From the NCBI GenBank assembly GCA_917880885.1, contig OU862913.1, forward strand, positions 3,844,001-3,908,000: a stretch of 64,000 bases of DNA, in the 5' to 3' direction. The stretch is from Limnephilus marmoratus (Eukaryota > Arthropoda > Insecta > Trichoptera > Limnephilidae). The notes beneath the pieces are model-generated. The model made no database searches and was not told the origin of the DNA. It saw nothing but the letters and a program-made list of their open reading frames with translations. Below, piece by piece: positions 1 to 64,000 of this stretch. The translations under genes were made by a program, and so were the position numbers. Numbering within the stretch: the stretch's first letter is position 1; every line of letters starts with the position of its first letter.

Positions 1-200
1 CTGGCATATTTCGAAGGAAAACATTCTCTTATTCGAAGTCCAGGTATTAAATTCTAGTTTTAGACTATTTATGTACTGTCAGAATCAAAGAAAAACTATT
101 TTCATGTTCTGAGTGTTGTTTTAATTCACCGCATACAGATTTGATTCAAACTGGTTTTGTGTTCTCAATATAACGATAAATTAAATAATATGTTGCCGAT
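1..200 (+). pseudogene. Decayed zinc-finger repeat (window edge)
   Basis: The segment around 90-160 reads as a worn finger linker and first half of a finger (E-K-L-F-S-C-S-E-C), followed by the same non-finger filler seen in the ~200-bp units at 32240-33100. No frame stays open. It is probably the 3' remnant of an old zinc-finger array that continues left of the window. Confidence 0.4.
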
Positions 201-415
201 TCATCGTGTACCAAGTGAAGCTTTGTATTTGAGTTGCATACCATGTGCTGCAAAATTCAGAGAAATTGACTGTTCCATGTGTAACTATTATTTCGGGACT
301 TTTACTCAAAAGCAATCTTAAGTTAAAACCGCTATTTCCGAGTGCAGTTATAAATTTGTAGTAGAATGTATAAACATGTTTTTTATTGGTCGCAATTAAA
401 ACATGGATTTCTACG

Positions 416-431
416 CCCCCCCCCCCCCCCC
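416..431. repeat. Poly-C tract, 16 bp
   Basis: Uninterrupted run of C. Simple repeat with no further signal. Confidence 0.9.
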
Positions 432-433
432 TT

Positions 434-1050
434 AGGCGCATGAACATTTGCGGTTGAAGTACCTAAATAAAGGGGCGCGCAAATTTTCCTCCGATCCGGG
501 CGGCTAACATCCACCCTACACCACTGCATATTGCCTACCAAGATGACAATCCTATATCACACATACTTACGGCCTCTCAAATTCGATCGATCGGAGTCTA
601 ATAATATTGCGGTAGATCGCCAGCAGTTCAAGTTTGAGCACGCCTGTTGTAGACATTTATTACATATTATCAAGGAGACAGCGGGCCTTCCTGTATCGTG
701 ATTTCGTAAATTCGGAATCCCGAGGACTTGATAGAACCTTGGAAATCTCATAAAGTAAATGTTTTGTGGTGAAAAAATTTGCAGTACCTATCTGTAATAC
801 GATAATCAAAAAGGCCCTAAATTTTAGCTTTTAGGGTTAGATTTTGGACATGACGCTAAAATATTTGGCTTAACTTGATTAGTCCAGATACAATTTTTAA
901 TTAAAATACAAAAAACTATGTTAGAAATGTGTTTACTTTGTTTTCAGAAATAATTCTCATTATTCGAGAAACAATAACATAAAAATTAGTGTTCTTGTAA
1001 AACTGACAGCTAGCGTGTTGCTAAATTGACGCAGGTCTTGAAACTGACCA
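434..1050. other. No gene seen
   Basis: AT-rich sequence without a convincing open frame, repeat or RNA gene on either strand. Confidence 0.6.
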
Positions 1051-1320
1051 GCCGAGCGATTCTATATATTCTGTGGGATCGTTATCGACATAACGGACGT
1101 AATGTCCTAACAGATGTGTGTAATTTTTACATATTTACTGTCACATAATTTAGTTTAGATCGTTTTAAACACGAATTCCTGCAAGCATGCATGATTATTT
1201 GTTCCTTTAATGTACGTTGTACATAGAAAAAGTAAATAAATCACACAAATCTGACAGGATATCACGTCCGTTATGTCGACAACGATCCCACAAAAGATAT
1301 AGAATCCCTCGACAGGACGA
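1051..1320. repeat. Imperfect foldback (inverted repeat)
   Basis: Bases about 1059-1130 and 1235-1308 are imperfect reverse complements. The best block is 1071-1100 against 1264-1293 (CTGTGGGATCGTTATCGACA on the left arm). Similarity continues inward through a TCCTGTCAGAT-like segment. This is compatible with a small palindromic DNA element, but no target duplication was recognised. Confidence 0.55.
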
Positions 1321-1617
1321 GATTTTCGTAAATTTACTCAACATATGCGAACTTGGTTCGATTCAAGACATCTGTGCGTTACCTGAGAATTATTACTACC
1401 CAAAAGGGTGATTATAACTTGTAAACATAAAGAAAAATAAACCTTGCAATGTTGCAGGTCTCAAAAATATCAGTTTTTAGCTTATGCCCTATAAAGGGCT
1501 GAAGATAAAATAGGAGACATTACGCATTTTTGATTGTGACCTCTTTGACTGAGTGTGTGATGTGATTTTTAATGTATTCAATTACATATTGTCAATGTCT
1601 TGCTCTTGGTATTCCAG
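1321..1617. other. Presumed intron or upstream sequence
   Basis: No coding signal seen. It precedes the acceptor of the first acidic exon, and the exon that would carry the start codon was not found. Confidence 0.4.
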
Positions 1618-1770
1618 GTACCATTAATGTGGAGACTGTACCCATCAAGGTGGAACCAGAACCCCGAGAAGAAGACGAAGAGGGAATTCCTTATAACGAA
1701 ATAGACATAGACCTGACAGATGTTAAAAAGGAATGCTTAGGGTACACTAAAAGTATTGCCAAGACTGCAG
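1618..1770 (+). CDS. Zinc-finger gene A, acidic exon
   Basis: Internal coding exon of a C2H2 zinc-finger gene. The acceptor is attccag before 1618 and the donor GTAAAT follows 1770, ending in phase 1. The exon encodes about 50 residues rich in Glu and Asp, with IKVEP near the start and DVKKECL near the end. Both motifs match the SUMO-acceptor form psi-K-x-E. Joining to 1867 keeps the frame and makes a GAT codon across the junction, the same junction as in genes B and D. There is no start codon here, so an upstream exon is missing or unrecognised. Function is inferred: an N-terminal regulatory module of a DNA-binding transcription factor in the nucleus. The paralogous exons elsewhere in the window support a real, conserved module. 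Confidence 0.7.
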
Positions 1771-1866
1771 GTAAATCGATTTTTGTTTGTGTGAGTTTGT
1801 TTTAATCATTTTCTCGTTTAGTTATAGATACCTACTTATTAAACTTTACCCGCTCTCTTCTTACAG

Positions 1867-2566
1867 ATAAAATAACGAACCTGAAGGTGCACCCTGAAGA
1901 CCAACTTCATTTGAGTTCCTATTGTAACTACTCCTGTTCAAACAAAACAGTTTTAACATGGCACTTACGCACCCATACTGGAGAAAAACCTTTTTCATGT
2001 TCCCATTGTAATTATTCCTGCTCAAACAAATCAAATTTAACAGTACACCTACGCACCCATTCTGGAGAAAAACCTTTTTCATGTTCCCATTGTAACTACT
2101 CCTGCTCACGCAAGTCAGCGTTAATAAATCACTTATTCACCCATTTTGGAGAAAAGCCTCACTCATGTCCACAATGTAACTACTCCTGCTCAAGCAAATC
2201 ATATTTAACTGCGCACTTACGCATTCATACTGGAGAAAAGCCTTTTTCATTTACCCATTGTAACTACTCCTGCTCATTCAATTCAAATTTAATAAGTCAC
2301 GCACCCATACTGGAGAAAAGCCTCATTTATGTTCCCAATGTAACTACTTCTGCTTAAACAAATCAACTTTAATAAGGCACTTGCACACCCATACTGGAGA
2401 AAAGCCTCATTCTTGTTACCATTGTAACTACTCTTGCTCAAACAAATCTGATTTAACAGTGCACTTACGCATCCATACTGGAGTAAAACCTTTTTCATGT
2501 TCCTTTTGTAACTACTCCTGCTCACGCAAATCACATTTAACAAGACACTTACCCAGCCATACTTGA
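1867..2566 (+). pseudogene. Zinc-finger gene A, finger-array exon (frameshifted)
   Basis: Finger-array exon joined in frame to the acidic exon through a 96-bp intron (GTAAAT...TTACAG). It encodes about eight C2H2 fingers of the form C-x2-C-x12-H-x3-H with TGEKP linkers and the family signature CNYSCS before each helix. The first finger lacks its first Cys. In the fifth, F replaces the first Cys. Near 2300 about five bases are missing between two finger halves, which moves the rest of the array into another frame; that frame then stops at 2564-2566. Either the protein is truncated after four to five fingers or the gene is dead. Differing residues at the helix positions suggest different DNA targets per finger. 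Expected role: sequence-specific DNA binding in the nucleus. Confidence 0.65.
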
Positions 2567-2595
2567 GAAAAGCTTTTTCATGTACCCATTGTAAC

Positions 2596-2861
2596 TAAAG
2601 AAACATCGATATGAAATAACGCGTACGATCGATTATTAATATGAGAATATAGAATATAACGGGAGCATCTCCCATCCTTTTCCTATATTCCTCTTCCTCT
2701 CCCCTTCCTTTAACCGAAAATTTATTTCAAGATGTTAAAACTTCATTTCCTATGTACTTTAGCGTAAGGAACTTCTGTGGCTTTACTTCAGTTCACTTGT
2801 ATATTTTGTACATTTTGTGTAAAAGCTGTTTGTTTCTTAAAAAAAAATAAACTACTCCTGC
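2596..2861 (+). mobile_element. Short retroposed insertion with A-rich tail
   Basis: The finger repeat is cut after CATTGTAACTA and resumes with AACTACTCCTGC at about 2857. Between them lie ~265 bp unlike zinc-finger sequence, ending in an A-rich run (TTAAAAAAAAATAA). The duplicated AACTA looks like a short target duplication. Most likely a SINE or a 5'-truncated LINE tail; the family was not recognised. Confidence 0.5.
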
Positions 2862-3430
2862 TCATGCAAATTACATTTTTTATGGCACATTCTAACTCAT
2901 ACTGGAGAAAAGCCTCATTCATGTTCATATTGTTACTGCATCTCACGTAAGTCACATTTAACAAAGCACTTACGCACCTATGAAGTCAGATTTTACAGTG
3001 CATTTACACACCCATATTGGAGAAAAACTATTTTCTGGTTCCTGCTGTTGTTATTTATGTTTTCAAACGGGGAAATTAAAAAAAATCCCATTCTATTCCA
3101 TACTGGAAAAACACCTCATTCTTGTTCCCATTGTAATTATTCTAAGTCACGAAATTCAACTCTGAAATGGCACTTACGCAATCATACTGGTTTAATAAAA
3201 TGTCTATCTAAAATGTTTTTCGTGTTCCTACTACGGCTAATCATGTTCTCTAAAGGAACATTTCAAAGTTCACATTTTTTACGTTACTGGAGAAAAACTT
3301 ACATCATGTTCCTAACGTAACTAGTCCTCCTCCCACAGTCATTGTTAACAGTGCCCTTACGCACATAAGGTGTAGAAATATGTACCTTGTTCACATATCT
3401 TACGTGATTTTTCCTGTTAATTTGGTTAGA
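2862..3430 (+). pseudogene. Decayed 3' part of finger array A
   Basis: Continuation of the array after the insertion. At least five finger units are recognisable from linker remnants (acTGGAGAAAA) and NYSCS-like codons, but there are several frameshifts and lost cysteines. An internal deletion at about 2980 joins two units. No reading frame exceeds about two fingers. It shows that gene A once had well over ten fingers. Confidence 0.6.
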
Positions 3431-3465
3431 GAAAAACCATGTATAATTTTATTTTTTTAAGAGTT

Positions 3466-4060
3466 TGCTGAAGAAACAAACATGCTATATAACCCCACTA
3501 AAACGGCTATACTGATCATAAGACATGGAGAAGGACCAACAAATATTCCTCCAGCTACCCTGATTTATATGAATCTTAAGGTGACTATAGGAACTTAATA
3601 CCTTGGACACATAATTACCGGTAATCTGATGGACGTTGACGACATCAATAGTCAAAGAAGAGATTTCAGTGAAAAAGCAAACATGCTCAATAGAAGATTC
3701 CGCCTTTGAAGTACCGCTGTAAAAAGGGCACTCTTCCTTTCCATTCGCGCAAGGCTGTAAACGTCTGAACTCTGGGAAAACTACAAGAAGAGTAGTATAA
3801 AAGACTTTGGGTTCAGTACAACAATGCCTTCCGCATAATGTTTGGTCTTCCCAGATATTGTAGAGCTTCCCGGATGTCCACGGAGGGGCGAGTTCTCAGC
3901 TATGCAGCCCTTATTAGATCCAGGGTGGCAGGAAAGAGGGAAAGGTTAAGGAGCTCGGGAAATATCCTCGTCATAGAAGCCCGCCTCAGTCCATCATCCA
4001 GCATTGATACACACTGGAGAAAAATACTCTCTCCTAATGTGATTACAAAATCTTAAAAGC
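3466..4060 (+). mobile_element. Non-LTR retrotransposon fragment, C-terminal RT region
   Basis: Translation with several in-frame stops gives the pattern YLGHIIT...DDIN.QRR...ANMLNRRF...VKRALF followed by NNAFRxMFGLPRYCRASRMS. That is the post-RT tail of a CR1/Daphne-like LINE (clade is a guess). Stops and indels make it dead. The final codons run into a finger-linker-like ACACTGGAGAAAAA, so the fragment may have landed inside the old zinc-finger array. Confidence 0.6.
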
Positions 4061-4281
4061 CTATTATTATTTAATTAAATAAAGACAATATTAGCGAAAC
4101 TCAAGCGAAATCTGGAGACAGAAAAATCAGAAAAGATATTGGCTCCGCTGGGACTCGAACCCAGGACCCTTTGCTTACATGGCAACAGCTCTACCGATTG
4201 AGAAACAGAACCCATATTAATTCGGTCACTTTTAACTGCATAATACTTCGACTAAGAACTACCAACATTATCTTCATTTAT
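4040..4281 (-). mobile_element. TIR element carrying a tRNA-like gene (copy 1)
   Basis: Left end TTTAATTAAATAAAGACAAT and right end ATTATCTTCATTTATTTAA are inverted copies of a terminal repeat shared with 4467-4597 and 10509-10686. Between them lies a tRNA-like sequence on the minus strand. The outer parts of both arms are worn. Confidence 0.55.
4141..4212 (-). tRNA. tRNA-like sequence, Thr(TGT)-like
   Basis: Read on the minus strand it folds as a cloverleaf: a 7-bp acceptor stem (with G-T pairs), a CTGGG/CCCAG T stem, a GGTTCGAGTCC B box, and a CATGTAA anticodon loop giving TGT. The anticodon stem has one mismatch and the D arm is short. It is embedded in a mobile element, so it is more likely a tRNA-derived part than a working gene. 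Confidence 0.45.
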
Positions 4282-4466
4282 TTAACGCACATATATTGGT
4301 TGCTATCTTTATTTATGATTGCAAGATTCAACTCGAACTAAGTACCTAAATGCAATCTAGATAGTGTCTGGATAAATTTTTATCCATTTTATTTTTAATA
4401 CGCGACATCTATTGACTTTTTCTGCAAGTCAAGGATGAATATTTAATATTAATTTTTTAAACTTTA

Positions 4467-4597
4467 TGAGTAAAATCTCAAATTATAATATTTAATTAAA
4501 TGAAGACAATTTCTGATTTTTCTGTCTCCAGATTTCGATTGAGTTTCGCCTATATTGTCTTCACTTAATTAAATATTTTAATTTGAGATTTTACTCA
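4467..4597. mobile_element. MITE with 44-bp terminal inverted repeats
   Basis: Arms 4467-4510 and 4554-4597 are reverse complements at 42 of 44 positions. They start TGAGTAAAATCTCAAATT and end inward in AAATGAAGACAAT. The core is only 43 bp. This appears to be a tRNA-less deletion derivative of the elements at 4040-4281 and 10509-10686. Confidence 0.75.
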
Positions 4598-5375
4598 TTG
4601 TTGGATGTTGTGTGTTGTGATTGTCCTATTTTATATTTGAATTCATTTAGCACTGAACACTTTTACTTATCGTTTATTCTAATCTCGATGTGTAGAGCCT
4701 CTCATCTTAAACTTTCGTTTCTATGCCACCTCTTGCTCCAATATTGCTATGAACTGTCTGTCTAAAATCTCTTTTGTCTGTGGCCGCGTCAGCTTTCTAC
4801 TTTGTGTCTATAAAACGGCGTGGTTTGATTTCGCTTGTCATTCTCTCACTTATTCTTCTTTATTTCCTAAACTCTGCTTGTTTACCGAGTGAAATCGAGT
4901 CGTCTTTCGCTTCTGCTAACATTAATTAGTCTAAATTATTGTCGCCAGTCAAGTGTTCAGACCAAAACCACTCTGTAAAATTATTCATCAGCATAAACAG
5001 AATCATTATCCAGTACCAAACACAAGTGTTTTTACTACACAAGGATATCCTCAAACTCTACTCTCTCATCTCATTGTACGGTTCCTCGGTGTGGAACAGA
5101 AGGAAGGAAGCCTATAAAGCAGCTCAACCTGACAACCTGACTCCAATTTTTTAAAGTTTAAAAAATTAATAATACCTATTATTATTATTTTCTTTTGTAA
5201 CTACCTACTACTATTACCATATTATCATTTTTTTCCCTTCCATGTAAAATCCTATCCACCTGCTTTTCTTTTTTCTCTTTCAAACAGTTTGTGTATGAAT
5301 TATACCCTTATGGAATCTGTGCGACTGCACTATCCTCCACACATACCGAAATAAACATTTATTATTATTCCGGCT
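4598..5375 (+). other. Unassigned, possibly a retroposon 3' end
   Basis: No frame was recognised. The segment ends with AATAAA at 5350 followed by an (ATT)n run, which is how many insect non-LTR elements end. The preceding ~200 bp is pyrimidine-rich, non-coding sequence. A LINE or SINE 3' UTR is plausible but unproven. Confidence 0.3.
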
Positions 5376-6335
5376 CTCTCTCTCTGATCTCTCTGGTTTC
5401 AATCCTGGGATTGGTTTGCGGCAATTTCATCTATTCCGGCTATAAGTAAATAAATACATGTAATGAACCACACTTTTAGATTCAGTGACTCAGACTCACC
5501 TATATCGTCGGCAGAAAGTCTAATTGACGTAACCAGCAAATCCTCTACTTTCGGGAATGTCGAAAAAACAAAAAAAAATCAGAAAATAGTAATGGTAACC
5601 CCCGTCTCATTGATTTTTACAATGAACAACAGAATAATGTAGATATATGTTTCTACCAATATAATTAGATCTATAGTATTCTTTAAAAAAATGATGATTT
5701 TGGTGGTTACATCCATTCTTTTGTGAAAATTTTACGATTGCTTAGCTGTAACCAACAATATCTAGTATGAGAAGCTCGGTGTGCGATTAATTTACGGAAA
5801 GGCAAAAGGGCGTAAGTAACCTCTTTTGTGTTATTTGTAGCTCCTAAAACCATGGTGTAAGCCTCTTCGAAGGGAATCAGACTTACAATTAGTTGATGTA
5901 ACCAAATTTAAATTAAAAAATATTTTTGTAATTGGAGGTACGGCGAAATATTCTTTTAACAACCTTTTTTTCATATGGAAGGCAATAAGTTGACAGCTCG
6001 CAACTGAATTTTTTTGAGAAATAAAGTTATGCAAATCATTTTATTTTATTTTTTTAAGCTCTATTTAAAAAGCGATAACTCGTAATTTTTTAAAAATACT
6101 CGTCCTACTATTTGTTCCTAAGTTGGAAACACTAAATATAAGCAGATTCCCCCCCCCCCATTCCCCACGCCCAAGTGGCTTAAACGAGTTGTTAATAATT
6201 TTTAAACTTGAAGGATAATTTTGAAATTTCAGAAAGAGGTAGGTACTTAATAAAAAAAAACTTAAAAAAAAAAACTTTAAAAAATTAAATAAAACTTAAA
6301 AAATTATATATGTATACCTATAAATATATTTTTTT
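5376..6335. other. No gene seen
   Basis: AT-rich; a short (CT)n run at 5383-5392, a C9 run near 6150 and A-rich tracts at 6250-6290. Nothing else supported. Confidence 0.6.
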
Positions 6336-6339
6336 ACAA

Positions 6340-6430
6340 TAACTCCACCCAGGAGGCCCTGAGGAAAATAATTTCCCTCAGGACCTATGTCATCTGAAAT
6401 GCAGTGTGGAGGGTATTTTTGAGAAGAGAA
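6340..6430 (-). repeat. Rep-1 3' fragment
   Basis: Shares the CAGGAGGCCCTGAGG...CTATGTCATC end with copies at 8073-8335, 9050-9395 and 42338-42740. It abuts the LINE fragment on its right. Confidence 0.65.
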
Positions 6431-6975
6431 AAGGATGAACATTGGTCTTGAAGAGACCCATGTTTTAGGAAGGAGGAAACACAAAGGCCGGCAAATCGTT
6501 CCACAGCCGAGCTGTTGAACACAAGAACGAGTCGAAGAAGCAACCTGTTCTCATGTGACCAATGTCAACCGTGTACATATGTTTGGCGTGTTTCCCGACA
6601 ATGCACTGGTGCCAAAGGGATCAATGACGCTAGTTCCTCGGAGCATCTTCTATTGAAATATCGGTAGAACAAGGATAGCATTCCCACCTGACATTCCCGC
6701 CTGTGCTCTAAAGATTGCAATACGTCTGTTAAATTAGGAGAATCTATCGGATGAACCGCCCGTTTCTGCATAGAGTTGAGGGTTTTATTTTCAGGAATTT
6801 GGGGCTCCAGACCAGAAGTGGCTACCAATTTCAACCATGGGGCGCTCTTATGATTTGTACAGGGTTAGCAGTAAAGTTGTGTACTATCTGCAGTATCTGC
6901 GGGGCCTGTACAGTACGCCCAGTTTTTGAGAGGCTAACTTAACTCTGGCTTCGATGGAGCCCCCGTACCTGAGCT
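6390..6975 (-). mobile_element. Non-LTR retrotransposon fragment, ORF2 C-terminus
   Basis: Minus-strand translation across two frames gives, in order: ARVKLASQKLGVLYRARRY, a TLLLTLYKS...RPMVEIGSHFW segment, MQKRAVHPIDSPNLTDVLQS, LEHRRECQVGMLSLFYRYFN, CSEELASLIP, and finally ARLWNDLPAFVFPPS. This is the typical C-terminal region after the RT domain of a Jockey/CR1-superfamily LINE. Frameshifts and stops show that it is dead, and there is no catalytic domain left in the window. Confidence 0.65.
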
Positions 6976-7522
6976 GGTGGTGGTGAAAATGACTAAAGAG
7001 CCAAACTTTAAAGATCATACGTATGAAATACAATAAGCCACATTGCATTTTCCTCTCCAACGTTGATATATTATAACTCTTATTTCTTCACATTTTTATT
7101 TTTCAATTGCTTTTCATCGGTTTCATTAATTCTGCCGATGTAGGTTGAAATACACAAATTAATAGTAACGGCCGGGTTTATGGAATTGGCAAATAAACCG
7201 TGTAAGTATGTAAAAATATTACTTATTAACACTAGGAAGACCGGAGCCTCCATTTTGAGGGCAGCCCGAAATAAAGTGACGATACCTGTAATGCTTTATA
7301 ATTATTGTATTGGTGTGATTTTTTTTCACACTTTATGATTAATGGTTTAACAACTATGGTGAAAAAAACAGGTATGCGTTTTAATTACTTTTGAAGATAT
7401 ATTGACTTATACCTACAAAGACCGCCGCCGTCAATGTGACGGTTTGGGCCATAATGCTGAGTTTGTTTACAACCTTCTCTACCAAACTTAACAACATACC
7501 CATTCCTCCTCGTTTTTGATAG
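6976..7522. other. No gene seen
   Basis: Non-coding sequence; no family recognised. Confidence 0.55.
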
Positions 7523-7790
7523 TACTAGCAGACCCGGCCACACGTTGCTGTGGCTAACGATACACAATGCCACGCCATTACCCAACCTTTATAACCATAT
7601 CCATCTGTTAAATCAAATCCAAACCGCCCGCTTACCAGCCCGTTGCCCGCTGCCCGATGCCGCTTGGCCAGATATATCATATATTTCAACCAATTTACAC
7701 AAAACCTTGACAAAATATATACCTAAATTATCGCGAAGAGACAGACAGATGCCGCGGAGGACTTTAATTTATATTACGTAGAGATGGTGT
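7523..7790 (+). repeat. Rep-3, internally deleted copy
   Basis: Starts ACTAGCAGACCCGGCCACAC and ends TTATATTACGTAGAGATGG after the GACAGACAGA segment. Same layout as the 1.2-kb copy at 43838-45083 and the 3' piece at 8340-8550. A widespread insect interspersed-repeat layout; class uncertain. Confidence 0.6.
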
Positions 7791-8072
7791 GAAAGATTAT
7801 AATAATGTGCATGAAATGCTTGGGGTAACTAACGTATTTAAGTTAATAAGGATTAATACTGTATCCGTCTAAATAACTTCTCAATTACCGCAATGTACGT
7901 GACAATTTTTTTTGTAGATGGGTATAGTAAGCTATCCGTAAAATATAGATATATGCCTTCGCGGACTTTTTTATAGATCTATAAAAGAGGAATATCCCAC
8001 CATGCATTGTTTTGTTATATCCTAAAAGGATTAGGCAGCGTTTTCGATGAAAGCTACCAGGCGGTCTGCCAT

Positions 8073-8335
8073 AGGTCACCCTAAGTGGTTCGCTACGTTT
8101 GGTGATTTAGCAGGGTGCCCGGGTTCATGGGGTGAGGTTTGTCTAGGACTTGGAGGCGGATGACCAGGACATACTGAACCCTAGCTTCCTACCCACCCCT
8201 TAAACCCTTTTCCTTCCCAAAACTCTCCTCTCCTTCCCTTCCTTAAAAAAACCACAAAGCATCCCCAAAGATGACATAGGCCATGAAGGAAATTATTTTC
8301 CTCAGGGCCTCCTGTGTGGAGCTCATGTAAAAAAA
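8073..8335 (+). repeat. Rep-1, internally deleted copy
   Basis: Begins AGGTCACCCTAAGTGGTT, passes GGGTGCCCGGGTTCATGGGG, and ends CTCAGGGCCTCCTGTGTGGA followed by an A-rich stretch. It lacks the middle part present at 42338-42740. Confidence 0.7.
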
Positions 8336-8339
8336 GGCG

Positions 8340-8550
8340 GCTTGACTTTTTCCGACATTTCTAACAATTATCGCTATGTTTCAACCAATTTTCACAAATT
8401 CTTGACAAATTACATACCCAAACCTTCCTCACGAAACACCCTATCTATTGGTGAAAACCGCATGAAAATCCGTTCAGTAGTTTTCGAGATTATCGCGAAC
8501 AGACAGACAGACGATGCGGGGAACTTGAATTTATAATATGTAGAGATTAT
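8340..8550 (+). repeat. Rep-3 3' part
   Basis: Contains AAAACCGCATGAAAATCCGT, the GACAGACAGACGATGCGG motif and the TTATAATATGTAGAGATT end, as in the copy at 7523-7790. Confidence 0.6.
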
Positions 8551-8748
8551 TATGTCTCTCTTTCTTTCGGTATCGCATGTCATTCGAACTGTTTGTTGAT
8601 TGAAAACCAAAAAAATATATCTCTCGCCCAAATTTATTTTATGGCTTGTTGGAGAAGGACAGAGTATACAAATACAAGAGTTGATCCAGCTGCGTTTGCT
8701 TCTGAAGAACTGAGAGAATCATTTATTGGATAATCAACACGTCTGCCA

Positions 8749-8850
8749 CAGGTCACCCCAAGAGGTTTGCTATGTTTTGTGACTTAGCAGGGGTGCCCGG
8801 GGTCATGGGGTTAGGTTTGTCCGGATCCTGGCGGCGGATGCGTCTGCCAA
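8749..8850 (+). repeat. Rep-1 5' fragment
   Basis: GGTCACCCCAAGAGGTTTGC through GGGGTGCCCGGGGTCATGGG; only the first ~100 bp of the family. Confidence 0.65.
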
Positions 8851-9049
8851 ACAACTTCGTGTCAGGCCAGTTCAGCAGAGATCGGTTGAGGGTGATCTTT
8901 ATAAAATTCAAATAAATGACACATGTGATAATTGTAAGAAACCCGTTTGCGGAGAGTTCATTCGATTTTATAAAAAACGTAATTCGATATTGTACAAACA
9001 TAACACATGCTTGTACTAAAATTACAGCATTTTGCACTCACATGTTTTT

Positions 9050-9395
9050 TTTCCAGGAAGCTCTGATGAAAAAAACCCTCAGGGCCTATGTCATCTTTGG
9101 GGATGCTGTGTGCATTTATGTGTGCATTGGTGTTTTTAGGGAAAGGAAGGTGAGGAAGTTCTCGGAAGGAAAAAGTGTGAGAGATAAATAGGTAAAATTC
9201 ATAAATGTATCCAGGAGTGACGGACGAATACATCCATCCCTCCCACTGCGGTGCAAGGCGACGGGACGAGAAAGGTCCTGCTGGAGAGGATAAGTGTATC
9301 CCTCAACAAGTGTCTCCCGACCCGATCCGCTACGCAGTAGGTGGGCAAACGTATTCGCCACCAAGACTCAAACAAACTTCACCAGGACAGGACAG
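9050..9395 (-). repeat. Rep-1, long copy
   Basis: Reverse complement matches 42420-42740, including the TTGCACCGCAGTGG block and the CTATGTCATCTTTGG end. Any open frames inside it are not coding; they recur only because the repeat recurs. Confidence 0.7.
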
Positions 9396-10430
9396 GAGAT
9401 AGTTACCGCGACTAAGGTTCCATCTAGGATGCTATCAATCAACCTATTCTAGTTACGAAGATCTAATCATATTAATAAAATAACATAAATAACTTGGTTT
9501 ACACAATTTTTTAATGTAAAATATCAACATTTTCTAAACGAATGGTTTCTTCTTCAGGATATAAAGTTCATTAAAAACTAAAAATGATCAAGGAAAGACA
9601 AATAAGTACCTACTATTACTATAAAAAAAAAAAAATTATTATGGATAATTTTTTAAAAGATTTAAAAAAAAAAATTCTGTAGAATGAATTTTAACATTAC
9701 CTAGTGTAATAAAATGTTCATAAAAATAAAATATTAACATTTTAATTCCATTTACACATCTACACCTGTGGGATGTGCATTTGTACTTTATTCATATTGA
9801 CATTATTTATAGCAAAACCAAAAAATATAAAAAAAGATAGGAACAAAATAAATAAACATTACATAGTACAACAAAAGAAATAGTAATGCAAAAAGCTATA
9901 ATCAACATCATAAATGAAAAACAGATAGACTCGTATCAAAACTTTAGAAATTTCTATATTGTATTTTGATACAGAACAAATTGGCAAATAATATTTTTTT
10001 ATTTCTAAACTAAATTAATTATTAAAACAATTTCAAATTCATCTTATTGAAATTTCATTAAAGTTCTGTGCAAAGCCTTAAACCTTTATTTTTTGTCAAA
10101 GTAGTGATTTGTTTCTAAATTCAGATAAATAATTACATTCAAACACTTTGGGATTTTTTTAAAGAAAGGTAAGACTTCTAGAATGTTTATATTACAGTAA
10201 AGAGCACCAAATGTTGGTAAAAACTCAAGTTGTTTATTTATTACACCGTCAAAATCTTTTCAGCAGAGTATATAGTCTATATATATAAATTAGTCTAACA
10301 CATGGCATTTGAATATCATATTATACTCACACGATGTTTATTAAATTTTGCCTAGAGCCGCAAAATTTTTAATGGAGTGGTCTAATAAATTTAATTATTA
10401 GGCTTACAGTCGGAAAAGACAATGGTTTTT
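9396..10430. other. No gene seen
   Basis: Strongly AT-rich with A/T runs. No coding, RNA or repeat signal beyond low complexity. Confidence 0.6.
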
Positions 10431-10508
10431 CTCTACCATGAGTAAGAATGTGAACATAAATAAGTGCATAAAGCAAGTGAATAAGGTGATCGTCCGTATT
10501 AGTAAGCA
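10431..10508 (-). pseudogene. Decayed finger remnant of array B
   Basis: Minus strand carries a worn linker (CATGGTAGAGAAAAACC) and AT-rich finger-like codons. It probably belonged to the 3' end of gene B before the tRNA-bearing element inserted. Confidence 0.35.
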
Positions 10509-10686
10509 TGAGTTAAAATCTGATTTTTTTAAATTTCCTATTTTATTAAATGAAGATAGTAATACCGAAACTCAATCGAAAATCTGAACTCCTCTGGGAT
10601 TCGAACCCAGGACCTACGGCTTTCCGGGCCATTGTGCTAACCACTGTCTTCATTTAATAAAATATTACAATTTGAGGTTTTACTCA
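10509..10686 (-). mobile_element. TIR element carrying a tRNA-like gene (copy 2)
   Basis: Right arm CTGTCTTCATTTAATAAAAT...TTTGAGGTTTTACTCA pairs with left arm TGAGTTAAAATC...ATTTTATTAAATGAAGATAG. These are the same terminal repeats as 4467-4597. The core is tRNA-like on the minus strand. It sits immediately 3' of the finger array of gene B. Confidence 0.65.
10586..10644 (-). tRNA. tRNA-like sequence, Ser(GGA)-like
   Basis: Minus strand: AGTGGTTAGC (A-box-like), an ATGGC/GCCGT anticodon stem around CCGGAAA, and T arm CTGGGTTCGAATCCCAG. The 5' acceptor strand is missing, so no complete tRNA can form. Treated as a tRNA-derived element part. Confidence 0.4.
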
Positions 10687-10759
10687 CAAAGTTAAAAATA
10701 AATCTTTAATTCCCCTTTAGAGAACGTGAATGGCTGCAATAGGAAGACAAAAAAGGTTT

Positions 10760-11298
10760 TTATCCAGTATGGGTGCGTAAGTGCCTCGTTAAACGTGATA
10801 TTTCCGAGCAGGAGAAGTCACAATGGGGACAAGCAAAAGGTTTTACTTCAGTATGGCTGCGTAAGTGCACCATTAAATAAGATTTTTCTGAGCAGGAGTA
10901 GTTGCAATGGGAACAAGAGTGAGGGTTTTCTCCAATATGAGTGCGCAAATGCACTGTAAACGCTGATTTTTCGGAGCAGGAGTAGTTACAATGGGGACAG
11001 GAATGAGGCTTTTCCCCAGTATGGGTGCGTACGTGCCCTGTTAATGCTGACTTACGTGAGCAGAAGTAGTTACAATGGGAACAAGCAAAAGATTTTGCTA
11101 CGGTATGGGTGCGTAAGTGCGTTGTCAAATGTGACTTACGTGAGAAAGAGTAGTTGCAATGGTGACATGAATGAGGTTTTTCTCCAGTATGGATGTAAAG
11201 ATGCCTTGTTAATGTAGACTTGTGTGAGCAGGAGTAGTTACAATGAGAACATGAATGAGGTTTATCTCCAGGACGTGTCTTCAGGTCTGTTATCGTGT
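10760..11298 (-). CDS. Zinc-finger gene B, finger-array exon
   Basis: Exon with acceptor ATTTTCAG at 11299-11306 and first codon completed by the phase-1 G of the upstream acidic exon, giving Asp. It encodes a TDLK-containing lead and six C2H2 fingers (C-x2-C-x12-H-x3-H, CNYSCS type). The linkers are divergent: TGEKPHS twice, TVAKSFA, IGENPHS and TEVKPFA. Translation ends in a TAA inside the next linker (TG-stop-KPF), after which finger-like codons continue, so the array was once longer. The six fingers are intact with all zinc ligands. No frameshift is visible between the two exons. Expected role: nuclear DNA-binding factor. Whether it is expressed is unknown because no start exon was found. 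Confidence 0.65.
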
Positions 11299-11397
11299 CT
11301 GAAAATAATTGAGGTATGTTTTAATCAATAAGGAGGTTTCTATAATGAAACATGAAAATTATTTTAAAAAATTCAAACAAATAAAAATCGATTTTAC

Positions 11398-11541
11398 CAG
11401 AAGCTCTTTCAGAGTATTCTAAGCAATCATTTTTGATATCTGGCAGGTCAATGTCCATTTCCGTATAAGAAATTCCCCCTTCGTCTTCTTCTCGGGGTCC
11501 TGGTTCTGCCTTGATGGGTACTGTCCCCACATTTATGTTAC
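11398..11541 (-). CDS. Zinc-finger gene B, acidic exon
   Basis: Acceptor TTGTTCCAG, donor GTAAAA after a phase-1 G, and a 99-bp intron to the finger exon. It encodes about 47 residues with IKAEPGP, an REEDEGG acidic stretch and IDLPDIKNDCLEY. The first psi-K-x-E motif is kept. In the second, K-x-E has become K-N-D. Closest in the window to the exon of gene A, on the opposite strand 10 kb away, so the two genes face in opposite directions, as an inverted duplication would leave them. Confidence 0.65.
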
Positions 11542-11722
11542 CTGGAACAACACAATAACAATACAATGAAACGGCGTAGTACATTAAAAATTCGTTGTGG
11601 GTCGGTAATAACCCGGCGGAGTCTCCACATTTACGCTACCTGGAAAAACAATAATACATTTAAAAGACGTAGTAACTACATTAAACATTGGTTGTGGGTC
11701 GATTATAACCTGGCGAAGTGCT
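11525..11722 (-). repeat. ~99-bp tandem duplication across the exon acceptor
   Basis: The block containing the acidic-exon acceptor and its upstream 80 bp (11525-11623) is repeated imperfectly at 11624-11722. The second copy keeps a TTTTTCCAG acceptor and a GTAGCGTAAATGTGGAGAC exon start. It gives gene B a spare, partial acceptor. Confidence 0.6.
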
Positions 11723-11773
11723 TTTTCGTATTAATCGTGAATCGGCATTTGTGCTGGAGCAATAAATTGTTTC

Positions 11774-12286
11774 TTGGTCCCTTTCCCCCTCTCGACCTCT
11801 CTCGTCCCCGAACTTCAGTTCGCATTCGATCGCAGTGCATTCATAAAACCACATCCACAAACCACAAAAAGAAACCACACGGCAACGAGATCAATAATTA
11901 TTAAATTTAAAAATCCAAATGGTCGTGAGGAATTTCTAAACGAAGCAAAAAAATATAACAAAAATGCAGAAAATAGTGCCGACAGACTCAACACCAGTAA
12001 AATAGGCTTCTCGGGACCGAAAATGCCAATATTCATTAACGAGCTTCTAACCACCCACGCAAAAAGATCGCTATTTCTCTCGAAACAATTAGCAAAAAAG
12101 TACAATTTTGCCTACGTATGGGTTAAGGCAGGGCGAGTCTACATTCGACAACAGACAGACTCGCGAGCGACCTTGATTCGCACAGAAAATACCATCCTCG
12201 AAATAGAAAATTCACTATCAAAAACTAACCATGGAAGTGACACAAGTGCAACCTCGAGTGACACAGCCCACGTAGTAGATGCATGA
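11774..12286 (+). pseudogene. LINE ORF1 protein, C-terminal part
   Basis: Nucleic-acid-binding ORF1 protein fragment. From about residue 40 it shows RSIIIKF, then IFINELLTTHAKRSLFLSKQ and YNFAYVWVKAGRVYIRQ. This is the C-terminal domain that resembles baculovirus FP protein and is found in ORF1 of many insect LINEs. The N-terminal coiled coil and PHD or zinc region are missing. The first ~35 codons fit better in the adjacent +1 frame, so a frameshift lies near 11890. It ends 143 bp before ORF2. The role in the intact element would be RNP formation with the element RNA. Confidence 0.6.
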
Positions 12287-15051
12287 CTGCAGCCTTATTC
12301 TCCATCCTCTCATGGCATTGACTTTATATTAATCACTTTCTGCATTTTATTTTATGTACCTATGTATTATATGGATACTGCATTTAATATTGCGACTGAG
12401 ACAATTGAACTTAATATACTTCCTCTAAAATGGCTTCAACATTAAATATTGATTTTGAAATTTCATCTAATGAAGAACACACTTTCACAAATTCAACAGA
12501 TTTTAAAGTAACCGTCGCCGAAAATTACTCTCTGAACATAATTTCTCAAAATATTAGAAGCATTCAAAAAAAATTTTGACAATTTTGCAGTGCTTTTACA
12601 AGATCTTAACACTAATTTTGATATTATCCTTTTAAGCGAATGTTGGATAGACGAAACTTTCACTGATATTAACATATTGGGATATACGACTTTCCACACT
12701 ACTACTAAACTTAATCAAAATGATGGAATAGTCATCTTTATCAAGGAGTCACTGAACTCTTCAATCTCGGAAGTAAAATTAACAGAAGCAAATTGCGTCA
12801 AAATATCACTAGGATCAGATTTATCTATTTTTGCTATTTATAGGCCTCCATGCTACAAAAATATAACACCTTTCCTAAATTCCTTACAACATCTCATGGA
12901 AAACAATAAAACTACTAAACAACTCATTTTAGCAGGAGACATAAACATTCTTAATTCTAAACCCAAAACTAACGAATATCTAAGTCTTCTAGCTCACTAT
13001 GGCCTTCAGTCAACTATAAATTCTTCGACAAGAACCTCACTAGAGTCAAAATCCTGTATTGATCATATTTTTGTTAAAACTAAAAATAAAACTATTTCAT
13101 CCACTATTCATTCCACGGTCACCGACCATTTCACCACCACACTTGGCATGCGATTGAAAACTGAAAAAAAAAAACAAAAATATATACAAATACATCACGG
13201 CATGTCATAGATTTCAAAGCACTTAGCTCAGATATAAGTCATGAATCTTGGAATACAACTCTTAAAGAAACGGATCCAAACAAAGCGCTTAATGAATTTC
13301 TATTAACTCTGAATACGTTTACCACTAAACACACTATAATAAAAACCCGTAAAAACACTACACACAAAACACTTAAAATTAAACCTTGGATTACAACAGG
13401 ACTAGTAAAAAGCATACACAAACGGAATATGATGCATGCAAGAGTAAACAATAACCCAATGGACAGTAAACTAAAACACAATTACTTATTATACAGAAAC
13501 CTATGTAATAAACTAGTAAAACAGGCAAAACATGAGTTCTATAGGAAAGAAATAGATAGTGCCGGAGGAGATACAAAAAAGGTATGGAGAGTTATCAAAG
13601 ATGCCGCTTATTCAAAACCTAAGAACAGTACTTCTATTAATAAATTGTTAGTTGATGGGGAAATCTGTTTAACAAAAAACGAACCCAAAAAAATTGCAAA
13701 TCACATTAATGATCATTTTACCAACGTTGGCTCTAATTTAGCAAAAAAAATACTTACAAAGAACCACACGACAGAAGAGCTACTAGTCAAAAAAAGCTCT
13801 TCCTTGCGACCTAATCATTCGTTTAACATTTATAAAATAAATAAAACAGAAATCAATGAACTCATTCTTTCACTCAAAACTCATTGCGCACCTGGTCCGG
13901 ACAACATATCAAACCAAATCTTAATAAATCTACGAGAATATATCGGGATACCTCTGCTACATATATTTAATCAAAGTTTCTGCCAATGTATTGTACCTGA
14001 CAAACTTAAAATTGCCAGTATTATCCCGATCCATAAATCTGGAGATAAAACTTTAATATCTAACTACAGACCCATTTCACTTCTTAACTCTCTATCAAAA
14101 CTCCTAGAAAAAGCAATGAAAAAAAGACTAACATCCTACCTTGACAAACACAACTTACTATCAAGTCATCAATTCGGTTTTCGGGCAAAAATGGGCACAG
14201 AACAGGCAATTTCTGAACTAACCAACTTCATTGTAAAACACGTAGATAAGGGATCTAAAGTAATTGGAGTTTTTCTAGATCTGGCTAAGGCCTTCGACAC
14301 CATCTCTCATGAGCTGCTATACGAAAAACTTAAAAATATTGGCATTAATGAAAAACCGCTTAAATGGTTCATCAGTTACACAAAAAATAGGAAACAAATA
14401 GTTGAACTAAACAAATGCCTGAGTGACACAGCAGAAATAAAGTACGGAGTGCCTCAGGGTAGTGTCTTAGGCCCTATTCTTTTTCTTATATATATTAATG
14501 GTCTCACTAATATTAAATTTCCAACACTTTGCTATAACGTAATCAGCTACGCAGATGAAACTGTACTTCTTTTTAAAGAGCAATCTTGGGAAAAGGTTTT
14601 TAAAAGCGCAGAATTTGGTATGAAAGAGATAAAAAAATGGCTCAATAAAAATCTTCTTACCCTAAACATCTCGAAAACCAAATTTTTAACATTCAGTAAA
14701 ACCAAAACTGGGCAACCTAAATCCGTCCCGCTTTTACATCTGTATCCATGTACTACATTACAAACCACAAACTGCGACTGCGAAAAGATTGAGCATTCGG
14801 ATAGTATTAAGTATCTTGGTTTAACAGTGGATTGCAAACTAAAATGGGAACTTCACGTAAATTCACTTGTAATGAGAATCCGGAAACAAATATACATAAT
14901 TATTATTTTTTAATTGTAAAACTAACGTTTTTTTTTTTTTTTTAAGACAAGATTTTTTATGCGTAGCACAAAGGGTAACAATTATTATAAGCAATAATTA
15001 TCAGCCTGAAACACTCATCCACATTGAAAAATCTTCCGAGAAAAGATACAT

Positions 15052-15124
15052 GACGCCAACGGGACTTGAACCCGTGTCCTCTCGATTGCCGGTCGATTGC
15101 TCTTGACCACTGAGCTATGGCGGC
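15052..15124 (-). tRNA. tRNA-like, Ala(GGC)-like, array copy 1
   Basis: 73 nt with A box TAGCTCAGTGG, B box GGTTCAAGTCC, a six-of-seven acceptor stem and a good T stem. Anticodon loop CCGGCAA reads GGC, but the usual U33 is C. Probably tRNA-derived repeat sequence. Confidence 0.5.
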
Positions 15125-15474
15125 TTATTTCGTACCCGCCAAATGATTCAATATATGCTAGTGTTTCATTCAACAATTACTGCTTATTATATTTTTTCCA
15201 CCTGAAAACAACCAACTTTATTTTTGCAAGAGAAACATTGTAAGTGTTAAATCCCTCGCTAGGTGGCGTCAAGACAAATTATGTCTTCATTTATTGGGGA
15301 AATACTTAAACTTGTCAAATATTAATTATTATTTTTTAATTGTAAAACTAACGTTTTTTTTTTTTTAAGACAAGATTTTTTATGCATAGCACAAAGGGTA
15401 ACAATTATTATAAGCAATAATTATCAGCCTGAAACACTCATCCACATTGAAAAATCTTCCGAGAAAAGATACAT

Positions 15475-15547
15475 GACGCCAACGGGACTTGAACCCGTGT
15501 CCTCTCGATTGCCGGTCGATTGCTCTTGACCACTGAGCTATGGCGGC
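15475..15547 (-). tRNA. tRNA-like, Ala(GGC)-like, array copy 2
   Basis: Identical by eye to array copy 1 over the 73 nt. Confidence 0.5.
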
Positions 15548-15900
15548 TTATCTCGTACCCGCCAAATGATTCAATATATGCTAGTGTTTCATTCAACAAT
15601 TACTGCTTATTATATTTTTTCCACCTGAAAACAACCAACTTTATTTTTGCAAGAGAAACATTGTAAGTGTTAAATCCCTCGCTAGGTGGCGTCGAGACAA
15701 ATTATGTCTTCATTTATTGGGGAAATACTTAAACTTGTCAAATATTAATTATTATTTTTTAATTGTAAAACTAACGTTTTTTTTTTTTTTTTAAGACAAG
15801 ATTTTTTATGCATAGCACAAAGGGTAACAATTATTATAAGCAATAATTATCAGCCTGAAACACTCATCCACATTGAAAAATCTTCCGAGAAAAGATACAT

Positions 15901-15973
15901 GACGCCAACGGGACTTGAACCCGTGTCCTCTCGATTGCCGGTCGATTGCTCTTGACCACTGAGCTATGGCGGC
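15901..15973 (-). tRNA. tRNA-like, Ala(GGC)-like, array copy 3
   Basis: Same cloverleaf as array copy 1; unit otherwise intact. Confidence 0.5.
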
Positions 15974-16325
15974 TTATCTCGTACCCGCCAAATGATTCAA
16001 TATATGCTAGTGTTTCATTCAACAATTACTGCTTATTATATTTTTTCCACCTGAAAACAACCAACTTTATTTTTGCGAGAGAAACATTGTAAGTGTTAAA
16101 TCCCTCGCTAGGTGGCGTCGAGACAAATTATGTCTTCATTTATTGGGGAAATACTTAAACTTGTCAAATATTAATTATTATTTTTTAATTGTAAAACTAA
16201 CGTTTTTTTTTTTTTTTAAGACAAGATTTTTTATGCGTAGCACAAAGGGTAACAATTATTATAAGCAATAATTATCAGCCTGAAACACTCATCCACATTG
16301 AAAAATCTTCCGAGAAAAGATACAT

Positions 16326-16398
16326 GACGCCAACGGGACTTGAACCCGTGTCCTCTCGATTGCCGGTCGATTGCTCTTGACCACTGAGCTATGGCGGC
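16326..16398 (-). tRNA. tRNA-like, Ala(GGC)-like, array copy 4
   Basis: Same cloverleaf as array copy 1; unit otherwise intact. Confidence 0.5.
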
Positions 16399-16750
16399 TT
16401 ATCTCGTACCCGCCAAATGATTCAATATATGCTAGTGTTTCATTCAACAATTACTGCTTATTATATTTTTTCCACCTGAAAACAACCAACTTTATTTTTG
16501 CAAGAGAAACATTGTAAGTGTTAAATCCCTCGCTAGGTGGCGTCGAGACAAATTATGTCTTCATTTATTGGGGAAATACTTAAACTTGTCAAATATTAAT
16601 TATTATTTTTTAATTGTAAAACTAACGTTTTTTTTTTTTTTTAAGACAAGATTTTTTATGCATAGCACAAAGGGTAACAATTATTATAAGCAATAATTAT
16701 CAGCCTGAAACACTCATCCACATTGAAAAATCTTCCGAGAAAAGATACAT

Positions 16751-16823
16751 GACGCCAACGGGACTTGAACCCGTGTCCTCTCGATTGCCGGTCGATTGCT
16801 CTTGACCACTGAGCTATGGCGGC
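16751..16823 (-). tRNA. tRNA-like, Ala(GGC)-like, array copy 5
   Basis: Same cloverleaf; the unit is cut off about 40 bp downstream where the AT-rich joint begins. Confidence 0.5.
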
Positions 16824-17209
16824 TTATCTCGTACCCGCCAAATGATTCAATATATGCTAGTGTTATAAAAATATATAATATAAAAAATATATAAAAATAA
16901 TATAAAAATATATTATATAAATTACCCTTGTTACCCTTTGTGCTATGCATAAAAAATCTTGTCTTAAAAAAAAAAAAAAACGTTAGTTTTACAATTAAAA
17001 AATAATAATTAATATTTGACAAGTTTAAGTATTTCCCCAATAAATGAAGACATAATTTGTCTCGACGCCACCTAGCGAGGGATTTAACACTTACAATGTT
17101 TCTCTTGCAAAAATAAAGTTGGTTGTTTTCAGGTGGAAAAAATATAATAAGCAGTAATTGTTGAATGAAACACTAGCATATATTGAATCATTTGGCGGGT
17201 ACGAGATAA

Positions 17210-17282
17210 GCCGCCATAGCTCAGTGGTCAAGAGCAATCGACCGGCAATCGAGAGGACACGGGTTCAAGTCCCGTTGGCGTC
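17210..17282 (+). tRNA. tRNA-like, Ala(GGC)-like, inverted copy 6
   Basis: The only copy on the plus strand. It makes the insertion partly palindromic: copies 5 and 6 could pair over about 430 bp in single-stranded form. Confidence 0.5.
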
Positions 17283-18091
17283 ATGTATCTTTTCTCGGAA
17301 GATTTTTCAATGTGGATGAGTGTTTCAGGCTGATAATTATTGCTTATAATAATTGTTACAAATATACATCTTTAAAACGATTAGAAACATCATGTCACCT
17401 AAACTATTAAAAGATGTATACTTTTCCCTTTGCCAACGCATTTTAATTTATGGTATATCGGCATGGGGTGGAGCCGCAGACACATACATTAAGCTGCTTA
17501 ATACAGCTCATAAATCACTTATTAGAACTATGTACAAAAAACCATATCTTCATCCCACTGAAAATCTTTTAATTCAAAATAAAATACTTGATATCAGGAA
17601 GCTATTCATTAAAAAAATTATCCATCTAAATTGCATAAAATCGTCACCTTCCCACATATCTCACTCCCAGAACACTAGAGCTTAATCAAACAAACATTTA
17701 CAAGTGCCAAAAATTAAATCCACTCTTGCTAAAAAACATGAATCTTACCTTGCACCTTCCATATTCAACATTTTCTTAAAAGAATCACAACACATAACTC
17801 AAACCAATAGAAAACGTATATACAAAAATTTTAATACGTGGTTATTGAACAAAAAAAGGAGTTGCATTAACAAGTTACTTGCAAACTGAACGTGTTAATT
17901 TTTATACGTGGTGTTTTATTATTTAAACATACATTAAAATTAAAAAAAAAAAAAAGAACTTTCATACTGAAAATATTCAATTACTCTATATATGTTTGTA
18001 AATATATTTTTTATTTTATATCTAGATTTGTATATGTAGGTTACCCTTTGTATTTTTATTTATGTTTTTCTTTTGTACTTTGAACAATTAT

Positions 18092-18325
18092 TATTTAAGT
18101 TTTTCTTTTGTACTTTGTATTTTTATTTATTATCTTTTGTATTTTTTTGCATGAATCTTTATTGATATAGGTAATTATAGATTCTGCTACCTGCTGTACT
18201 TTGTACCTTTGTACTATTATTATTTAAGTTTTTCTTTTGTACTTTGTATTTTTATTTATTATCTTTTGTATTTTTTTGCTTAAATCTTAATTGATATATG
18301 TAATTATAGATACTGCTACCCGGCT
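18092..18325 (+). repeat. 129-bp tandem duplication in LINE 3' UTR
   Basis: TTATTTAAGTTTTTCTTTTG...CTGCTACC occurs at 18092 and again at 18221 with few changes. It precedes the CCCGGCTCAGAACAG...TAGCGCAC end of the element. Confidence 0.7.
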
Positions 18326-18437
18326 CAGAACAGATATTGTCTAGTGAGTCGGGTAGCGCACATATATGTAAATGTAAATAACTATTGATATTAATAAACG
18401 TCCGGGTTACCGGCACCTTAAAAAAAAAAAAAAAAAC

Positions 18438-19490
18438 ATTTAAAATGACACCTCAATATTAAGGAACTATTTTATCATAGCGAACTCACTAAGTGGATAA
18501 TACTGCTGAGAATATTGTTGGGGTTTTTATGCGAGGTCCTTCTTTGATTTAAAACACACTGTGATTTTTTGCCGAGTAATTTATTTACAAGACTTCTTTC
18601 GTGAATTGACAAACATGATCAAAAAAACACTTGAAGAAATTAAAATGTTGAATATATTTCCTGCCCGATTCCCTACTTTGGCTTTACAAGACTAGAAAAA
18701 CCCTAGGGTTATTAGTAAGATCTTTATGGAAAAATGGAGGATAATAATAAATCAAAGACTGTATCTAACAACAAGGTATTCAAATTATTCAAAACATTAA
18801 ACACATAACCAAACACAAATATTAAAAATAAATTATGATACAAACTTTGTTTTGAGACAAAAAATAATACCACGAGTTCATACCAGTGGCGAGTGGTCCA
18901 TAGAAAAAATACCTACCTATTTAACACAACTATTATTTATCCTAAACATAAACTAGATGCTATGAATAACTGTATATGTAGATCCTAACTGCGACTAATC
19001 TTTAATTTATGTTTTCGATACTGCCGCAATGGGTCGACCCACAGTGTCCTTCTTGACAATATCAAGGAGGATACGGTGTTTCTAATTATGCTGATAGAAT
19101 AGCATTTATTCCCAAACATGGGAACACCTCAGCACACGTTCGCCTAGTGAGGTGTTCACAAAATACTACTAGGTACTTACCTACGTATATACATACAGTT
19201 ACGGATCATTAACATTTTTTTTTCTTATTAATAAACTTAATATCTATGTAAACTGATGCGATAATCTGTATTGTGTAAGTTCAAGAATAGAAATAAAATA
19301 AATAAATAATAATTCAAAAAATCGTCCTTTTATAAAAACAAATACAAGCTCGCACTCTGTGGCACAAACTATCTGTCGATTAAAAAGAAGATGTTACACA
19401 CTGTACAATAATTTTATTTTATTAGCCAATAATATATGCGTTACGAAAATTAAGAAAATATGGGTGGTTTTTATTCGAAGAATGTTACAG
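18438..19490. other. No gene seen; one small hairpin
   Basis: AT-rich. GAACACCTC (19122-19130) and GAGGTGTTC (19149-19157) form a 9-bp perfect hairpin. Nothing else supported. Confidence 0.55.
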
Positions 19491-19499
19491 TCGTCGAAA

Positions 19500-19650
19500 C
19501 CTTGACGCAGTGGTTAGCGCGTTTGCCCAGAGGCCCTGGGTTCGAGTCCCAGAGGTGCCAATATGTTTTACTGATTTTTCAATTTCAAGATCTTCGATTA
19601 TGTTTCACTTACATTGTCTTCATTTAATTAAATTAATTTATGATTTAACC
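19500..19650 (+). mobile_element. Fragment of the tRNA-bearing TIR element
   Basis: A tRNA-like core is followed by ATTGTCTTCATTTAATTAAA, the right terminal repeat of the family at 4040 and 10509. The left arm is not recognisable. Confidence 0.5.
19504..19559 (+). tRNA. tRNA-like fragment
   Basis: A-box-like AGTGGTTAGC and a perfect T arm (CTGGGTTCGAGTCCCAG), then GAGGTGCC. The 5' acceptor strand is missing and no clear anticodon stem forms. Confidence 0.4.
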
Positions 19651-19921
19651 AAGACATACTACCTTTACCTACTCTAAGTATTCATTTTTCGACATAAGTT
19701 CCACACAGGAGGCCAAGGAGAAAATATGGTGAGGTAACAGCTTAAATGGTTAGGAAGAGTTTGAGGGTATAATAAGTTATACAGTGTCTTAGTTTATCAA
19801 TAGTAAAATGTAGGGTAGTAAAAATACCAAGGAAGGATAATATGAGGGAAAGTAGAAAACAAGTAGCTGTCCTGACTGCGTCCATCTGAAACACCTCTGT
19901 GATATACGCAATGCAACTTAC

Positions 19922-20110
19922 TAGTTGGCTGAACACTCTCCGCATACTGCAAACATTCCTTCTTCACATCCGGGAATTGAATTTCTACATTCGCGTACGC
20001 CATTTCACCTGAGCTTTCTGGTTCAGTCTTGATGGAAACACTCTCTGGGTTGGGAAGATCCATGGCACTGCTGTGATAGCGTTCTGTTATGTGATGGTAA
20101 TTGGTTTCAG
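19922..20110 (-). CDS. Orphan acidic exon E with start codon
   Basis: Acceptor TTTTTAG before 20110 and donor GTAAGT after 19922, phase 1 as in genes A, B and D. A short 5' UTR is followed by ATG at 20061-20063 and about 47 codons. They begin MDLPNPESVSIKTEPESSGE and end with a FPDVKKECLQYAES segment. Both psi-K-x-E motifs are present. No finger exon follows within the next kilobases on the minus strand, so the gene has lost its array or it lies beyond the inserted LINE. This exon and the one at 31020 show how the module starts (MDLxNP) when it carries the initiation codon. Confidence 0.6.
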
Positions 20111-20549
20111 CTAAAAACAAATAATAATAAGGCCTAAATCAAAATCTCTCTATTCAAACTTCATATTCACTTGAAAATAAAACAACTCAAATATTGTGTG
20201 TACGGATTTTATTAAGTACACAAAATTAGTAAATTCAACTACACATTTAAAATTAATAATCCATTTTTCACCTGACGACGAAATGAATGCAGCCCTGTCA
20301 ATGAAATTAATGATCTGGTCATTTTTATTTTATTCCAAATTAAATTTTCTTTCACATTTCAACACAATAAAAAGTAAAGGCTTATAAATGCTTTATTGCA
20401 CTCTACTTAATTCCAGTGACTAAAGGAACTAAGAACATATCAACATTAGACATTTTGTACACTTATTTATTTAGAAGATAGCTAAGCACAATATATTTTT
20501 CTTATTTGGTCCCCGACTTTAAAATCCTCTCCGATCCCAACGAAAGACA
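20111..20549. other. No gene seen
   Basis: AT-rich upstream region of orphan exon E. No convincing promoter motif. Confidence 0.5.
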
Positions 20550-20629
20550 TCTATAATAATTATTATAAGCAATAATTATCAGCCTTAAACACTCATCAAC
20601 ATTGAAAAATCTTCCGAGAAAATATACTT

Positions 20630-20702
20630 GCCGCCAACGGGACTTGAACCCGTGTCCTTCTGATTGCCGGTCAGCTGCTCTTGACCACTGAGCTATGGCG
20701 GC
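20630..20702 (-). tRNA. tRNA-like, Ala(GGC)-like
   Basis: 73 nt with a perfect 7-bp acceptor stem (GCCGCCA/TGGCGGC), consensus A and B boxes and anticodon loop CCGGCAA. It is the best-formed tRNA in the window, but it lies within a mobile element. Confidence 0.55.
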
Positions 20703-20770
20703 TTATCTAATACCCGCCAAATAATTCAATATATACTAGTGTTTCATTCAACAATTACTGCTTACTGCTT

Positions 20771-20837
20771 ATAGCTCAGTGGTCAAGAGCAGCTGACCGG
20801 TAATCAGAAGGACAGGGGTTCAAGTCCCGCTGGCGGC
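20771..20837 (+). tRNA. tRNA-like, 5' acceptor strand lost
   Basis: Inverted partner of 20630-20702. It starts directly with TAGCTCAGTGG after a short deletion at the palindrome centre, so the acceptor stem cannot form. Confidence 0.45.
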
Positions 20838-20989
20838 AAGTATCTTTTCTCGGAAGATTTTTCAATGTAGATGAGTGTTTCAGGCTGATAAATTATTGCT
20901 TATAATAATTGTTACCCTTTGTGCTATGCATAAAAATCTTGTCTAAACGTTAGTTTATCAATTAAAAAAAAATAATCTCTATAATAATT

Positions 20990-22100
20990 TCAAAGCAATA
21001 TAGTTAAACAGGGTATCCCAATTGAAATGGTAAAAACCAATTACTTGATAAGAAAATTGAAATCATTAAATATTTCATAGAAAACGAATTTCTGACTTAT
21101 ACGAGTATAAAATTGTTTGTGATATTATGAACAGCTCTGATTTACTTGGCCAAATTGATTTTAATCTACTAGCGAAAACAGCTCCATCCGAAATTCTGCG
21201 TAATTGTGACTGATAATATCAGAATTGAGTCCATTTGCTAGTCGCTTGTACCCAGAGACCATGAAGTTGGTAATACTTTCTGAAAAATAGCAGATTTGTT
21301 CAACTGCACACAATGAAGGCTAAGCACTAAGCACACGCGTAAGACTGCCAACAGTCTACACAAAAGAACTTAGTATCACCCCGAAAAAATATCAAAAATC
21401 AAAATTGAAATGTTGCTCCAAAAAAGACTAACAAAAAAAAGACTATTCAAATAAAAATAAATCTTCGCAATTTCAGCGCCCTTTAGGTTATAATTTTACG
21501 AAAACAGCTCTACGGAAATGATCAATGTATTATTCTGCATTAAACCACCCGCCTCAATGAAACAACAGAAGAATGATCGGTCTGTTACGGACTTTACAAA
21601 CGATGAATATTTGTTTATTTTTTTATTTTTTTTTATATATTTAATAATACTATTATATTTATATATTTAATAATACTATATTACAGTTTGAAAATGAAAT
21701 ATATTACAGTTTGAAAGCGAAACAGCTGTAACTCATAATAATAATTACGAAGCAGAAGCAGAACTGAAAATTAATCAAATTAAATTAATCAAAATTTAAG
21801 CATATTAGATTTGTCAAAGAATTTGTATATAAAAATGCAAAAATCAGTCATTTTAAATACATGTAGGATTACAAAAGATTTTTTAAATATTTATATTGAG
21901 GGATCAGTAGGATTTATAGGTTCAATTAGAAATGCCACAGAGCCGAACCCTCTGATATGAAAATATCTGGAGTCGGTGAATTATATTCCCATTTGGTCTC
22001 TAGTAGGTTGACATGTTGTTCTTGTATTGTTTTGTATTTGTAATACATATATAGTGCAATTGCATAGCGTGGATTCACTAGATGATCATTTGGGGAAGTG
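20990..22100. other. No gene seen
   Basis: AT-rich, with local duplications of TATATTTAATAATACTAT around 21630-21690 and of ATATTACAGTTTGAAA at 21680-21720. Confidence 0.55.
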
Positions 22101-22104
22101 TATG

Positions 22105-22200
22105 AAAGGGTTTAGTTTTTTCCTTCTTTTTTTTCCTTTTTTTTTTGGGGGAAAATTTAACCCGGACATTTAAATCTGGTGCGCTAATAAACTGTTTTTA
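22105..22200 (-). repeat. Possible retroposon tail
   Basis: A T-rich run followed by AAAATTTAACCCGGACATTT. Its reverse complement (GTCCGGGTTAA...) resembles the GTCCGGGTTACC end of the LINE at 18410. A minus-strand LINE 3' end is possible. Confidence 0.3.
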
Positions 22201-23062
22201 TACATTGAAAAATAGTATTATTAAATATATAAAATAAATAAAAAATTAAAATGGAGTTCTACAAAATAAACTTAATAACAATAAATAGATGAATATTTGC
22301 TTCACAAATGGGACCTACAGAAATCAATGTTCGAGGATACACGATACACTCTCCGTTAAAGTAATTCTCGAGTATTAAGCCGCACTGATTTCAGAACTGT
22401 CAATTTGGCGTAAGTGTAGTTTTATGTGGGTTGAAACAGTTGTGTGGTATATAAAGTAGGCACATAATAGTAACATTGTAAATGTGGAAAATATGTTATA
22501 ATAAGTATTAGTTTATTAATTTAAGGCGTATAGTAAGTTATAACAAGTATTGGTTTATTAATTTAAAGCTCGTTATCGTCTATTAAGTAAATAAGCCGAT
22601 AAATATTTACAAACGAGGGACGCGCTTAATTTGCACGCTAAAATATATAAACAATATTAATAACTTATTCATAACATGGCGGTCGTTGAAAAAAAATACT
22701 TCACATTTTTAGTTTCGTTCTCTCTTCTTCGTTCTTTCGTCCTCTCTTCATTTTCGCAAGTTAACAAATAACATTAAAGAGCCTTATATTTCAATTCCTT
22801 TATGAACTGAATAACTAACTATTATCTAAATATTAAATTTCTAAAAAAATCTGAATGTTCATTTTAAGCGTGTCACTATTTTGTAAATATTATAGAGAAA
22901 AAATAGTTGTAACCAGCATAATAGCATATGTAGGATCGACATGTAGATATGAGCATGTTTACAGCCAAACAAAAATCTGCACTTTTCACAACCTACAATT
23001 TTCTCATGTATTTTGCGTCTGTATTACAGTTAGGTACCAAAAAAGAAAAACGAAACAGGTAC
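22201..23062. other. No gene seen
   Basis: AT-rich. A ~42-bp duplication (GTTATAATAAGTATTAGTTT, then GTTATAACAAGTATTGGTTT) lies at about 22494-22568. Confidence 0.5.
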
Positions 23063-23198
23063 CTGCATTGATTTCGGGAATGGATTCCGGACGTTGTTTT
23101 TGGATAAAAGGATGTTCTATATCGATTTCCGTTAATGTCACAGCAACACTCTCTTCACCACTTGTGCCTGGTTCTAACTTGATGGCGGTGGAATCCAT
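23063..23198 (-). CDS. Orphan acidic exon F with start codon
   Basis: ATG at 23196-23198 opens 45 codons: MDSTAIKLEPGTSGEESVAV, then LTEIDIEHPFIQKQRPESIP. The donor GTACCT after 23063 is in phase 1 like the others. IKLEP is kept, but the DVKKECL block has diverged to FIQKQRP. No matching finger array follows on the minus strand. It is the most diverged member of the exon family and may be a relic. Confidence 0.5.
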
Positions 23199-23676
23199 AC
23201 TTTTAAGTGAGGATCTGGTAGTTCTGTTTTACTTAAACTTTACAACGAGGTTAAAGTATTTGGAGGATTAAGAGAAGGACTGATTGCTCGCGTTCAATCT
23301 GTACAATTGACTAAACTGACGCCAGTGACGGTAAGCACGACAGGATTTATACATAGATATTAAATAGTTAAGAAAAATACATCCTTTTTGTGATGAAATC
23401 TAAGTGTTGCCATTTTAAGTGATCCATCGGCGAACAACTTCATGTTATGTAAGAATCGTCTCGAACCTAAAAGGCCAGAGAAAAGACACAATTATAATAA
23501 TTGTCTATGATTTGATTTTTGTCTATGTATAACCTTTAAATATTGTTGACACGTGCTTTTTTCACTGTCAAAGTGTCATCGTGTTTAACCCACGCATTTA
23601 GTTATTATTCCACGCTTGTGATAGTTATTGGTAAGTACTAATGCTTGTATTCAGTTTCAGCACCGGCATTTATTAC
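23199..23676. other. No gene seen
   Basis: Sequence between the orphan exon and the gypsy LTR; no signal recognised. Confidence 0.5.
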
Positions 23677-23953
23677 TGTGGTGAACGTATGTCTTGCGGT
23701 ATGAAAGAGACATGCGTGTATGAGTGAGACAGCATGAGGCACGTATAAAAGGGTGTGATTGTTGTCTACCGTCCTCTTTTGATTATCGCTTCGAAAGAAG
23801 CACTACCTGTACCATATCTCGGAATAAACTCGCTAAGTCTACCTACGAGTATTTATTGTTCAATCTCCCTGAACTGAGAGCACAATATAGAGGAATCTGG
23901 ATCCATGCAAAGGAGTCCAGAAAGTAATGTTGATACCGGCCACGGTCATCACA
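23677..23953 (+). repeat. gypsy-1 5' LTR
   Basis: Starts TGTGGTG and ends CATCACA. It contains a TATAAAA-like TATAAAAGGG at 23745 and an AATAAA at 23822, the expected promoter and polyadenylation signals. Confidence 0.9.
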
Positions 23954-24150
23954 TTTGGCGCAGCCGATAAAGGAACGAGAAGCAGCCAAAATCACATTTG
24001 GCGCAGCCGATAAAGGAACGAGAAGCAGCCAAAATCACATTTGGCGCAGTTTGAAAAGAACCACGGGCAGCCAAATTGTCACATTTGGCAGTCGAAAAAG
24101 GAATCACGGGCAGCCAAAATTACATTTGGTGCAACCTATAGAGGAATCCG
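23948..24150 (+). repeat. Tandem copies of the LTR end plus primer-binding site
   Basis: The unit ATCACATTTGGCGCAGCCGA... (43 bp, ending AGCAGCCAAA) occurs twice almost exactly (23948, 23991). More diverged copies follow at about 24034, 24079 and 24119. Each contains the TGGCGCAG-type site expected to bind the priming tRNA. Confidence 0.75.
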
Positions 24151-24468
24151 AGATTGAGGCTACAGGGGCAACAGGCAAGAGCAGCAGATTGGCATCCGAG
24201 GAACAGCAAGGCGCTGGTTTGGTTATTCAGTGCCGAGAATCAGGAGCATACACGTAAGGCGTGGATGGAGAAGTCCGGGTCTTCAGGAGAAGACCAGAGA
24301 CCAGGTTCAGACCTCACGGAAGGCGTGCCGGGCATTTGAAGGACGACCAGGGTACAGGAGCCAGGAGACGGTCCGCGGAAGGGCGAGATCGGAGCAGCAG
24401 CAAGTCAACAGAGTCGTGAGTTGAGTGTTGTTTGTAAATTTTCTGCTTATTGATTGTATCTGTGTGAA

Positions 24469-24934
24469 GATGGAAGGGGGAGAACTGCCCAGGTTTTGTC
24501 ATTTGAGGGACAAACTGGAGACGTTCGTGTTGCAATACGAACAGTTCATCCTCGTCAATGATGACAAGATAAATTCGGTAGAAAAAAAGAGAGCGGTTTT
24601 AATATCTCATTTACACACAGAGACAATAGATTTATTGATTGATTTGTGTTTTCCTAAAAAAATTACAGATATTACGGTCGAAAATTTATTGTTATTACTA
24701 GAGAATCATGTAGGTATCAAACGAAATGTGTTCAAAGAGCGCGAAATTTTTTTTGCTACGAAACAAAAAAGTTCAGAATCAGTCACTGATTATATAGCAC
24801 GGTTAAGGAATCTCGTTAGATTTTGTAAATTCGAGGACAGACTGGAATATAATTTAAAAGATATTTTTGTCACCGGTCTTCGAGTGGGGCGAATTAAGGA
24901 AAATTATTTGTGGAAGCTGAAAACTTTTCATTAA
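24469..24934 (+). pseudogene. gypsy-1 Gag, N-terminal part
   Basis: Capsid-type Gag. The likely start ATG at 24470 follows the leader. The protein reads MEGGELPRFCHLRDKLETFV and has the retrotransposon-gag pattern FATKQKSSESVTDYIARLRN followed by DIFVTGLRVGRIKENYL. The frame then runs into KLKTFH-stop, while the continuation (EAENFSLKKVVECAIAMDS) sits one base back in the overlapping frame from 24910. A single-base loss is the simplest reading; a programmed -1 shift in mid-Gag would be unusual. The zinc knuckles fall in the next frame. Confidence 0.75.
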
Positions 24935-27900
24935 AAAAGGTTGTAGAATGTGCTATTGCTATGGATTCATTCGAGGTAATGAATAAGCAAATTAAAACGG
25001 AAAGTGTTGATTTAGTAAATAAATTTAAAAATACATCGAACAATTTGTCACGAAAACAAAATTCGGTGGGTAAACATGTTTTTAGAACTTCGGACAAGAA
25101 TGTTACATCGTACAGAGCGAGGTCAGCGGACCGAACAAAGTGTAAACATTGCGGGAATTATCACGATTCAGTAAACTGTAAATTTAAAGACGTGTTGTGT
25201 TATAAATGCAGAGTAAAAGGGCATATTGGGAAGATATGTCGCGGTTTAAATAATAATAACATTTCTTCAGTGTTCGTAAATACGCAGGAACATAAAAAAA
25301 TGTTGCGGATAAACGCAGTATATTGTGAACCAATATTGTGCAAAGTTTTAGAGAATAATGTGGAACTAAACGGTTTATTGGACACAGGGGCGGCAATTTC
25401 GATTTTGACGGACGAAGATTATGTTAAACATTTCAAACATTTGATGTTAAAACCAAAGGATTTAACCTTAATGGGTTACGCTAACTGTAAGTTAAAATTA
25501 TTGGGTTGTATCTTATTAACAGTTGATTTTAACGGTTATAGGGAAATGTTAGAATTTTGCGTAGTAAAACATGGAACAATTACGGTTCTAGGGCGTGATT
25601 TCATTAAAAAGTTTAATATTGGATTTACGGGCTTACAATCTACTTTATCCCAGGAGGGAAGTGAAAATGTTTCTCACAATATGGTTGAGAATAATACTAG
25701 TGTAATTGATAATTTAATTCGGAAATTCCCGGAGGTTTTTTCGGAGAAACTGGGTAAATTCAATAAATATAAAGTGCATTTGAAATTAAAAGAGAATGCG
25801 GAACCGAAATTCTGCAATCCGAGAAATATACCGTTTGCCTTAAAAGCAAAGGTTGAATCGGAATTGGGCCGGTTACAATCGGAAGGTATTTTAGTTCCGG
25901 TAAACTATAGTAAGTTTGCGTCACCAATCGTTCCCATAGTAAAAACTAATGGCGAAATAAGGATTTGCGGTGATTATAAGGCAACAATAAATCCACAGCT
26001 AGTGGTAGATAAATATCCGATGCCACGGATAGAATGGTTATTTTCTCAAATGGCGGGTGGAACAATTTTTTCCAAGATTGACTTGAGGCAAGCGTACCTA
26101 CAATTAGAACTAGATGAGGAAAGTCAAGATTTCACAACTATATCTACTCATTTAGGATTGTTTAAATTCACGAGATTAGTGTTTGGGATTAATAGCGCAC
26201 CAGCTATTTTTTGTAAAACGATAGCTTCATGCTTGCAAGGTTTGAAAAAAACAGCTGTATTTTTAGATGATATTGTGGTAACAGGAGATTCGGAAGAAGA
26301 ACATAATGAGAATTTAACAGCAGTGTTAAATAGATTAAAAGATTGTGGATTTAGTGTAAATATTCACAAGTGTATTTTTAAGGCGTCATCAGTAACTTTT
26401 CTAGGGTTTGAAGTTTCAAAGGAAGGAATTAAACCATTGAAAGACAAAACTATCGCGATTAGTAAGGTATCGCAACCTACAGACATTACGGAATTACGAA
26501 GTTTTTTGGGGTTAGTGAACTTTTACAGGTCATTTGTACCTAACATGTCTGTACTTCTAGATCCGTTACATAATTTATTGAGGAAAAATACACATTTTGA
26601 GTTTAATCAAGATTGCTTGGAAGCTTTTAATAAAATTAAGTCAATTTTATGTGATGATAGAGTGCTAGCTCATTATGATCCGGATGTAACATTGAAGATT
26701 GTTACAGATGCCTCAACAAAAGGGTTAGGAGCGACGCTTTTACATTGTTATGATAATAATTTACAGAGACCGATTTCTTTTGTTTCTCGAAAATTAACTG
26801 AAGCAGAAAAGAAATATTCGATTTTGGATTTAGAAGCAACAGCTATAGTGTTTGCGTTAAAAAAATTTTTTGAGTATATTTATGGAAGGGAATTCATTTT
26901 AGAAATAGATAATGAACCGTTATGTAGAATTTTTGGTGATAAGAAAGGTATCCCAGTATTAGCGTGTAACAGACTTCAACGTTATGGGGTAATTCTGTCG
27001 TCGTTCAATTATAAAGTACAGTACGTGAAATCAGCATTGAACTGTTCGGATTATTTGTCTCGGGTTCCTGTCGAGGAACCAGTTCACGTAGAGAATGACT
27101 TTGATACTCAAATTCTAAGTTTATTTAAAAATAACAGAGATTTACCTATAGATGTAGAGGAAATTAAATCGGAATCAAGTACAGATAAAATTTTATTGGA
27201 AATTAAACATTATCTCAGAACAGGGTGGCCAAATAAAATAAACAAGGAGGATTCAAAATGGATTTACTGGATTAAACGGAATGAGTTATCTATAATTGAT
27301 GATTGTTTTTTTTGGAATCATAGGCTAATAATTCCAGTAAGTTTAAGAGAAAAAATTTTAAACTTGTTACATAGATCTCATCTAGGTATAGCAAAGATGA
27401 AAGGTTTAGCCAGAGGTATATTTTGGTGGCCAGGGATAGATGGAAATATTGAACTTTTAGCGAGAGGATGCGAAATTTGTTCAGAGGTTCAACCTTCGCA
27501 ACCAAAGAGCGAATTGACTCCGTGGCCTATAACGGAAGAAATATGGAGTAGGGTGCATATTGATTATGCGGGCCCAGTTGCAAATAAATATTTTCTTGTA
27601 ATTATTGACTCAACCTCAAAATGGTTAGACTGTGTAGAAGTAAAGTCTCCAAATTCGTATAACACTATTAAAATATTAAAGGGTTTATTTAGTTATTTCG
27701 GGAGTGTACAGACAATAGTTTCAGATAATGGAGCCGCTTTCATGTCAGCGGACTTCAAAGAGTTTTGTGAGATGAATAACATCAAACATTTAACTACTCC
27801 GGTAAATCATCCACAATCAAATGGTCTAGCAGAAAACGCGGTTCGAACGTGTAAAAATTTTAAAAAAAAAATGATGATAAGAAATAAGTTTCAGTCAGGT

Positions 27901-28155
27901 TATGAGGAAAAATTAGGAAATTTTTTAATTGATTACAGAAATGCACCACACTGTACAACTGGTTTAGAACCTGCAGTTGTAATGTTTGGAAGGAAACTAA
28001 GGTCAAACTTAAACAGTTTTGTACCGAGAGGGGGGAGAGATAAGGATAATAGAATTAAGAAAGAAACAAAAATTAAAATGTCTAAATGTCAGGAAAATCA
28101 AAAATATTATTATAAAAGAAATAATCGGTGGGTTTTTCGATTAATCAAAAGGTAA
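24910..28155 (+). pseudogene. gypsy-1 Gag C-terminus and Pol
   Basis: 1081 codons. Order: a zinc-knuckle pair (CKHCGNYHDSVNC, CYKCRVKGHIGKIC); aspartic protease with LLDTGAAIS (D158); RT with KIDLRQAYLQL and FLDD at 451-454; RNase H with VTDAS and YSILDLEATA; integrase with an HRSH...C-x2-C zinc region and catalytic D885, D939, E975 (D-x53-D-x35-E). The frame ends prematurely at KRNNRWVFRLIKR. The integrase C-terminal tail continues one frame over at 28128, so a base is missing just before it. Apart from the two lost bases, all catalytic residues are present. It works as a polyprotein cleaved in virus-like particles. Confidence 0.88.
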
Positions 28156-28508
28156 TGGTTAGAGATTTCAGAGACCAAAACAATGATAAATGGGTACCAG
28201 GGAAAGTGTATAAACAATTAGGAAAAAAACTTTATATAATTGAGGTAAATTTAAATGGTAAAATTATGTTTTGGAAAAGGCATTTTGATCAGTTGTCTAA
28301 ATTATGTGTGTCATGGGAAAAGAAACACAGCAATCCTTATGTCGCGTCTGAGACGAAGAGACTGTCGTATGATGAATACGATGTGTCCAGCTTTGGCCTG
28401 GATGACAGTCTAATGGGTTTTTCTCCTTCTCCTTCCAGCTCCAGTGATCCAGTGGCGTCAACGTCGGGAAATTGGAAGGACCGACTACGACCACGAACAC
28501 ACAGATGA
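28128..28508 (+). pseudogene. gypsy-1 integrase C-terminal tail
   Basis: Reads FSINQKVMVRDFRDQNNDKW, then IMFWKRHFDQLSKL, an acidic and Ser-rich end, and RLRPRTHR-stop. It matches the same region of gypsy-2 (KVMTRDFRSQ...VWKRHLDQL...RLRPR). Separated from Pol only by the one-base frameshift. Confidence 0.75.
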
Positions 28509-28640
28509 GTCAATGAAGACAGCACTCAGCTCTCGACTCAACATGAATTACTTACATTGTAAATATTGGAATATTATATGTATTGTAAATAATTATCAGT
28601 TCATGTTGTGTAACTGTCTTCGGATTTAAGTGTGGAGGGA

Positions 28641-28917
28641 TGTGGTGAACGTATGTCTTGCGGTATGAAAGAGACATGCGTGTATGAGTGAGACAGCATG
28701 AGGCACGTATAAAAGGGTGTGATTGTTGTCTACCGTCCTCTTTTGATTATCGCTTCGAAAGAAGCACTACCTGTACCATATCTCGGAATAAACTCGCTAA
28801 GTCTACCTACGAGTATTTATTGTTCAATCTCCCTGAACTGAGAGCACAATATAGAGGAATTTGGATCCATGCAAAGGAGTCCAGAAAGTAATGTTGATAC
28901 CGGCCACGGTCATCACA
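28641..28917 (+). repeat. gypsy-1 3' LTR
   Basis: 277 bp, preceded by the purine run GTGTGGAGGGA (polypurine tract). Differs from the 5' LTR by one C/T change at the GAGGAATC/TTGG site. Confidence 0.9.
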
Positions 28918-29545
28918 TTTTGATTTTTGAACATTGTTTTTTTTTACCCGCCATATTAGACAAAGTCTATTGTAATATTAATCACGCTATTCATTTTGCT
29001 AGCGGCCGTTATTCCAAATCAAACTGAACGACCAATGTTCTATACTTAACTTACGCCAATCGATTCACCTAAATTATGGAATCCTTTTGGTGTTTTGTTT
29101 AAGGAACGTTGAAACTGTCAATTAGACGTCTACCTATTTCAATATAAGTTTTTCGATAGCATTTAAATCATGCATAACCAATGTTCGGCTAAAAGCGATG
29201 TTGCTAAACCAATAAAAGGCTTATGTTTATTTTTTTGATTTTTTTTTATTTATTTTAGGGAAAGTTGACAGCAAATCTGAGATTGCACAATAAAACTATA
29301 GTAAGATAGCTAATTATGCCATTAAAAGATGATTTTTTTGTTTACATACATGTTAAACTTTAGAAATGGATAGGTATAGTATGTATTGAGTTAACCAATG
29401 ATTGATTACGATTATCTCAATTGATTTTAAACGTCAACTCCAAGGTCGCGATAAACATTGTTCATTGCACAACAGAATATTCCAACCAAACAAAATATTC
29501 AAAGTTCACTCAAATTAGAGTTCTGTTAATACAATATTCAATCTC
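28918..29545. other. No gene seen
   Basis: AT-rich; no coding or repeat signal recognised. Confidence 0.5.
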
Positions 29546-29547
29546 AG

Positions 29548-30235
29548 GTACCTAAGTATATTTGTTTGGGCGTGAAACAATCACCAAACGCTACCACAGT
29601 AGTGCCATGACTTTAAAAAATCCGTATTATTTATGCATTAAACCGCTTACTCGTTAATACGGAATACATTTAGATTAGCTTTATTATTATGAAAAGTGAG
29701 TATTTATGTCGGGGAGACCAAAAAACATGCAAAAAATATGCATTTAACGTTTTAATTTTGTTAAAATTTATTCACTCGCGCGGTAACGCCATGTTTATTA
29801 ATCGTTTTTATTTTCCCATTTCATAGACATCAATGCTGCCAATCATAGAAAAATATTTTTGCGTAAGACAAAGTGAATGCATCATTGACAAGTTTGTACC
29901 TGTATTTATAGCAGTAGAACATGGAAAGAAATGTTTTATAATTACTACACAAACCCGCTAGACTTTAGACAAACCCTGCTTTGCCAAACAAACCATTCAA
30001 AACCTGGGATGTTTTTTAAAATTATGATAAAATGCGAGTTTATATAAGATTGGTACTTCCGACAAATGTCATATTTGATTGTCTGTTAGTTAAAAAAGGA
30101 ACATTCCGTATTATCCGTGCATCAAACTTCGACAACACGAACGTTCCGTATATCCGTGAGGTGGACTAACTGCATATTTACCAAATCCGTAAACTGTGTC
30201 TATCAAGACGGAACCAGGGACACATTTTTACAGAA
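29548..30235 (+). pseudogene. Acidic exon G split by an insertion
   Basis: 29548-29626 matches the 5' part of the acidic exon at 31020 (acceptor ATCTCAG, ACCAAACGCTACCACAGTAG, then ATG). 30183-30235 matches the next part (AAACTGTGTCTATCAAGACG, coding SIKTEPGT). Between them lie 556 bp of foreign sequence flanked by AAATCCGTA on both sides. Both halves are truncated compared with the intact exon and the acidic half is missing, so this copy is dead. Confidence 0.6.
29627..30182. mobile_element. Unclassified 556-bp insertion with 9-bp duplication
   Basis: Flanking AAATCCGTA at 29618-29626 and 30183-30191. The ends show weak inverted similarity (TTATTTATGCATTAA against GGTAAATATGCAGTTA). An 8- or 9-bp duplication suggests a hAT- or Mutator-like cut-and-paste element; class not settled. 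Confidence 0.5.
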
Positions 30236-31019
30236 AATTATTAAAAATCCAAATTATTTTAATAATTAATTTTGAAATTTAATCACAATTGTTTCAAAAT
30301 TAATAGAGTGAGATAACAACAGTCTGCGGCTAATGGTACTGACAGACACGTTCATTAGTAGCATGCTCTCTGCTCTCTCACTACTAATAAGCTAATGCTA
30401 CCTTGTAGCATGTGTGTAACCCCCAAACGAACATGGCACCAGAGTCGCGTTAGTACCTACCATAATATAACGATTGTATCTACTGGAACTTTCTTCTTCT
30501 TATCCCAGAAATTTGACAATGCAGACGTCAGTCATAGTAATATCCATTGTTACTTGTATCGCTTATTGAACTAAAATCAGTCGTGTACTTCTTCCTAAGT
30601 CCTGCTCTTAATAACACAAATAACATTGGCGGAGCAGATTATTGTAAACACGTCCCTAGATAATATTGGCAGCATACAGTTTTTAAATTGCATTGATTAA
30701 CATACTCACATCATATGAACACTTATTTCCGATATTATGTTAAAAGTGGAATGGCTGATCCGAAATAAGGTAATACCGGTTTATCTTCAGAGATAGATAT
30801 TGTATACATAGTATATAAGAGTATATAATATAGAGTTATTTCACTATTGATGGCAATTCTCTCAACCTTTTCAATTGTCAAATGCTAGCTTAAAATACAA
30901 TCACGATAATTATTATATCCTTGTTTCAAAATATGAGTTATGCATATATGTATAACACTTCAATGTGTTGGCAAAACATTCAATGAATTATTTTCCGTTA
31001 TAAAAATGTTCTGTTTCAG
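30236..31019. other. No gene seen
   Basis: AT-rich region upstream of exon C. Partly repeated CTAGTAGCATG-type words near 30350-30410 only. Confidence 0.5.
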
Positions 31020-31227
31020 GAATTTATATTTTGGCTTGAACCAATTACCTAACGCTACCGCAGCAGGGTCATGGATCTACTAAATCCTCTTGAGACTCTT
31101 AACATCAAAACGGAACCAGGGTCCCAGGAAGAAGGCGGAGATGTAATGCCGTATACTGATATAGATTTCGATCTCCAAGATGTAAAGAAGGAATGTTTGC
31201 AATATGCGGAGATTACTGAGACAGCCA
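31020..31227 (+). CDS. Acidic exon C with start codon
   Basis: Acceptor CTGTTTCAG, 51 bp of 5' UTR, ATG at 31071, and donor GTAAGT after 31227 in phase 1. The 52 codons begin MDLLNPLETLNIKTEPGSQE and include DIDFDLQDVKKECLQYAE. It is the best-preserved start-containing member: acceptor, start, both psi-K-x-E motifs and donor are all intact. The finger array expected downstream may be the decayed one at 32240-33100, or the intact splice may skip to 33683. Both have compatible phase, but only transcript data can tell. Inferred role: N-terminal regulatory segment of a nuclear zinc-finger protein. Confidence 0.65.
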
Positions 31228-31609
31228 GTAAGTTATATTAAAAAATTAATATATTAAAAATGAAGCATGTTTAATTTGGAATTTTAAATTGCTTACCTAA
31301 TAGAATTTCTCGCAATAAGTTCCCGATTCTTCAACCTCTTTTAATTTGGGACATGCATTTAGTTACACTTATTATTTTACATTAAAAATGCGTAAATATA
31401 GATGGAAGAAAAACCTTTCCATTCTTAAAAAACAGGGTCCTTCTTGATGCATCGGCCCCTGAAGTAGACATCTGGTGTCATTCTTTTATCTTATATTTTT
31501 TACCTTAAAGTTTCTTATCCAAATTCCCGTAAATGCATACTAAATAATCGGAATCTTTAATCTTTTAAATTTATAGTTTTTATAAAGAAGTTTTGTGGTG
31601 TGTCAATGA
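31228..31609. other. Intron sequence, nothing recognised
   Basis: AT-rich sequence after the exon C donor. Confidence 0.5.
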
Positions 31610-32200
31610 TAACTAACTAACTAACCATCACGCCGTTTCACCGCAGGTGTAGGCAGGGAGGACGGACCGCCGAACAACCCGGTATTGGCACACACCCTTT
31701 GCCTCACTCACATTCAAAAATCGTCTCATAACACTCTTCTTTTATTCTGACTTTTGACAGGCCCGTCTCAATTATCTGATTCACTTGATCGTGTCATGTC
31801 TTCCTCGGGCGTCCCCGACTTCTTGCACCATTCACATTTGCGTCATATATTCTTTTTACAGTACTTTCTTCGTTCATTCACTTTACATGCCCGAACCACC
31901 TGAGGGTCCCTTTCTTAATCATTCTCAGTACACTTTCATCAGCCTTCCATTCTTTGCGGATATCCACATTTATCACACGATCATACATGGTTTTACACAC
32001 ATACGCCTCAGGGATCTCATTTCAACAGCATTCTTTTTTCTTTCATCTTTCCTCTGCAAGTTCAATGCCTCACTGCCAGACATCAGGGTAGGTACCAGGA
32101 CTACATTGTGGACTGGCCACCAATTCGTTCTGACGGGAACACCAGTTGTGTGTTCAAACTGCAATGAAAAAGTCCCATGTGTAGTTTCATCTGCATACAC
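31610..32200 (-). mobile_element. RTE/insect LINE fragment, post-RT C-terminus
   Basis: Minus-strand codons give NVVLVPTLMSGSEALNLQRK, then DERKKNAVEMRSLRRMCVKP, the hallmark of the C-terminus of a common insect non-LTR family. Degraded codons continue to the tail GGCGGTCCGTCCTCCCTGCC...ACGGCGTGATGGTTAG, which recurs at 45090-45215 and 49283-49445. Stops and frameshifts throughout. Confidence 0.7.
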
Positions 32201-32239
32201 ATTTCGTAGAAACCCGTTTGTGCATTTATAAAATTCTAG

Positions 32240-33100
32240 TTGCTTTTGTGCTGCCGTATTAGAGAAAAGCCATTTTCATGTACTCAGTAAAATGGCTACT
32301 TTCAGTAGTTTTAAGTCGCCGAGTACAGATTCACCCTATAACTGAAACCAGTTCTGTGTTTAGAATGCAACGAAAAAATTCCAGGTGGGGTTTCATTTGC
32401 TGATGCATTCTACGTGTTAGAAGTGCGTTTATAAATTTCTAGTTCCGTGCTGCCAAATTGGAGGAAAGCCATTTTCATGTCCTGAGTGGAGTTTTAATTA
32501 ACCGCGTACAAACTCACATTATAATTAAAACCAGTTTCGTGTTTAGAATGCAACGAAAAATTTTTAAGGTATGGGTTTATCTCGCTAACGCGTTTCGTAA
32601 GAAACCAGTCTCGTTTGTGATGTGCAGTTAAAAATTTGTAGTTGCATAAGTGCTGCCAGTATTGGACGAAAGAAATTTCACGTTCTGAGTATAGTTTTAA
32701 ATCCCCTCGTACAGAATCAACCTGTAAATAAAACCCGTTTTGTGTTTAAAATGCAACAAAAACGCATCAGGTTTGATTATATTTGCTGATGCATTTTTTA
32801 TGTTGGAAGTGTATTTAATAAAATTTTAGTGTCACAGTTTATGCGGCCAGAATAAGAAGAAAGCCATTTTTATGTTCGGAGTGTAGTTTTAATTCCCCGC
32901 ATGCAAATTTAATCTAAATTGAAACTAGTTCCGTGTTCAGAATGCAACGAAAAATTTCAGTTGTTTCATCAGCTCATGCATTTTGACGGAAACCATTCTC
33001 GTGTTAAATAAAACTCTGGTTGCATACTAAGTTCAGCCAGAATTTTAGGAAAACCGTTTGAATGTTCTGAGTGTAGCTGTAATTAAAGAGTGTTGGCAGT
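32240..33100 (+). pseudogene. Ancient finger array, ~200-bp units
   Basis: Five units start near 32260, 32460, 32660, 32860 and 33045. Each has an EKPFSCSECSFN-like half finger, a CLECNEKF finger ending in HLLMHF, and filler, with stops in all frames. Related to 1-200. Much older than the 84-bp array to its right. May be the original array of gene C. Confidence 0.5.
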
Positions 33101-33163
33101 TACGGTAACTATTTTCTTTAACTAGTTTTAGGAAAACCAGTTCTTTGATTCGAATGTGGCTCA

Positions 33164-33177
33164 CCCCCCCCCCCCCC
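33164..33177. repeat. Poly-C tract, 14 bp
   Basis: Uninterrupted C run next to a GC-rich GAGCCGGAAATCGGAGTGCG segment. Confidence 0.9.
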
Positions 33178-33239
33178 TGAGCCGGAAATCGGAGTGCGGC
33201 CCGCGGGTTAAAGTACGAACATCCAAATGGCCCGCGATG

Positions 33240-33390
33240 CTGAAAAGGTTCCCCCCCCTATGCTCTAGATCTTCCATAGTGTTAGAAATTACCACGCCAT
33301 CATCAGCATACAACTGGCAACATACTTTCAGACTACTTAATTTTGCGCCCAATCCCATTTCTTTCAATTCTTGCAATGATCATTGACGTA
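33240..33390 (-). mobile_element. LINE reverse-transcriptase fragment
   Basis: Minus strand codes MQELKEMGLGAKLSSLKVCC, then QLYADDGVVISNTMEDLEH, i.e. the catalytic YADD box with its flanks. About 45 codons only; the rest is gone. It may be the same element as 31610-32200. Confidence 0.6.
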
Positions 33391-33410
33391 TTGTCGTTTT
33401 GATTTTGCAG

Positions 33411-33563
33411 ACAGCACTAATGTGGAGACAGTCGCTATCAAGACGGATCTGGTATCCCGAGAAGAAGATGAAGACAGTTTTCCGTATATGGAAATCGACG
33501 TAAACCTGTCGGATGTTAAAAAAGAATGCTTAGAACGCGTTGAAACAATGAACCAGACAGCAG
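33411..33563 (+). CDS. Zinc-finger gene D, acidic exon
   Basis: Acceptor GATTTTGCAG, donor GTAAAA, phase 1 at both ends, 153 bp, the same length as the exon of gene A. It encodes STNVETVAIKTDLVSREEDE, then a VNLSDVKKECLERVE segment. The first motif reads IKTD rather than IKTE; VKKE is intact. Splicing to 33683 gives the shared GAT codon and keeps the frame. No start codon here; exon C at 31020 has a compatible phase-1 donor and could supply it. Exon C itself carries the same module, so the spliced protein would contain it twice. Confidence 0.65.
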
Positions 33564-33682
33564 GTAAAACCGATTTTCGTTGGAAGATTTAACATACTAA
33601 CATAATAGTATTTATTTTTTCACTTAGGTTATAAGTCTTAATGTATATTTTTAGCTATATCCTTTTTCAAATCTGTCAACAG

Positions 33683-36060
33683 ATCTGAAGGCGCATCCTG
33701 TGGATAAACGATTATCTTATCCTCGTCACTACTCCTGCTCTCATAAGAATAATTTTGAAAGTCACCTTTGCAGCAATACTGGAGTTGAACTTTTTTCATG
33801 TTCCAAGTGCAACTGTTCAAGTTCTCAAAAGGAATATTTGGGGAAACACATGCTAGTTCAAAGCGAAAAAAAACCTTTTTCATGTTCCGTTTGCAACTAT
33901 TCGTGTTCTCAAAAGGGCAATCTGAAGATCCACATGCTGTCTCACAGTGGAGAAAAACCTTTTTCTTGTTCCGAGTGCAACTATTCGTTTTCTCGAAAGG
34001 GCAGTCTGAAGATCCACAAGCTGACTCACAGTGGAGAAAAACCTTTTTATTGTTCCTAGTGCAACTACTCATGTTCTCAGACGGGCGATTTGAAGAAACA
34101 CAATCTGATTCACAGTGGAGAAAAACCTTTTTCTTGTTCCGAGTGCAACTATTCATGCTCTCAAAAGGGCAGTCTGACGATCCACAAGTTGACTCACAGT
34201 GGAAAAAAAACCTTTTTCTTGTTCCGAATGCAACTATTCATGTTCTACAAAAAGCAGTCTGACAATCCACGAGTTCCGAGTGCAACTATTCGTGTTCTCT
34301 AAAGGGCATTCTGAAGAGACACAAGCTGACTCACAGTGGAGAAAAACCTTTTTCTTGTTCCGAGTGCAACTATTCATGCTCTCAGAAGGGCAGTCTGAAG
34401 ATCCACATGCTGATTCACAGTGGAGAAAAACCTTTTTCTTGTTCCGAGTGCAACTATTCGTGTTTTCGAAAGGGCATTCTGAAGATACACAAGCTGACTC
34501 ACAGTGGAGAAAAACCTTTTTCTTGTTCCGAGTGCAACTATTCATGCTCTCGAAAGGCCAATCTGTCGATCCACAAGCTGACTCACAGTGGAGAAAAACC
34601 TTTTTCTTGTTCCGAGTGCAACTATTCATGTTCTCGAAAGGGCAGTCTGAAGATCCACAAGCTGACCCACAGTGTAGAAAAACCTTTTTCTTGTTCCGAA
34701 TGCAACTATTCATGTTCTACAAAAAGCAGTCTGACTATCCACAAGCTTACTCACAATGGAGAAAAACCTTTTTCTTGTTCCCAGTGCAACTATTCATGTT
34801 CTCAGAAGGGCAGACTGACGGTCCACATGCTGACTCACAGTGGAGAAAAACCTTTTTCTTGTTCCGAGTGCAACTATTCTTGTTCTCAGAAGGGCAGACT
34901 GACGGTCCACATGCTGACTCACAGTGGAGAAAAACCTTTTTCTTGTTCTGAGTGCAACTATTCATGTTCTCAGAAGGGCAGTCTGAAGATCCACATGCTG
35001 ATTCACAGTGGAGAAAAACCTTTTTCTTGTTCCGAGTATTACTATTCGTGTTCTCGAAAAGGCATTCTGAAGAGACACAAGCCGACTCACAGTGGAGAAA
35101 AACCTTTTTCTTGTTCCGAGTGCAACTATTAATGTTCTCGGAAGGGCGATTTGAAGAGACACATGTGCAACAAGAGACACCAAGTGTACCGAGATACCGA
35201 GTGCAACTATTCAGGTTCTTGAAAAAGCAGACTGACGATCCACAAGCCGATTCACAATGGAGTAAAAGCTTTTTTTTGTTCGAATGCAATTATTCGTACT
35301 CTCAAAAGGGCATTTTGACGATCAACATGCTGACTCACAGTGGAGAAAAAGCTTTTTCATGTTCCGATTGTAACTATTCATGTTCTCGTAAGGGTTGTCT
35401 GACAATCCACATGCCTGCTCACAATGGAGAAAAACCTTTTTCTTGTTCCAAATGCAACTATTCATGTTCTACAAATAAGCAGTCTGACGATCCACACACT
35501 GACCCACACTGGAGAAAATCCTTTTTCTTGTTCCGAGTGCAACTATTTATGTTCTCAAAGGGACATTCTCACGATCCACATATTGACTCAGAGTGGAGAA
35601 AAAGCTTTTACATGTTCCAAGTGCAACTATTCATGTCCTCCGAAGGGAGATTTGCAAAAATACATACTGACTCACTTTGGAGAAAAACCTTTTTCTTGTT
35701 TCGATGTAACTATTCATGTTCTAAAAAAAGCAATCTGACGATCCACATGCTGATTCACAGTGGAGAAAAACCTTTTTCTTGTTCCGATTACAACTACTCA
35801 TGTTCTACAAAAGCAATCTGATGATTCACAGACTGACCCACAGTGGAGAAAAACCTTTTTCTTGTTCCGAGTGCAACTATTCATGTTCTCGAAAGGGCAG
35901 TCTGACGATTCAAAAGCTGCATTACAGTTGCGACAAACCTTTTTCTTGTTCCGAGTGCAACTATTGTTCTCAAGAGGCAACCTGAAGAGCTTTAATCACG
36001 GCGGAGAAAATCTTTTTCATAATCTGATTGCCGCTATTCGTGTTCTCAAATGAGAGATTC
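33683..36060 (+). pseudogene. Zinc-finger gene D, ~28-finger array exon, broken
   Basis: Exon begins DLKAHPVDKR and is followed by about 28 tandem 84-bp units, each one C2H2 finger: HSGEKPFSCSECNYSCSxKG, then the helix and H-x3-H. Most units are so alike that recent tandem exchange is likely. Breaks seen: GAG to TAG at 34057; an extra A in the linker near 34205; a partial-unit deletion near 34272; TCA to TAA at 35130; frame disruptions near 35160-35290, 35470 and 35810; and a decayed end after 35980. The longest intact run is about ten fingers (34276-35132). As it stands only about three fingers would be made. Helix residues vary little (KGSLKIH, KGILKRH, KSSLTIH), so an intact protein would have read a repetitive target. 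Confidence 0.75.
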
Positions 36061-37530
36061 GAAGAAGCTCGCATACACTTGTAAACATTGGTCTTATTTC
36101 CTTTTAACCCATTGGCCACAGAATTGATTAAAAAAATTGGCCTTCAGCACTGAATTTATTTTGTACCAAAAATTGAAAACCTGCATCGGTGTACTAAATC
36201 CATTGTAACTTTTAAACCATATGTTGAAATGAATTAATTTATGTTAACACATATATTTAACAAAATATTATATTTAAGATCATCATTGGTCGTGTTTACC
36301 TTAGCAGAAAAGATGAGCTCTTTTGGCTGATAAGGGAGCCACGATTCTTACTTAGGTTCTATGTTATAATATTATTCTTTTTATTTTTTTTTTCAAAGAC
36401 ATACACAGTACGTTATGATTAAAGGTATAAGGTATATTAAATATGCATGGTTATAGTACCTATTATGTAAGTCCGTAGAATATCATTAAGTGATTTCGCC
36501 TGGGATTTGAATGGTTCTTAAACTTAACTAATGAATGAATGAGTAAAGTAATAGAAAGGAAGTTATGTTTGGAGATAAAGGGATATTTTAAGATCAAGAA
36601 TTACCTACATGCTCACGAATTGTAATAAAAGTTTAATGAAAAGATATGTGTAAGAAGTTTTAAAATAAATTCTATCAGGCCAAGAAATGTAGTAAATTAG
36701 TTTTGTACTTTTGCAGGAATCGTGAAAAAAGTCTAAGTGTAGTAATTTTTCACAGTGCGTATAAGTTTATTTTGTATAAATTATTTATTTTTTCATGTAG
36801 GTACTTAAGTACTTGTTATTAAATGTTTATTAATACAGCGCATTTCAGAAGGAATATAATCGTAGGTTATTGTGGTTTGAAAAATGTAAGTGTTCTGCAT
36901 TTGTGTTGTTTTAAAATTAGGTACAATAAATTGATTTCTATTTGTCATTATTTTGTAAAATTCTTGATTTTCTTTGTTATTTTTTGTCACATTTTTCATC
37001 GTGGATTATAATATTATCTTTCTGATTAGGTGTTTTCTGTAAGAAAAATAAGACCCGATGTAAGACAAGTTGTTCACGCCTTTATTGTTACATGTGGTTC
37101 TTTCGAAAATACCTATCGTGTGCCCTCTGCCATAATTTGTTCAGTTCGAATAAAATCACCGCACGGGACAGACAGAAGGTCCCACAACCGCCATAATTTA
37201 CAGTTGTAATAATTAGGCCGCTTAATAAGACAGAATTCGTTAACCGCACCGCAAATGTCTACGCGTGAATCTCGCCGTTCTATGCGCTACTTCACAAATC
37301 GTTTAATACGCTAAAATATCGCTTGCTTACCATTAGCGTACGCCATTAACTCCACAAAGCAAATATCACCAATTTCCCTTCCTCATTTTTCCAAACTAAG
37401 AATTACCTTCCCGGTGACATAAACTCAGTGCATGGAGGGTATACAGCAGTTTGGAGATATTGGTAAGTCTACTCCAGGAATATGGAAATACATAACCGCA
37501 ATCATCAATTTTACAGTCCACAAAACGCTG
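36061..37530. other. No gene seen
   Basis: AT-rich sequence downstream of the finger array; no signal recognised. Confidence 0.6.
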
Positions 37531-37531
37531 A

Positions 37532-37630
37532 AACATTTGATCCCTCAATCTAGAGAGGGAACATTTGCTCCCTCAATCTAGAGAGGGAACATTTGATCCC
37601 TCAATCTAGAGAGGGAACATTTGCTCCCGC
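37532..37630. repeat. 28-bp tandem repeat, 3.5 copies, palindromic core
   Basis: AACATTTG(A/C)TCCCTCAATCTAGAGAGGG repeats at 37532, 37560, 37588 and partly 37616. Each unit contains CCCTC...TCTAGAGAGGG, which can fold back, and alternates A/C at one position. Confidence 0.85.
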
Positions 37631-37850
37631 CGCAACACAAGTATTTTTTTGGATTAAGTGTGAATAGATTTAACCTATATTTTACCGTTTATCTTAAATG
37701 AGTAGGATTTATAAAAAAATATTAAGAAATCGTAAAGTTTATAACCGCGCAAATCCTGCGTGTATATTACTTTGAAACTCCGTGAGAGGTACTTATTCGA
37801 GTCAACATAGGATATTTTCATTTTTGTATGTTTTCTGCGATAATGGAAGG
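37631..37850. other. No gene seen
   Basis: AT-rich, nothing recognised. Confidence 0.5.
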
Positions 37851-38613
37851 ACTCCAGATACTAATATATACAGCCTGTATGTCAGACGAATATCTACAGC
37901 TCATATGTTGGACTAATATCTATGAACTTCATAGTGAGGACTAATATCTACAGAGCTAAGGTCGGACGAATATCTTTGACGGTCCCAGTGGTGACTAATA
38001 TCTATTGAGCGTAGGTTTGACTAATATCTACACAGGGCAGCTGAGCAAGAGGTTGTACGGAAAAGCATAAATTACTTCAATTATGTAAAGGTAAAATTTA
38101 AAGTAGGTACGTACTAGAAGTTTTTGCATTATATTACGTATTTTGCTGTTTACGAGGACAATAATTTATTGAACAAACATGGAGGTCATAATACAAAGAT
38201 ATTTATTTATTTCGAAATACACGGCACCACAACCTAACCTAACCTTACCTTACCTAACTGACATAGAAATGGTCACGGTAACAGAATAAATAATTTAGAA
38301 GCACTCGAAATAAAGAATACTGTTAAAATAAAAACCCAAATCCTTAATAATTAGCTAAATGTGTCCAATATTAGGGATTTTTACATACAAACAAACATAA
38401 ATTAAGTTTTTTAAACTGCATACGCAATATTACGTTATTCTAATATTCTATATATAATTGCAAATCCAGCTGTAGATATTCGTCCACACTTGAGTTCTGA
38501 TAGATATTAGTCAGCAGTTTGAGCTGTAGATATTCGTCCTCACTTTGGTTCTCATAGATATTAGTCCGATTTGTTCAGTTTTTGGAATTCCTGTAGATAT
38601 TAGTAGACGCCTC
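37851..38613. mobile_element. Foldback with phased GACTAATATCTA motifs
   Basis: The left arm holds seven copies of GAC(T/G)AATATCTA, starting at about 37859, 37885, 37911, 37939, 37965, 37993 and 38019 (steps of 26 or 28 bp). The right arm holds five copies of the reverse complement, starting at about 38470, 38498, 38524, 38552 and 38591. The core of ~420 bp is AT-rich and non-coding. It resembles a transposon with clustered subterminal transposase-binding motifs. Confidence 0.7.
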
Positions 38614-38696
38614 CTGATGATGTCTATGATGCTCGGATTTGTGAAACCTATTGTCATAATGGATAAAACATTTGAATAGCTTCGTTTTAAAATAAA

Positions 38697-38870
38697 TGGC
38701 TGGCCTAGGAAATGTTTTCAATAATTATAATAATAAACGTTTTACGAATGGTAGGAAACAGTGGTCCAATTTTGGAGCGCTATCAATCGCAGAAAAATAA
38801 AAGTGGTCCATTTTTCGACGATAATCGCTCCAGTGGTTAAACTGAAAATAGATCCACTTCAAGTGGTCCG
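38697..38870 (+). repeat. Rep-4, copy 1
   Basis: GGCTGGCCTAGGAAATGTTT...TTTTACGAATGGTAG...CAATCGCAGAAAAATAAAAG matches the reverse complement of 46055-46225. Degenerate palindromes as in copy 2. Confidence 0.65.
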
Positions 38871-39320
38871 ATATAAACATTTTAAAACACTTATTTTGTA
38901 TAATACATGCGTGAAAAATAATTAATAAATGGATTAAAAAAATGCACGTAAAAAACCAGCCGGGCGTGAAATTCAAAACAAATAAATACTTTTAACATAC
39001 TTATTTGAATATTCTTAAATTATGAACATTATTAATTTTAACTGCCAGTAACTATTAAGCTATACATGATAATAATATTGGAATGATTTTTATTGCGCCG
39101 TTTTTGTGAAACATTACCTCAAGTGCGCTGTACAAATTAATAATACATTCCTACAATGCTCTATCTTACTACAGAGCCTTATTAATAAAAATCAACACTT
39201 AACGACCGTTAGACGGTGTTTCAGTTCTATGCTGTGTATAGACTGTACATTTTATTTTCCGCAACGCTACTAATGACATAATCACATTTTTATATTGGCA
39301 GCATTATTGATCTTCGGTAG
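38871..39320. other. No gene seen
   Basis: AT-rich, nothing recognised. Confidence 0.5.
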
Positions 39321-39324
39321 ATTT

Positions 39325-39347
39325 GCGCATGCGCGGCCGCCATGTTT
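39325..39347 (+). promoter_or_regulatory. NRF-1/EWG-like and YY1/Pho-like site pair
   Basis: GCGCATGCGC at 39325-39334 is a perfect NRF-1 (insect Erect wing) palindrome. It is followed at once by GCCGCCATGTTT, a YY1/Pleiohomeotic-type site. Such pairs mark TATA-less promoters. No gene starting here was identified, though a MADF-like exon lies 1 kb downstream. Confidence 0.35.
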
Positions 39348-40319
39348 TTCACGATTTCCATTGTAATGACCAATTCACTATTATATTAGTATAATTGAAT
39401 AAAATTACTACGACCTGTGTTATTTTTGTCAGTTTTATCAGTTGTTAATTTCATTTTGTTAACATAAAAAATAGGATATTTCGTATATTTTTTTTTATGC
39501 GCATAAGTTAAATAAAAATTTCATCAAAGTAATTTTATTTAATAATATGAATGGCTTGTGTAAATAAATAACAAATTCGAGAAATCAACGTTTCAACTGA
39601 GCAAAAATTTATCCAAAAAAGATATTTTTCAGTTTCTATCGGGTAATAATTGTTATAATTTTTAATTTTAAGCTTAAATATGGCAATTTCAATATCCTAA
39701 GGTATGTTTAAAATTCAAAAATCTAAAACGTAATTTTATGTAGTTTCTATAATGACTTTTGTTTTTACGACATCTAAAAAAATAAATATATATGACCTTC
39801 AAAATACCCTGGAAAAATTCTAAAATCCGATGGTGTATTATTTTTACTAACCGTGTAAACAAAAGATAAACAACCACCTTTGGCTGTATAAGAAATGTGT
39901 ATATTCCTTGAAATATTTTTTGTCAATTTTTAATTGGTTATATTTTCATATGCACTATCAAATACAAAATTTTAACGACGTTTTTTTAGTAAAGCTGCTA
40001 GAGTTTTACAAAATTATACACAATATTTTATATTTTTAAAAAAGAAAACGTGTTGTTTTACTAAGGATGACTATGCCGATTCTATAGTTATAATTGTAAT
40101 TTAACTATATTAACCACGCACAGGCTGCTCCTCAGTGGTTCCCATTATTTTTATGATTTTCAAAATTTGTAAATATTAATTGTAAGATATGGGAAAAATA
40201 AAGGGAAAAGAAATAATATATATTTGCTTAAATGTTGAGCCATTTGCTAGGTACCTGGAACAGAAAGTGTTATTAACTTATTAGTACAGTCACAAATCTA
40301 TAAAATCTGTTACGTTTCA
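39348..40319. other. No gene seen
   Basis: AT-rich; if the site pair upstream is a promoter this could be a first intron. Confidence 0.4.
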
Positions 40320-40562
40320 GGAGACAAAATCACTTCCAAATGGATAAACGTAAAGAACGCCTTTCTGAAATCTTAAAAAACAAAACCGGGACAGGAAGCA
40401 AAGAATAATTACATACATAGAAAACATCTTCAATTTTTATTAAAATGCTACCAAAAGGAAGATTCATTAGACAATTATCTACCACACAAGGAACATGATG
40501 GTCCTATTTTTGATTTGCGCAACGTTTCGAATACAGAATACATCTCATTTTTACAATTATAG
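40320..40562 (+). pseudogene. MADF-like exon remnant
   Basis: After an acceptor-like GTTTCAG, one frame reads DKITSKWINVKNAFLKS, then a TAA, then NNYIHRKHLQFLLKCYQKED and SLDNYLPHKEHDGP, up to a stop at 40560. The W-x-N-(V/L)-x-x-x-F spacing and the (K/R)-H-L-Q-F-L segment resemble the second half of a MADF DNA-binding domain, found in insect regulators and as a partner protein in PIF/Harbinger elements. The one in-frame stop suggests decay. It could instead be a chance resemblance; a profile search would decide. Confidence 0.4.
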
Positions 40563-40689
40563 ACATGAAATTAAAATAATTTTTTTACAGAAATATACTT
40601 AGATAAAAGAAAAATTATGAAAACATGAATAACATAAAGTCTTTAGAATAAATAATTATGTTATTGTAAGCTAATACAAATTAATTCTT

Positions 40690-41545
40690 TCCGTAAGCCA
40701 AGTCTTTAGTTAGTTCACCAATTGATTGTTTTGGGCACAGTTTTTAATTTCAGCTGGAAGCATATTTAAACAACTGGGAATCATGTAATTAAATGTTCTT
40801 TGTCCATATTTATTTGTATGTTTAGGTACAAGTAGTCCTTCATTAAAGTTAAAACGAGTATTATAGTTGTGTTGCAGCCTGTTTATATATAAAGGGTTAT
40901 TTATGTGATGAAATATAATTTTGTACCACATAATTGCTCTCACTGAAAGAATTTTGAGACTTTGATAAAAGTATGGAATATTATGCCTTTCTTTGTATAA
41001 ATTTTTTTCAGCTAATAAATTTAACCAATGAATTTTGCACTGATTGAACATGGTCTATATTTGTTTTACAAGAAAATCCCCAAGCTGTTATTCCATACCT
41101 TATAACAGATTCAGCTAGAGATAAATAAATTATTCGAAGTGTGCAGAGAGGAACAAAAAATTTTTAGTTTATACAATCTGCTTACAATTGATCTTAATCG
41201 TGCACAAACTTTGTTTATTTGTATATCCCATTTGAAAAAGCAATCAATAATAACACCTAAATAAACATATTCTTTAAGTAGTTCCATATTTTTACATGTA
41301 CACGTTGCTGGAATACCTTGTGTAAGCAATCTGATGTATGTGTTTTTATTTCAGGTGTAATACATACCTTAACATTGGGGGATATTATGTGTAACAATTT
41401 AGTTTTTTTGGCATTTACAATTAAGCCATAGTCATGAGACCATTTTAAGAGTTCAATGTAGTCTTTTTGTAAAAGATCTCTACAAGTTTGCAAATCACTG
41501 CTAGAAATAACTAAAGCAGTATCATCCGCGTATACAATAATTTAA
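40690..41545 (-). mobile_element. Non-LTR retrotransposon fragment, YADD to C-terminus
   Basis: Minus strand from 41545: VYADDTALVIS, then TCRDLLQKDYIELLKWSHDY, GLIVNAKKTKLLHI, YVYLGVIID, a thumb-like region and YGQRTFNYMIPSCLNMLPAE. Two frameshifts. 5' truncated just before the YADD box. The C-terminus is related to the fragment at 60600-60974 (YGQRTFEYIIPKIFNLLP). Confidence 0.75.
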
Positions 41546-41739
41546 TTTATGTTTTCGAATAGCTACAGATCAAACGAAACTTTTGAGACCTCGGGCGTTT
41601 AAATATAAGGTCATTTTTTTCTCTCCATGGAGAGCGACACAAGCTTCTATGCAATTGTAAAACAACCCATATAATGTTTTTTTTATTTTTTTTATAAGCA
41701 TATCTCATTAACAATATCCCCTTATTAAACATAACTCCA
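41546..41739. other. Joint between two LINE fragments
   Basis: No signal; the palindrome TCTCTCCATGGAGAG occurs at 41620-41634. Confidence 0.4.
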
Positions 41740-42200
41740 ATTAAAGACTTGGGCGTACATTTGACTCGTCACTTACTTCAAACGACATGTATATAGGTAC
41801 AATTTCAAAGAGTGCGTCACAAATATTAGGATTAACGCTTAGAATCACAAATTGTTTTAAAAGTACAGAATTAACTTTAACATTATGTACCTAAATCAAT
41901 TGTGTGAGGTATTCTGGAATACCGAGCCACTATTTGGCCTCCCAATAATGAGATTCACAATTTTAGAATCGAATCCATACAAAGAAAATTAACCCATGTA
42001 ATTGCTTATCGCGTAGGTTTATTTGATCAATTTGGAACTTATAACGACCGATTGTTACACTATAAACTACGCGCTCTTACTGCCAGACGTAAACTTTCCG
42101 ATTTATTGCTTCTACACAAAATTATACATGCATTGTAAATACACAAAACATTTTAACCCAAATTAACATCAACACACCATCGAGAAATTCAACAAGGAGG
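41740..42200 (+). mobile_element. Non-LTR retrotransposon fragment, post-RT region
   Basis: Codons in alternating frames read TISKSASQILGLTLRITNCF, GILEYRATIWPPNNEIHNFR, IESIQRKLTHVIAYRVGLFD and LRALTARRKLSDLLLLHKII. This is a different LINE family from its minus-strand neighbour. Several frameshifts. Confidence 0.65.
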
Positions 42201-42298
42201 ATGCAAGATATTTTCTATATTAAAACATACCACACAAATACAGGATATTTCTCCCCCATACCACGGACATTAAGACATTATAATACTACACACTGCTC

Positions 42299-42337
42299 TA
42301 ATAATGAAATTGACATTTTTAATAATGAAATTGACAT
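42299..42337. repeat. Short tandem duplication
   Basis: AATAATGAAATTGACAT occurs twice in a row just before the Rep-1 copy. Confidence 0.7.
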
Positions 42338-42370
42338 AGGTCACCCCAAGTGGTTCACTTGGGGTGACCT
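42338..42370. repeat. Perfect 15-bp palindrome at Rep-1 5' end
   Basis: AGGTCACCCCAAGTG-GTT-CACTTGGGGTGACCT. It looks like the Rep-1 terminus duplicated head to head. Confidence 0.9.
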
Positions 42371-42740
42371 ATTGGTTTGGTGACTTGGCAGGGGTGCCCG
42401 TGTTCATGGGGGGAGATTTTTCTAGATCTTGGCGACGGATGTGTTTGCTCACCTAATGGTGTGGCAGGGAGGATCAGGGAGACTGGTTGAGGGAGACCTT
42501 TTGACTTTTCCAGCCGAACTCTCGACCCATCAGCTTGCACCGCAGTGGAAAAGATGGATTCATACGTCCGTAATTCCTGGTCACACTGAACCCCAGATTC
42601 CTACCAACCCTTCATACCTATTTCCTTCCCTGAACTTCCTATCCTTCCCTTCCTTAAAAAACCCTCCACACAGCATTCCCTAAGATGATATGAGGGAAAT
42701 TATCTTCTTTAGGGCTTCCTGTGTGGAACTAATGTAAATA
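42338..42740 (+). repeat. Rep-1, longest copy
   Basis: Runs from the duplicated GGTCACCCCAAG terminus through GGGTGCCCGTGTTCATGGGG and CTTGCACCGCAGTGG to TTTAGGGCTTCCTGTGTGGA. It allows the other copies to be placed. No coding capacity. Confidence 0.7.
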
Positions 42741-43100
42741 AGACCCCAATCCAAGATATATTATTTCTACGTTTTGATGGATGTGAACAGTGAGCAAAAT
42801 CTCAAATAAAGAAGATGACTGTTTTTTATTTAACCGGATGCAATAAACCACCCTGTGACTACTGATCCATGATGATATTCAACGGGCTCCTTGGTGAACG
42901 GGAATGTCTATGGGAAAGTTTTCCGGGTACTGCACATGTCTATATTATCCGAATAGTTAAAGATGCTTCAGTTCTGATATCCCCTAAACTACAGTGCTTA
43001 ACCCTAGATCACTAACCTTCGTCGATTCAACGACGCAGGATTAAAACAAAAACGCGATAACTTTCGCGCGCGCGACCGTAATTATTTCATAATCTGGCTA
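42741..43100. other. No gene seen
   Basis: Mixed composition; a CG-rich GCGCGCGCGACCG stretch near 43064. Confidence 0.5.
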
Positions 43101-43105
43101 AAGCG

Positions 43106-43172
43106 CCCTCCTCACCATCCAACATGTAGTCACTAAATGTTGGAATGGCTGCATATTGGATGGTGAGGAGGC
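43106..43172. repeat. 20-bp-arm hairpin
   Basis: CCTCCTCACCATCCAACATG (43107-43126 region) and CATATTGGATGGTGAGGAGG (43152-43171) pair with one mismatch around a 26-nt loop. Downstream, CGCCTGCGAATT and CCAGCCGTATTATTATT each occur twice within 150 bp. Confidence 0.8.
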
Positions 43173-43468
43173 CCAACCGCCTGCGAATTGGAACAAATCA
43201 CCAGCCGTATTATTATTTTCCTTCTGCCGGGACCCCCCACTCCTTAAAATTGGGCCGAAAGGCCAGCCGTATTATTATTTATCGCCTGCGAATTCTTGTT
43301 GGGGCCAGCCGCTGAAGGAACGCCCCCAAATGGACATGTTTACGACACGTGATTTATTCATTTCTCATCGGGGAGCGTCGCGTGCGGTCGTTAACAGCGA
43401 CTTATACCAGAACGCGTATTTTCAAAACCTATACCGGTTCAGTCGCGGTAGCGACAATTTATATTTTA

Positions 43469-43770
43469 AAAACACCTCTATATTGGTTATTTTTTATTAC
43501 TTTGCAAAAACAAAAATGGTTCTAAAATCTGGCGAAAATAATCTTTTCAATGTGTGAATTAGAAATGAATAATTTTATTTCTAAATGTTTTTATTTTGAT
43601 ATTATTCCCATGTAAAGTAAATACACCTCTAAATTGGTTATTTTTATCACTTTGCAAAAACAAAATTTGTTCTAAAATAAAGATAAATAAACTTTCCAAT
43701 GTGTATTATAGAAATAAATCATTTTATTTCTAAGTAGGTATTTACATTTTGATATTGAAGACGCAAATTG
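43469..43770. repeat. ~151-bp imperfect tandem duplication
   Basis: ACACCTCTATATTGGTTATT...TTTTGATATT at 43470-43610 is repeated at 43621-43762 with about 15% change. Confidence 0.7.
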
Positions 43771-43837
43771 TCACTCTTTGCCTGTAATCTCAGAATAAGG
43801 AAGAATTTTTTTTTTACATCATCTTTTTTATTATTAA

Positions 43838-45083
43838 CTAGCTGACCCGGCCACTAACTAAACACAACGCAATCTACTGGATAGTTATCCAACCTTTTAA
43901 CTGACACCACCATCTGTTAATTTGCAAATTAATCAAATCGATCGGTCGCCTAATTTATATTATTATAGTGAGTTCCCGGTATGCGTTTCTATGCCACTTA
44001 ATAAAGAAATTGTTTATCCCTGCGTGTTTTTTCCCACTCCGTCGCCTCCACCTTCCCTCTCCAATTTCACTCCCCCCCCCCCTTCCCCCGTCTCGAAAAT
44101 CCCCCTCCCGAGTTCCCCTCCCCCCTCCCAGGTCCCCCTCCCCCCCTCCCAGGTTCCCCTCCCCCTCCCTGGTTCCCCTCCCCCATCTCTCCATCGCTTT
44201 CCATACATTCAGTTTTCAAACCTCGCGTGTCACCAATATCAATTTTATTATACAAATTTCATAATGCCAGAGCTCACCTGAAGTTTTATACAAACCTTGT
44301 ACTGACAAAAACGAACACACAAAAAAAAGCTGGTTCCGGCATGCGTTGCTATAGAAATAGTTTCTCCCTGAGTGTCCTTTCCCATTCGTCCCGTTCCCCT
44401 TCCGCCTCCCCTTCTTCTCCTGAGTCCTCTTCCCCTCTCGTGTTCCCAGTCCGTCTCCTCCACCTTCCCTCTCCCCACTCCATTCCACCCCTCCTTCCCC
44501 CGTCCCGCGAACCCCCCTCCCGAGTTCCCCTCCCCCGTCACACGTCCCCTTCCCCTCCCGCGTTCCCCTTCCACCTTCCCCGCCTTCCCTCTTCCCTTTC
44601 CCGCTCCCTCGTCCCGCCAACCCTCCTCCCGCGTTCCATATATTCAATCCCAGTACATTCAGTTTTTAAACAGCCCGCGTGCCACCTTTTACAATTTTTA
44701 TTCAAATTTCCATTTTTCATGTATATTAAATTTGGTACCTAACATAGGTACCTATTTAAAATATCTAAAATTGTTGATTCGATTCAAATAATTAGGGGAG
44801 TACCTACTTTAAATAAATTTTTCAACTTTTCAAAAATAGAATCTTGATTGAACAATCATTCATTGTTTTGCAAAATGTCATTCTCTAACACGCGAACTGT
44901 CAAACGTGCGATGTTTTCTGTAATTATCTAATTTTCTGCGCAATATTCTTAATTTTTCTCTTCGTAAGACCAATCCTCGAACTTCAAGGAATACTCTAAA
45001 AAAAGAATTAGCGAAATCGGTTCAGCCGCTCTCGAGATTTGCGCTTACCAACAAATTTAGCGATTCATTTTTATATTATAGAT
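43838..45083 (+). repeat. Rep-3, long copy with polypyrimidine tracts
   Basis: From ACTAGCTGACCCGGCC to the TTCATTTTTATATTATAGAT end preceded by AAATCGGTTCAGCCGCTCTC. The interior is a two-copy tandem (about 43970-44280 and 44330-44740). Each copy has GGTATGCGTTTCTATG, a long C/T-rich tract (44030-44210 and 44380-44640) and a CAGTTTT(C/T)AAAC segment. The long open frames here are due to the C-rich composition and are not genes. Confidence 0.7.
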
Positions 45084-45089
45084 AGAACA

Positions 45090-45215
45090 GCGCATGGGAC
45101 GATGTATGAATGTGAACGAGGCAAGGAGTGTGTGCCGAGACCGAGTTGTTTGGCGGTCCGTCCTCTCTGCCTACCCCTGCGGGGAAACGGCGTGATGGTT
45201 AGTTAGTTAGAGTGG
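45090..45215 (+). repeat. Tail of the 31610-type LINE
   Basis: GGCAAGGAGTGTGTGCCGAG...GGCGGTCCGTCCTCTCTGCC...ACGGCGTGATGGTTAGTTAG, the sense-strand version of the tails at 31610 and 49283. Confidence 0.6.
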
Positions 45216-45460
45216 AAGATACTCTCAGTATCGCCCTGGTGTAAGACCACCATTCAGAATTGAAACGTTGCTTGAAATGACTTCTGCCGTGTTTGGTGAC
45301 AAGATCTGAATAGCCAGGTACTTCCCCACCTTCCTCTTTCATATCTCCTTCCCATCCACACTGCCTTCAACCTCACAACATACCCCAATTGGGGATGCCA
45401 TAGTCCCGCTGGCTCCAGACGGGAGCAGTTGGGACTCATGTGCGCTATTCATGTAAAAAA
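45216..45460 (-). repeat. Rep-2, copy 1
   Basis: Reverse complement carries GCTGGAGCCAGCGGGACTATGG-type sequence, CCCCAATTGGGGTATGTTGT, and the end GGTCTTACACCAGGGCGATA. The same family is at 49470-49705 and 60040-60115. SINE-like; class not proven. Confidence 0.7.
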
Positions 45461-45935
45461 AGATAGTTTTATTATTTTTGCCAGTAATTCTTAGAAGAAG
45501 GATTTTTTTTTCATCACTGTTATTATTTTTGTCTGTAATACCCAACAGGATTAATATTTTCTTAACTAAGGGAATTTTTTAATTAATTCTTTTTACATGA
45601 AACGACAAAAACGAGTAATGTTCATAATAAATTTGCCTAATAAAATATATTATGTGGGTGTTTTTATTTTTTAAGTTGTATGCAATTTTAGTTAGAAAAA
45701 TAGGTACATAAGGTGGGATATTTTTAAACTTTTTATGTTTGCCTGCAAAAAAGTTATGTTTCAAAAATTATGCAGGGTGGAACAGCACGCACCCGAGAGA
45801 TTTTAACCAGCGATTCCCGAGCTTAGAGTAAAAAATATTAAAGTCATTTCTCTGTCCGATGACACTTTTTACCTATTAAAACATTAAAAATATTATTCCA
45901 TCACACGCCGCAACTGAGTACTCAGGAGTATAACT
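45461..45935. other. No gene seen
   Basis: AT-rich; nothing recognised. Confidence 0.5.
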
Positions 45936-45939
45936 TGTT

Positions 45940-46225
45940 TACAGTGTAGCGGTCATTTGAAAAGCGATGCGTCTCGTTCTAACGGCATATCGTTCAAACG
46001 AGACAGCGCTAGTTCGCTTAAACCCATCCCGTCGTGATGGGATCAGTAGCGACATGTGATCGAAAACCTTTTTTTGTTGTTTATCCACTGGAACGATTTC
46101 GGTCGAAAAATCGACCACTTTTATTTTTCTGCGATTGAAATCGGTCCAAAAATGGACCGATTTTTCTACCATTCGTAAAATATTTATTGTAATTATTTAA
46201 AACCTTTCCATGGCCAGCTATTAGT
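45940..46225 (-). repeat. Rep-4, copy 2, with four hairpins
   Basis: Hairpins in order: 45970-46003 (GTCTCGTTCTAAC/GTTCAAACGAGAC), 46022-46040 (CCCATC/GATGGG), 46101-46116 (GGTCGA-AAAA-TCGACC), and 46138-46163 (AAATCGGTCCA-AAAA-TGGACCGATTT). The 46055-46225 part is the inverted homologue of 38697-38870. Confidence 0.7.
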
Positions 46226-46381
46226 TTTATCGAATAGCTGATAAAATATTCTTTATGTCTATGACCTTATCGGTTGTCTTTGAAGTGTTATTTAACGAGT
46301 TTTCGCGGTTTTGTATAGCGTCCTGTCAGAAAACAAAATAAAACTTTTCAGTGTTTCGACGAATTTTGGTCTCTATCTAAA

Positions 46382-46386
46382 ATGCC
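46382..46386 (+). CDS. piggyBac-derived gene, exon 1 (start)
   Basis: ATGCC followed by donor GTAAGT. The 2-base overhang matches exon 2 (CC + A), giving Met-Pro. Very short, so supported only by the phase fit and the strong donor. The upstream ~150 bp would hold promoter and 5' UTR, but no motif was recognised. Confidence 0.4.
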
Positions 46387-46827
46387 GTAAGTAATTCATT
46401 TATTGTGTTTTTAACGCATAATTATATATCTGTGTTATCATGATTGAATTATCTATCTTTGAAATGCGTTTTTAATTCGTTTGTTCCTAATATATTGTTT
46501 TGCTGGATGTTTTTGTGTAAAAATGCGTCGACTGAAGACGTCATCTGTTTTTGATTTACAATAATTTCATAAATACTGCACTCGCGAATTTGAAATATAG
46601 TTATTCAATCAGAGTGATTCATAACAAAGAGATATATATATATAAGTTTTATTTGAATTGGTTCATTATTAATACAGATATTTGCTGTCCAATTATTTAA
46701 AGTCATATGTCAAAATGTTGACATTTTTTTAGATGTAAAATGGTGTAAAGCCTTCGTCACACAGTAAAAATTTAGTTATTTAGTTGTATAATTAATTAAT
46801 TTGTTTACTTTTACCAAATTTGTGCAG
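46387..46827. other. Intron 1 of the piggyBac-derived gene
   Basis: AT-rich, with a short (TA)n at 46630-46645. Confidence 0.4.
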
Positions 46828-46869
46828 AAACAGCTATCGTCCAAGGAATAGGAGCACTCCACGACCCAG
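46828..46869 (+). CDS. piggyBac-derived gene, exon 2
   Basis: Acceptor TTTGTGCAG, donor GTTTAA. 42 bp coding NSYRPRNRSTPRPR, a basic Arg/Pro segment. Both ends are in phase 2, and the joint to exon 3 gives Arg. Such basic stretches can act as nuclear signals, but that is only inference. Confidence 0.5.
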
Positions 46870-46973
46870 GTTTAAATAATTATTTTAAAATTTTATATAA
46901 GTGCAATATTTAACAAAATTTAAACATTTAAGTACTTACCTACAATTAAGTGTTTTCAATTTAAAATATATAG

Positions 46974-47114
46974 AGTGGTGCTGACTGCAAGAGGTGGCAG
47001 AGGGAGAGGGAGTGGAGGGGTACGAGCTACAGATGGAGTACCAGCTGGTGCCGGACTACCTGCACGTGGACACGTGGGAGTCAACGCAGAGCTGCAATTG
47101 CAGCCTCGTCTGGA
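46974..47114 (+). CDS. piggyBac-derived gene, exon 3 (RG-rich)
   Basis: Acceptor ATATATAG, likely donor GTGTTA after GA (phase 2). Codes VVLTARGGRGRGSGGVRATD, then GVPAGAGLPARGHVGVNAEL and LQPRL. GC-rich in an AT-rich region, as expected of coding sequence. RG-rich segments bind RNA or are methylated in other proteins; nothing here shows that directly. Confidence 0.5.
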
Positions 47115-47197
47115 GTGTTAGTATTTTTTAATGCTTTTTATGAAAGTACTTTGCTGTGGCCGTTGAACTCATCATATGTTTGTATTTATTTAAACAG

Positions 47198-47359
47198 TGA
47201 CCCTGCTTTGCTACTGCTGTGAGAGGATCGCGTCAAGGCCCTAAAGACTGTTAGGGCCCTGCCTGCTTCCTTCCGGCTAGAGCTGGAAAGCTGAAAATTT
47301 AAGAAGCAGGCGGCGCGCATTTTGCTCCCTACCGCACCTGCAAGAAAAACTAAACAAAA
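47198..47359 (+). pseudogene. piggyBac-derived gene, exon 4 (damaged)
   Basis: Acceptor TTTAAACAG and a strong donor GTAAGT. The reading across frames is DDPALLLL, CERIASRP, KTVRALPASFRLELES, then a stop, KFKKQAARILLPTAPARKTK. At least two frameshifts and one TGA. The incoming phase (GA+T = Asp) and outgoing phase (AA+A = Lys) both fit the neighbouring exons, so it is a real but decayed exon. Confidence 0.5.
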
Positions 47360-47576
47360 GTAAGTAATCGTATTTAGATGCTTGATACAATATTATTGTT
47401 TTTTCTCGACAGTGTTCCACTGTTACAGTGAGAGTTGGTAAGATCAGCGCTCTGCGCATTTGGCACATTCAGTGCATATTGTACAGAGTTCTAATTTTAT
47501 TGTTTATTTACATACTGTACTTACTATTTCACACGTGAATGAGAACAATTCATATGATTTATGTATATGTTTTCAG

Positions 47577-47860
47577 AATTACTTCTCCGGAGAGAAAAAC
47601 GTGTCCCTTTTCACAAGGGACACCTTCAAAATTGCCACGACCCGTTCCACCACCGTGGATGTCCACTCCCGCACAGACCCAATCAACGGCTCCCAATGCA
47701 CCAATTACACCAATCCGGGCAGCATCTCCGGAGCCGTTAGCTGGGACATCACGGAGTGGGGAATTCCAGTGTGGGGAACTCTTCTCTCCGGAGGCCGGCT
47801 ACCACAGCGAGCTGTGGGTGGACGTGCCATTCTACCAAGAATTGTCGGCGTTTGGGAACG
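47577..47860 (+). CDS. piggyBac-derived gene, exon 5 (Pro/Ser/Thr-rich)
   Basis: Acceptor TGTTTTCAG, donor GTGAGT in phase 1. 94 codons, open: ITSPERKTCPFSQGTPSKLP, a Pro-rich middle (PVPPPWMSTPAQTQSTAPNA), and an end VDVPFYQELSAFGN. No domain recognised. Likely a disordered linker between the N-terminus and the transposase domain. Confidence 0.55.
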
Positions 47861-48221
47861 GTGAGTTTATTTTTTGAAATGTCGTACCAGGGGCTCAATA
47901 TAAAATCAATTATCTATATTTTATATTGATATCCCTAGCACAGTTTCACTGTTGGTATATTGGCAGGAAATAAGCATAGTACTTAAAAATTCCACATAAC
48001 AAACATACGAAATGTACTGTAATCCAAAAAGATACGATGTACCTACATTCTATGCAAGTAAATATGTAGTTACTAACGTAGAAAGTCTGAAATTTGAATT
48101 TGTTTTTGGCTAATTTTTGTTCGATAGTAAGAACTTCGCACAGCATTGTGAATACCGACATCATAGTTTCACACTGTGACAATGCATGATCTATTTGTTC
48201 TTGAGTTAATGTCCTGAAACG
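47861..48221. other. Intron 5, first part
   Basis: AT-rich; nothing recognised before the MITE. Confidence 0.45.
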
Positions 48222-48224
48222 TTA

Positions 48225-48764
48225 AGTGCCTCCATACATGACGCTACTTACAAGCTACTCGATCCTCGTGAGCGTATCATACGCGCCGATTGTAAGTACC
48301 CCCCGTACGATTTTGCTGGTAGCACCGTGTACGGGGCGCTACGCTACGTCTGTCGGTTTCAAATCAGTTTCACGCAACCGTCGGTGCTGATCGCACGCGA
48401 CGCGTAGCATCATTTGTGTCTGATACTTTTTCATTTGAAGTTTGACAGAAATGGCATCGGAACATAAAAGTAATGTTAGATTTGTTCTGGAAGTAGAAAA
48501 AATGCATGTTTATGTAAAGATACTTTACCAGAGTACGTAAGAAAGGATTTAATGGAGAAGGCATGGATTGATGTTGGAAAAAAGTCATATGACATCGCTT
48601 GACATCGTGTAAACTCCACGGCTACACGTAAAAAATGATCAAGTTCAGTATATTCCGGATAGCGCCGTGTACGGAAACTAGCATTAAAGAGTGGTATATA
48701 TGCAGAGTACTTGTAGTTTCGTCACAATCATGTAGTTTGTAAGTATCTCCATGAACGGAGGGCC
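48225..48764 (+). mobile_element. PIF/Harbinger-like element with MADF remnant
   Basis: Inverted ends (TGCCTCCATACATGACGCTA against GCCCTCCGTTCATGGAGATA on the other strand, then shared ACTTACAA(G/A)CTAC) are flanked by TTA at 48222-48224 and 48765-48767, the 3-bp duplication of this superfamily. Inside, 48451-48600 codes MASEHKSNVRFVLEVEK and, one frame over, EYVRKDLMEKAWIDVGKKSY, the N-terminus of the MADF/Myb-like partner protein of such elements. No transposase. Sits within intron 5 of the piggyBac-derived gene. Confidence 0.7.
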
Positions 48765-48834
48765 TTACATTTCAAAACATTGGCATTAAACAGGGATTCT
48801 ATCTTTTTTTTTCTGTAACGGGTATTTTAGAATG

Positions 48835-49168
48835 TGAAAATGAGACATGCCGAACTCCTTTGCGAGGGTTACATTTGATTCACCGGCTTCTAAACGGTGT
48901 AATACAGCACTTTTTTCTTCAATTGAAAAAACACTTTCGCTTCACGGGACTCATGTGTCGAGCTTCCTAGTCAAAAGCGAGACTGTATTGGTAGGTGGGT
49001 TTTGTAACTGGACAAATTATCATTAAAATAGGTCGCTTTAAGTAGTTGGTCACTTTAAACGGATACGTTTTCCTACTAAAAGCTATGAAACCTTACTAGA
49101 GTTTACATTATCGTCGCTTAAAACGGTAGACCGTTAAAAGCCAAGTCATTATATCCGAATTCTACTGT
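48835..49168 (-). mobile_element. pogo/Tigger-like fragment with HTH
   Basis: The minus strand around 48960-48835 reads, with one frameshift, KRKVFSIEEK, AVLHRLEAGE and SNVTLAKEFGMSHFHILK, a CENP-B/pogo-type helix-turn-helix. The right end TATCCGAATTCTACTGTA resembles a Tigger terminus. The transposase core is missing. Confidence 0.5.
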
Positions 49169-49193
49169 AAATTTGTGTTTTCTATTATTTCAG

Positions 49194-49265
49194 AGTCAGA
49201 CATGGGCAGCAGTAATAACGTGGACGAGGCAGCTCTCTATCAAGAAGAGTCGGTACTTGGAAACC
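49194..49265 (+). CDS. piggyBac-derived gene, exon 6 (acidic)
   Basis: Acceptor TTATTTCAG, donor GTGAGT. 72 bp coding ESDMGSSNNVDEAALYQEES then VLGN; phase 1 at both ends. Fits between exons 5 and 7. Confidence 0.5.
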
Positions 49266-49282
49266 GTGAGTTATAAAACTAT

Positions 49283-49445
49283 CTAACTTACCTTCACGCC
49301 ATTTCTCTGCAGGGGTAGGCAGAGAGAATGGAGCACCATGCAACTCGATCACACACACTGGCACACACACTCTTTTCTTCATTCCATACCTACCTGACTG
49401 TGATATTCTGACTCCTGACATTGCCCGCCTCAAGTACTTGATTAA
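49283..49445 (-). repeat. Tail of the 31610-type LINE
   Basis: ACGCCATTTCTCTGCAGGGG...TTGCCCGCCTCAAGTACTTG, matching 31625-31790 on the same strand. Confidence 0.6.
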
Positions 49446-49469
49446 CTTTTTATTTTATTATTTATATGA

Positions 49470-49705
49470 ATACCTCACAAGAGCCTCAGCTGGAGCCAGT
49501 GAGACTATGGCTTCCCCAATCGGGGTATGTTGTGAGGCTGAAGGTAGCGGGGAGGGGAAGGAGGTGTGGAAGAGGGAGGTGGGAAAGTACCTGGCAATTC
49601 AGAACTGGTCACCAAACACGGCTAAAGCCATTTCAAGCATTTTTTCAATTCTGAATGGTGTCTTACACCAGGGCGATACTGAGGGTATCTTCCACTCTGG
49701 AACGT
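49470..49705 (+). repeat. Rep-2, copy 2
   Basis: From CTGGAGCCAGTGAGACTATG to CTTACACCAGGGCGATACTG. Reverse complement of 45216-45460. Its open frames are not coding. Confidence 0.7.
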
Positions 49706-49782
49706 GCCGCAAATATACTGTATATTATTTTAAATGAATTTTGTGTGAAAATAACACTAATTAATCAAATAAAATTTATTTG

Positions 49783-49848
49783 ACCGTGCCGGGATTCAAT
49801 CCCGCGACTATCGTATTGCGAGTCAAAAGCCGTAGAGAGGCAGTGGGT
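49783..49848 (-). tRNA. tRNA-like fragment
   Basis: Minus strand has a T-arm-like GCGGGATTGAATCCCGGCAC and a CGCAATACGATAG segment. No acceptor or D arm. Weak. Confidence 0.25.
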
Positions 49849-49897
49849 AATCGTTATAAAGACACGTTAAATTAATTTTGGTTTTCTGTTGTTTCAG

Positions 49898-50465
49898 AAA
49901 TGGACATGGACAGAGTGAGCGACGAGGACGACGAAGCGAGCGACGTCGACCACAAAGAGAGCGATGAGGATACCTTCTGCATGCCACCAATACCTTATCA
50001 TAATATTATAAACGTTTCACCTAACTCCGCTATGGCCATAGACTTTAGTAGACAAGACCAGGTAGATAGTGAGGCAATGTGTTCGATTCTGCCGCCTGAA
50101 GGTTACTCTTTCGATTGGTCCAAAGATATCTCACGTTTTACTGGGATAAGGGAGACATTCACAGGCACGCCAGGACCAACTTTCAATACCGTCGAAATGG
50201 GCAAACCTGTGGATGCCTTTCTTAAAATCGTTGATGCAGATTTCGTTGAACTGATCGCGAGAGAGACCAACAGGTATGCAGATCAATGGATTGCGAAAAA
50301 ACAATTTAAGCGCCATGCGCGTACCAATAAATGGGCTCTCACGAATAAAGAGGAAATGTATGTATTCTTGGCAATTTTAATGTATCAAGGTATTAGTCCC
50401 CTTCCTGTTGAAAAATACTACTTCTTTTAAAAAAAACTCACCGCCATGCCTTATTTCAGACGAGT
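49898..50465 (+). pseudogene. piggyBac transposase-derived exon 7, N-terminal half
   Basis: Acceptor GTTGTTTCAG; the phase-1 C from exon 6 plus AA gives Gln. It codes an acidic start (MDMDRVSDEDDEASDVDHKE), a middle unrelated to known motifs, and the piggyBac N-terminal transposase region FTGIRETFTGTPGPTFNTVE, then DADFVELIARETNRYADQWI and TNKEEMYVFLAILMYQGI. A TAA stop at 50428 interrupts it. The frame is otherwise open (AMPYFRRV) up to the BEL/Pao insertion after 50465 and resumes in the same frame at 57157. The intact domain would bind and cut DNA; with the stop, frameshift and truncation downstream it cannot. Confidence 0.75.
50461..50465. other. Target-site duplication, left copy
   Basis: CGAGT, repeated at 57157-57161 on the other side of the BEL/Pao element. 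Confidence 0.85.
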
Positions 50466-50930
50466 TGGTTACGCATTGCAATATGTTTTTTTTGTTTGTT
50501 CGAAATTTTAAATAAATATATCACAAGCATGGTACTTACTTTACTTTACTCCTTGGAATTGACAAAGACATCGAAATGGATTGATTTTCAAAATAAGTTC
50601 TAAAACAAGAAAAGAACTGACACTGTCTGTTTTGTTTTGGAAAATTTTCTTCATTGTTGGAAAAGGAACTTTGATTACACTGCATTACATAAGGATTTCT
50701 TTTACTGCATTTAATTGATGGTTGGATAACATTAAGGAGGCCTCCTCACTTCAAGATCTACAAGAAGCAAGGTTGGTGGATTTGTTATTTCCCTGGAGTT
50801 TCTTTTTGTGCCATCCTTTGTGATATTAGTTCGCGCAAGTAGTTTCTTTTTCACAATCATAATTTCTTGGGTATTAAGCCCAGAGGGTCTGGGGTTATTT
50901 ACACACCTCAGGCTCGCATATTATAATGCA
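50466..50930 (+). repeat. BEL/Pao 5' LTR
   Basis: 465 bp, TG...CA ends. AATAAATATA occurs at 50510. Confidence 0.92.
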
Positions 50931-50936
50931 TAATTA

Positions 50937-50954
50937 TGGTCCTTCGAGCCGGAT
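50937..50954 (+). other. Primer-binding site, tRNA-Tyr
   Basis: TGGTCCTTCGAGCCGGAT, the complement of an insect tRNA-Tyr 3' end (...ATCCGGCTCGAAGGA plus CCA), six bases after the LTR. Confidence 0.8.
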
Positions 50955-51234
50955 TTGTTCTAGCAAGGTTAATTTTATAAGAAAGGTTTCAGATTTACGT
51001 AATTTTTTGGTAATATTCTTGAAATACCTACCTCTTATAGAATTATTTAGCGTCAATTTACGTATTTTTTTGGTAAATTTGAATAGAACCTACAAAATCT
51101 TTATTGGTTGCTTAATTTCATAATTACTCAAATAAAGGTTTGTGATTACGTATTCTTTGGTAATTTACGAAATACCTTATAGGTAGTTTTGTGAAAATTT
51201 AGTGACGAACATTTAAAAATTATTTTTATTTAAA

Positions 51235-54200
51235 ATGCCCTTCATTACGGAAGAGTCGAGTGACCAAACCGATAGAAAGTTGATCATTTTGACAGCTAAA
51301 AAGGAGAGGCTTTTTTCCCGGTTAAACGATTTGTTTAATTTGGCTAAAAACATTTCCACTTTTGAATCAAGGCAGAATGAAAACTTCTTGTCTAAGTCAG
51401 AAAGAATTGAAGAGATGCGGGAGCAGTTTGAAAATGTTATTGATGATATTAATAATATCCAATTGATTTCAAACCCGACATTTGAACCGGATTATCAACA
51501 ATTGGATGCTTTTGAGGATTTGTTTGGTAGTGTGAAACGCGTACGTGACAAAATTCAAAATGCAACAACAACAACGTCACAGAATAACGTCCGCGATTCT
51601 CGCGTACCAGTCATCAAACTTCCCCCTATAGAACTTCCCTCCTTCAACGGTAAAATGGATACCTGGGCAAAATTTTATGAGTCATTCAAATCGAACATCC
51701 ATAATAATACACAGCTGAATGATTCTCAACGTGTGCAGTATTTGGTAGGTAAATTAACGCATAGCGCGTTGCAGATTACCGCGGGTATTATACCTACCGG
51801 AGAGACGTACAAGATTATATGGGATTCGTTGGTTTCGAAATATCAAGATAAACGTGCACTAGGCACATATTATTTGAATAATATTCTTGACATAAAGGGT
51901 TGCACAAATACATCTGTTAGTCTTGATTCATTTGTTGAAAGGTATTCTTCGTCTGTTTTGGCGTTAAAACAGTTAGATATTGAAGATTTAACTGACTTCA
52001 TATTATTACACTGTGCGTTAAGGAAAATTGATTCCCAAACGTCACAAAATTTTGAAATGTCAGTTAGAACTCAAGAAATTCCTGCATACAATGAGTTGAT
52101 CTCATTTGTGAAAGATCAAGTAAAAATATTAGAACGGACAAGCAATAATCACGGTGTTATAAATAAGGCGCCTACCTCTTCATCACGTGCAAATAATTAC
52201 AAAACGTTCGTCGCGAGCAACGAGAGTATTCATGTTCCGGCTTCGCCCGCGAAAGTTTGTATTTATTGCAACAAAACTGGTCATTCAATTAATGTTTGCT
52301 CACAGTTTAAAGGTTTGAGTTCGCCACAGGCCCGATTTGAATTCATTAAATCAAAACATGCCTGTGTGAACTGTCTCAGCGGGTTGCATACAATCAATTC
52401 GTGCAAATCGTCGGTTGTTTGCGAGGTATGCAAAAAACGTCACCATACATTCCTACACTTCGAGAGTAGTGGTAGAGTTAAAACCAATACTCACGTACAT
52501 ACGGCTCAAATACCTACCAGTGACGAGTCGTCTACGCCTCCTTTACCAGGGCCATCCAACGTCAATATTTCGTGTAATTGCAATGCGAAACTAGAGGAGC
52601 CCTCGCACGTTAACTCTTCGTGTTCATTGTCAGCTAAAGTAGCTCCTAATACTACAATTTTACTATCAACTGCTCAAGTGTATGCAAAACTTAAAAATGG
52701 AAATAAAATTATTGTTCGGTGTCTAATTGATAATGGCTCACAAAATCATTTGATCACGGCCGATTGTTGCAAGGCGCTGAATTTGCCAATAATTCCTTTG
52801 AGTAATTCTTTTGTTAAAGGAATTGGTTCAGCATCACGACAAATTCTTGGTTACGTTTATTTGGACATTGAGTCTCGCGTATACCCAAATAATAAATATA
52901 ACATATTTGCGCTCGTTGTCGAGTGCATTACCGACAAGTTACCTAATCACTACATAGCAAAGGTTGATATGAGGTACTTAGAGGGCATACCCCTCGCTGA
53001 TTTAACGTGGAACATTCCCGGAAACATAGATGTTGTCTTAGGGGCACAATTATTTCCACATATCTATTTAGGGGACAGGGTTGAATCAGGGACTAGTGCA
53101 CCCCCCGCATTATCGACCGCGTTTGGTTTCGTGCTAATGGGCGACTACCCTGATAATGTGCTTAATACAAGTACTTCATTTTCCGCACTTGCACTTAATG
53201 ATTTAGTCCAAAAATTTTGGCAGTTAGAAGAAATCCCTAACATGCAATTTTTAAGTCCGGAGGAGACGGAATGTGAGAATCTGTTTACTTCATCTATCGC
53301 TCGCGCTGTCAATGGAAGGTATTCTGTTGCTTTACCTTTCTGCAAAGACCCAAAACAATTGGGTAATTCTCTTACTACCGCCCAGCGCCGATTTATGGCC
53401 TTGGAACGAAAATTTAAACAATCACCTTCTTTACAGGAGAATTATAACAAAGTTATCGGTGAATATATTGACAGCAATTATTTGTCAGAAGTCAAAGAGT
53501 CTGAAATTACAGATGATGGATATTACATCCCGCATCATGCCGTCAATCGTCCGGACAAACCTATGCCTCGGATTGTGCTCGACGCTAGCGCCATAACTCA
53601 TTCAGGGCTGTCATTAAATGACGTCTTGCATACTGGTCCCAATTTGCAAGCTGATTTGTTTTTGCTTTTGCTTGACTTTCGTCTTTTTCCCATCGCTATG
53701 ACTGCGGACATAAAGCAAATGTATTTACAGATTGAAGTTCCTACCAAGCATCGTAGATATCTAAGAATCTTATTTCGATTCTCCAACAACGATCTCATAC
53801 GGACTTTTCAATTTAATCGGGTCCCTTTCGGACTAACGGCAAGTCCATACTTAGCAATGAGGACTGTTCGTCAGTTAGCCCAAGATATGAGACCACATTT
53901 CCCGGATGCTGCCAATGTGGCAGAATCCAAGTTGTATATGGACGACCTGGTCTATTCTATTGCAGATGAGTCCAGCGCCGTACGTCTTTCTCGAGAATTA
54001 ATCTCGTTATTCAAGTCCGGTGCCTTTGATTTGGTCAAATGGACTAGTAATTCTCAAGTTGTACTTGAAAACCTTCCAGATTCTCACCGCAGTGTGGTGG
54101 ATTTCACTGTTGGTTCTAACAATGCCTCGAAGGTGTTAGGCCTCTCGTGGGAACCAGTTGATGACAGCTTCTTCTTTACGACTTCTTATGTTCAGGAGAA

Positions 54201-56475
54201 GTGTACAAAGCGGAACATACTCTCTATAGTCGCCCGCTTATTCGATGTCCTTGGCTTGGTCGCCCCCATCATTCTGTACGCTAAATTGCTTATTAAGGAG
54301 CTATGGCTGTGCAACATTGGTTGGGATGATACCCCCCCTGAGAGCGTTATTCAAAGGTTCTCGGCACTCACACAGGAATTTCCTTTAATTTCTACGATAA
54401 AAATCCCACGTCATGTTGGTGTCCTAAAGGACAGTACAGTGCTCATTGTCGCTTTCTGCGATGCGAGCCTGAATGGTTATGGCTGTGTGATATATTTACA
54501 CACAACTGATCCGTCTGGGAATATTACCGTGAGATTGTTGTGTGCAAAATCAAAGGTCTCTCCCACCAAAGTGACAACACTCGCTCGTTTGGAGCTATGT
54601 GCCGCGGTCTTGATGTCCAAACTAATACGGACGGTTCAAGACAATTATCGTTCGCGTCTTCTTATTGCCGGGATATATGCGTTTTCAGATTCGACCATTG
54701 CGCTCTCGTGGATACATTCTTCACCGCATCGATGGTCGGTGTTTGTTAGTAATCGCGTGGCTCAATGTCAGGAGAATTTGTCTCCTGAGAACTTCTATCA
54801 TGTCGCCGGTAGCGAAAATCCTAGTGACTGCCTTTCACGTGGAGTGCTTCCTTCCCAACTCGTTTCACACGAACTATGGTGGAACGGCCCATCATGGATT
54901 CGCAGCACACCTTTGGAATGGCCAATAAAACCTTTTCATTTCACAAATACTGGTGAAATGCCTGAGCACAAAACTAATGTGCTCACTGCAATAGTTCAAC
55001 GTGAACAATCGGTCCTGAGTGAACTTGCTCAGCGCATTTCCACATGGGATAAACTTTTAAGGATTGTCGTTTATGTTCTCCAATTCGTAAAAAGGGTATC
55101 ACCTTCTTCTGGAACGGTCAATAATCTTATGACTGCTGAAAAGGCTGTGATTCGTTCTGTGCAGAGTATTCATTTTGAAGAAGATATTGCTGCACTCCAG
55201 AAAAGCAAATTGCCTTCAAAGAAGCTTCGGAATTTATCAGTTTTTCTCGATGAGGATAATTTATTACGTATTGGGGGGCGGCTTTCTAAATCGGACTTAC
55301 CATTTGAGGTTAAACATCCGGTATTGCTACCTAAACATGACTGTGTTGTGGATCTTATCATCGATCATTTCCATGTCATGAACTGTCATACAGGCCCTGG
55401 ACTCCTTATGTCCATCTTACGGCAGCGCTATTGGATATTAGATGCCAGGACTGTTATTAGGGCAAAAGTGCGGAAATGCAATTGCTGCTTCCGCTCAAAT
55501 CCGTCGCATCCTACACCGAAGATGGCGGATTTACCTTCATATCGTATTGTAGAAGCAAAGGCTTTCGTTCATACCGGTGTAGATTACGCAGGTCCCCTCC
55601 GTATCACGCTTGCTCGTCGGAGAGGACAACATTCACAAAAGGCATATATCTGTCTTTTCGTATGTCTTGTAACTAAGGCCATTCATATTGAGTTGGTCTC
55701 TGACCTAACTTCAAATGCTTTCCTGGCTGCTTTCAGCCGTTTTATTTCTCGGCGTGGCCCTGTGTCATGCTTGTATTCAGATAATGGCACCAATTTTATT
55801 GGTGCAAAGGCACAATTAGATGATCTCCATAAGTTTTTAGTTGAGTCAGAATTTGAGCCCGCTTTAAAGCGCGAACTCGCTAATCGCCGGGTTGAGTGGA
55901 AAATGATTCCCCCACGCGCGCCTCATTTCGGGGGTATATGGGAGTCAAACGTAAAGAGTATGAAGACTCATTTGTACCGTGTGATCGGAACTCAGCTCCT
56001 CACTTATGAAGAACTACAGACCGTTCTGGTTCAAATAGAGTGTTTGATGAACTCGCGCCCACTCACAGTCGTGTCTTCCGAACCCTATCCGGAAGTGATT
56101 ACTCCTGCGCATTTTCTAATGTCGACACCTTTACAGTACTTACCTGCTTCTGTTTTGACAGACGCTAAAACAAACTTTGCTCAGCGCAAGCAGTTATTAG
56201 ATGGCATGGTTCAATCCTTCTGGAAAAAGTGGCGTTTGGAATATCTGCACACGTTGCAAGTCAGGCAGAAGTGGACTACGACTGACCATCCTATTAAGGT
56301 TGGAACTGTCGTACTTGTGGGACAGGAGGATTCGCCTCCGTTAAATTGGCCTTTGGGCGTAATCACGGACGTTCATCCTGGTACTGATAATATAATTCGA
56401 GTTGCGACGGTAAAGACCAGATACGGATTTTTTAAACGTCCTGTCGTTAAATTATATCCCATTCCAACGCAATAA
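51235..56475 (+). CDS. BEL/Pao Gag-Pol polyprotein, 1746 aa
   Basis: Start ATG at 51235 after the leader; stop at 56473. Domains in order: N-terminal coiled region; Gag core (about 125-300, with LPSFNGKMDTWAKFYESFKS); zinc knuckles (about 342-412, CIYCNKTGHSINVC, CVNCLSGLHTINSC, CEVCKKRHH); aspartic protease with IDNGSQ (D499); RT with MTADIKQMYLQIEV and YMDD at 901-904; RNase H region with FCDASL (D1076) and ARLELCAA; integrase with an HHCC-like zinc region, then catalytic D1450 (GVDYAGP), D1516 (YSDNGTNF), E1570 (GGIWESNVKS); and a C-terminal domain typical of the class. Length and order match BEL/Pao. The protease reads DNG where DSG or DTG is usual. No envelope. It integrated into exon 7 of the piggyBac-derived gene. 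Confidence 0.93.
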   Translation: MPFITEESSDQTDRKLIILTAKKERLFSRLNDLFNLAKNISTFESRQNENFLSKSERIEEMREQFENVIDDINNIQLISNPTFEPDYQQLDAFEDLFGSVKRVRDKIQNATTTTSQNNVRDSRVPVIKLPPIELPSFNGKMDTWAKFYESFKSNIHNNTQLNDSQRVQYLVGKLTHSALQITAGIIPTGETYKIIWDSLVSKYQDKRALGTYYLNNILDIKGCTNTSVSLDSFVERYSSSVLALKQLDIEDLTDFILLHCALRKIDSQTSQNFEMSVRTQEIPAYNELISFVKDQVKILERTSNNHGVINKAPTSSSRANNYKTFVASNESIHVPASPAKVCIYCNKTGHSINVCSQFKGLSSPQARFEFIKSKHACVNCLSGLHTINSCKSSVVCEVCKKRHHTFLHFESSGRVKTNTHVHTAQIPTSDESSTPPLPGPSNVNISCNCNAKLEEPSHVNSSCSLSAKVAPNTTILLSTAQVYAKLKNGNKIIVRCLIDNGSQNHLITADCCKALNLPIIPLSNSFVKGIGSASRQILGYVYLDIESRVYPNNKYNIFALVVECITDKLPNHYIAKVDMRYLEGIPLADLTWNIPGNIDVVLGAQLFPHIYLGDRVESGTSAPPALSTAFGFVLMGDYPDNVLNTSTSFSALALNDLVQKFWQLEEIPNMQFLSPEETECENLFTSSIARAVNGRYSVALPFCKDPKQLGNSLTTAQRRFMALERKFKQSPSLQENYNKVIGEYIDSNYLSEVKESEITDDGYYIPHHAVNRPDKPMPRIVLDASAITHSGLSLNDVLHTGPNLQADLFLLLLDFRLFPIAMTADIKQMYLQIEVPTKHRRYLRILFRFSNNDLIRTFQFNRVPFGLTASPYLAMRTVRQLAQDMRPHFPDAANVAESKLYMDDLVYSIADESSAVRLSRELISLFKSGAFDLVKWTSNSQVVLENLPDSHRSVVDFTVGSNNASKVLGLSWEPVDDSFFFTTSYVQEKCTKRNILSIVARLFDVLGLVAPIILYAKLLIKELWLCNIGWDDTPPESVIQRFSALTQEFPLISTIKIPRHVGVLKDSTVLIVAFCDASLNGYGCVIYLHTTDPSGNITVRLLCAKSKVSPTKVTTLARLELCAAVLMSKLIRTVQDNYRSRLLIAGIYAFSDSTIALSWIHSSPHRWSVFVSNRVAQCQENLSPENFYHVAGSENPSDCLSRGVLPSQLVSHELWWNGPSWIRSTPLEWPIKPFHFTNTGEMPEHKTNVLTAIVQREQSVLSELAQRISTWDKLLRIVVYVLQFVKRVSPSSGTVNNLMTAEKAVIRSVQSIHFEEDIAALQKSKLPSKKLRNLSVFLDEDNLLRIGGRLSKSDLPFEVKHPVLLPKHDCVVDLIIDHFHVMNCHTGPGLLMSILRQRYWILDARTVIRAKVRKCNCCFRSNPSHPTPKMADLPSYRIVEAKAFVHTGVDYAGPLRITLARRRGQHSQKAYICLFVCLVTKAIHIELVSDLTSNAFLAAFSRFISRRGPVSCLYSDNGTNFIGAKAQLDDLHKFLVESEFEPALKRELANRRVEWKMIPPRAPHFGGIWESNVKSMKTHLYRVIGTQLLTYEELQTVLVQIECLMNSRPLTVVSSEPYPEVITPAHFLMSTPLQYLPASVLTDAKTNFAQRKQLLDGMVQSFWKKWRLEYLHTLQVRQKWTTTDHPIKVGTVVLVGQEDSPPLNWPLGVITDVHPGTDNIIRVATVKTRYGFFKRPVVKLYPIPTQ

Positions 56476-56691
56476 TTTTATCTTTATTTTATTTTATGTT
56501 AATAACTTATCATAATTTAATTCTTTCGGACTTAACCATGACATTCTGTATTTAACACCTAGTTGACTTAGCAACATGATTTTTATTTTATTTTTAAACA
56601 TTTTTCAACTTAGTGATTTTATCCTTAATAAGTTTAATTTAAACTTTGTTTTGTTTTTTGAAAGTTCCGTGAACTTCCAAGGCGGGGAGCA
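56476..56691 (+). other. BEL/Pao 3' non-coding region with polypurine tract
   Basis: AT-rich; ends with AAGGCGGGGAGCA directly before the 3' LTR. Confidence 0.75.
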
Positions 56692-57156
56692 TGGTTACGC
56701 ATTGCAATATGTTTTTTTTGTTTGTTCGAAATTTTAAATAAATATATCACAAGCATGGTACTTACTTTACTTTACTCCTTGGAATTGACAAAGACATCGA
56801 AATGGATTGATTTTCAAAATAAGTTCTAAAACAAGAAAAGAACTGACACTGTCTGTTTTGTTTTGGAAAATTTTCTTCATTGTTGGAAAAGGAACTTTGA
56901 TTACACTGCATTACATAAGGATTTCTTTTACTGCATTTAATTGATGGTTGGATAACATTAAGGAGGCCTCCTCACTTCAAGATCTACAAGAAGCAAGGTT
57001 GGTGGATTTGTTATTTCCCTGGAGTTTCTTTTTGTGCCATCCTTTGTGATATTAGTTCGCGCAAGTAGTTTCTTTTTCACAATCATAATTTCTTGGGTAT
57101 TAAGCCCAGAGGGTCTGGGGTTATTTACACACCTCAGGCTCGCATATTATAATGCA
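56692..57156 (+). repeat. BEL/Pao 3' LTR
   Basis: 465 bp; no mismatch to the 5' LTR was found on reading both. Confidence 0.92.
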
Positions 57157-57590
57157 CGAGTCATGGATTATAATCGTTTTCTTCTAATTAAAAAAATTCC
57201 ATCACTTCACCAACAATGAAAGTCTTTCTTCTGATTTACCGTTATCTATGCGAAGATTACAAAAGATTCAGCCCGTCTTGGACCATCTCTCAAATAAGTT
57301 TGAGACTTTATACCTACCCGAGCAAGACATCTCTCTGGATGAATCCTTACTCTGCTATAAAGGCCGTTTGGGATTCGTCCAGATGATCAAAACCAAAGCG
57401 GCCAGCGCGGGTATAAAGTCTTACGAGCTTTGTGAGTCCAAGTCTGGCTATCTTTGAAAATTCCTATGGGGAAGACCATTTCCAGACAGGCTGAATCGAC
57501 AAATCCAGACCAGGAAGACATGACGGAAGATATAACGGACGACACGACACTGATACTGAGAGTCTCACTCTATAGCGAGGCACAATGATA
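57157..57590 (+). pseudogene. piggyBac transposase-derived exon, C-terminal half, truncated
   Basis: Resumes after the duplicated CGAGT with VMDYNRFLLIKK. An extra A at about 57193-57199 shifts the frame. The next frame gives MRRLQKIQPVLDHLSNKFET, the catalytic block DISLDESLLCYKGRLGF (first Asp of the triad), and GIKSYELCESKSGY, then TGA. A final out-of-frame stretch reads STNPDQEDMTEDITDD up to a TGA near 57587. The segments with the second and third catalytic Asp and the Cys-rich C-terminus are absent. The transposase is therefore inactive regardless of the BEL/Pao insertion. Confidence 0.7.
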
Positions 57591-58679
57591 TTATGTATTG
57601 ATTTTCTTAAATTATGAATAAACCAATATAAATTGAATACATTTTTATTGTGATAATGTGTGTAAACAATAAACAATGTTTAAATCAATATACTGCTCTT
57701 CCATTGTAACCATACAACTGTAATATTAATTTAATTGATTAAAAGAATATTAGGGCTTAATAAATAAATTATTGGTTCTGTCAATTATTTTCCCCTCCAC
57801 CATTTTTTTTCGATACTTTTGCTTTTAGATATAAAATTATCACTATGATTTTATTTGCCATTCGACGCTAATACAAAGGTATGATATATATACAATATTA
57901 TCATCATCATCATTTTACATATTCTGATTTACCCTATGTAGCTTGACCTTAAGGTAGCTGTCAGAAGTGATTTTTCGTCAAATATTTTTGGATTTCATCA
58001 ACTTGCAAAGTATCCCCCTGAAATATTGGCAATGTGTATATCTATGATATATATTTCATTTTAAGCCTTATTTTCTTGTTTTGCACGTTATATAAAAACA
58101 TAGTTACAAATCTCCAGTTCTAATTTACAATTATTTAAAAAGTAGTGCCATGATTTTGACATCGTGAAATAGGCTCTCTGTATAATTCATCAAATGAATA
58201 AAATAAAGCCAACACGGCAACTATTCTTATTAATAATTGTAGGCAGTTAATGTATCTTCCTAATGTAATACTAGTTTTTGTGGTAAATTTGTTAAATAGT
58301 ATAATACAGTGATTTCAATTTTGACACGTCACGCACTCAAATTTTACAAAATAATTTTCGGACCAAACTTTTGAAGAGATCATAACATACAAAAAAATAT
58401 TTTTCTATTATATTCTTGCATCTGTGGTTATCAAACAGGCCATAGAGAACATAAAAACGTAGAAAATATTCAATAAAGATATTTAAAACTGCCACTGGCG
58501 GCAATTTCAAATCACAAAAACACAAATTTCGCGCATTTATAAAGTTTAAGATTTTTTAATAATTTATCTATCAATTCTAAAAATATAGAATAATTAGTCA
58601 AATATAGGTGAATTCATTGGCTGTATAGCACTACAATCAGTTTTATGTTTCCATATTAAAATTCGGAGGTATGATTTTT
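57591..58679. other. No gene seen
   Basis: AT-rich; AATAAA near 57612 and an (ATC)n run near 57900. Nothing else supported. Confidence 0.55.
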
Positions 58680-59680
58680 TTAATGTTGGCGGAAAATTTT
58701 CAAAATCGTCGCCAAAAAACCGCGAGCAATCAATCGGAGAAAAAAGTTTTTTGACGCGCGATCGTTCGAGTGGTTATAGAACCATATCTGATATACATCG
58801 TTTGTGATATTGGGTTTCTTAATGGGTATACATAATTCAAAAACACTGAACAATACATTATATAAATATTTCACTGCTTCGTCCACCGATTTTATGGTGT
58901 ACAAAAATGTCCAATCAAAGTGCGATAGAATATTATTGCACAGTTCTATGTTTGCTCGCTTATAATTAAATTTGTAGAAATTATGATTGAGGAACGAAGG
59001 CGGGGGCCCGGGGGGGACGCGGCGAACGTTTTGGCGGCATCGCCGTCTGCACCGAACCTCTCTTGATAGTCGCGCGGATATGTCCAGCGTCGGGTGATGC
59101 TGGTCTTCACTCACCAATGGTTCCTCGCTTCTCGTCACGTCACACATATTAATGTTGCTAAGGATAAGATCAAGGATATTGTCGCTGCGGTTCTTCACTT
59201 TATTGTACTGAGTCAGTCCATTTGAGCTTGTAAAATATGAAAAATCAGTTAAAACGTCTTCGGGTTTATTATTCAAATTGAAATCCCCCAAAATTAATAT
59301 GTTCTTATTTAATAATATGTTGGCTTTATTATCTAAATGTTCGTAGAAAATACGTCTATTTTCACTGTCATCTGTGCAGTAAAAGTATACTACACATATA
59401 AACACAGTAAAGTTATCTTTAGTGACTTTTACCCAGAGGTGTTCACCGTCTGTTTCTAGCTCTCTTACTCTTATTGATTCCAGTGGTGTGCGTATTGCGA
59501 GCAGTATCCCTCCTCCTCGTTGCCCCTCTCGGTCCAGGCGATGTACTGTGTACTGATTGGTGGACAACAGTTCTGCATCGAATACAGAGGTTTGCAACCA
59601 TGTTTCGGTTAGAGCAATGACTTCAGTATTTTGTGAAATAACATATTATGGAGATGAATTTATCAATCCTACTTGGTATA
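58680..59680 (-). pseudogene. LINE endonuclease domain fragment
   Basis: 305 open codons on the minus strand, 59597-58680, preceded in frame by ISQNTEVIALTETW. APE-type endonuclease motifs: TETW (metal-binding Glu), GGGILLAIRT, VVYFYC, ILGDFNLNN, ILDLILSN and SEDQHHPTLDI (where S-D-H is usual). A linker (YKFNYKRANIELCNNILSHF) follows, and the frame runs out at FRQH before any RT. 5' and 3' truncated. It could belong to the same family as the fragment at 60600 or 40690; not determinable here. Confidence 0.75.
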
Positions 59681-60035
59681 AACTAGCCGTACACGCTCGT
59701 AAAGAAAATAACTCGAGAGCGTTCATTGTGTGACAACAGGTGTTCTTTTAATTTTAAACAAACGTCGAGAAAATACGTCACGAAACGAAAGAAGGGCTGA
59801 ATTGGGAGAGGATTAATAAATAACATGAAACATTTTAGTTTTCATTTTTAGTTTTTACATTCTGAACAGGGTCCTCTAGAACCAAAAACGGTAGGTAAAC
59901 CTATATTTTTATTATTGGGCAAAGGTTTTATCTTAGTGAAAAATATTTGGTAAATAAATAGTAAATAACCACTTGGAAAGACCCATCGCAGGGGTGTTAG
60001 TTACCCAATAAATGGTGGTTATGGGTTTCTCCCAA
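59681..60035. other. No gene seen
   Basis: Non-coding, nothing recognised. Confidence 0.5.
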
Positions 60036-60039
60036 CCGC

Positions 60040-60115
60040 CTGGAACCAGTTAGACTATGGCATCCCCAATTGGAGATGTGAGGCTGATTGTAGTGGGGAG
60101 GGGAAGGAGATGGGT
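60040..60115 (+). repeat. Rep-2, partial copy
   Basis: CTGGAACCAGTTAGACTATG through GGGGAGGGGAAGGAGATGG; the 5' third of the family only. Confidence 0.6.
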
Positions 60116-60135
60116 TAGAGCAGCCGTATTTCTAT

Positions 60136-61221
60136 TTAGTCCAGTCAAGGAAGGAGGTGTAGAGTGCGTGAGCAGGAACCTAAGCGAATCCTTCAGAAAC
60201 TTGTTCAGGGTGCTTAGGGTGTGAACATACTAATAGTCCTGACGTCTAGGTGGTGAGCTAGGGGAGGGAGAGAGGGGGGGGAATGTCCCAATTTTCGGAT
60301 GTGCGCTTATATCTCGAAAACGATGCGTCGCAGAGGACAATTTTCTTATAATAAGTAAAAGCTCATAAAATTATGTACAACTTTTATTCTAAGATAAAAA
60401 CAGTTTTTTTCTGAAAATGACAACATTTTACTAAAAAACTTAAAATTGCTGTAAATATTTACTGGTTAGAGATTTTTTTATTGAAATAATAGATAATACA
60501 TAATATAATCAACAAACAAGTCCTGCTAAGCCAATTGAATCGGCTTTTCATCAGGTGCTTATATTTTAGTTACATATTTATACATTTTTTAAATTTAAAA
60601 TTTACATCTTATATCTACAGATTCAACATTTTTTCGTATATATCAAAATCAATATAAATCTTTTTTTCCGATAGCCAATTTTTCACCATATATTTAACCT
60701 TATTCATAGAATTACATTGCTTTATAGTGTCAGGTAATAAATTAAATATCTTCGGTATGATGTATTCAAACGTTCTCTGTCCGTACTTATTGTTAAATTT
60801 CGGAACTATTAACCCGTCGTTACGCGTGAATCTAGTGCTGTATTTATGTTCTAATTTCTCTTTATGCTGCGGGGTAAATATATGCTGAATTATAATTTTG
60901 TGCCAAAGTATTGCCTTAACAGGTAACAGCAACGGTTTATTTTGTCTCTGTTTGAAAATATTAGGGACGACCAATAATTTTATAATTGCATATGTATATT
61001 CTAAAGGGGAATTAAATTCTTTACAACTTCTTTCAAATAAATTTCTTTCATTGATGAATATTTTAGACGATATGAAGGAATGTTTGATTCAAAATGTGAG
61101 GTAAAATGATTTTTTTCGAAAATATCTACATTTGTGGAGCGTGAAGTTTCTGTAGTAATCGCTTAGGTTCCTGCTCACGCACTATACAACATCTTTTGGA
61201 CCTTTCATTGACTGGACTAAT
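60136..61221. repeat. Inverted-repeat-bounded segment enclosing a LINE fragment
   Basis: Arm 60136-60202 and arm 61143-61221 are reverse complements: TTAGTCCAGTCAA, then TAGTGCGTGAGCAGGAACCT and AAGCGA..., then CAGAAACTT. The right arm has ~12 extra bases. The enclosed sequence includes a minus-strand LINE C-terminus. Confidence 0.65.
60600..60974 (-). mobile_element. Non-LTR retrotransposon fragment, ORF2 C-terminus
   Basis: 119 open codons: ILWHKIIIQHIFTPQHKEKL, then YSTRFTRNDGLIVPKFNNKY and GQRTFEYIIPKIFNLLPDTI. Related to 40690-41051. Stop near 60615. Nothing upstream of it is left. Confidence 0.7.
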
Positions 61222-61363
61222 TGTGGGATATTCCTTCGAAACTTCGAGGCAGAAATCTACCAGAAACTTTTTTTTTTCAAAGTAAGTTTTCAGCTAAAAA
61301 ATAGTTGATACTTAGTCTTCTCCCACTAGCTCAATCAGAGAGTTATTTGCGGTGTTTTCAGTT
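61222..61363. other. Joint before gypsy-2
   Basis: No signal recognised. Confidence 0.4.
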
Positions 61364-61670
61364 TGTTGATGATCGATTTGGGAAACCACCAAACAAGGTT
61401 GGAAAATGAAAAGATTGGTACATAAAATAAAGAAATGTTTATTAATTGTTAAATACAGACTCGAGTGTAGGCGAGGTTATTTATAAATAATGCGCGTATT
61501 GGCGATATGGATATTTATTATAATAATGGCTATGAATACGTCCTATCTAATGTGTTGGCGGTTGGAAAAAGAGAGTGAGGAGAGGCCTGCATCTCCTTTT
61601 ATATGCGGGATCACCTGTCTCGCTCTTGTATGGCCGGAAACAGGTGTGCCACCCTAAAACCTCTCTCACA
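61364..61670 (-). repeat. gypsy-2 3' LTR (end inferred)
   Basis: Read on the minus strand it starts TGTGAGAGAGG directly after GTAGGGGAGGA (polypurine tract). It has TATAAAAGG and AATAAA signals and probably ends ...CATCAACA. The inner boundary is sure; the outer one is a guess because the other LTR is outside the window. Confidence 0.6.
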
Positions 61671-61864
61671 TCCTCCCCTACTTAAACGGGAGAATCCTGG
61701 CTACATAAGTGATACCTATAGCTACATATTTCATACAATATATTTTATATGTCATATTTCACATTTAAAATTAACACATTACATTTAAAATTAACAAAAC
61801 ATTTGTTTTTGTTCTTTCTGTATCCCTTCTGTCCATTTCTGTCCATTTCGACTGCGAAGTGCTG

Positions 61865-63988
61865 TCACCTGGGCCGAAGCCTTCCTTGCCATGGGTTAGA
61901 CCTGAAACATGGAGAAACAGAATTAGAGACACTTCTATTACGTAACATACCGGAGAGATCTAATTCGTCCGTCGACAATTCCAACGTGTCAGACGCGAAT
62001 TCCTGGTTATCTTCCTCCTGCCATGAAACATGTAATTCCTTTAGCTGGTCTAAATGTCTTTTCCACACCATATTAGACTTGTTAATTTTTATGAAATATA
62101 TTTTACTACCTTTTTTATCCACAATAACCCCAGGGACCCATAACCTATTACCCTGAGATCTGAAATCTCTAGTCATTACTTTCTGACCTATATTAAAACC
62201 TGATTTAACTCTACCCTTATATTGTCTTTTCTGATTGTTTTGGCTCTGAGTAACCTTTTTTATTACTTTGTTTCGTCGAGTAGAACCTGAACTACCCGTT
62301 CTATCCTCAATTTTCCTTGGAATCAGAGAGTCAAATACTGTTCTAATTTTTCTACCCATTAATAATACAGATGGCTCACATCCTGTTGTTGCGTGAACTG
62401 TATTCCTATAGTCTGCTAAAAAGTCACCTAACTTTTCTTTATAATCTGAAGGAAATCCATTATGTTTACAAATTTTTTTAAGGAAATTTTTACAAGTCTT
62501 TACTGTAGCTTCAGCTTGCCCGTTGCTACTAGGGTGATTGACTGGACTAGTGATATGTTCTATCCCATTTTTCTTACAAAAATTTTCAAAATCCTCAGAA
62601 CAAAAACACGTACCATTATCACTAACTAAAGTTGCAGGAAAACCAAATTGCGAAAATAATCTATGAAGTATTTCGATATTTTCTTTTGAAGACAGACTGT
62701 TTACTTCCAGACACTCAATCCACTTTGAAGAAGAGTCTACCACCACTAAAAAATTTTTGTTATACAAACTACCATGATCAATATGTACCCTGAACCATAC
62801 TTCAGGTTCATATGGCCACACTGCTAAAGAACTCTTTTGTGATTCTGGTTTAATTTCTAAACAATCTCTACAATTTTCCGTTATTTTCTCCAAATCTTGA
62901 TTAATTTTTGGCCACCAGACAAAGCTTTTTGCAATACCTTTAGTCTTAAAAACCCCTAAATGAGATCTATGTAACATCTTTAAAACCTCTTGTCCTAAAG
63001 ACTCAGGTACAACAACCCTATGTTGATATAAAACACACCCATTTATCAAAGACAATTCTAACCTTTTTTCCCAAAAAATTCTAATAAAGTTACCACTTTG
63101 TGCCTTTTTTACTGATGCTGGCCAACCTTCGATAAGAAAATTTTTTACTTGACCTAACACATCATCCTTTTCGGTTTCGCTTTTTATCACGTCTAAAGAC
63201 AAATTAAACCCATTATTCTCGAAATAATTAATGTAATCAGACTCTATCTCATCTTCACAGCTAACCTTTCCAATCGGACACCTGCTCAGAAAGTCTGAAC
63301 AATTATTTTTCGATTTTACATATTCAATTTTAAAATTAAACGAACCTAACATAATAGCATATCTCTGTAACCTTGACGCGGCAATCTTAGGTACTTCTTT
63401 ATTTTCACCTAAAATTCTCACTAACGGCTGATTATCCACAGCTAAAATAAATTCTCTGCCGTACAAATATTGATAAAACTTCTTAATTCCAAAAATAATT
63501 GCTGTTGCTTCAATATCTAGAATAGAATAATTCTTTTCCGCTTTAGTTAAAGTTCTGCTTGCGAACCCAATCGGTCTTTCTACGCCATTTTGAAACCTAT
63601 GAAGTAATGTTGCTGCTACCCCATTAAAACTACCATCTGTGACAAGTTTCACAGGTATATTTTCGTCAAAATGCGTTAAAATCCTATCCGAAGTTAATAT
63701 TCTTTTAATTATCGCAAAACTATTTTCTTGTTCCGTACCCCATTGAAACTTAACATCTTTTTTAAGTAATTCGTATAATGGTGACAATATATTTGCCATA
63801 TTTGGAATAAAATTACGATAATAACTAATCATACCTAATAAACTTCTTAAATTATTTAAATCACTAGGTGCTGGTGCATTTAAAATGGCTTCTTTATTCC
63901 GTTCACACGGTTGAATCCCTTGTTCACTTATTTTATAACCTAAAAACTCAATAACTTTTAAATTGAATTCACACTTGTCACTATTCAC
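61865..63988 (-). CDS. gypsy-2 Pol, RT thumb to integrase (partial)
   Basis: 707 open codons on the minus strand, cut by the right window edge; the 63988 start is only the first in-frame Met. Order: RT thumb (EFLGYKISEQGIQP, LRSLLGMISYYRNFIPNM); RNase H (LVTDGSFNG, YSILDIEATAI, DNQPLVRI); integrase zinc region (HRSHLG, then WWPKI and C-x2-C); integrase core with HIDHGS (D404), VSDNGTCF and NHPSSNGQAEATVKT; and a C-terminal tail ending RLRPR. Colinear with gypsy-1 and clearly the same lineage, but diverged in sequence. One residue is missing just after the first catalytic Asp compared with gypsy-1. No stop or frameshift within the visible part. Confidence 0.88.
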   Translation of the reverse strand: MNSDKCEFNLKVIEFLGYKISEQGIQPCERNKEAILNAPAPSDLNNLRSLLGMISYYRNFIPNMANILSPLYELLKKDVKFQWGTEQENSFAIIKRILTSDRILTHFDENIPVKLVTDGSFNGVAATLLHRFQNGVERPIGFASRTLTKAEKNYSILDIEATAIIFGIKKFYQYLYGREFILAVDNQPLVRILGENKEVPKIAASRLQRYAIMLGSFNFKIEYVKSKNNCSDFLSRCPIGKVSCEDEIESDYINYFENNGFNLSLDVIKSETEKDDVLGQVKNFLIEGWPASVKKAQSGNFIRIFWEKRLELSLINGCVLYQHRVVVPESLGQEVLKMLHRSHLGVFKTKGIAKSFVWWPKINQDLEKITENCRDCLEIKPESQKSSLAVWPYEPEVWFRVHIDHGSLYNKNFLVVVDSSSKWIECLEVNSLSSKENIEILHRLFSQFGFPATLVSDNGTCFCSEDFENFCKKNGIEHITSPVNHPSSNGQAEATVKTCKNFLKKICKHNGFPSDYKEKLGDFLADYRNTVHATTGCEPSVLLMGRKIRTVFDSLIPRKIEDRTGSSGSTRRNKVIKKVTQSQNNQKRQYKGRVKSGFNIGQKVMTRDFRSQGNRLWVPGVIVDKKGSKIYFIKINKSNMVWKRHLDQLKELHVSWQEEDNQEFASDTLELSTDELDLSGMLRNRSVSNSVSPCFRSNPWQGRLRPR

Positions 63989-64000
63989 TGTTAGATTACA

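Follow-up and report, generated by a model that had tools for sequence, protein, structure and literature searches.

A numerous family of non-coding foldback transposons with motif arrays in Limnephilus marmoratus, most likely derived from MULEs

The foldback element described here, located in the window (the whole 64,000-nucleotide stretch of DNA that was analysed), is one old, decayed copy of a young and very numerous non-autonomous family. We regard this family as a high-copy non-autonomous cut-and-paste DNA transposon, most likely a MULE derivative of the Phantom/Tm1-like foldback kind (probability about 0.7). The assignment relies on three features together, namely target duplications of 8 or 9 bp, an outer 9 bp that is not inverted, and arrays of the motif within the inverted arms; it is supported by a coding MULE family of the same genome that has the same end design, and by Muta1 and Tm1, two MULEs with the same kind of ends. 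Membership in the MULEs is likely but unproven, because the transposase that moves the family was not found. The family adds a large, recently active foldback group to a genome with a young coding MULE family. With possible engines and a natural series of end arrays of 4-9 sites in one genome, the question of why some transposons use many binding sites would become directly testable.

The window element and its family

The element spans positions 37850 to 38614 (765 bp) and consists of two inverted arms around a non-coding interior. Both borders were fixed by other copies, are sharp in the 20 copies with flanks, and lie one base further out on each side than in the preliminary description. The window copy is 96.1% identical to the consensus of 20 copies. 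Its features are as follows.

37850..38614, plus strand: whole element, a non-coding foldback transposon copy; similarity to other copies ends at these positions in most of 20
37850..37858, plus strand: outer left end GACTCCAGA, without an inverted counterpart at the other end (comparison of copies)
37859..38030, plus strand: left array of 7 motif copies, starting at 37859, 37885, 37911, 37939, 37965, 37993, and 38019
38031..38472, no strand: interior without coding sequence, partly absent from the 405-431 bp variants
38473..38605, minus strand: right array of 5 inverted motif copies, starting at 38473, 38501, 38527, 38555, and 38594
38606..38614, minus strand: outer right end, reading GGAGGCGTC inward (comparison of copies)
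37838..37849, no strand: left flank; target duplication no longer intact (agreement with the right flank at 3 of 8 bases)
38615..38626, no strand: right flank; target duplication no longer intact (agreement with the left flank at 3 of 8 bases)

In the family, the left end is GACTCCAGA-TACTAATATCTACAG and the right end, read inward, is GGAGGCGTC-TACTAATATCTACAG. The outer 9 bp are non-inverted and the outermost motif marks the start of the inverted part; such non-inverted outer motifs outside the inverted repeat (GACTCCAGA versus GGAGGCGTC) are a Tm1-like feature. The arms are about 180 and 140 bp long, in line with the inverted repeats of >100 bp by which MULEs are recognized, and match each other in inverted orientation at 74% over 95 nt and 85% over 39 nt, with the motifs in register.

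Searches with GACTAATATCTA (GACG being a regular variant), allowing up to 2 mismatches on both strands, gave 12 matches in the element segment, compared to a mean of 0.243 and a maximum of 3 in 1000 dinucleotide shuffles. The whole window contains 23 matches (shuffle mean, 8.06; standard deviation, 3.20; largest, 17; 100 shuffles). The 12 matches, 7 direct and 5 reverse-complement, bear out the foldback with opposed motif arms that had been proposed from the sequence of the window. The spacings given there were likewise correct: 26, 26, 28, 26, 28, and 26 bp in the left arm and 26-28 bp among four motifs of the right one (28, 26, and 28 bp). The outermost right motif lies a further 39 bp out. 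It had also been stated that nothing between the arms is coding, and in the 20-copy consensus the longest stop-free stretches indeed comprise just 71 and 49 codons (then 48 and 46), of which the first two cross the motif arrays. A gene was rejected as an explanation, given the absence of a long frame and the dispersal of copies with exact ends, and so was a virus, with 0 exact matches of a three-motif pattern in viral_contigs.

Two further repeats flank the element. A 28-bp unit with an inner palindrome is present in 3.5 copies at 37532-37628, 220 bp to the left, and a 155-bp dispersed repeat at 38688-38842, directly to the right, recurs in inverted orientation at 46079-46229 (82.6% identity).

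The preliminary description had suggested a genome search for further copies, and this search uncovered a dispersed family with common ends. The host assembly (1.63 Gb, 67 contigs) contains 2,869 exact matches to the 50-bp left end and 6,427 to a 39-bp piece of the right end, with 0 occurrences for the controls, which were the same end sequences read backward; because the matching was exact, both figures are lower bounds for the number of ends. With thousands of exact ends, the element is not a single-copy oddity. Besides the window copy, 39 copies (40 of 2836 candidates were scored) show 83-93% identity over most of the query. Two samples were compared. Sample A comprises 20 copies, including the window copy, from among those most similar to it. 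Sample B was taken from the top of the list of exact 50-bp left ends on contig C1 (20 places) and, being picked in this way, leans to young copies.

In sample B, 18 copies have both ends within the stretch (the right ends of L081 and L088 fall outside it). Ten of these are 405-431 bp long, with four more at 481-593 bp and another four at 744-895 bp. The number of motif matches per copy ranges from 4 to 8 in direct and from 4 to 9 in inverted orientation; array length is thus variable, as in the Tm1-like Phantom foldback. The first 33.4 Mb of contig C1 contain 36 left ends. For 14 of them an exact partner right end lies no more than 15 kb away, and in 3 of the 14 pairs the ends are >900 bp apart (2,102 bp; 2,402 bp, in L081; and 6,521 bp, in L088). 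L081 was rejected as a coding copy: its plus strand has no stop-free stretch of 80 codons, and those on the other strand do not exceed 96 codons. L088 contains consensus positions 1-127 and 513-747, followed by a break, and therefore looks interrupted. No long frame was seen in 381 bp from the middle of the 2,102-bp pair (G000:C1:33315483-33317584). L081, read together with L097 (G000:C1:4304170-4309100), carries a nested insert of ~1.96 kb that starts with CAGGGCCG, ends with CTG, and has GAGCGTAG on both sides; judged by eye, this CAG...CTG insert with its 8-bp duplication is hAT-like.

Target-site duplications were expected to mark a transposon family, and duplications of 8 bp were found, along with others of 9 bp. 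Among young copies with both ends read, they are perfect in 19 of 19 (sample B; 8 bp long in 11 copies and 9 bp long in 8): the 18 copies with both ends in the stretch have 10 exact 8-bp and 8 exact 9-bp duplications, and L081, when read further, added an exact 8-bp one. L088, whose right end lies outside the reading, is not among the 19. Because L080, L092, and L094 share flanks, the 19 duplications represent 17 distinct events. Sample A (20 copies) has 10 exact 8-bp duplications, 3 exact 9-bp duplications, and 2 with 7 of 8 bases matching, and 5 copies are without any; the left end of L014 was placed by hand at its variant first base. Cross-copy controls gave 0 of 380 pairs matching at 7/8 or 8/9. 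An exact duplication is absent in L009, L010, L015, L017, and L028, although the left 8 bp of L028 recur 5 bp into its right flank. The window copy has lost its own duplication (3 of 8 bases match). Its flanks, over at least 36984-40057, are also present around L010 (G000:C8:3364700-3368400), about 0.5 Mb away; because these flanks are common to both, the two copies descend from a single insertion, which was afterwards duplicated along with the adjoining sequence.

Layout and conservation of the motif arrays

The regular layout of the window copy extends to the family. Among motif spacings of <60 bp in 38 copies, 171 are of 26 bp, 135 of 28 bp, and 3 of 27 bp, and a 39-bp spacing (33 cases) marks the outermost right motif. 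The preliminary description held that the motif is kept while the sequence between its copies is not, which is well supported by the 93% mean pairwise identity of the 12 consensus units against 34% for the next 12 bp. It further held that the motif is kept in helical phase, which is not supported: taking 10.5 bp as one helical turn, the sites of the left arm fall at 0, 0.48, 0.95, 0.62, 0.10, 0.76, and 0.24 turn, so that neighbouring sites are on roughly opposite faces and a similar phase recurs only at every second site (54 bp).

The spacers form two alternating classes, of 26 and 28 bp, with a likeness of 48% within the 26-bp class and 63% within the 28-bp class, compared to 34% for all pairs, and the right arms of several copies have gained 28+26 pairs. 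Since spacers of one class are alike and such pairs are gained, duplication of a 54-bp dimer seems to shape the arrays. The earlier argument that they are not simple tandem duplications accordingly holds only in part: the motif is kept and the spacer is not, but duplication of the dimer has contributed to their growth. An alternative is that the arrays arose only by minisatellite expansion within a transposon and have no binding function. Array length does shift by 54-bp dimers, as it would through slippage or unequal exchange, whereas simple growth accounts poorly for units that, within one element, are 93% alike in the 12-bp core and only 34% alike in the spacer.

Substitutions bear on the same alternative. 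Copies of sample A diverge from the consensus by 1.95% in the motifs (55/2814), 3.33% in the arm spacers (106/3184), and 2.92% in the middle (269/9220). Private substitutions differ little between motif (37/2814, 1.31%) and spacer (57/3164, 1.80%), as minisatellite growth would have it, whereas substitutions common to several copies are rarer in the motif (18/2814, 0.64%) than in the spacer (49/3164, 1.55%), although these cells are not independent. Eight short copies of sample B show the same direction in small numbers (private, 0.99% in motif versus 1.11% in spacer; shared, 0.33% versus 0.71%), with L092 and L094 left out of the count as the same event as L080. On balance, we consider minisatellite growth without binding quite improbable. 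The motif constraint would agree with selection that acted in earlier rounds of transposition and not once the copies had inserted, which is suggestive only, because the copies are related. The most probable role of the motifs is that of putative transposase-binding sites.

A doubtful extension of this reading is that the 26/28-bp ladder with its 4-9 sites per arm represents a distinct kind of transposon end, in which the 54-bp dimer (5.1 turns) would be the functional unit, recognized by an undescribed transposase lineage, and array length would set mobility, leading to thousands of copies.

Candidate transposases and related systems

Of 97 matches to the MULE domain in the assembly, 85 score 53-59 bits. 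We read 40 of the 97 together with 1.5-4 kb of flanking sequence, among them every one of the 10 whose scores fall outside the main cluster; none of these 40 is the transposase gene sharing the motif at its ends that the preliminary description had proposed to look for. Nor does any copy of the foldback family that was read code for a transposase; the MULE locus L070 holds a separate, shortened copy of that family, which faces away. A search for remnants of MULE proteins in the foldback consensus was negative (best E value of 0.048 among 120 proteins). The lack, among the loci read, of a coding copy with foldback-family ends and of a remnant in the consensus counts against a MULE origin, and the one family in which a FLYWCH plus MULE transposase was seen is distinct and has different ends.

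In that coding MULE family, the 24 loci compared with one another show 98.4-99.8% identity to L036. Five further loci are also members, so that 29 of the 85 matches of similar score are assigned to it. A representative element (L059:2040-5615; 3,576 bp) has a frame with FLYWCH and MULE domains. The ends of the family combine non-inverted outer 8 bp (GGGTCTAG and GGGAATGG) with long inverted arms containing TTCTACGCCG-like units every 14-16 bp, and 6 of 7 copies are flanked by duplications, of 8 bp in two and 9 bp in four (L034 has none). The family looks recently active; L031, L074, and L075 are internally deleted derivatives of it. Its end design is that of the foldback family, with non-inverted outer ends, arrays in both arms, and 8- or 9-bp duplications, but it differs in its motif, the 14-16-bp spacing, and the open FLYWCH plus MULE frame. 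As the ends are different and do not match, it was rejected as the parent of the foldback family, and the likeness between the two motifs is no better than chance (30-37% of shuffles reach its score), a further point against the MULE assignment.

If the family is indeed a MULE derivative, a transposase made by another element would bind the 12-bp motif repeatedly along both arms and bring the ends of the element together; it might then cut at the non-inverted outer ends and re-insert the element at a cut staggered by 8-9 bp, while the arrays would lengthen and shorten by the 54-bp (26+28) dimer. The duplications of 8 or 9 bp fall within the 8-10 bp reported for MULEs in the available part of the Muta1 paper (PMC5225508). 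They are equally a feature of Merlin, which counts against the MULE assignment.

The main rival, which we rate as unlikely, is accordingly that a Merlin (IS1595-type) transposase moves the family, with the same anatomy and a different enzyme. According to the sections available of one study, Merlin elements also make 8- or 9-bp duplications (PMC8101967). The assembly has 114 matches to the IS1595 domain, which fall into several groups of nearly equal score and many of which are in open frames of at least 300 codons. The right end of the foldback family starts with GG; in Merlin families, however, it is the 5' repeat that starts with GG, as far as the same partial source goes (PMC8101967), whereas the left end is GA in most foldback copies. 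In addition, one 3' flank was read in each of two Merlin groups, for 740 and about 460 bp beyond the stop, and neither contained the motif array.

P and hAT elements make 8-bp duplications and Galileo makes 7-bp ones, and the ends of all three start with CA or TA-G. Movement by a P/Galileo-like or hAT transposase would agree with the roughly one-half of family duplications that are 8 bp long, and Galileo, a foldback of the P superfamily in Drosophila, has several transposase-binding sites repeated in its arms, which sets a precedent for the proposed function of the motif (PMC3688188, available part). On the other hand, 8 of the 19 duplications are 9 bp, against a strict 8 bp, and the family ends lack a CA or TA-G start. 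This origin appears highly improbable. Galileo itself differs in its long direct repeats within 1.2-kb arms, with three sites shown (PMC3688188, same part). Rehavkus, described in the portion of its source at hand as having a 9-bp duplication, a minisatellite before the 3' repeat, and a PHD-finger transposase (PMC6446971), is not a match, with 11 of 19 duplications being 8 bp and arrays at both ends.

The MULE reading finds its closest parallels in two described systems, both known to us from parts of the respective papers. Tm1 of root-knot nematodes is a Mutator/Foldback element of the Phantom type with non-inverted outer motifs (7 bp, compared to 9 bp here), target duplications of 8-10 bp, and short-motif arrays of variable number in inverted arms, most copies being non-coding (PMC3169594). 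It differs in having tandem units of 13-15 bp, as opposed to a 12-bp motif every 26 or 28 bp, in a known copy with a FLYWCH/MULE transposase, none having been found here, and in a far lower copy number (PMC3169594). Muta1, a MULE of Aedes aegypti that has been called a type 2 foldback element, carries 12-bp repeats (9 copies) in its inverted arms and has 8- or 9-bp duplications and many non-coding derivatives of variable array length; it differs in the 3-4 bp between repeats (14-16 bp here), a near-palindromic 10-bp outer motif, and a known active transposase (PMC5225508). Neither the long spacers nor the alternation of 26 and 28 bp came up in the accessible parts of the Muta1 and Tm1 literature, and a literature search that covered neither the motif itself nor Repbase listed no family with this motif. 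Going by the same parts, Muta1 and Tm1 together show the main features, and the foldback family is of a described kind.

Other features of the window

A 425-bp unit at 14897-16864 is present in 4.6 tandem copies (99%), each with a predicted tRNA-Ala (GGC), and two further predicted tRNA-Ala (GGC) genes are found at 17210 and 20629. Tandem 84-bp repeats at 1915-2597, 10750-11271, and 33788-35965 encode C2H2 zinc-finger arrays, the last of which has frame breaks. Several open frames resemble mobile elements by eye: non-LTR retroelement-like at 12542-14913 (where 13165-14910 was the only one of these frames compared with other proteins), Gypsy-type at 24425-28508, one with a piggyBac-type N terminus at 49876-50430, and BEL-type at 51217-56475.
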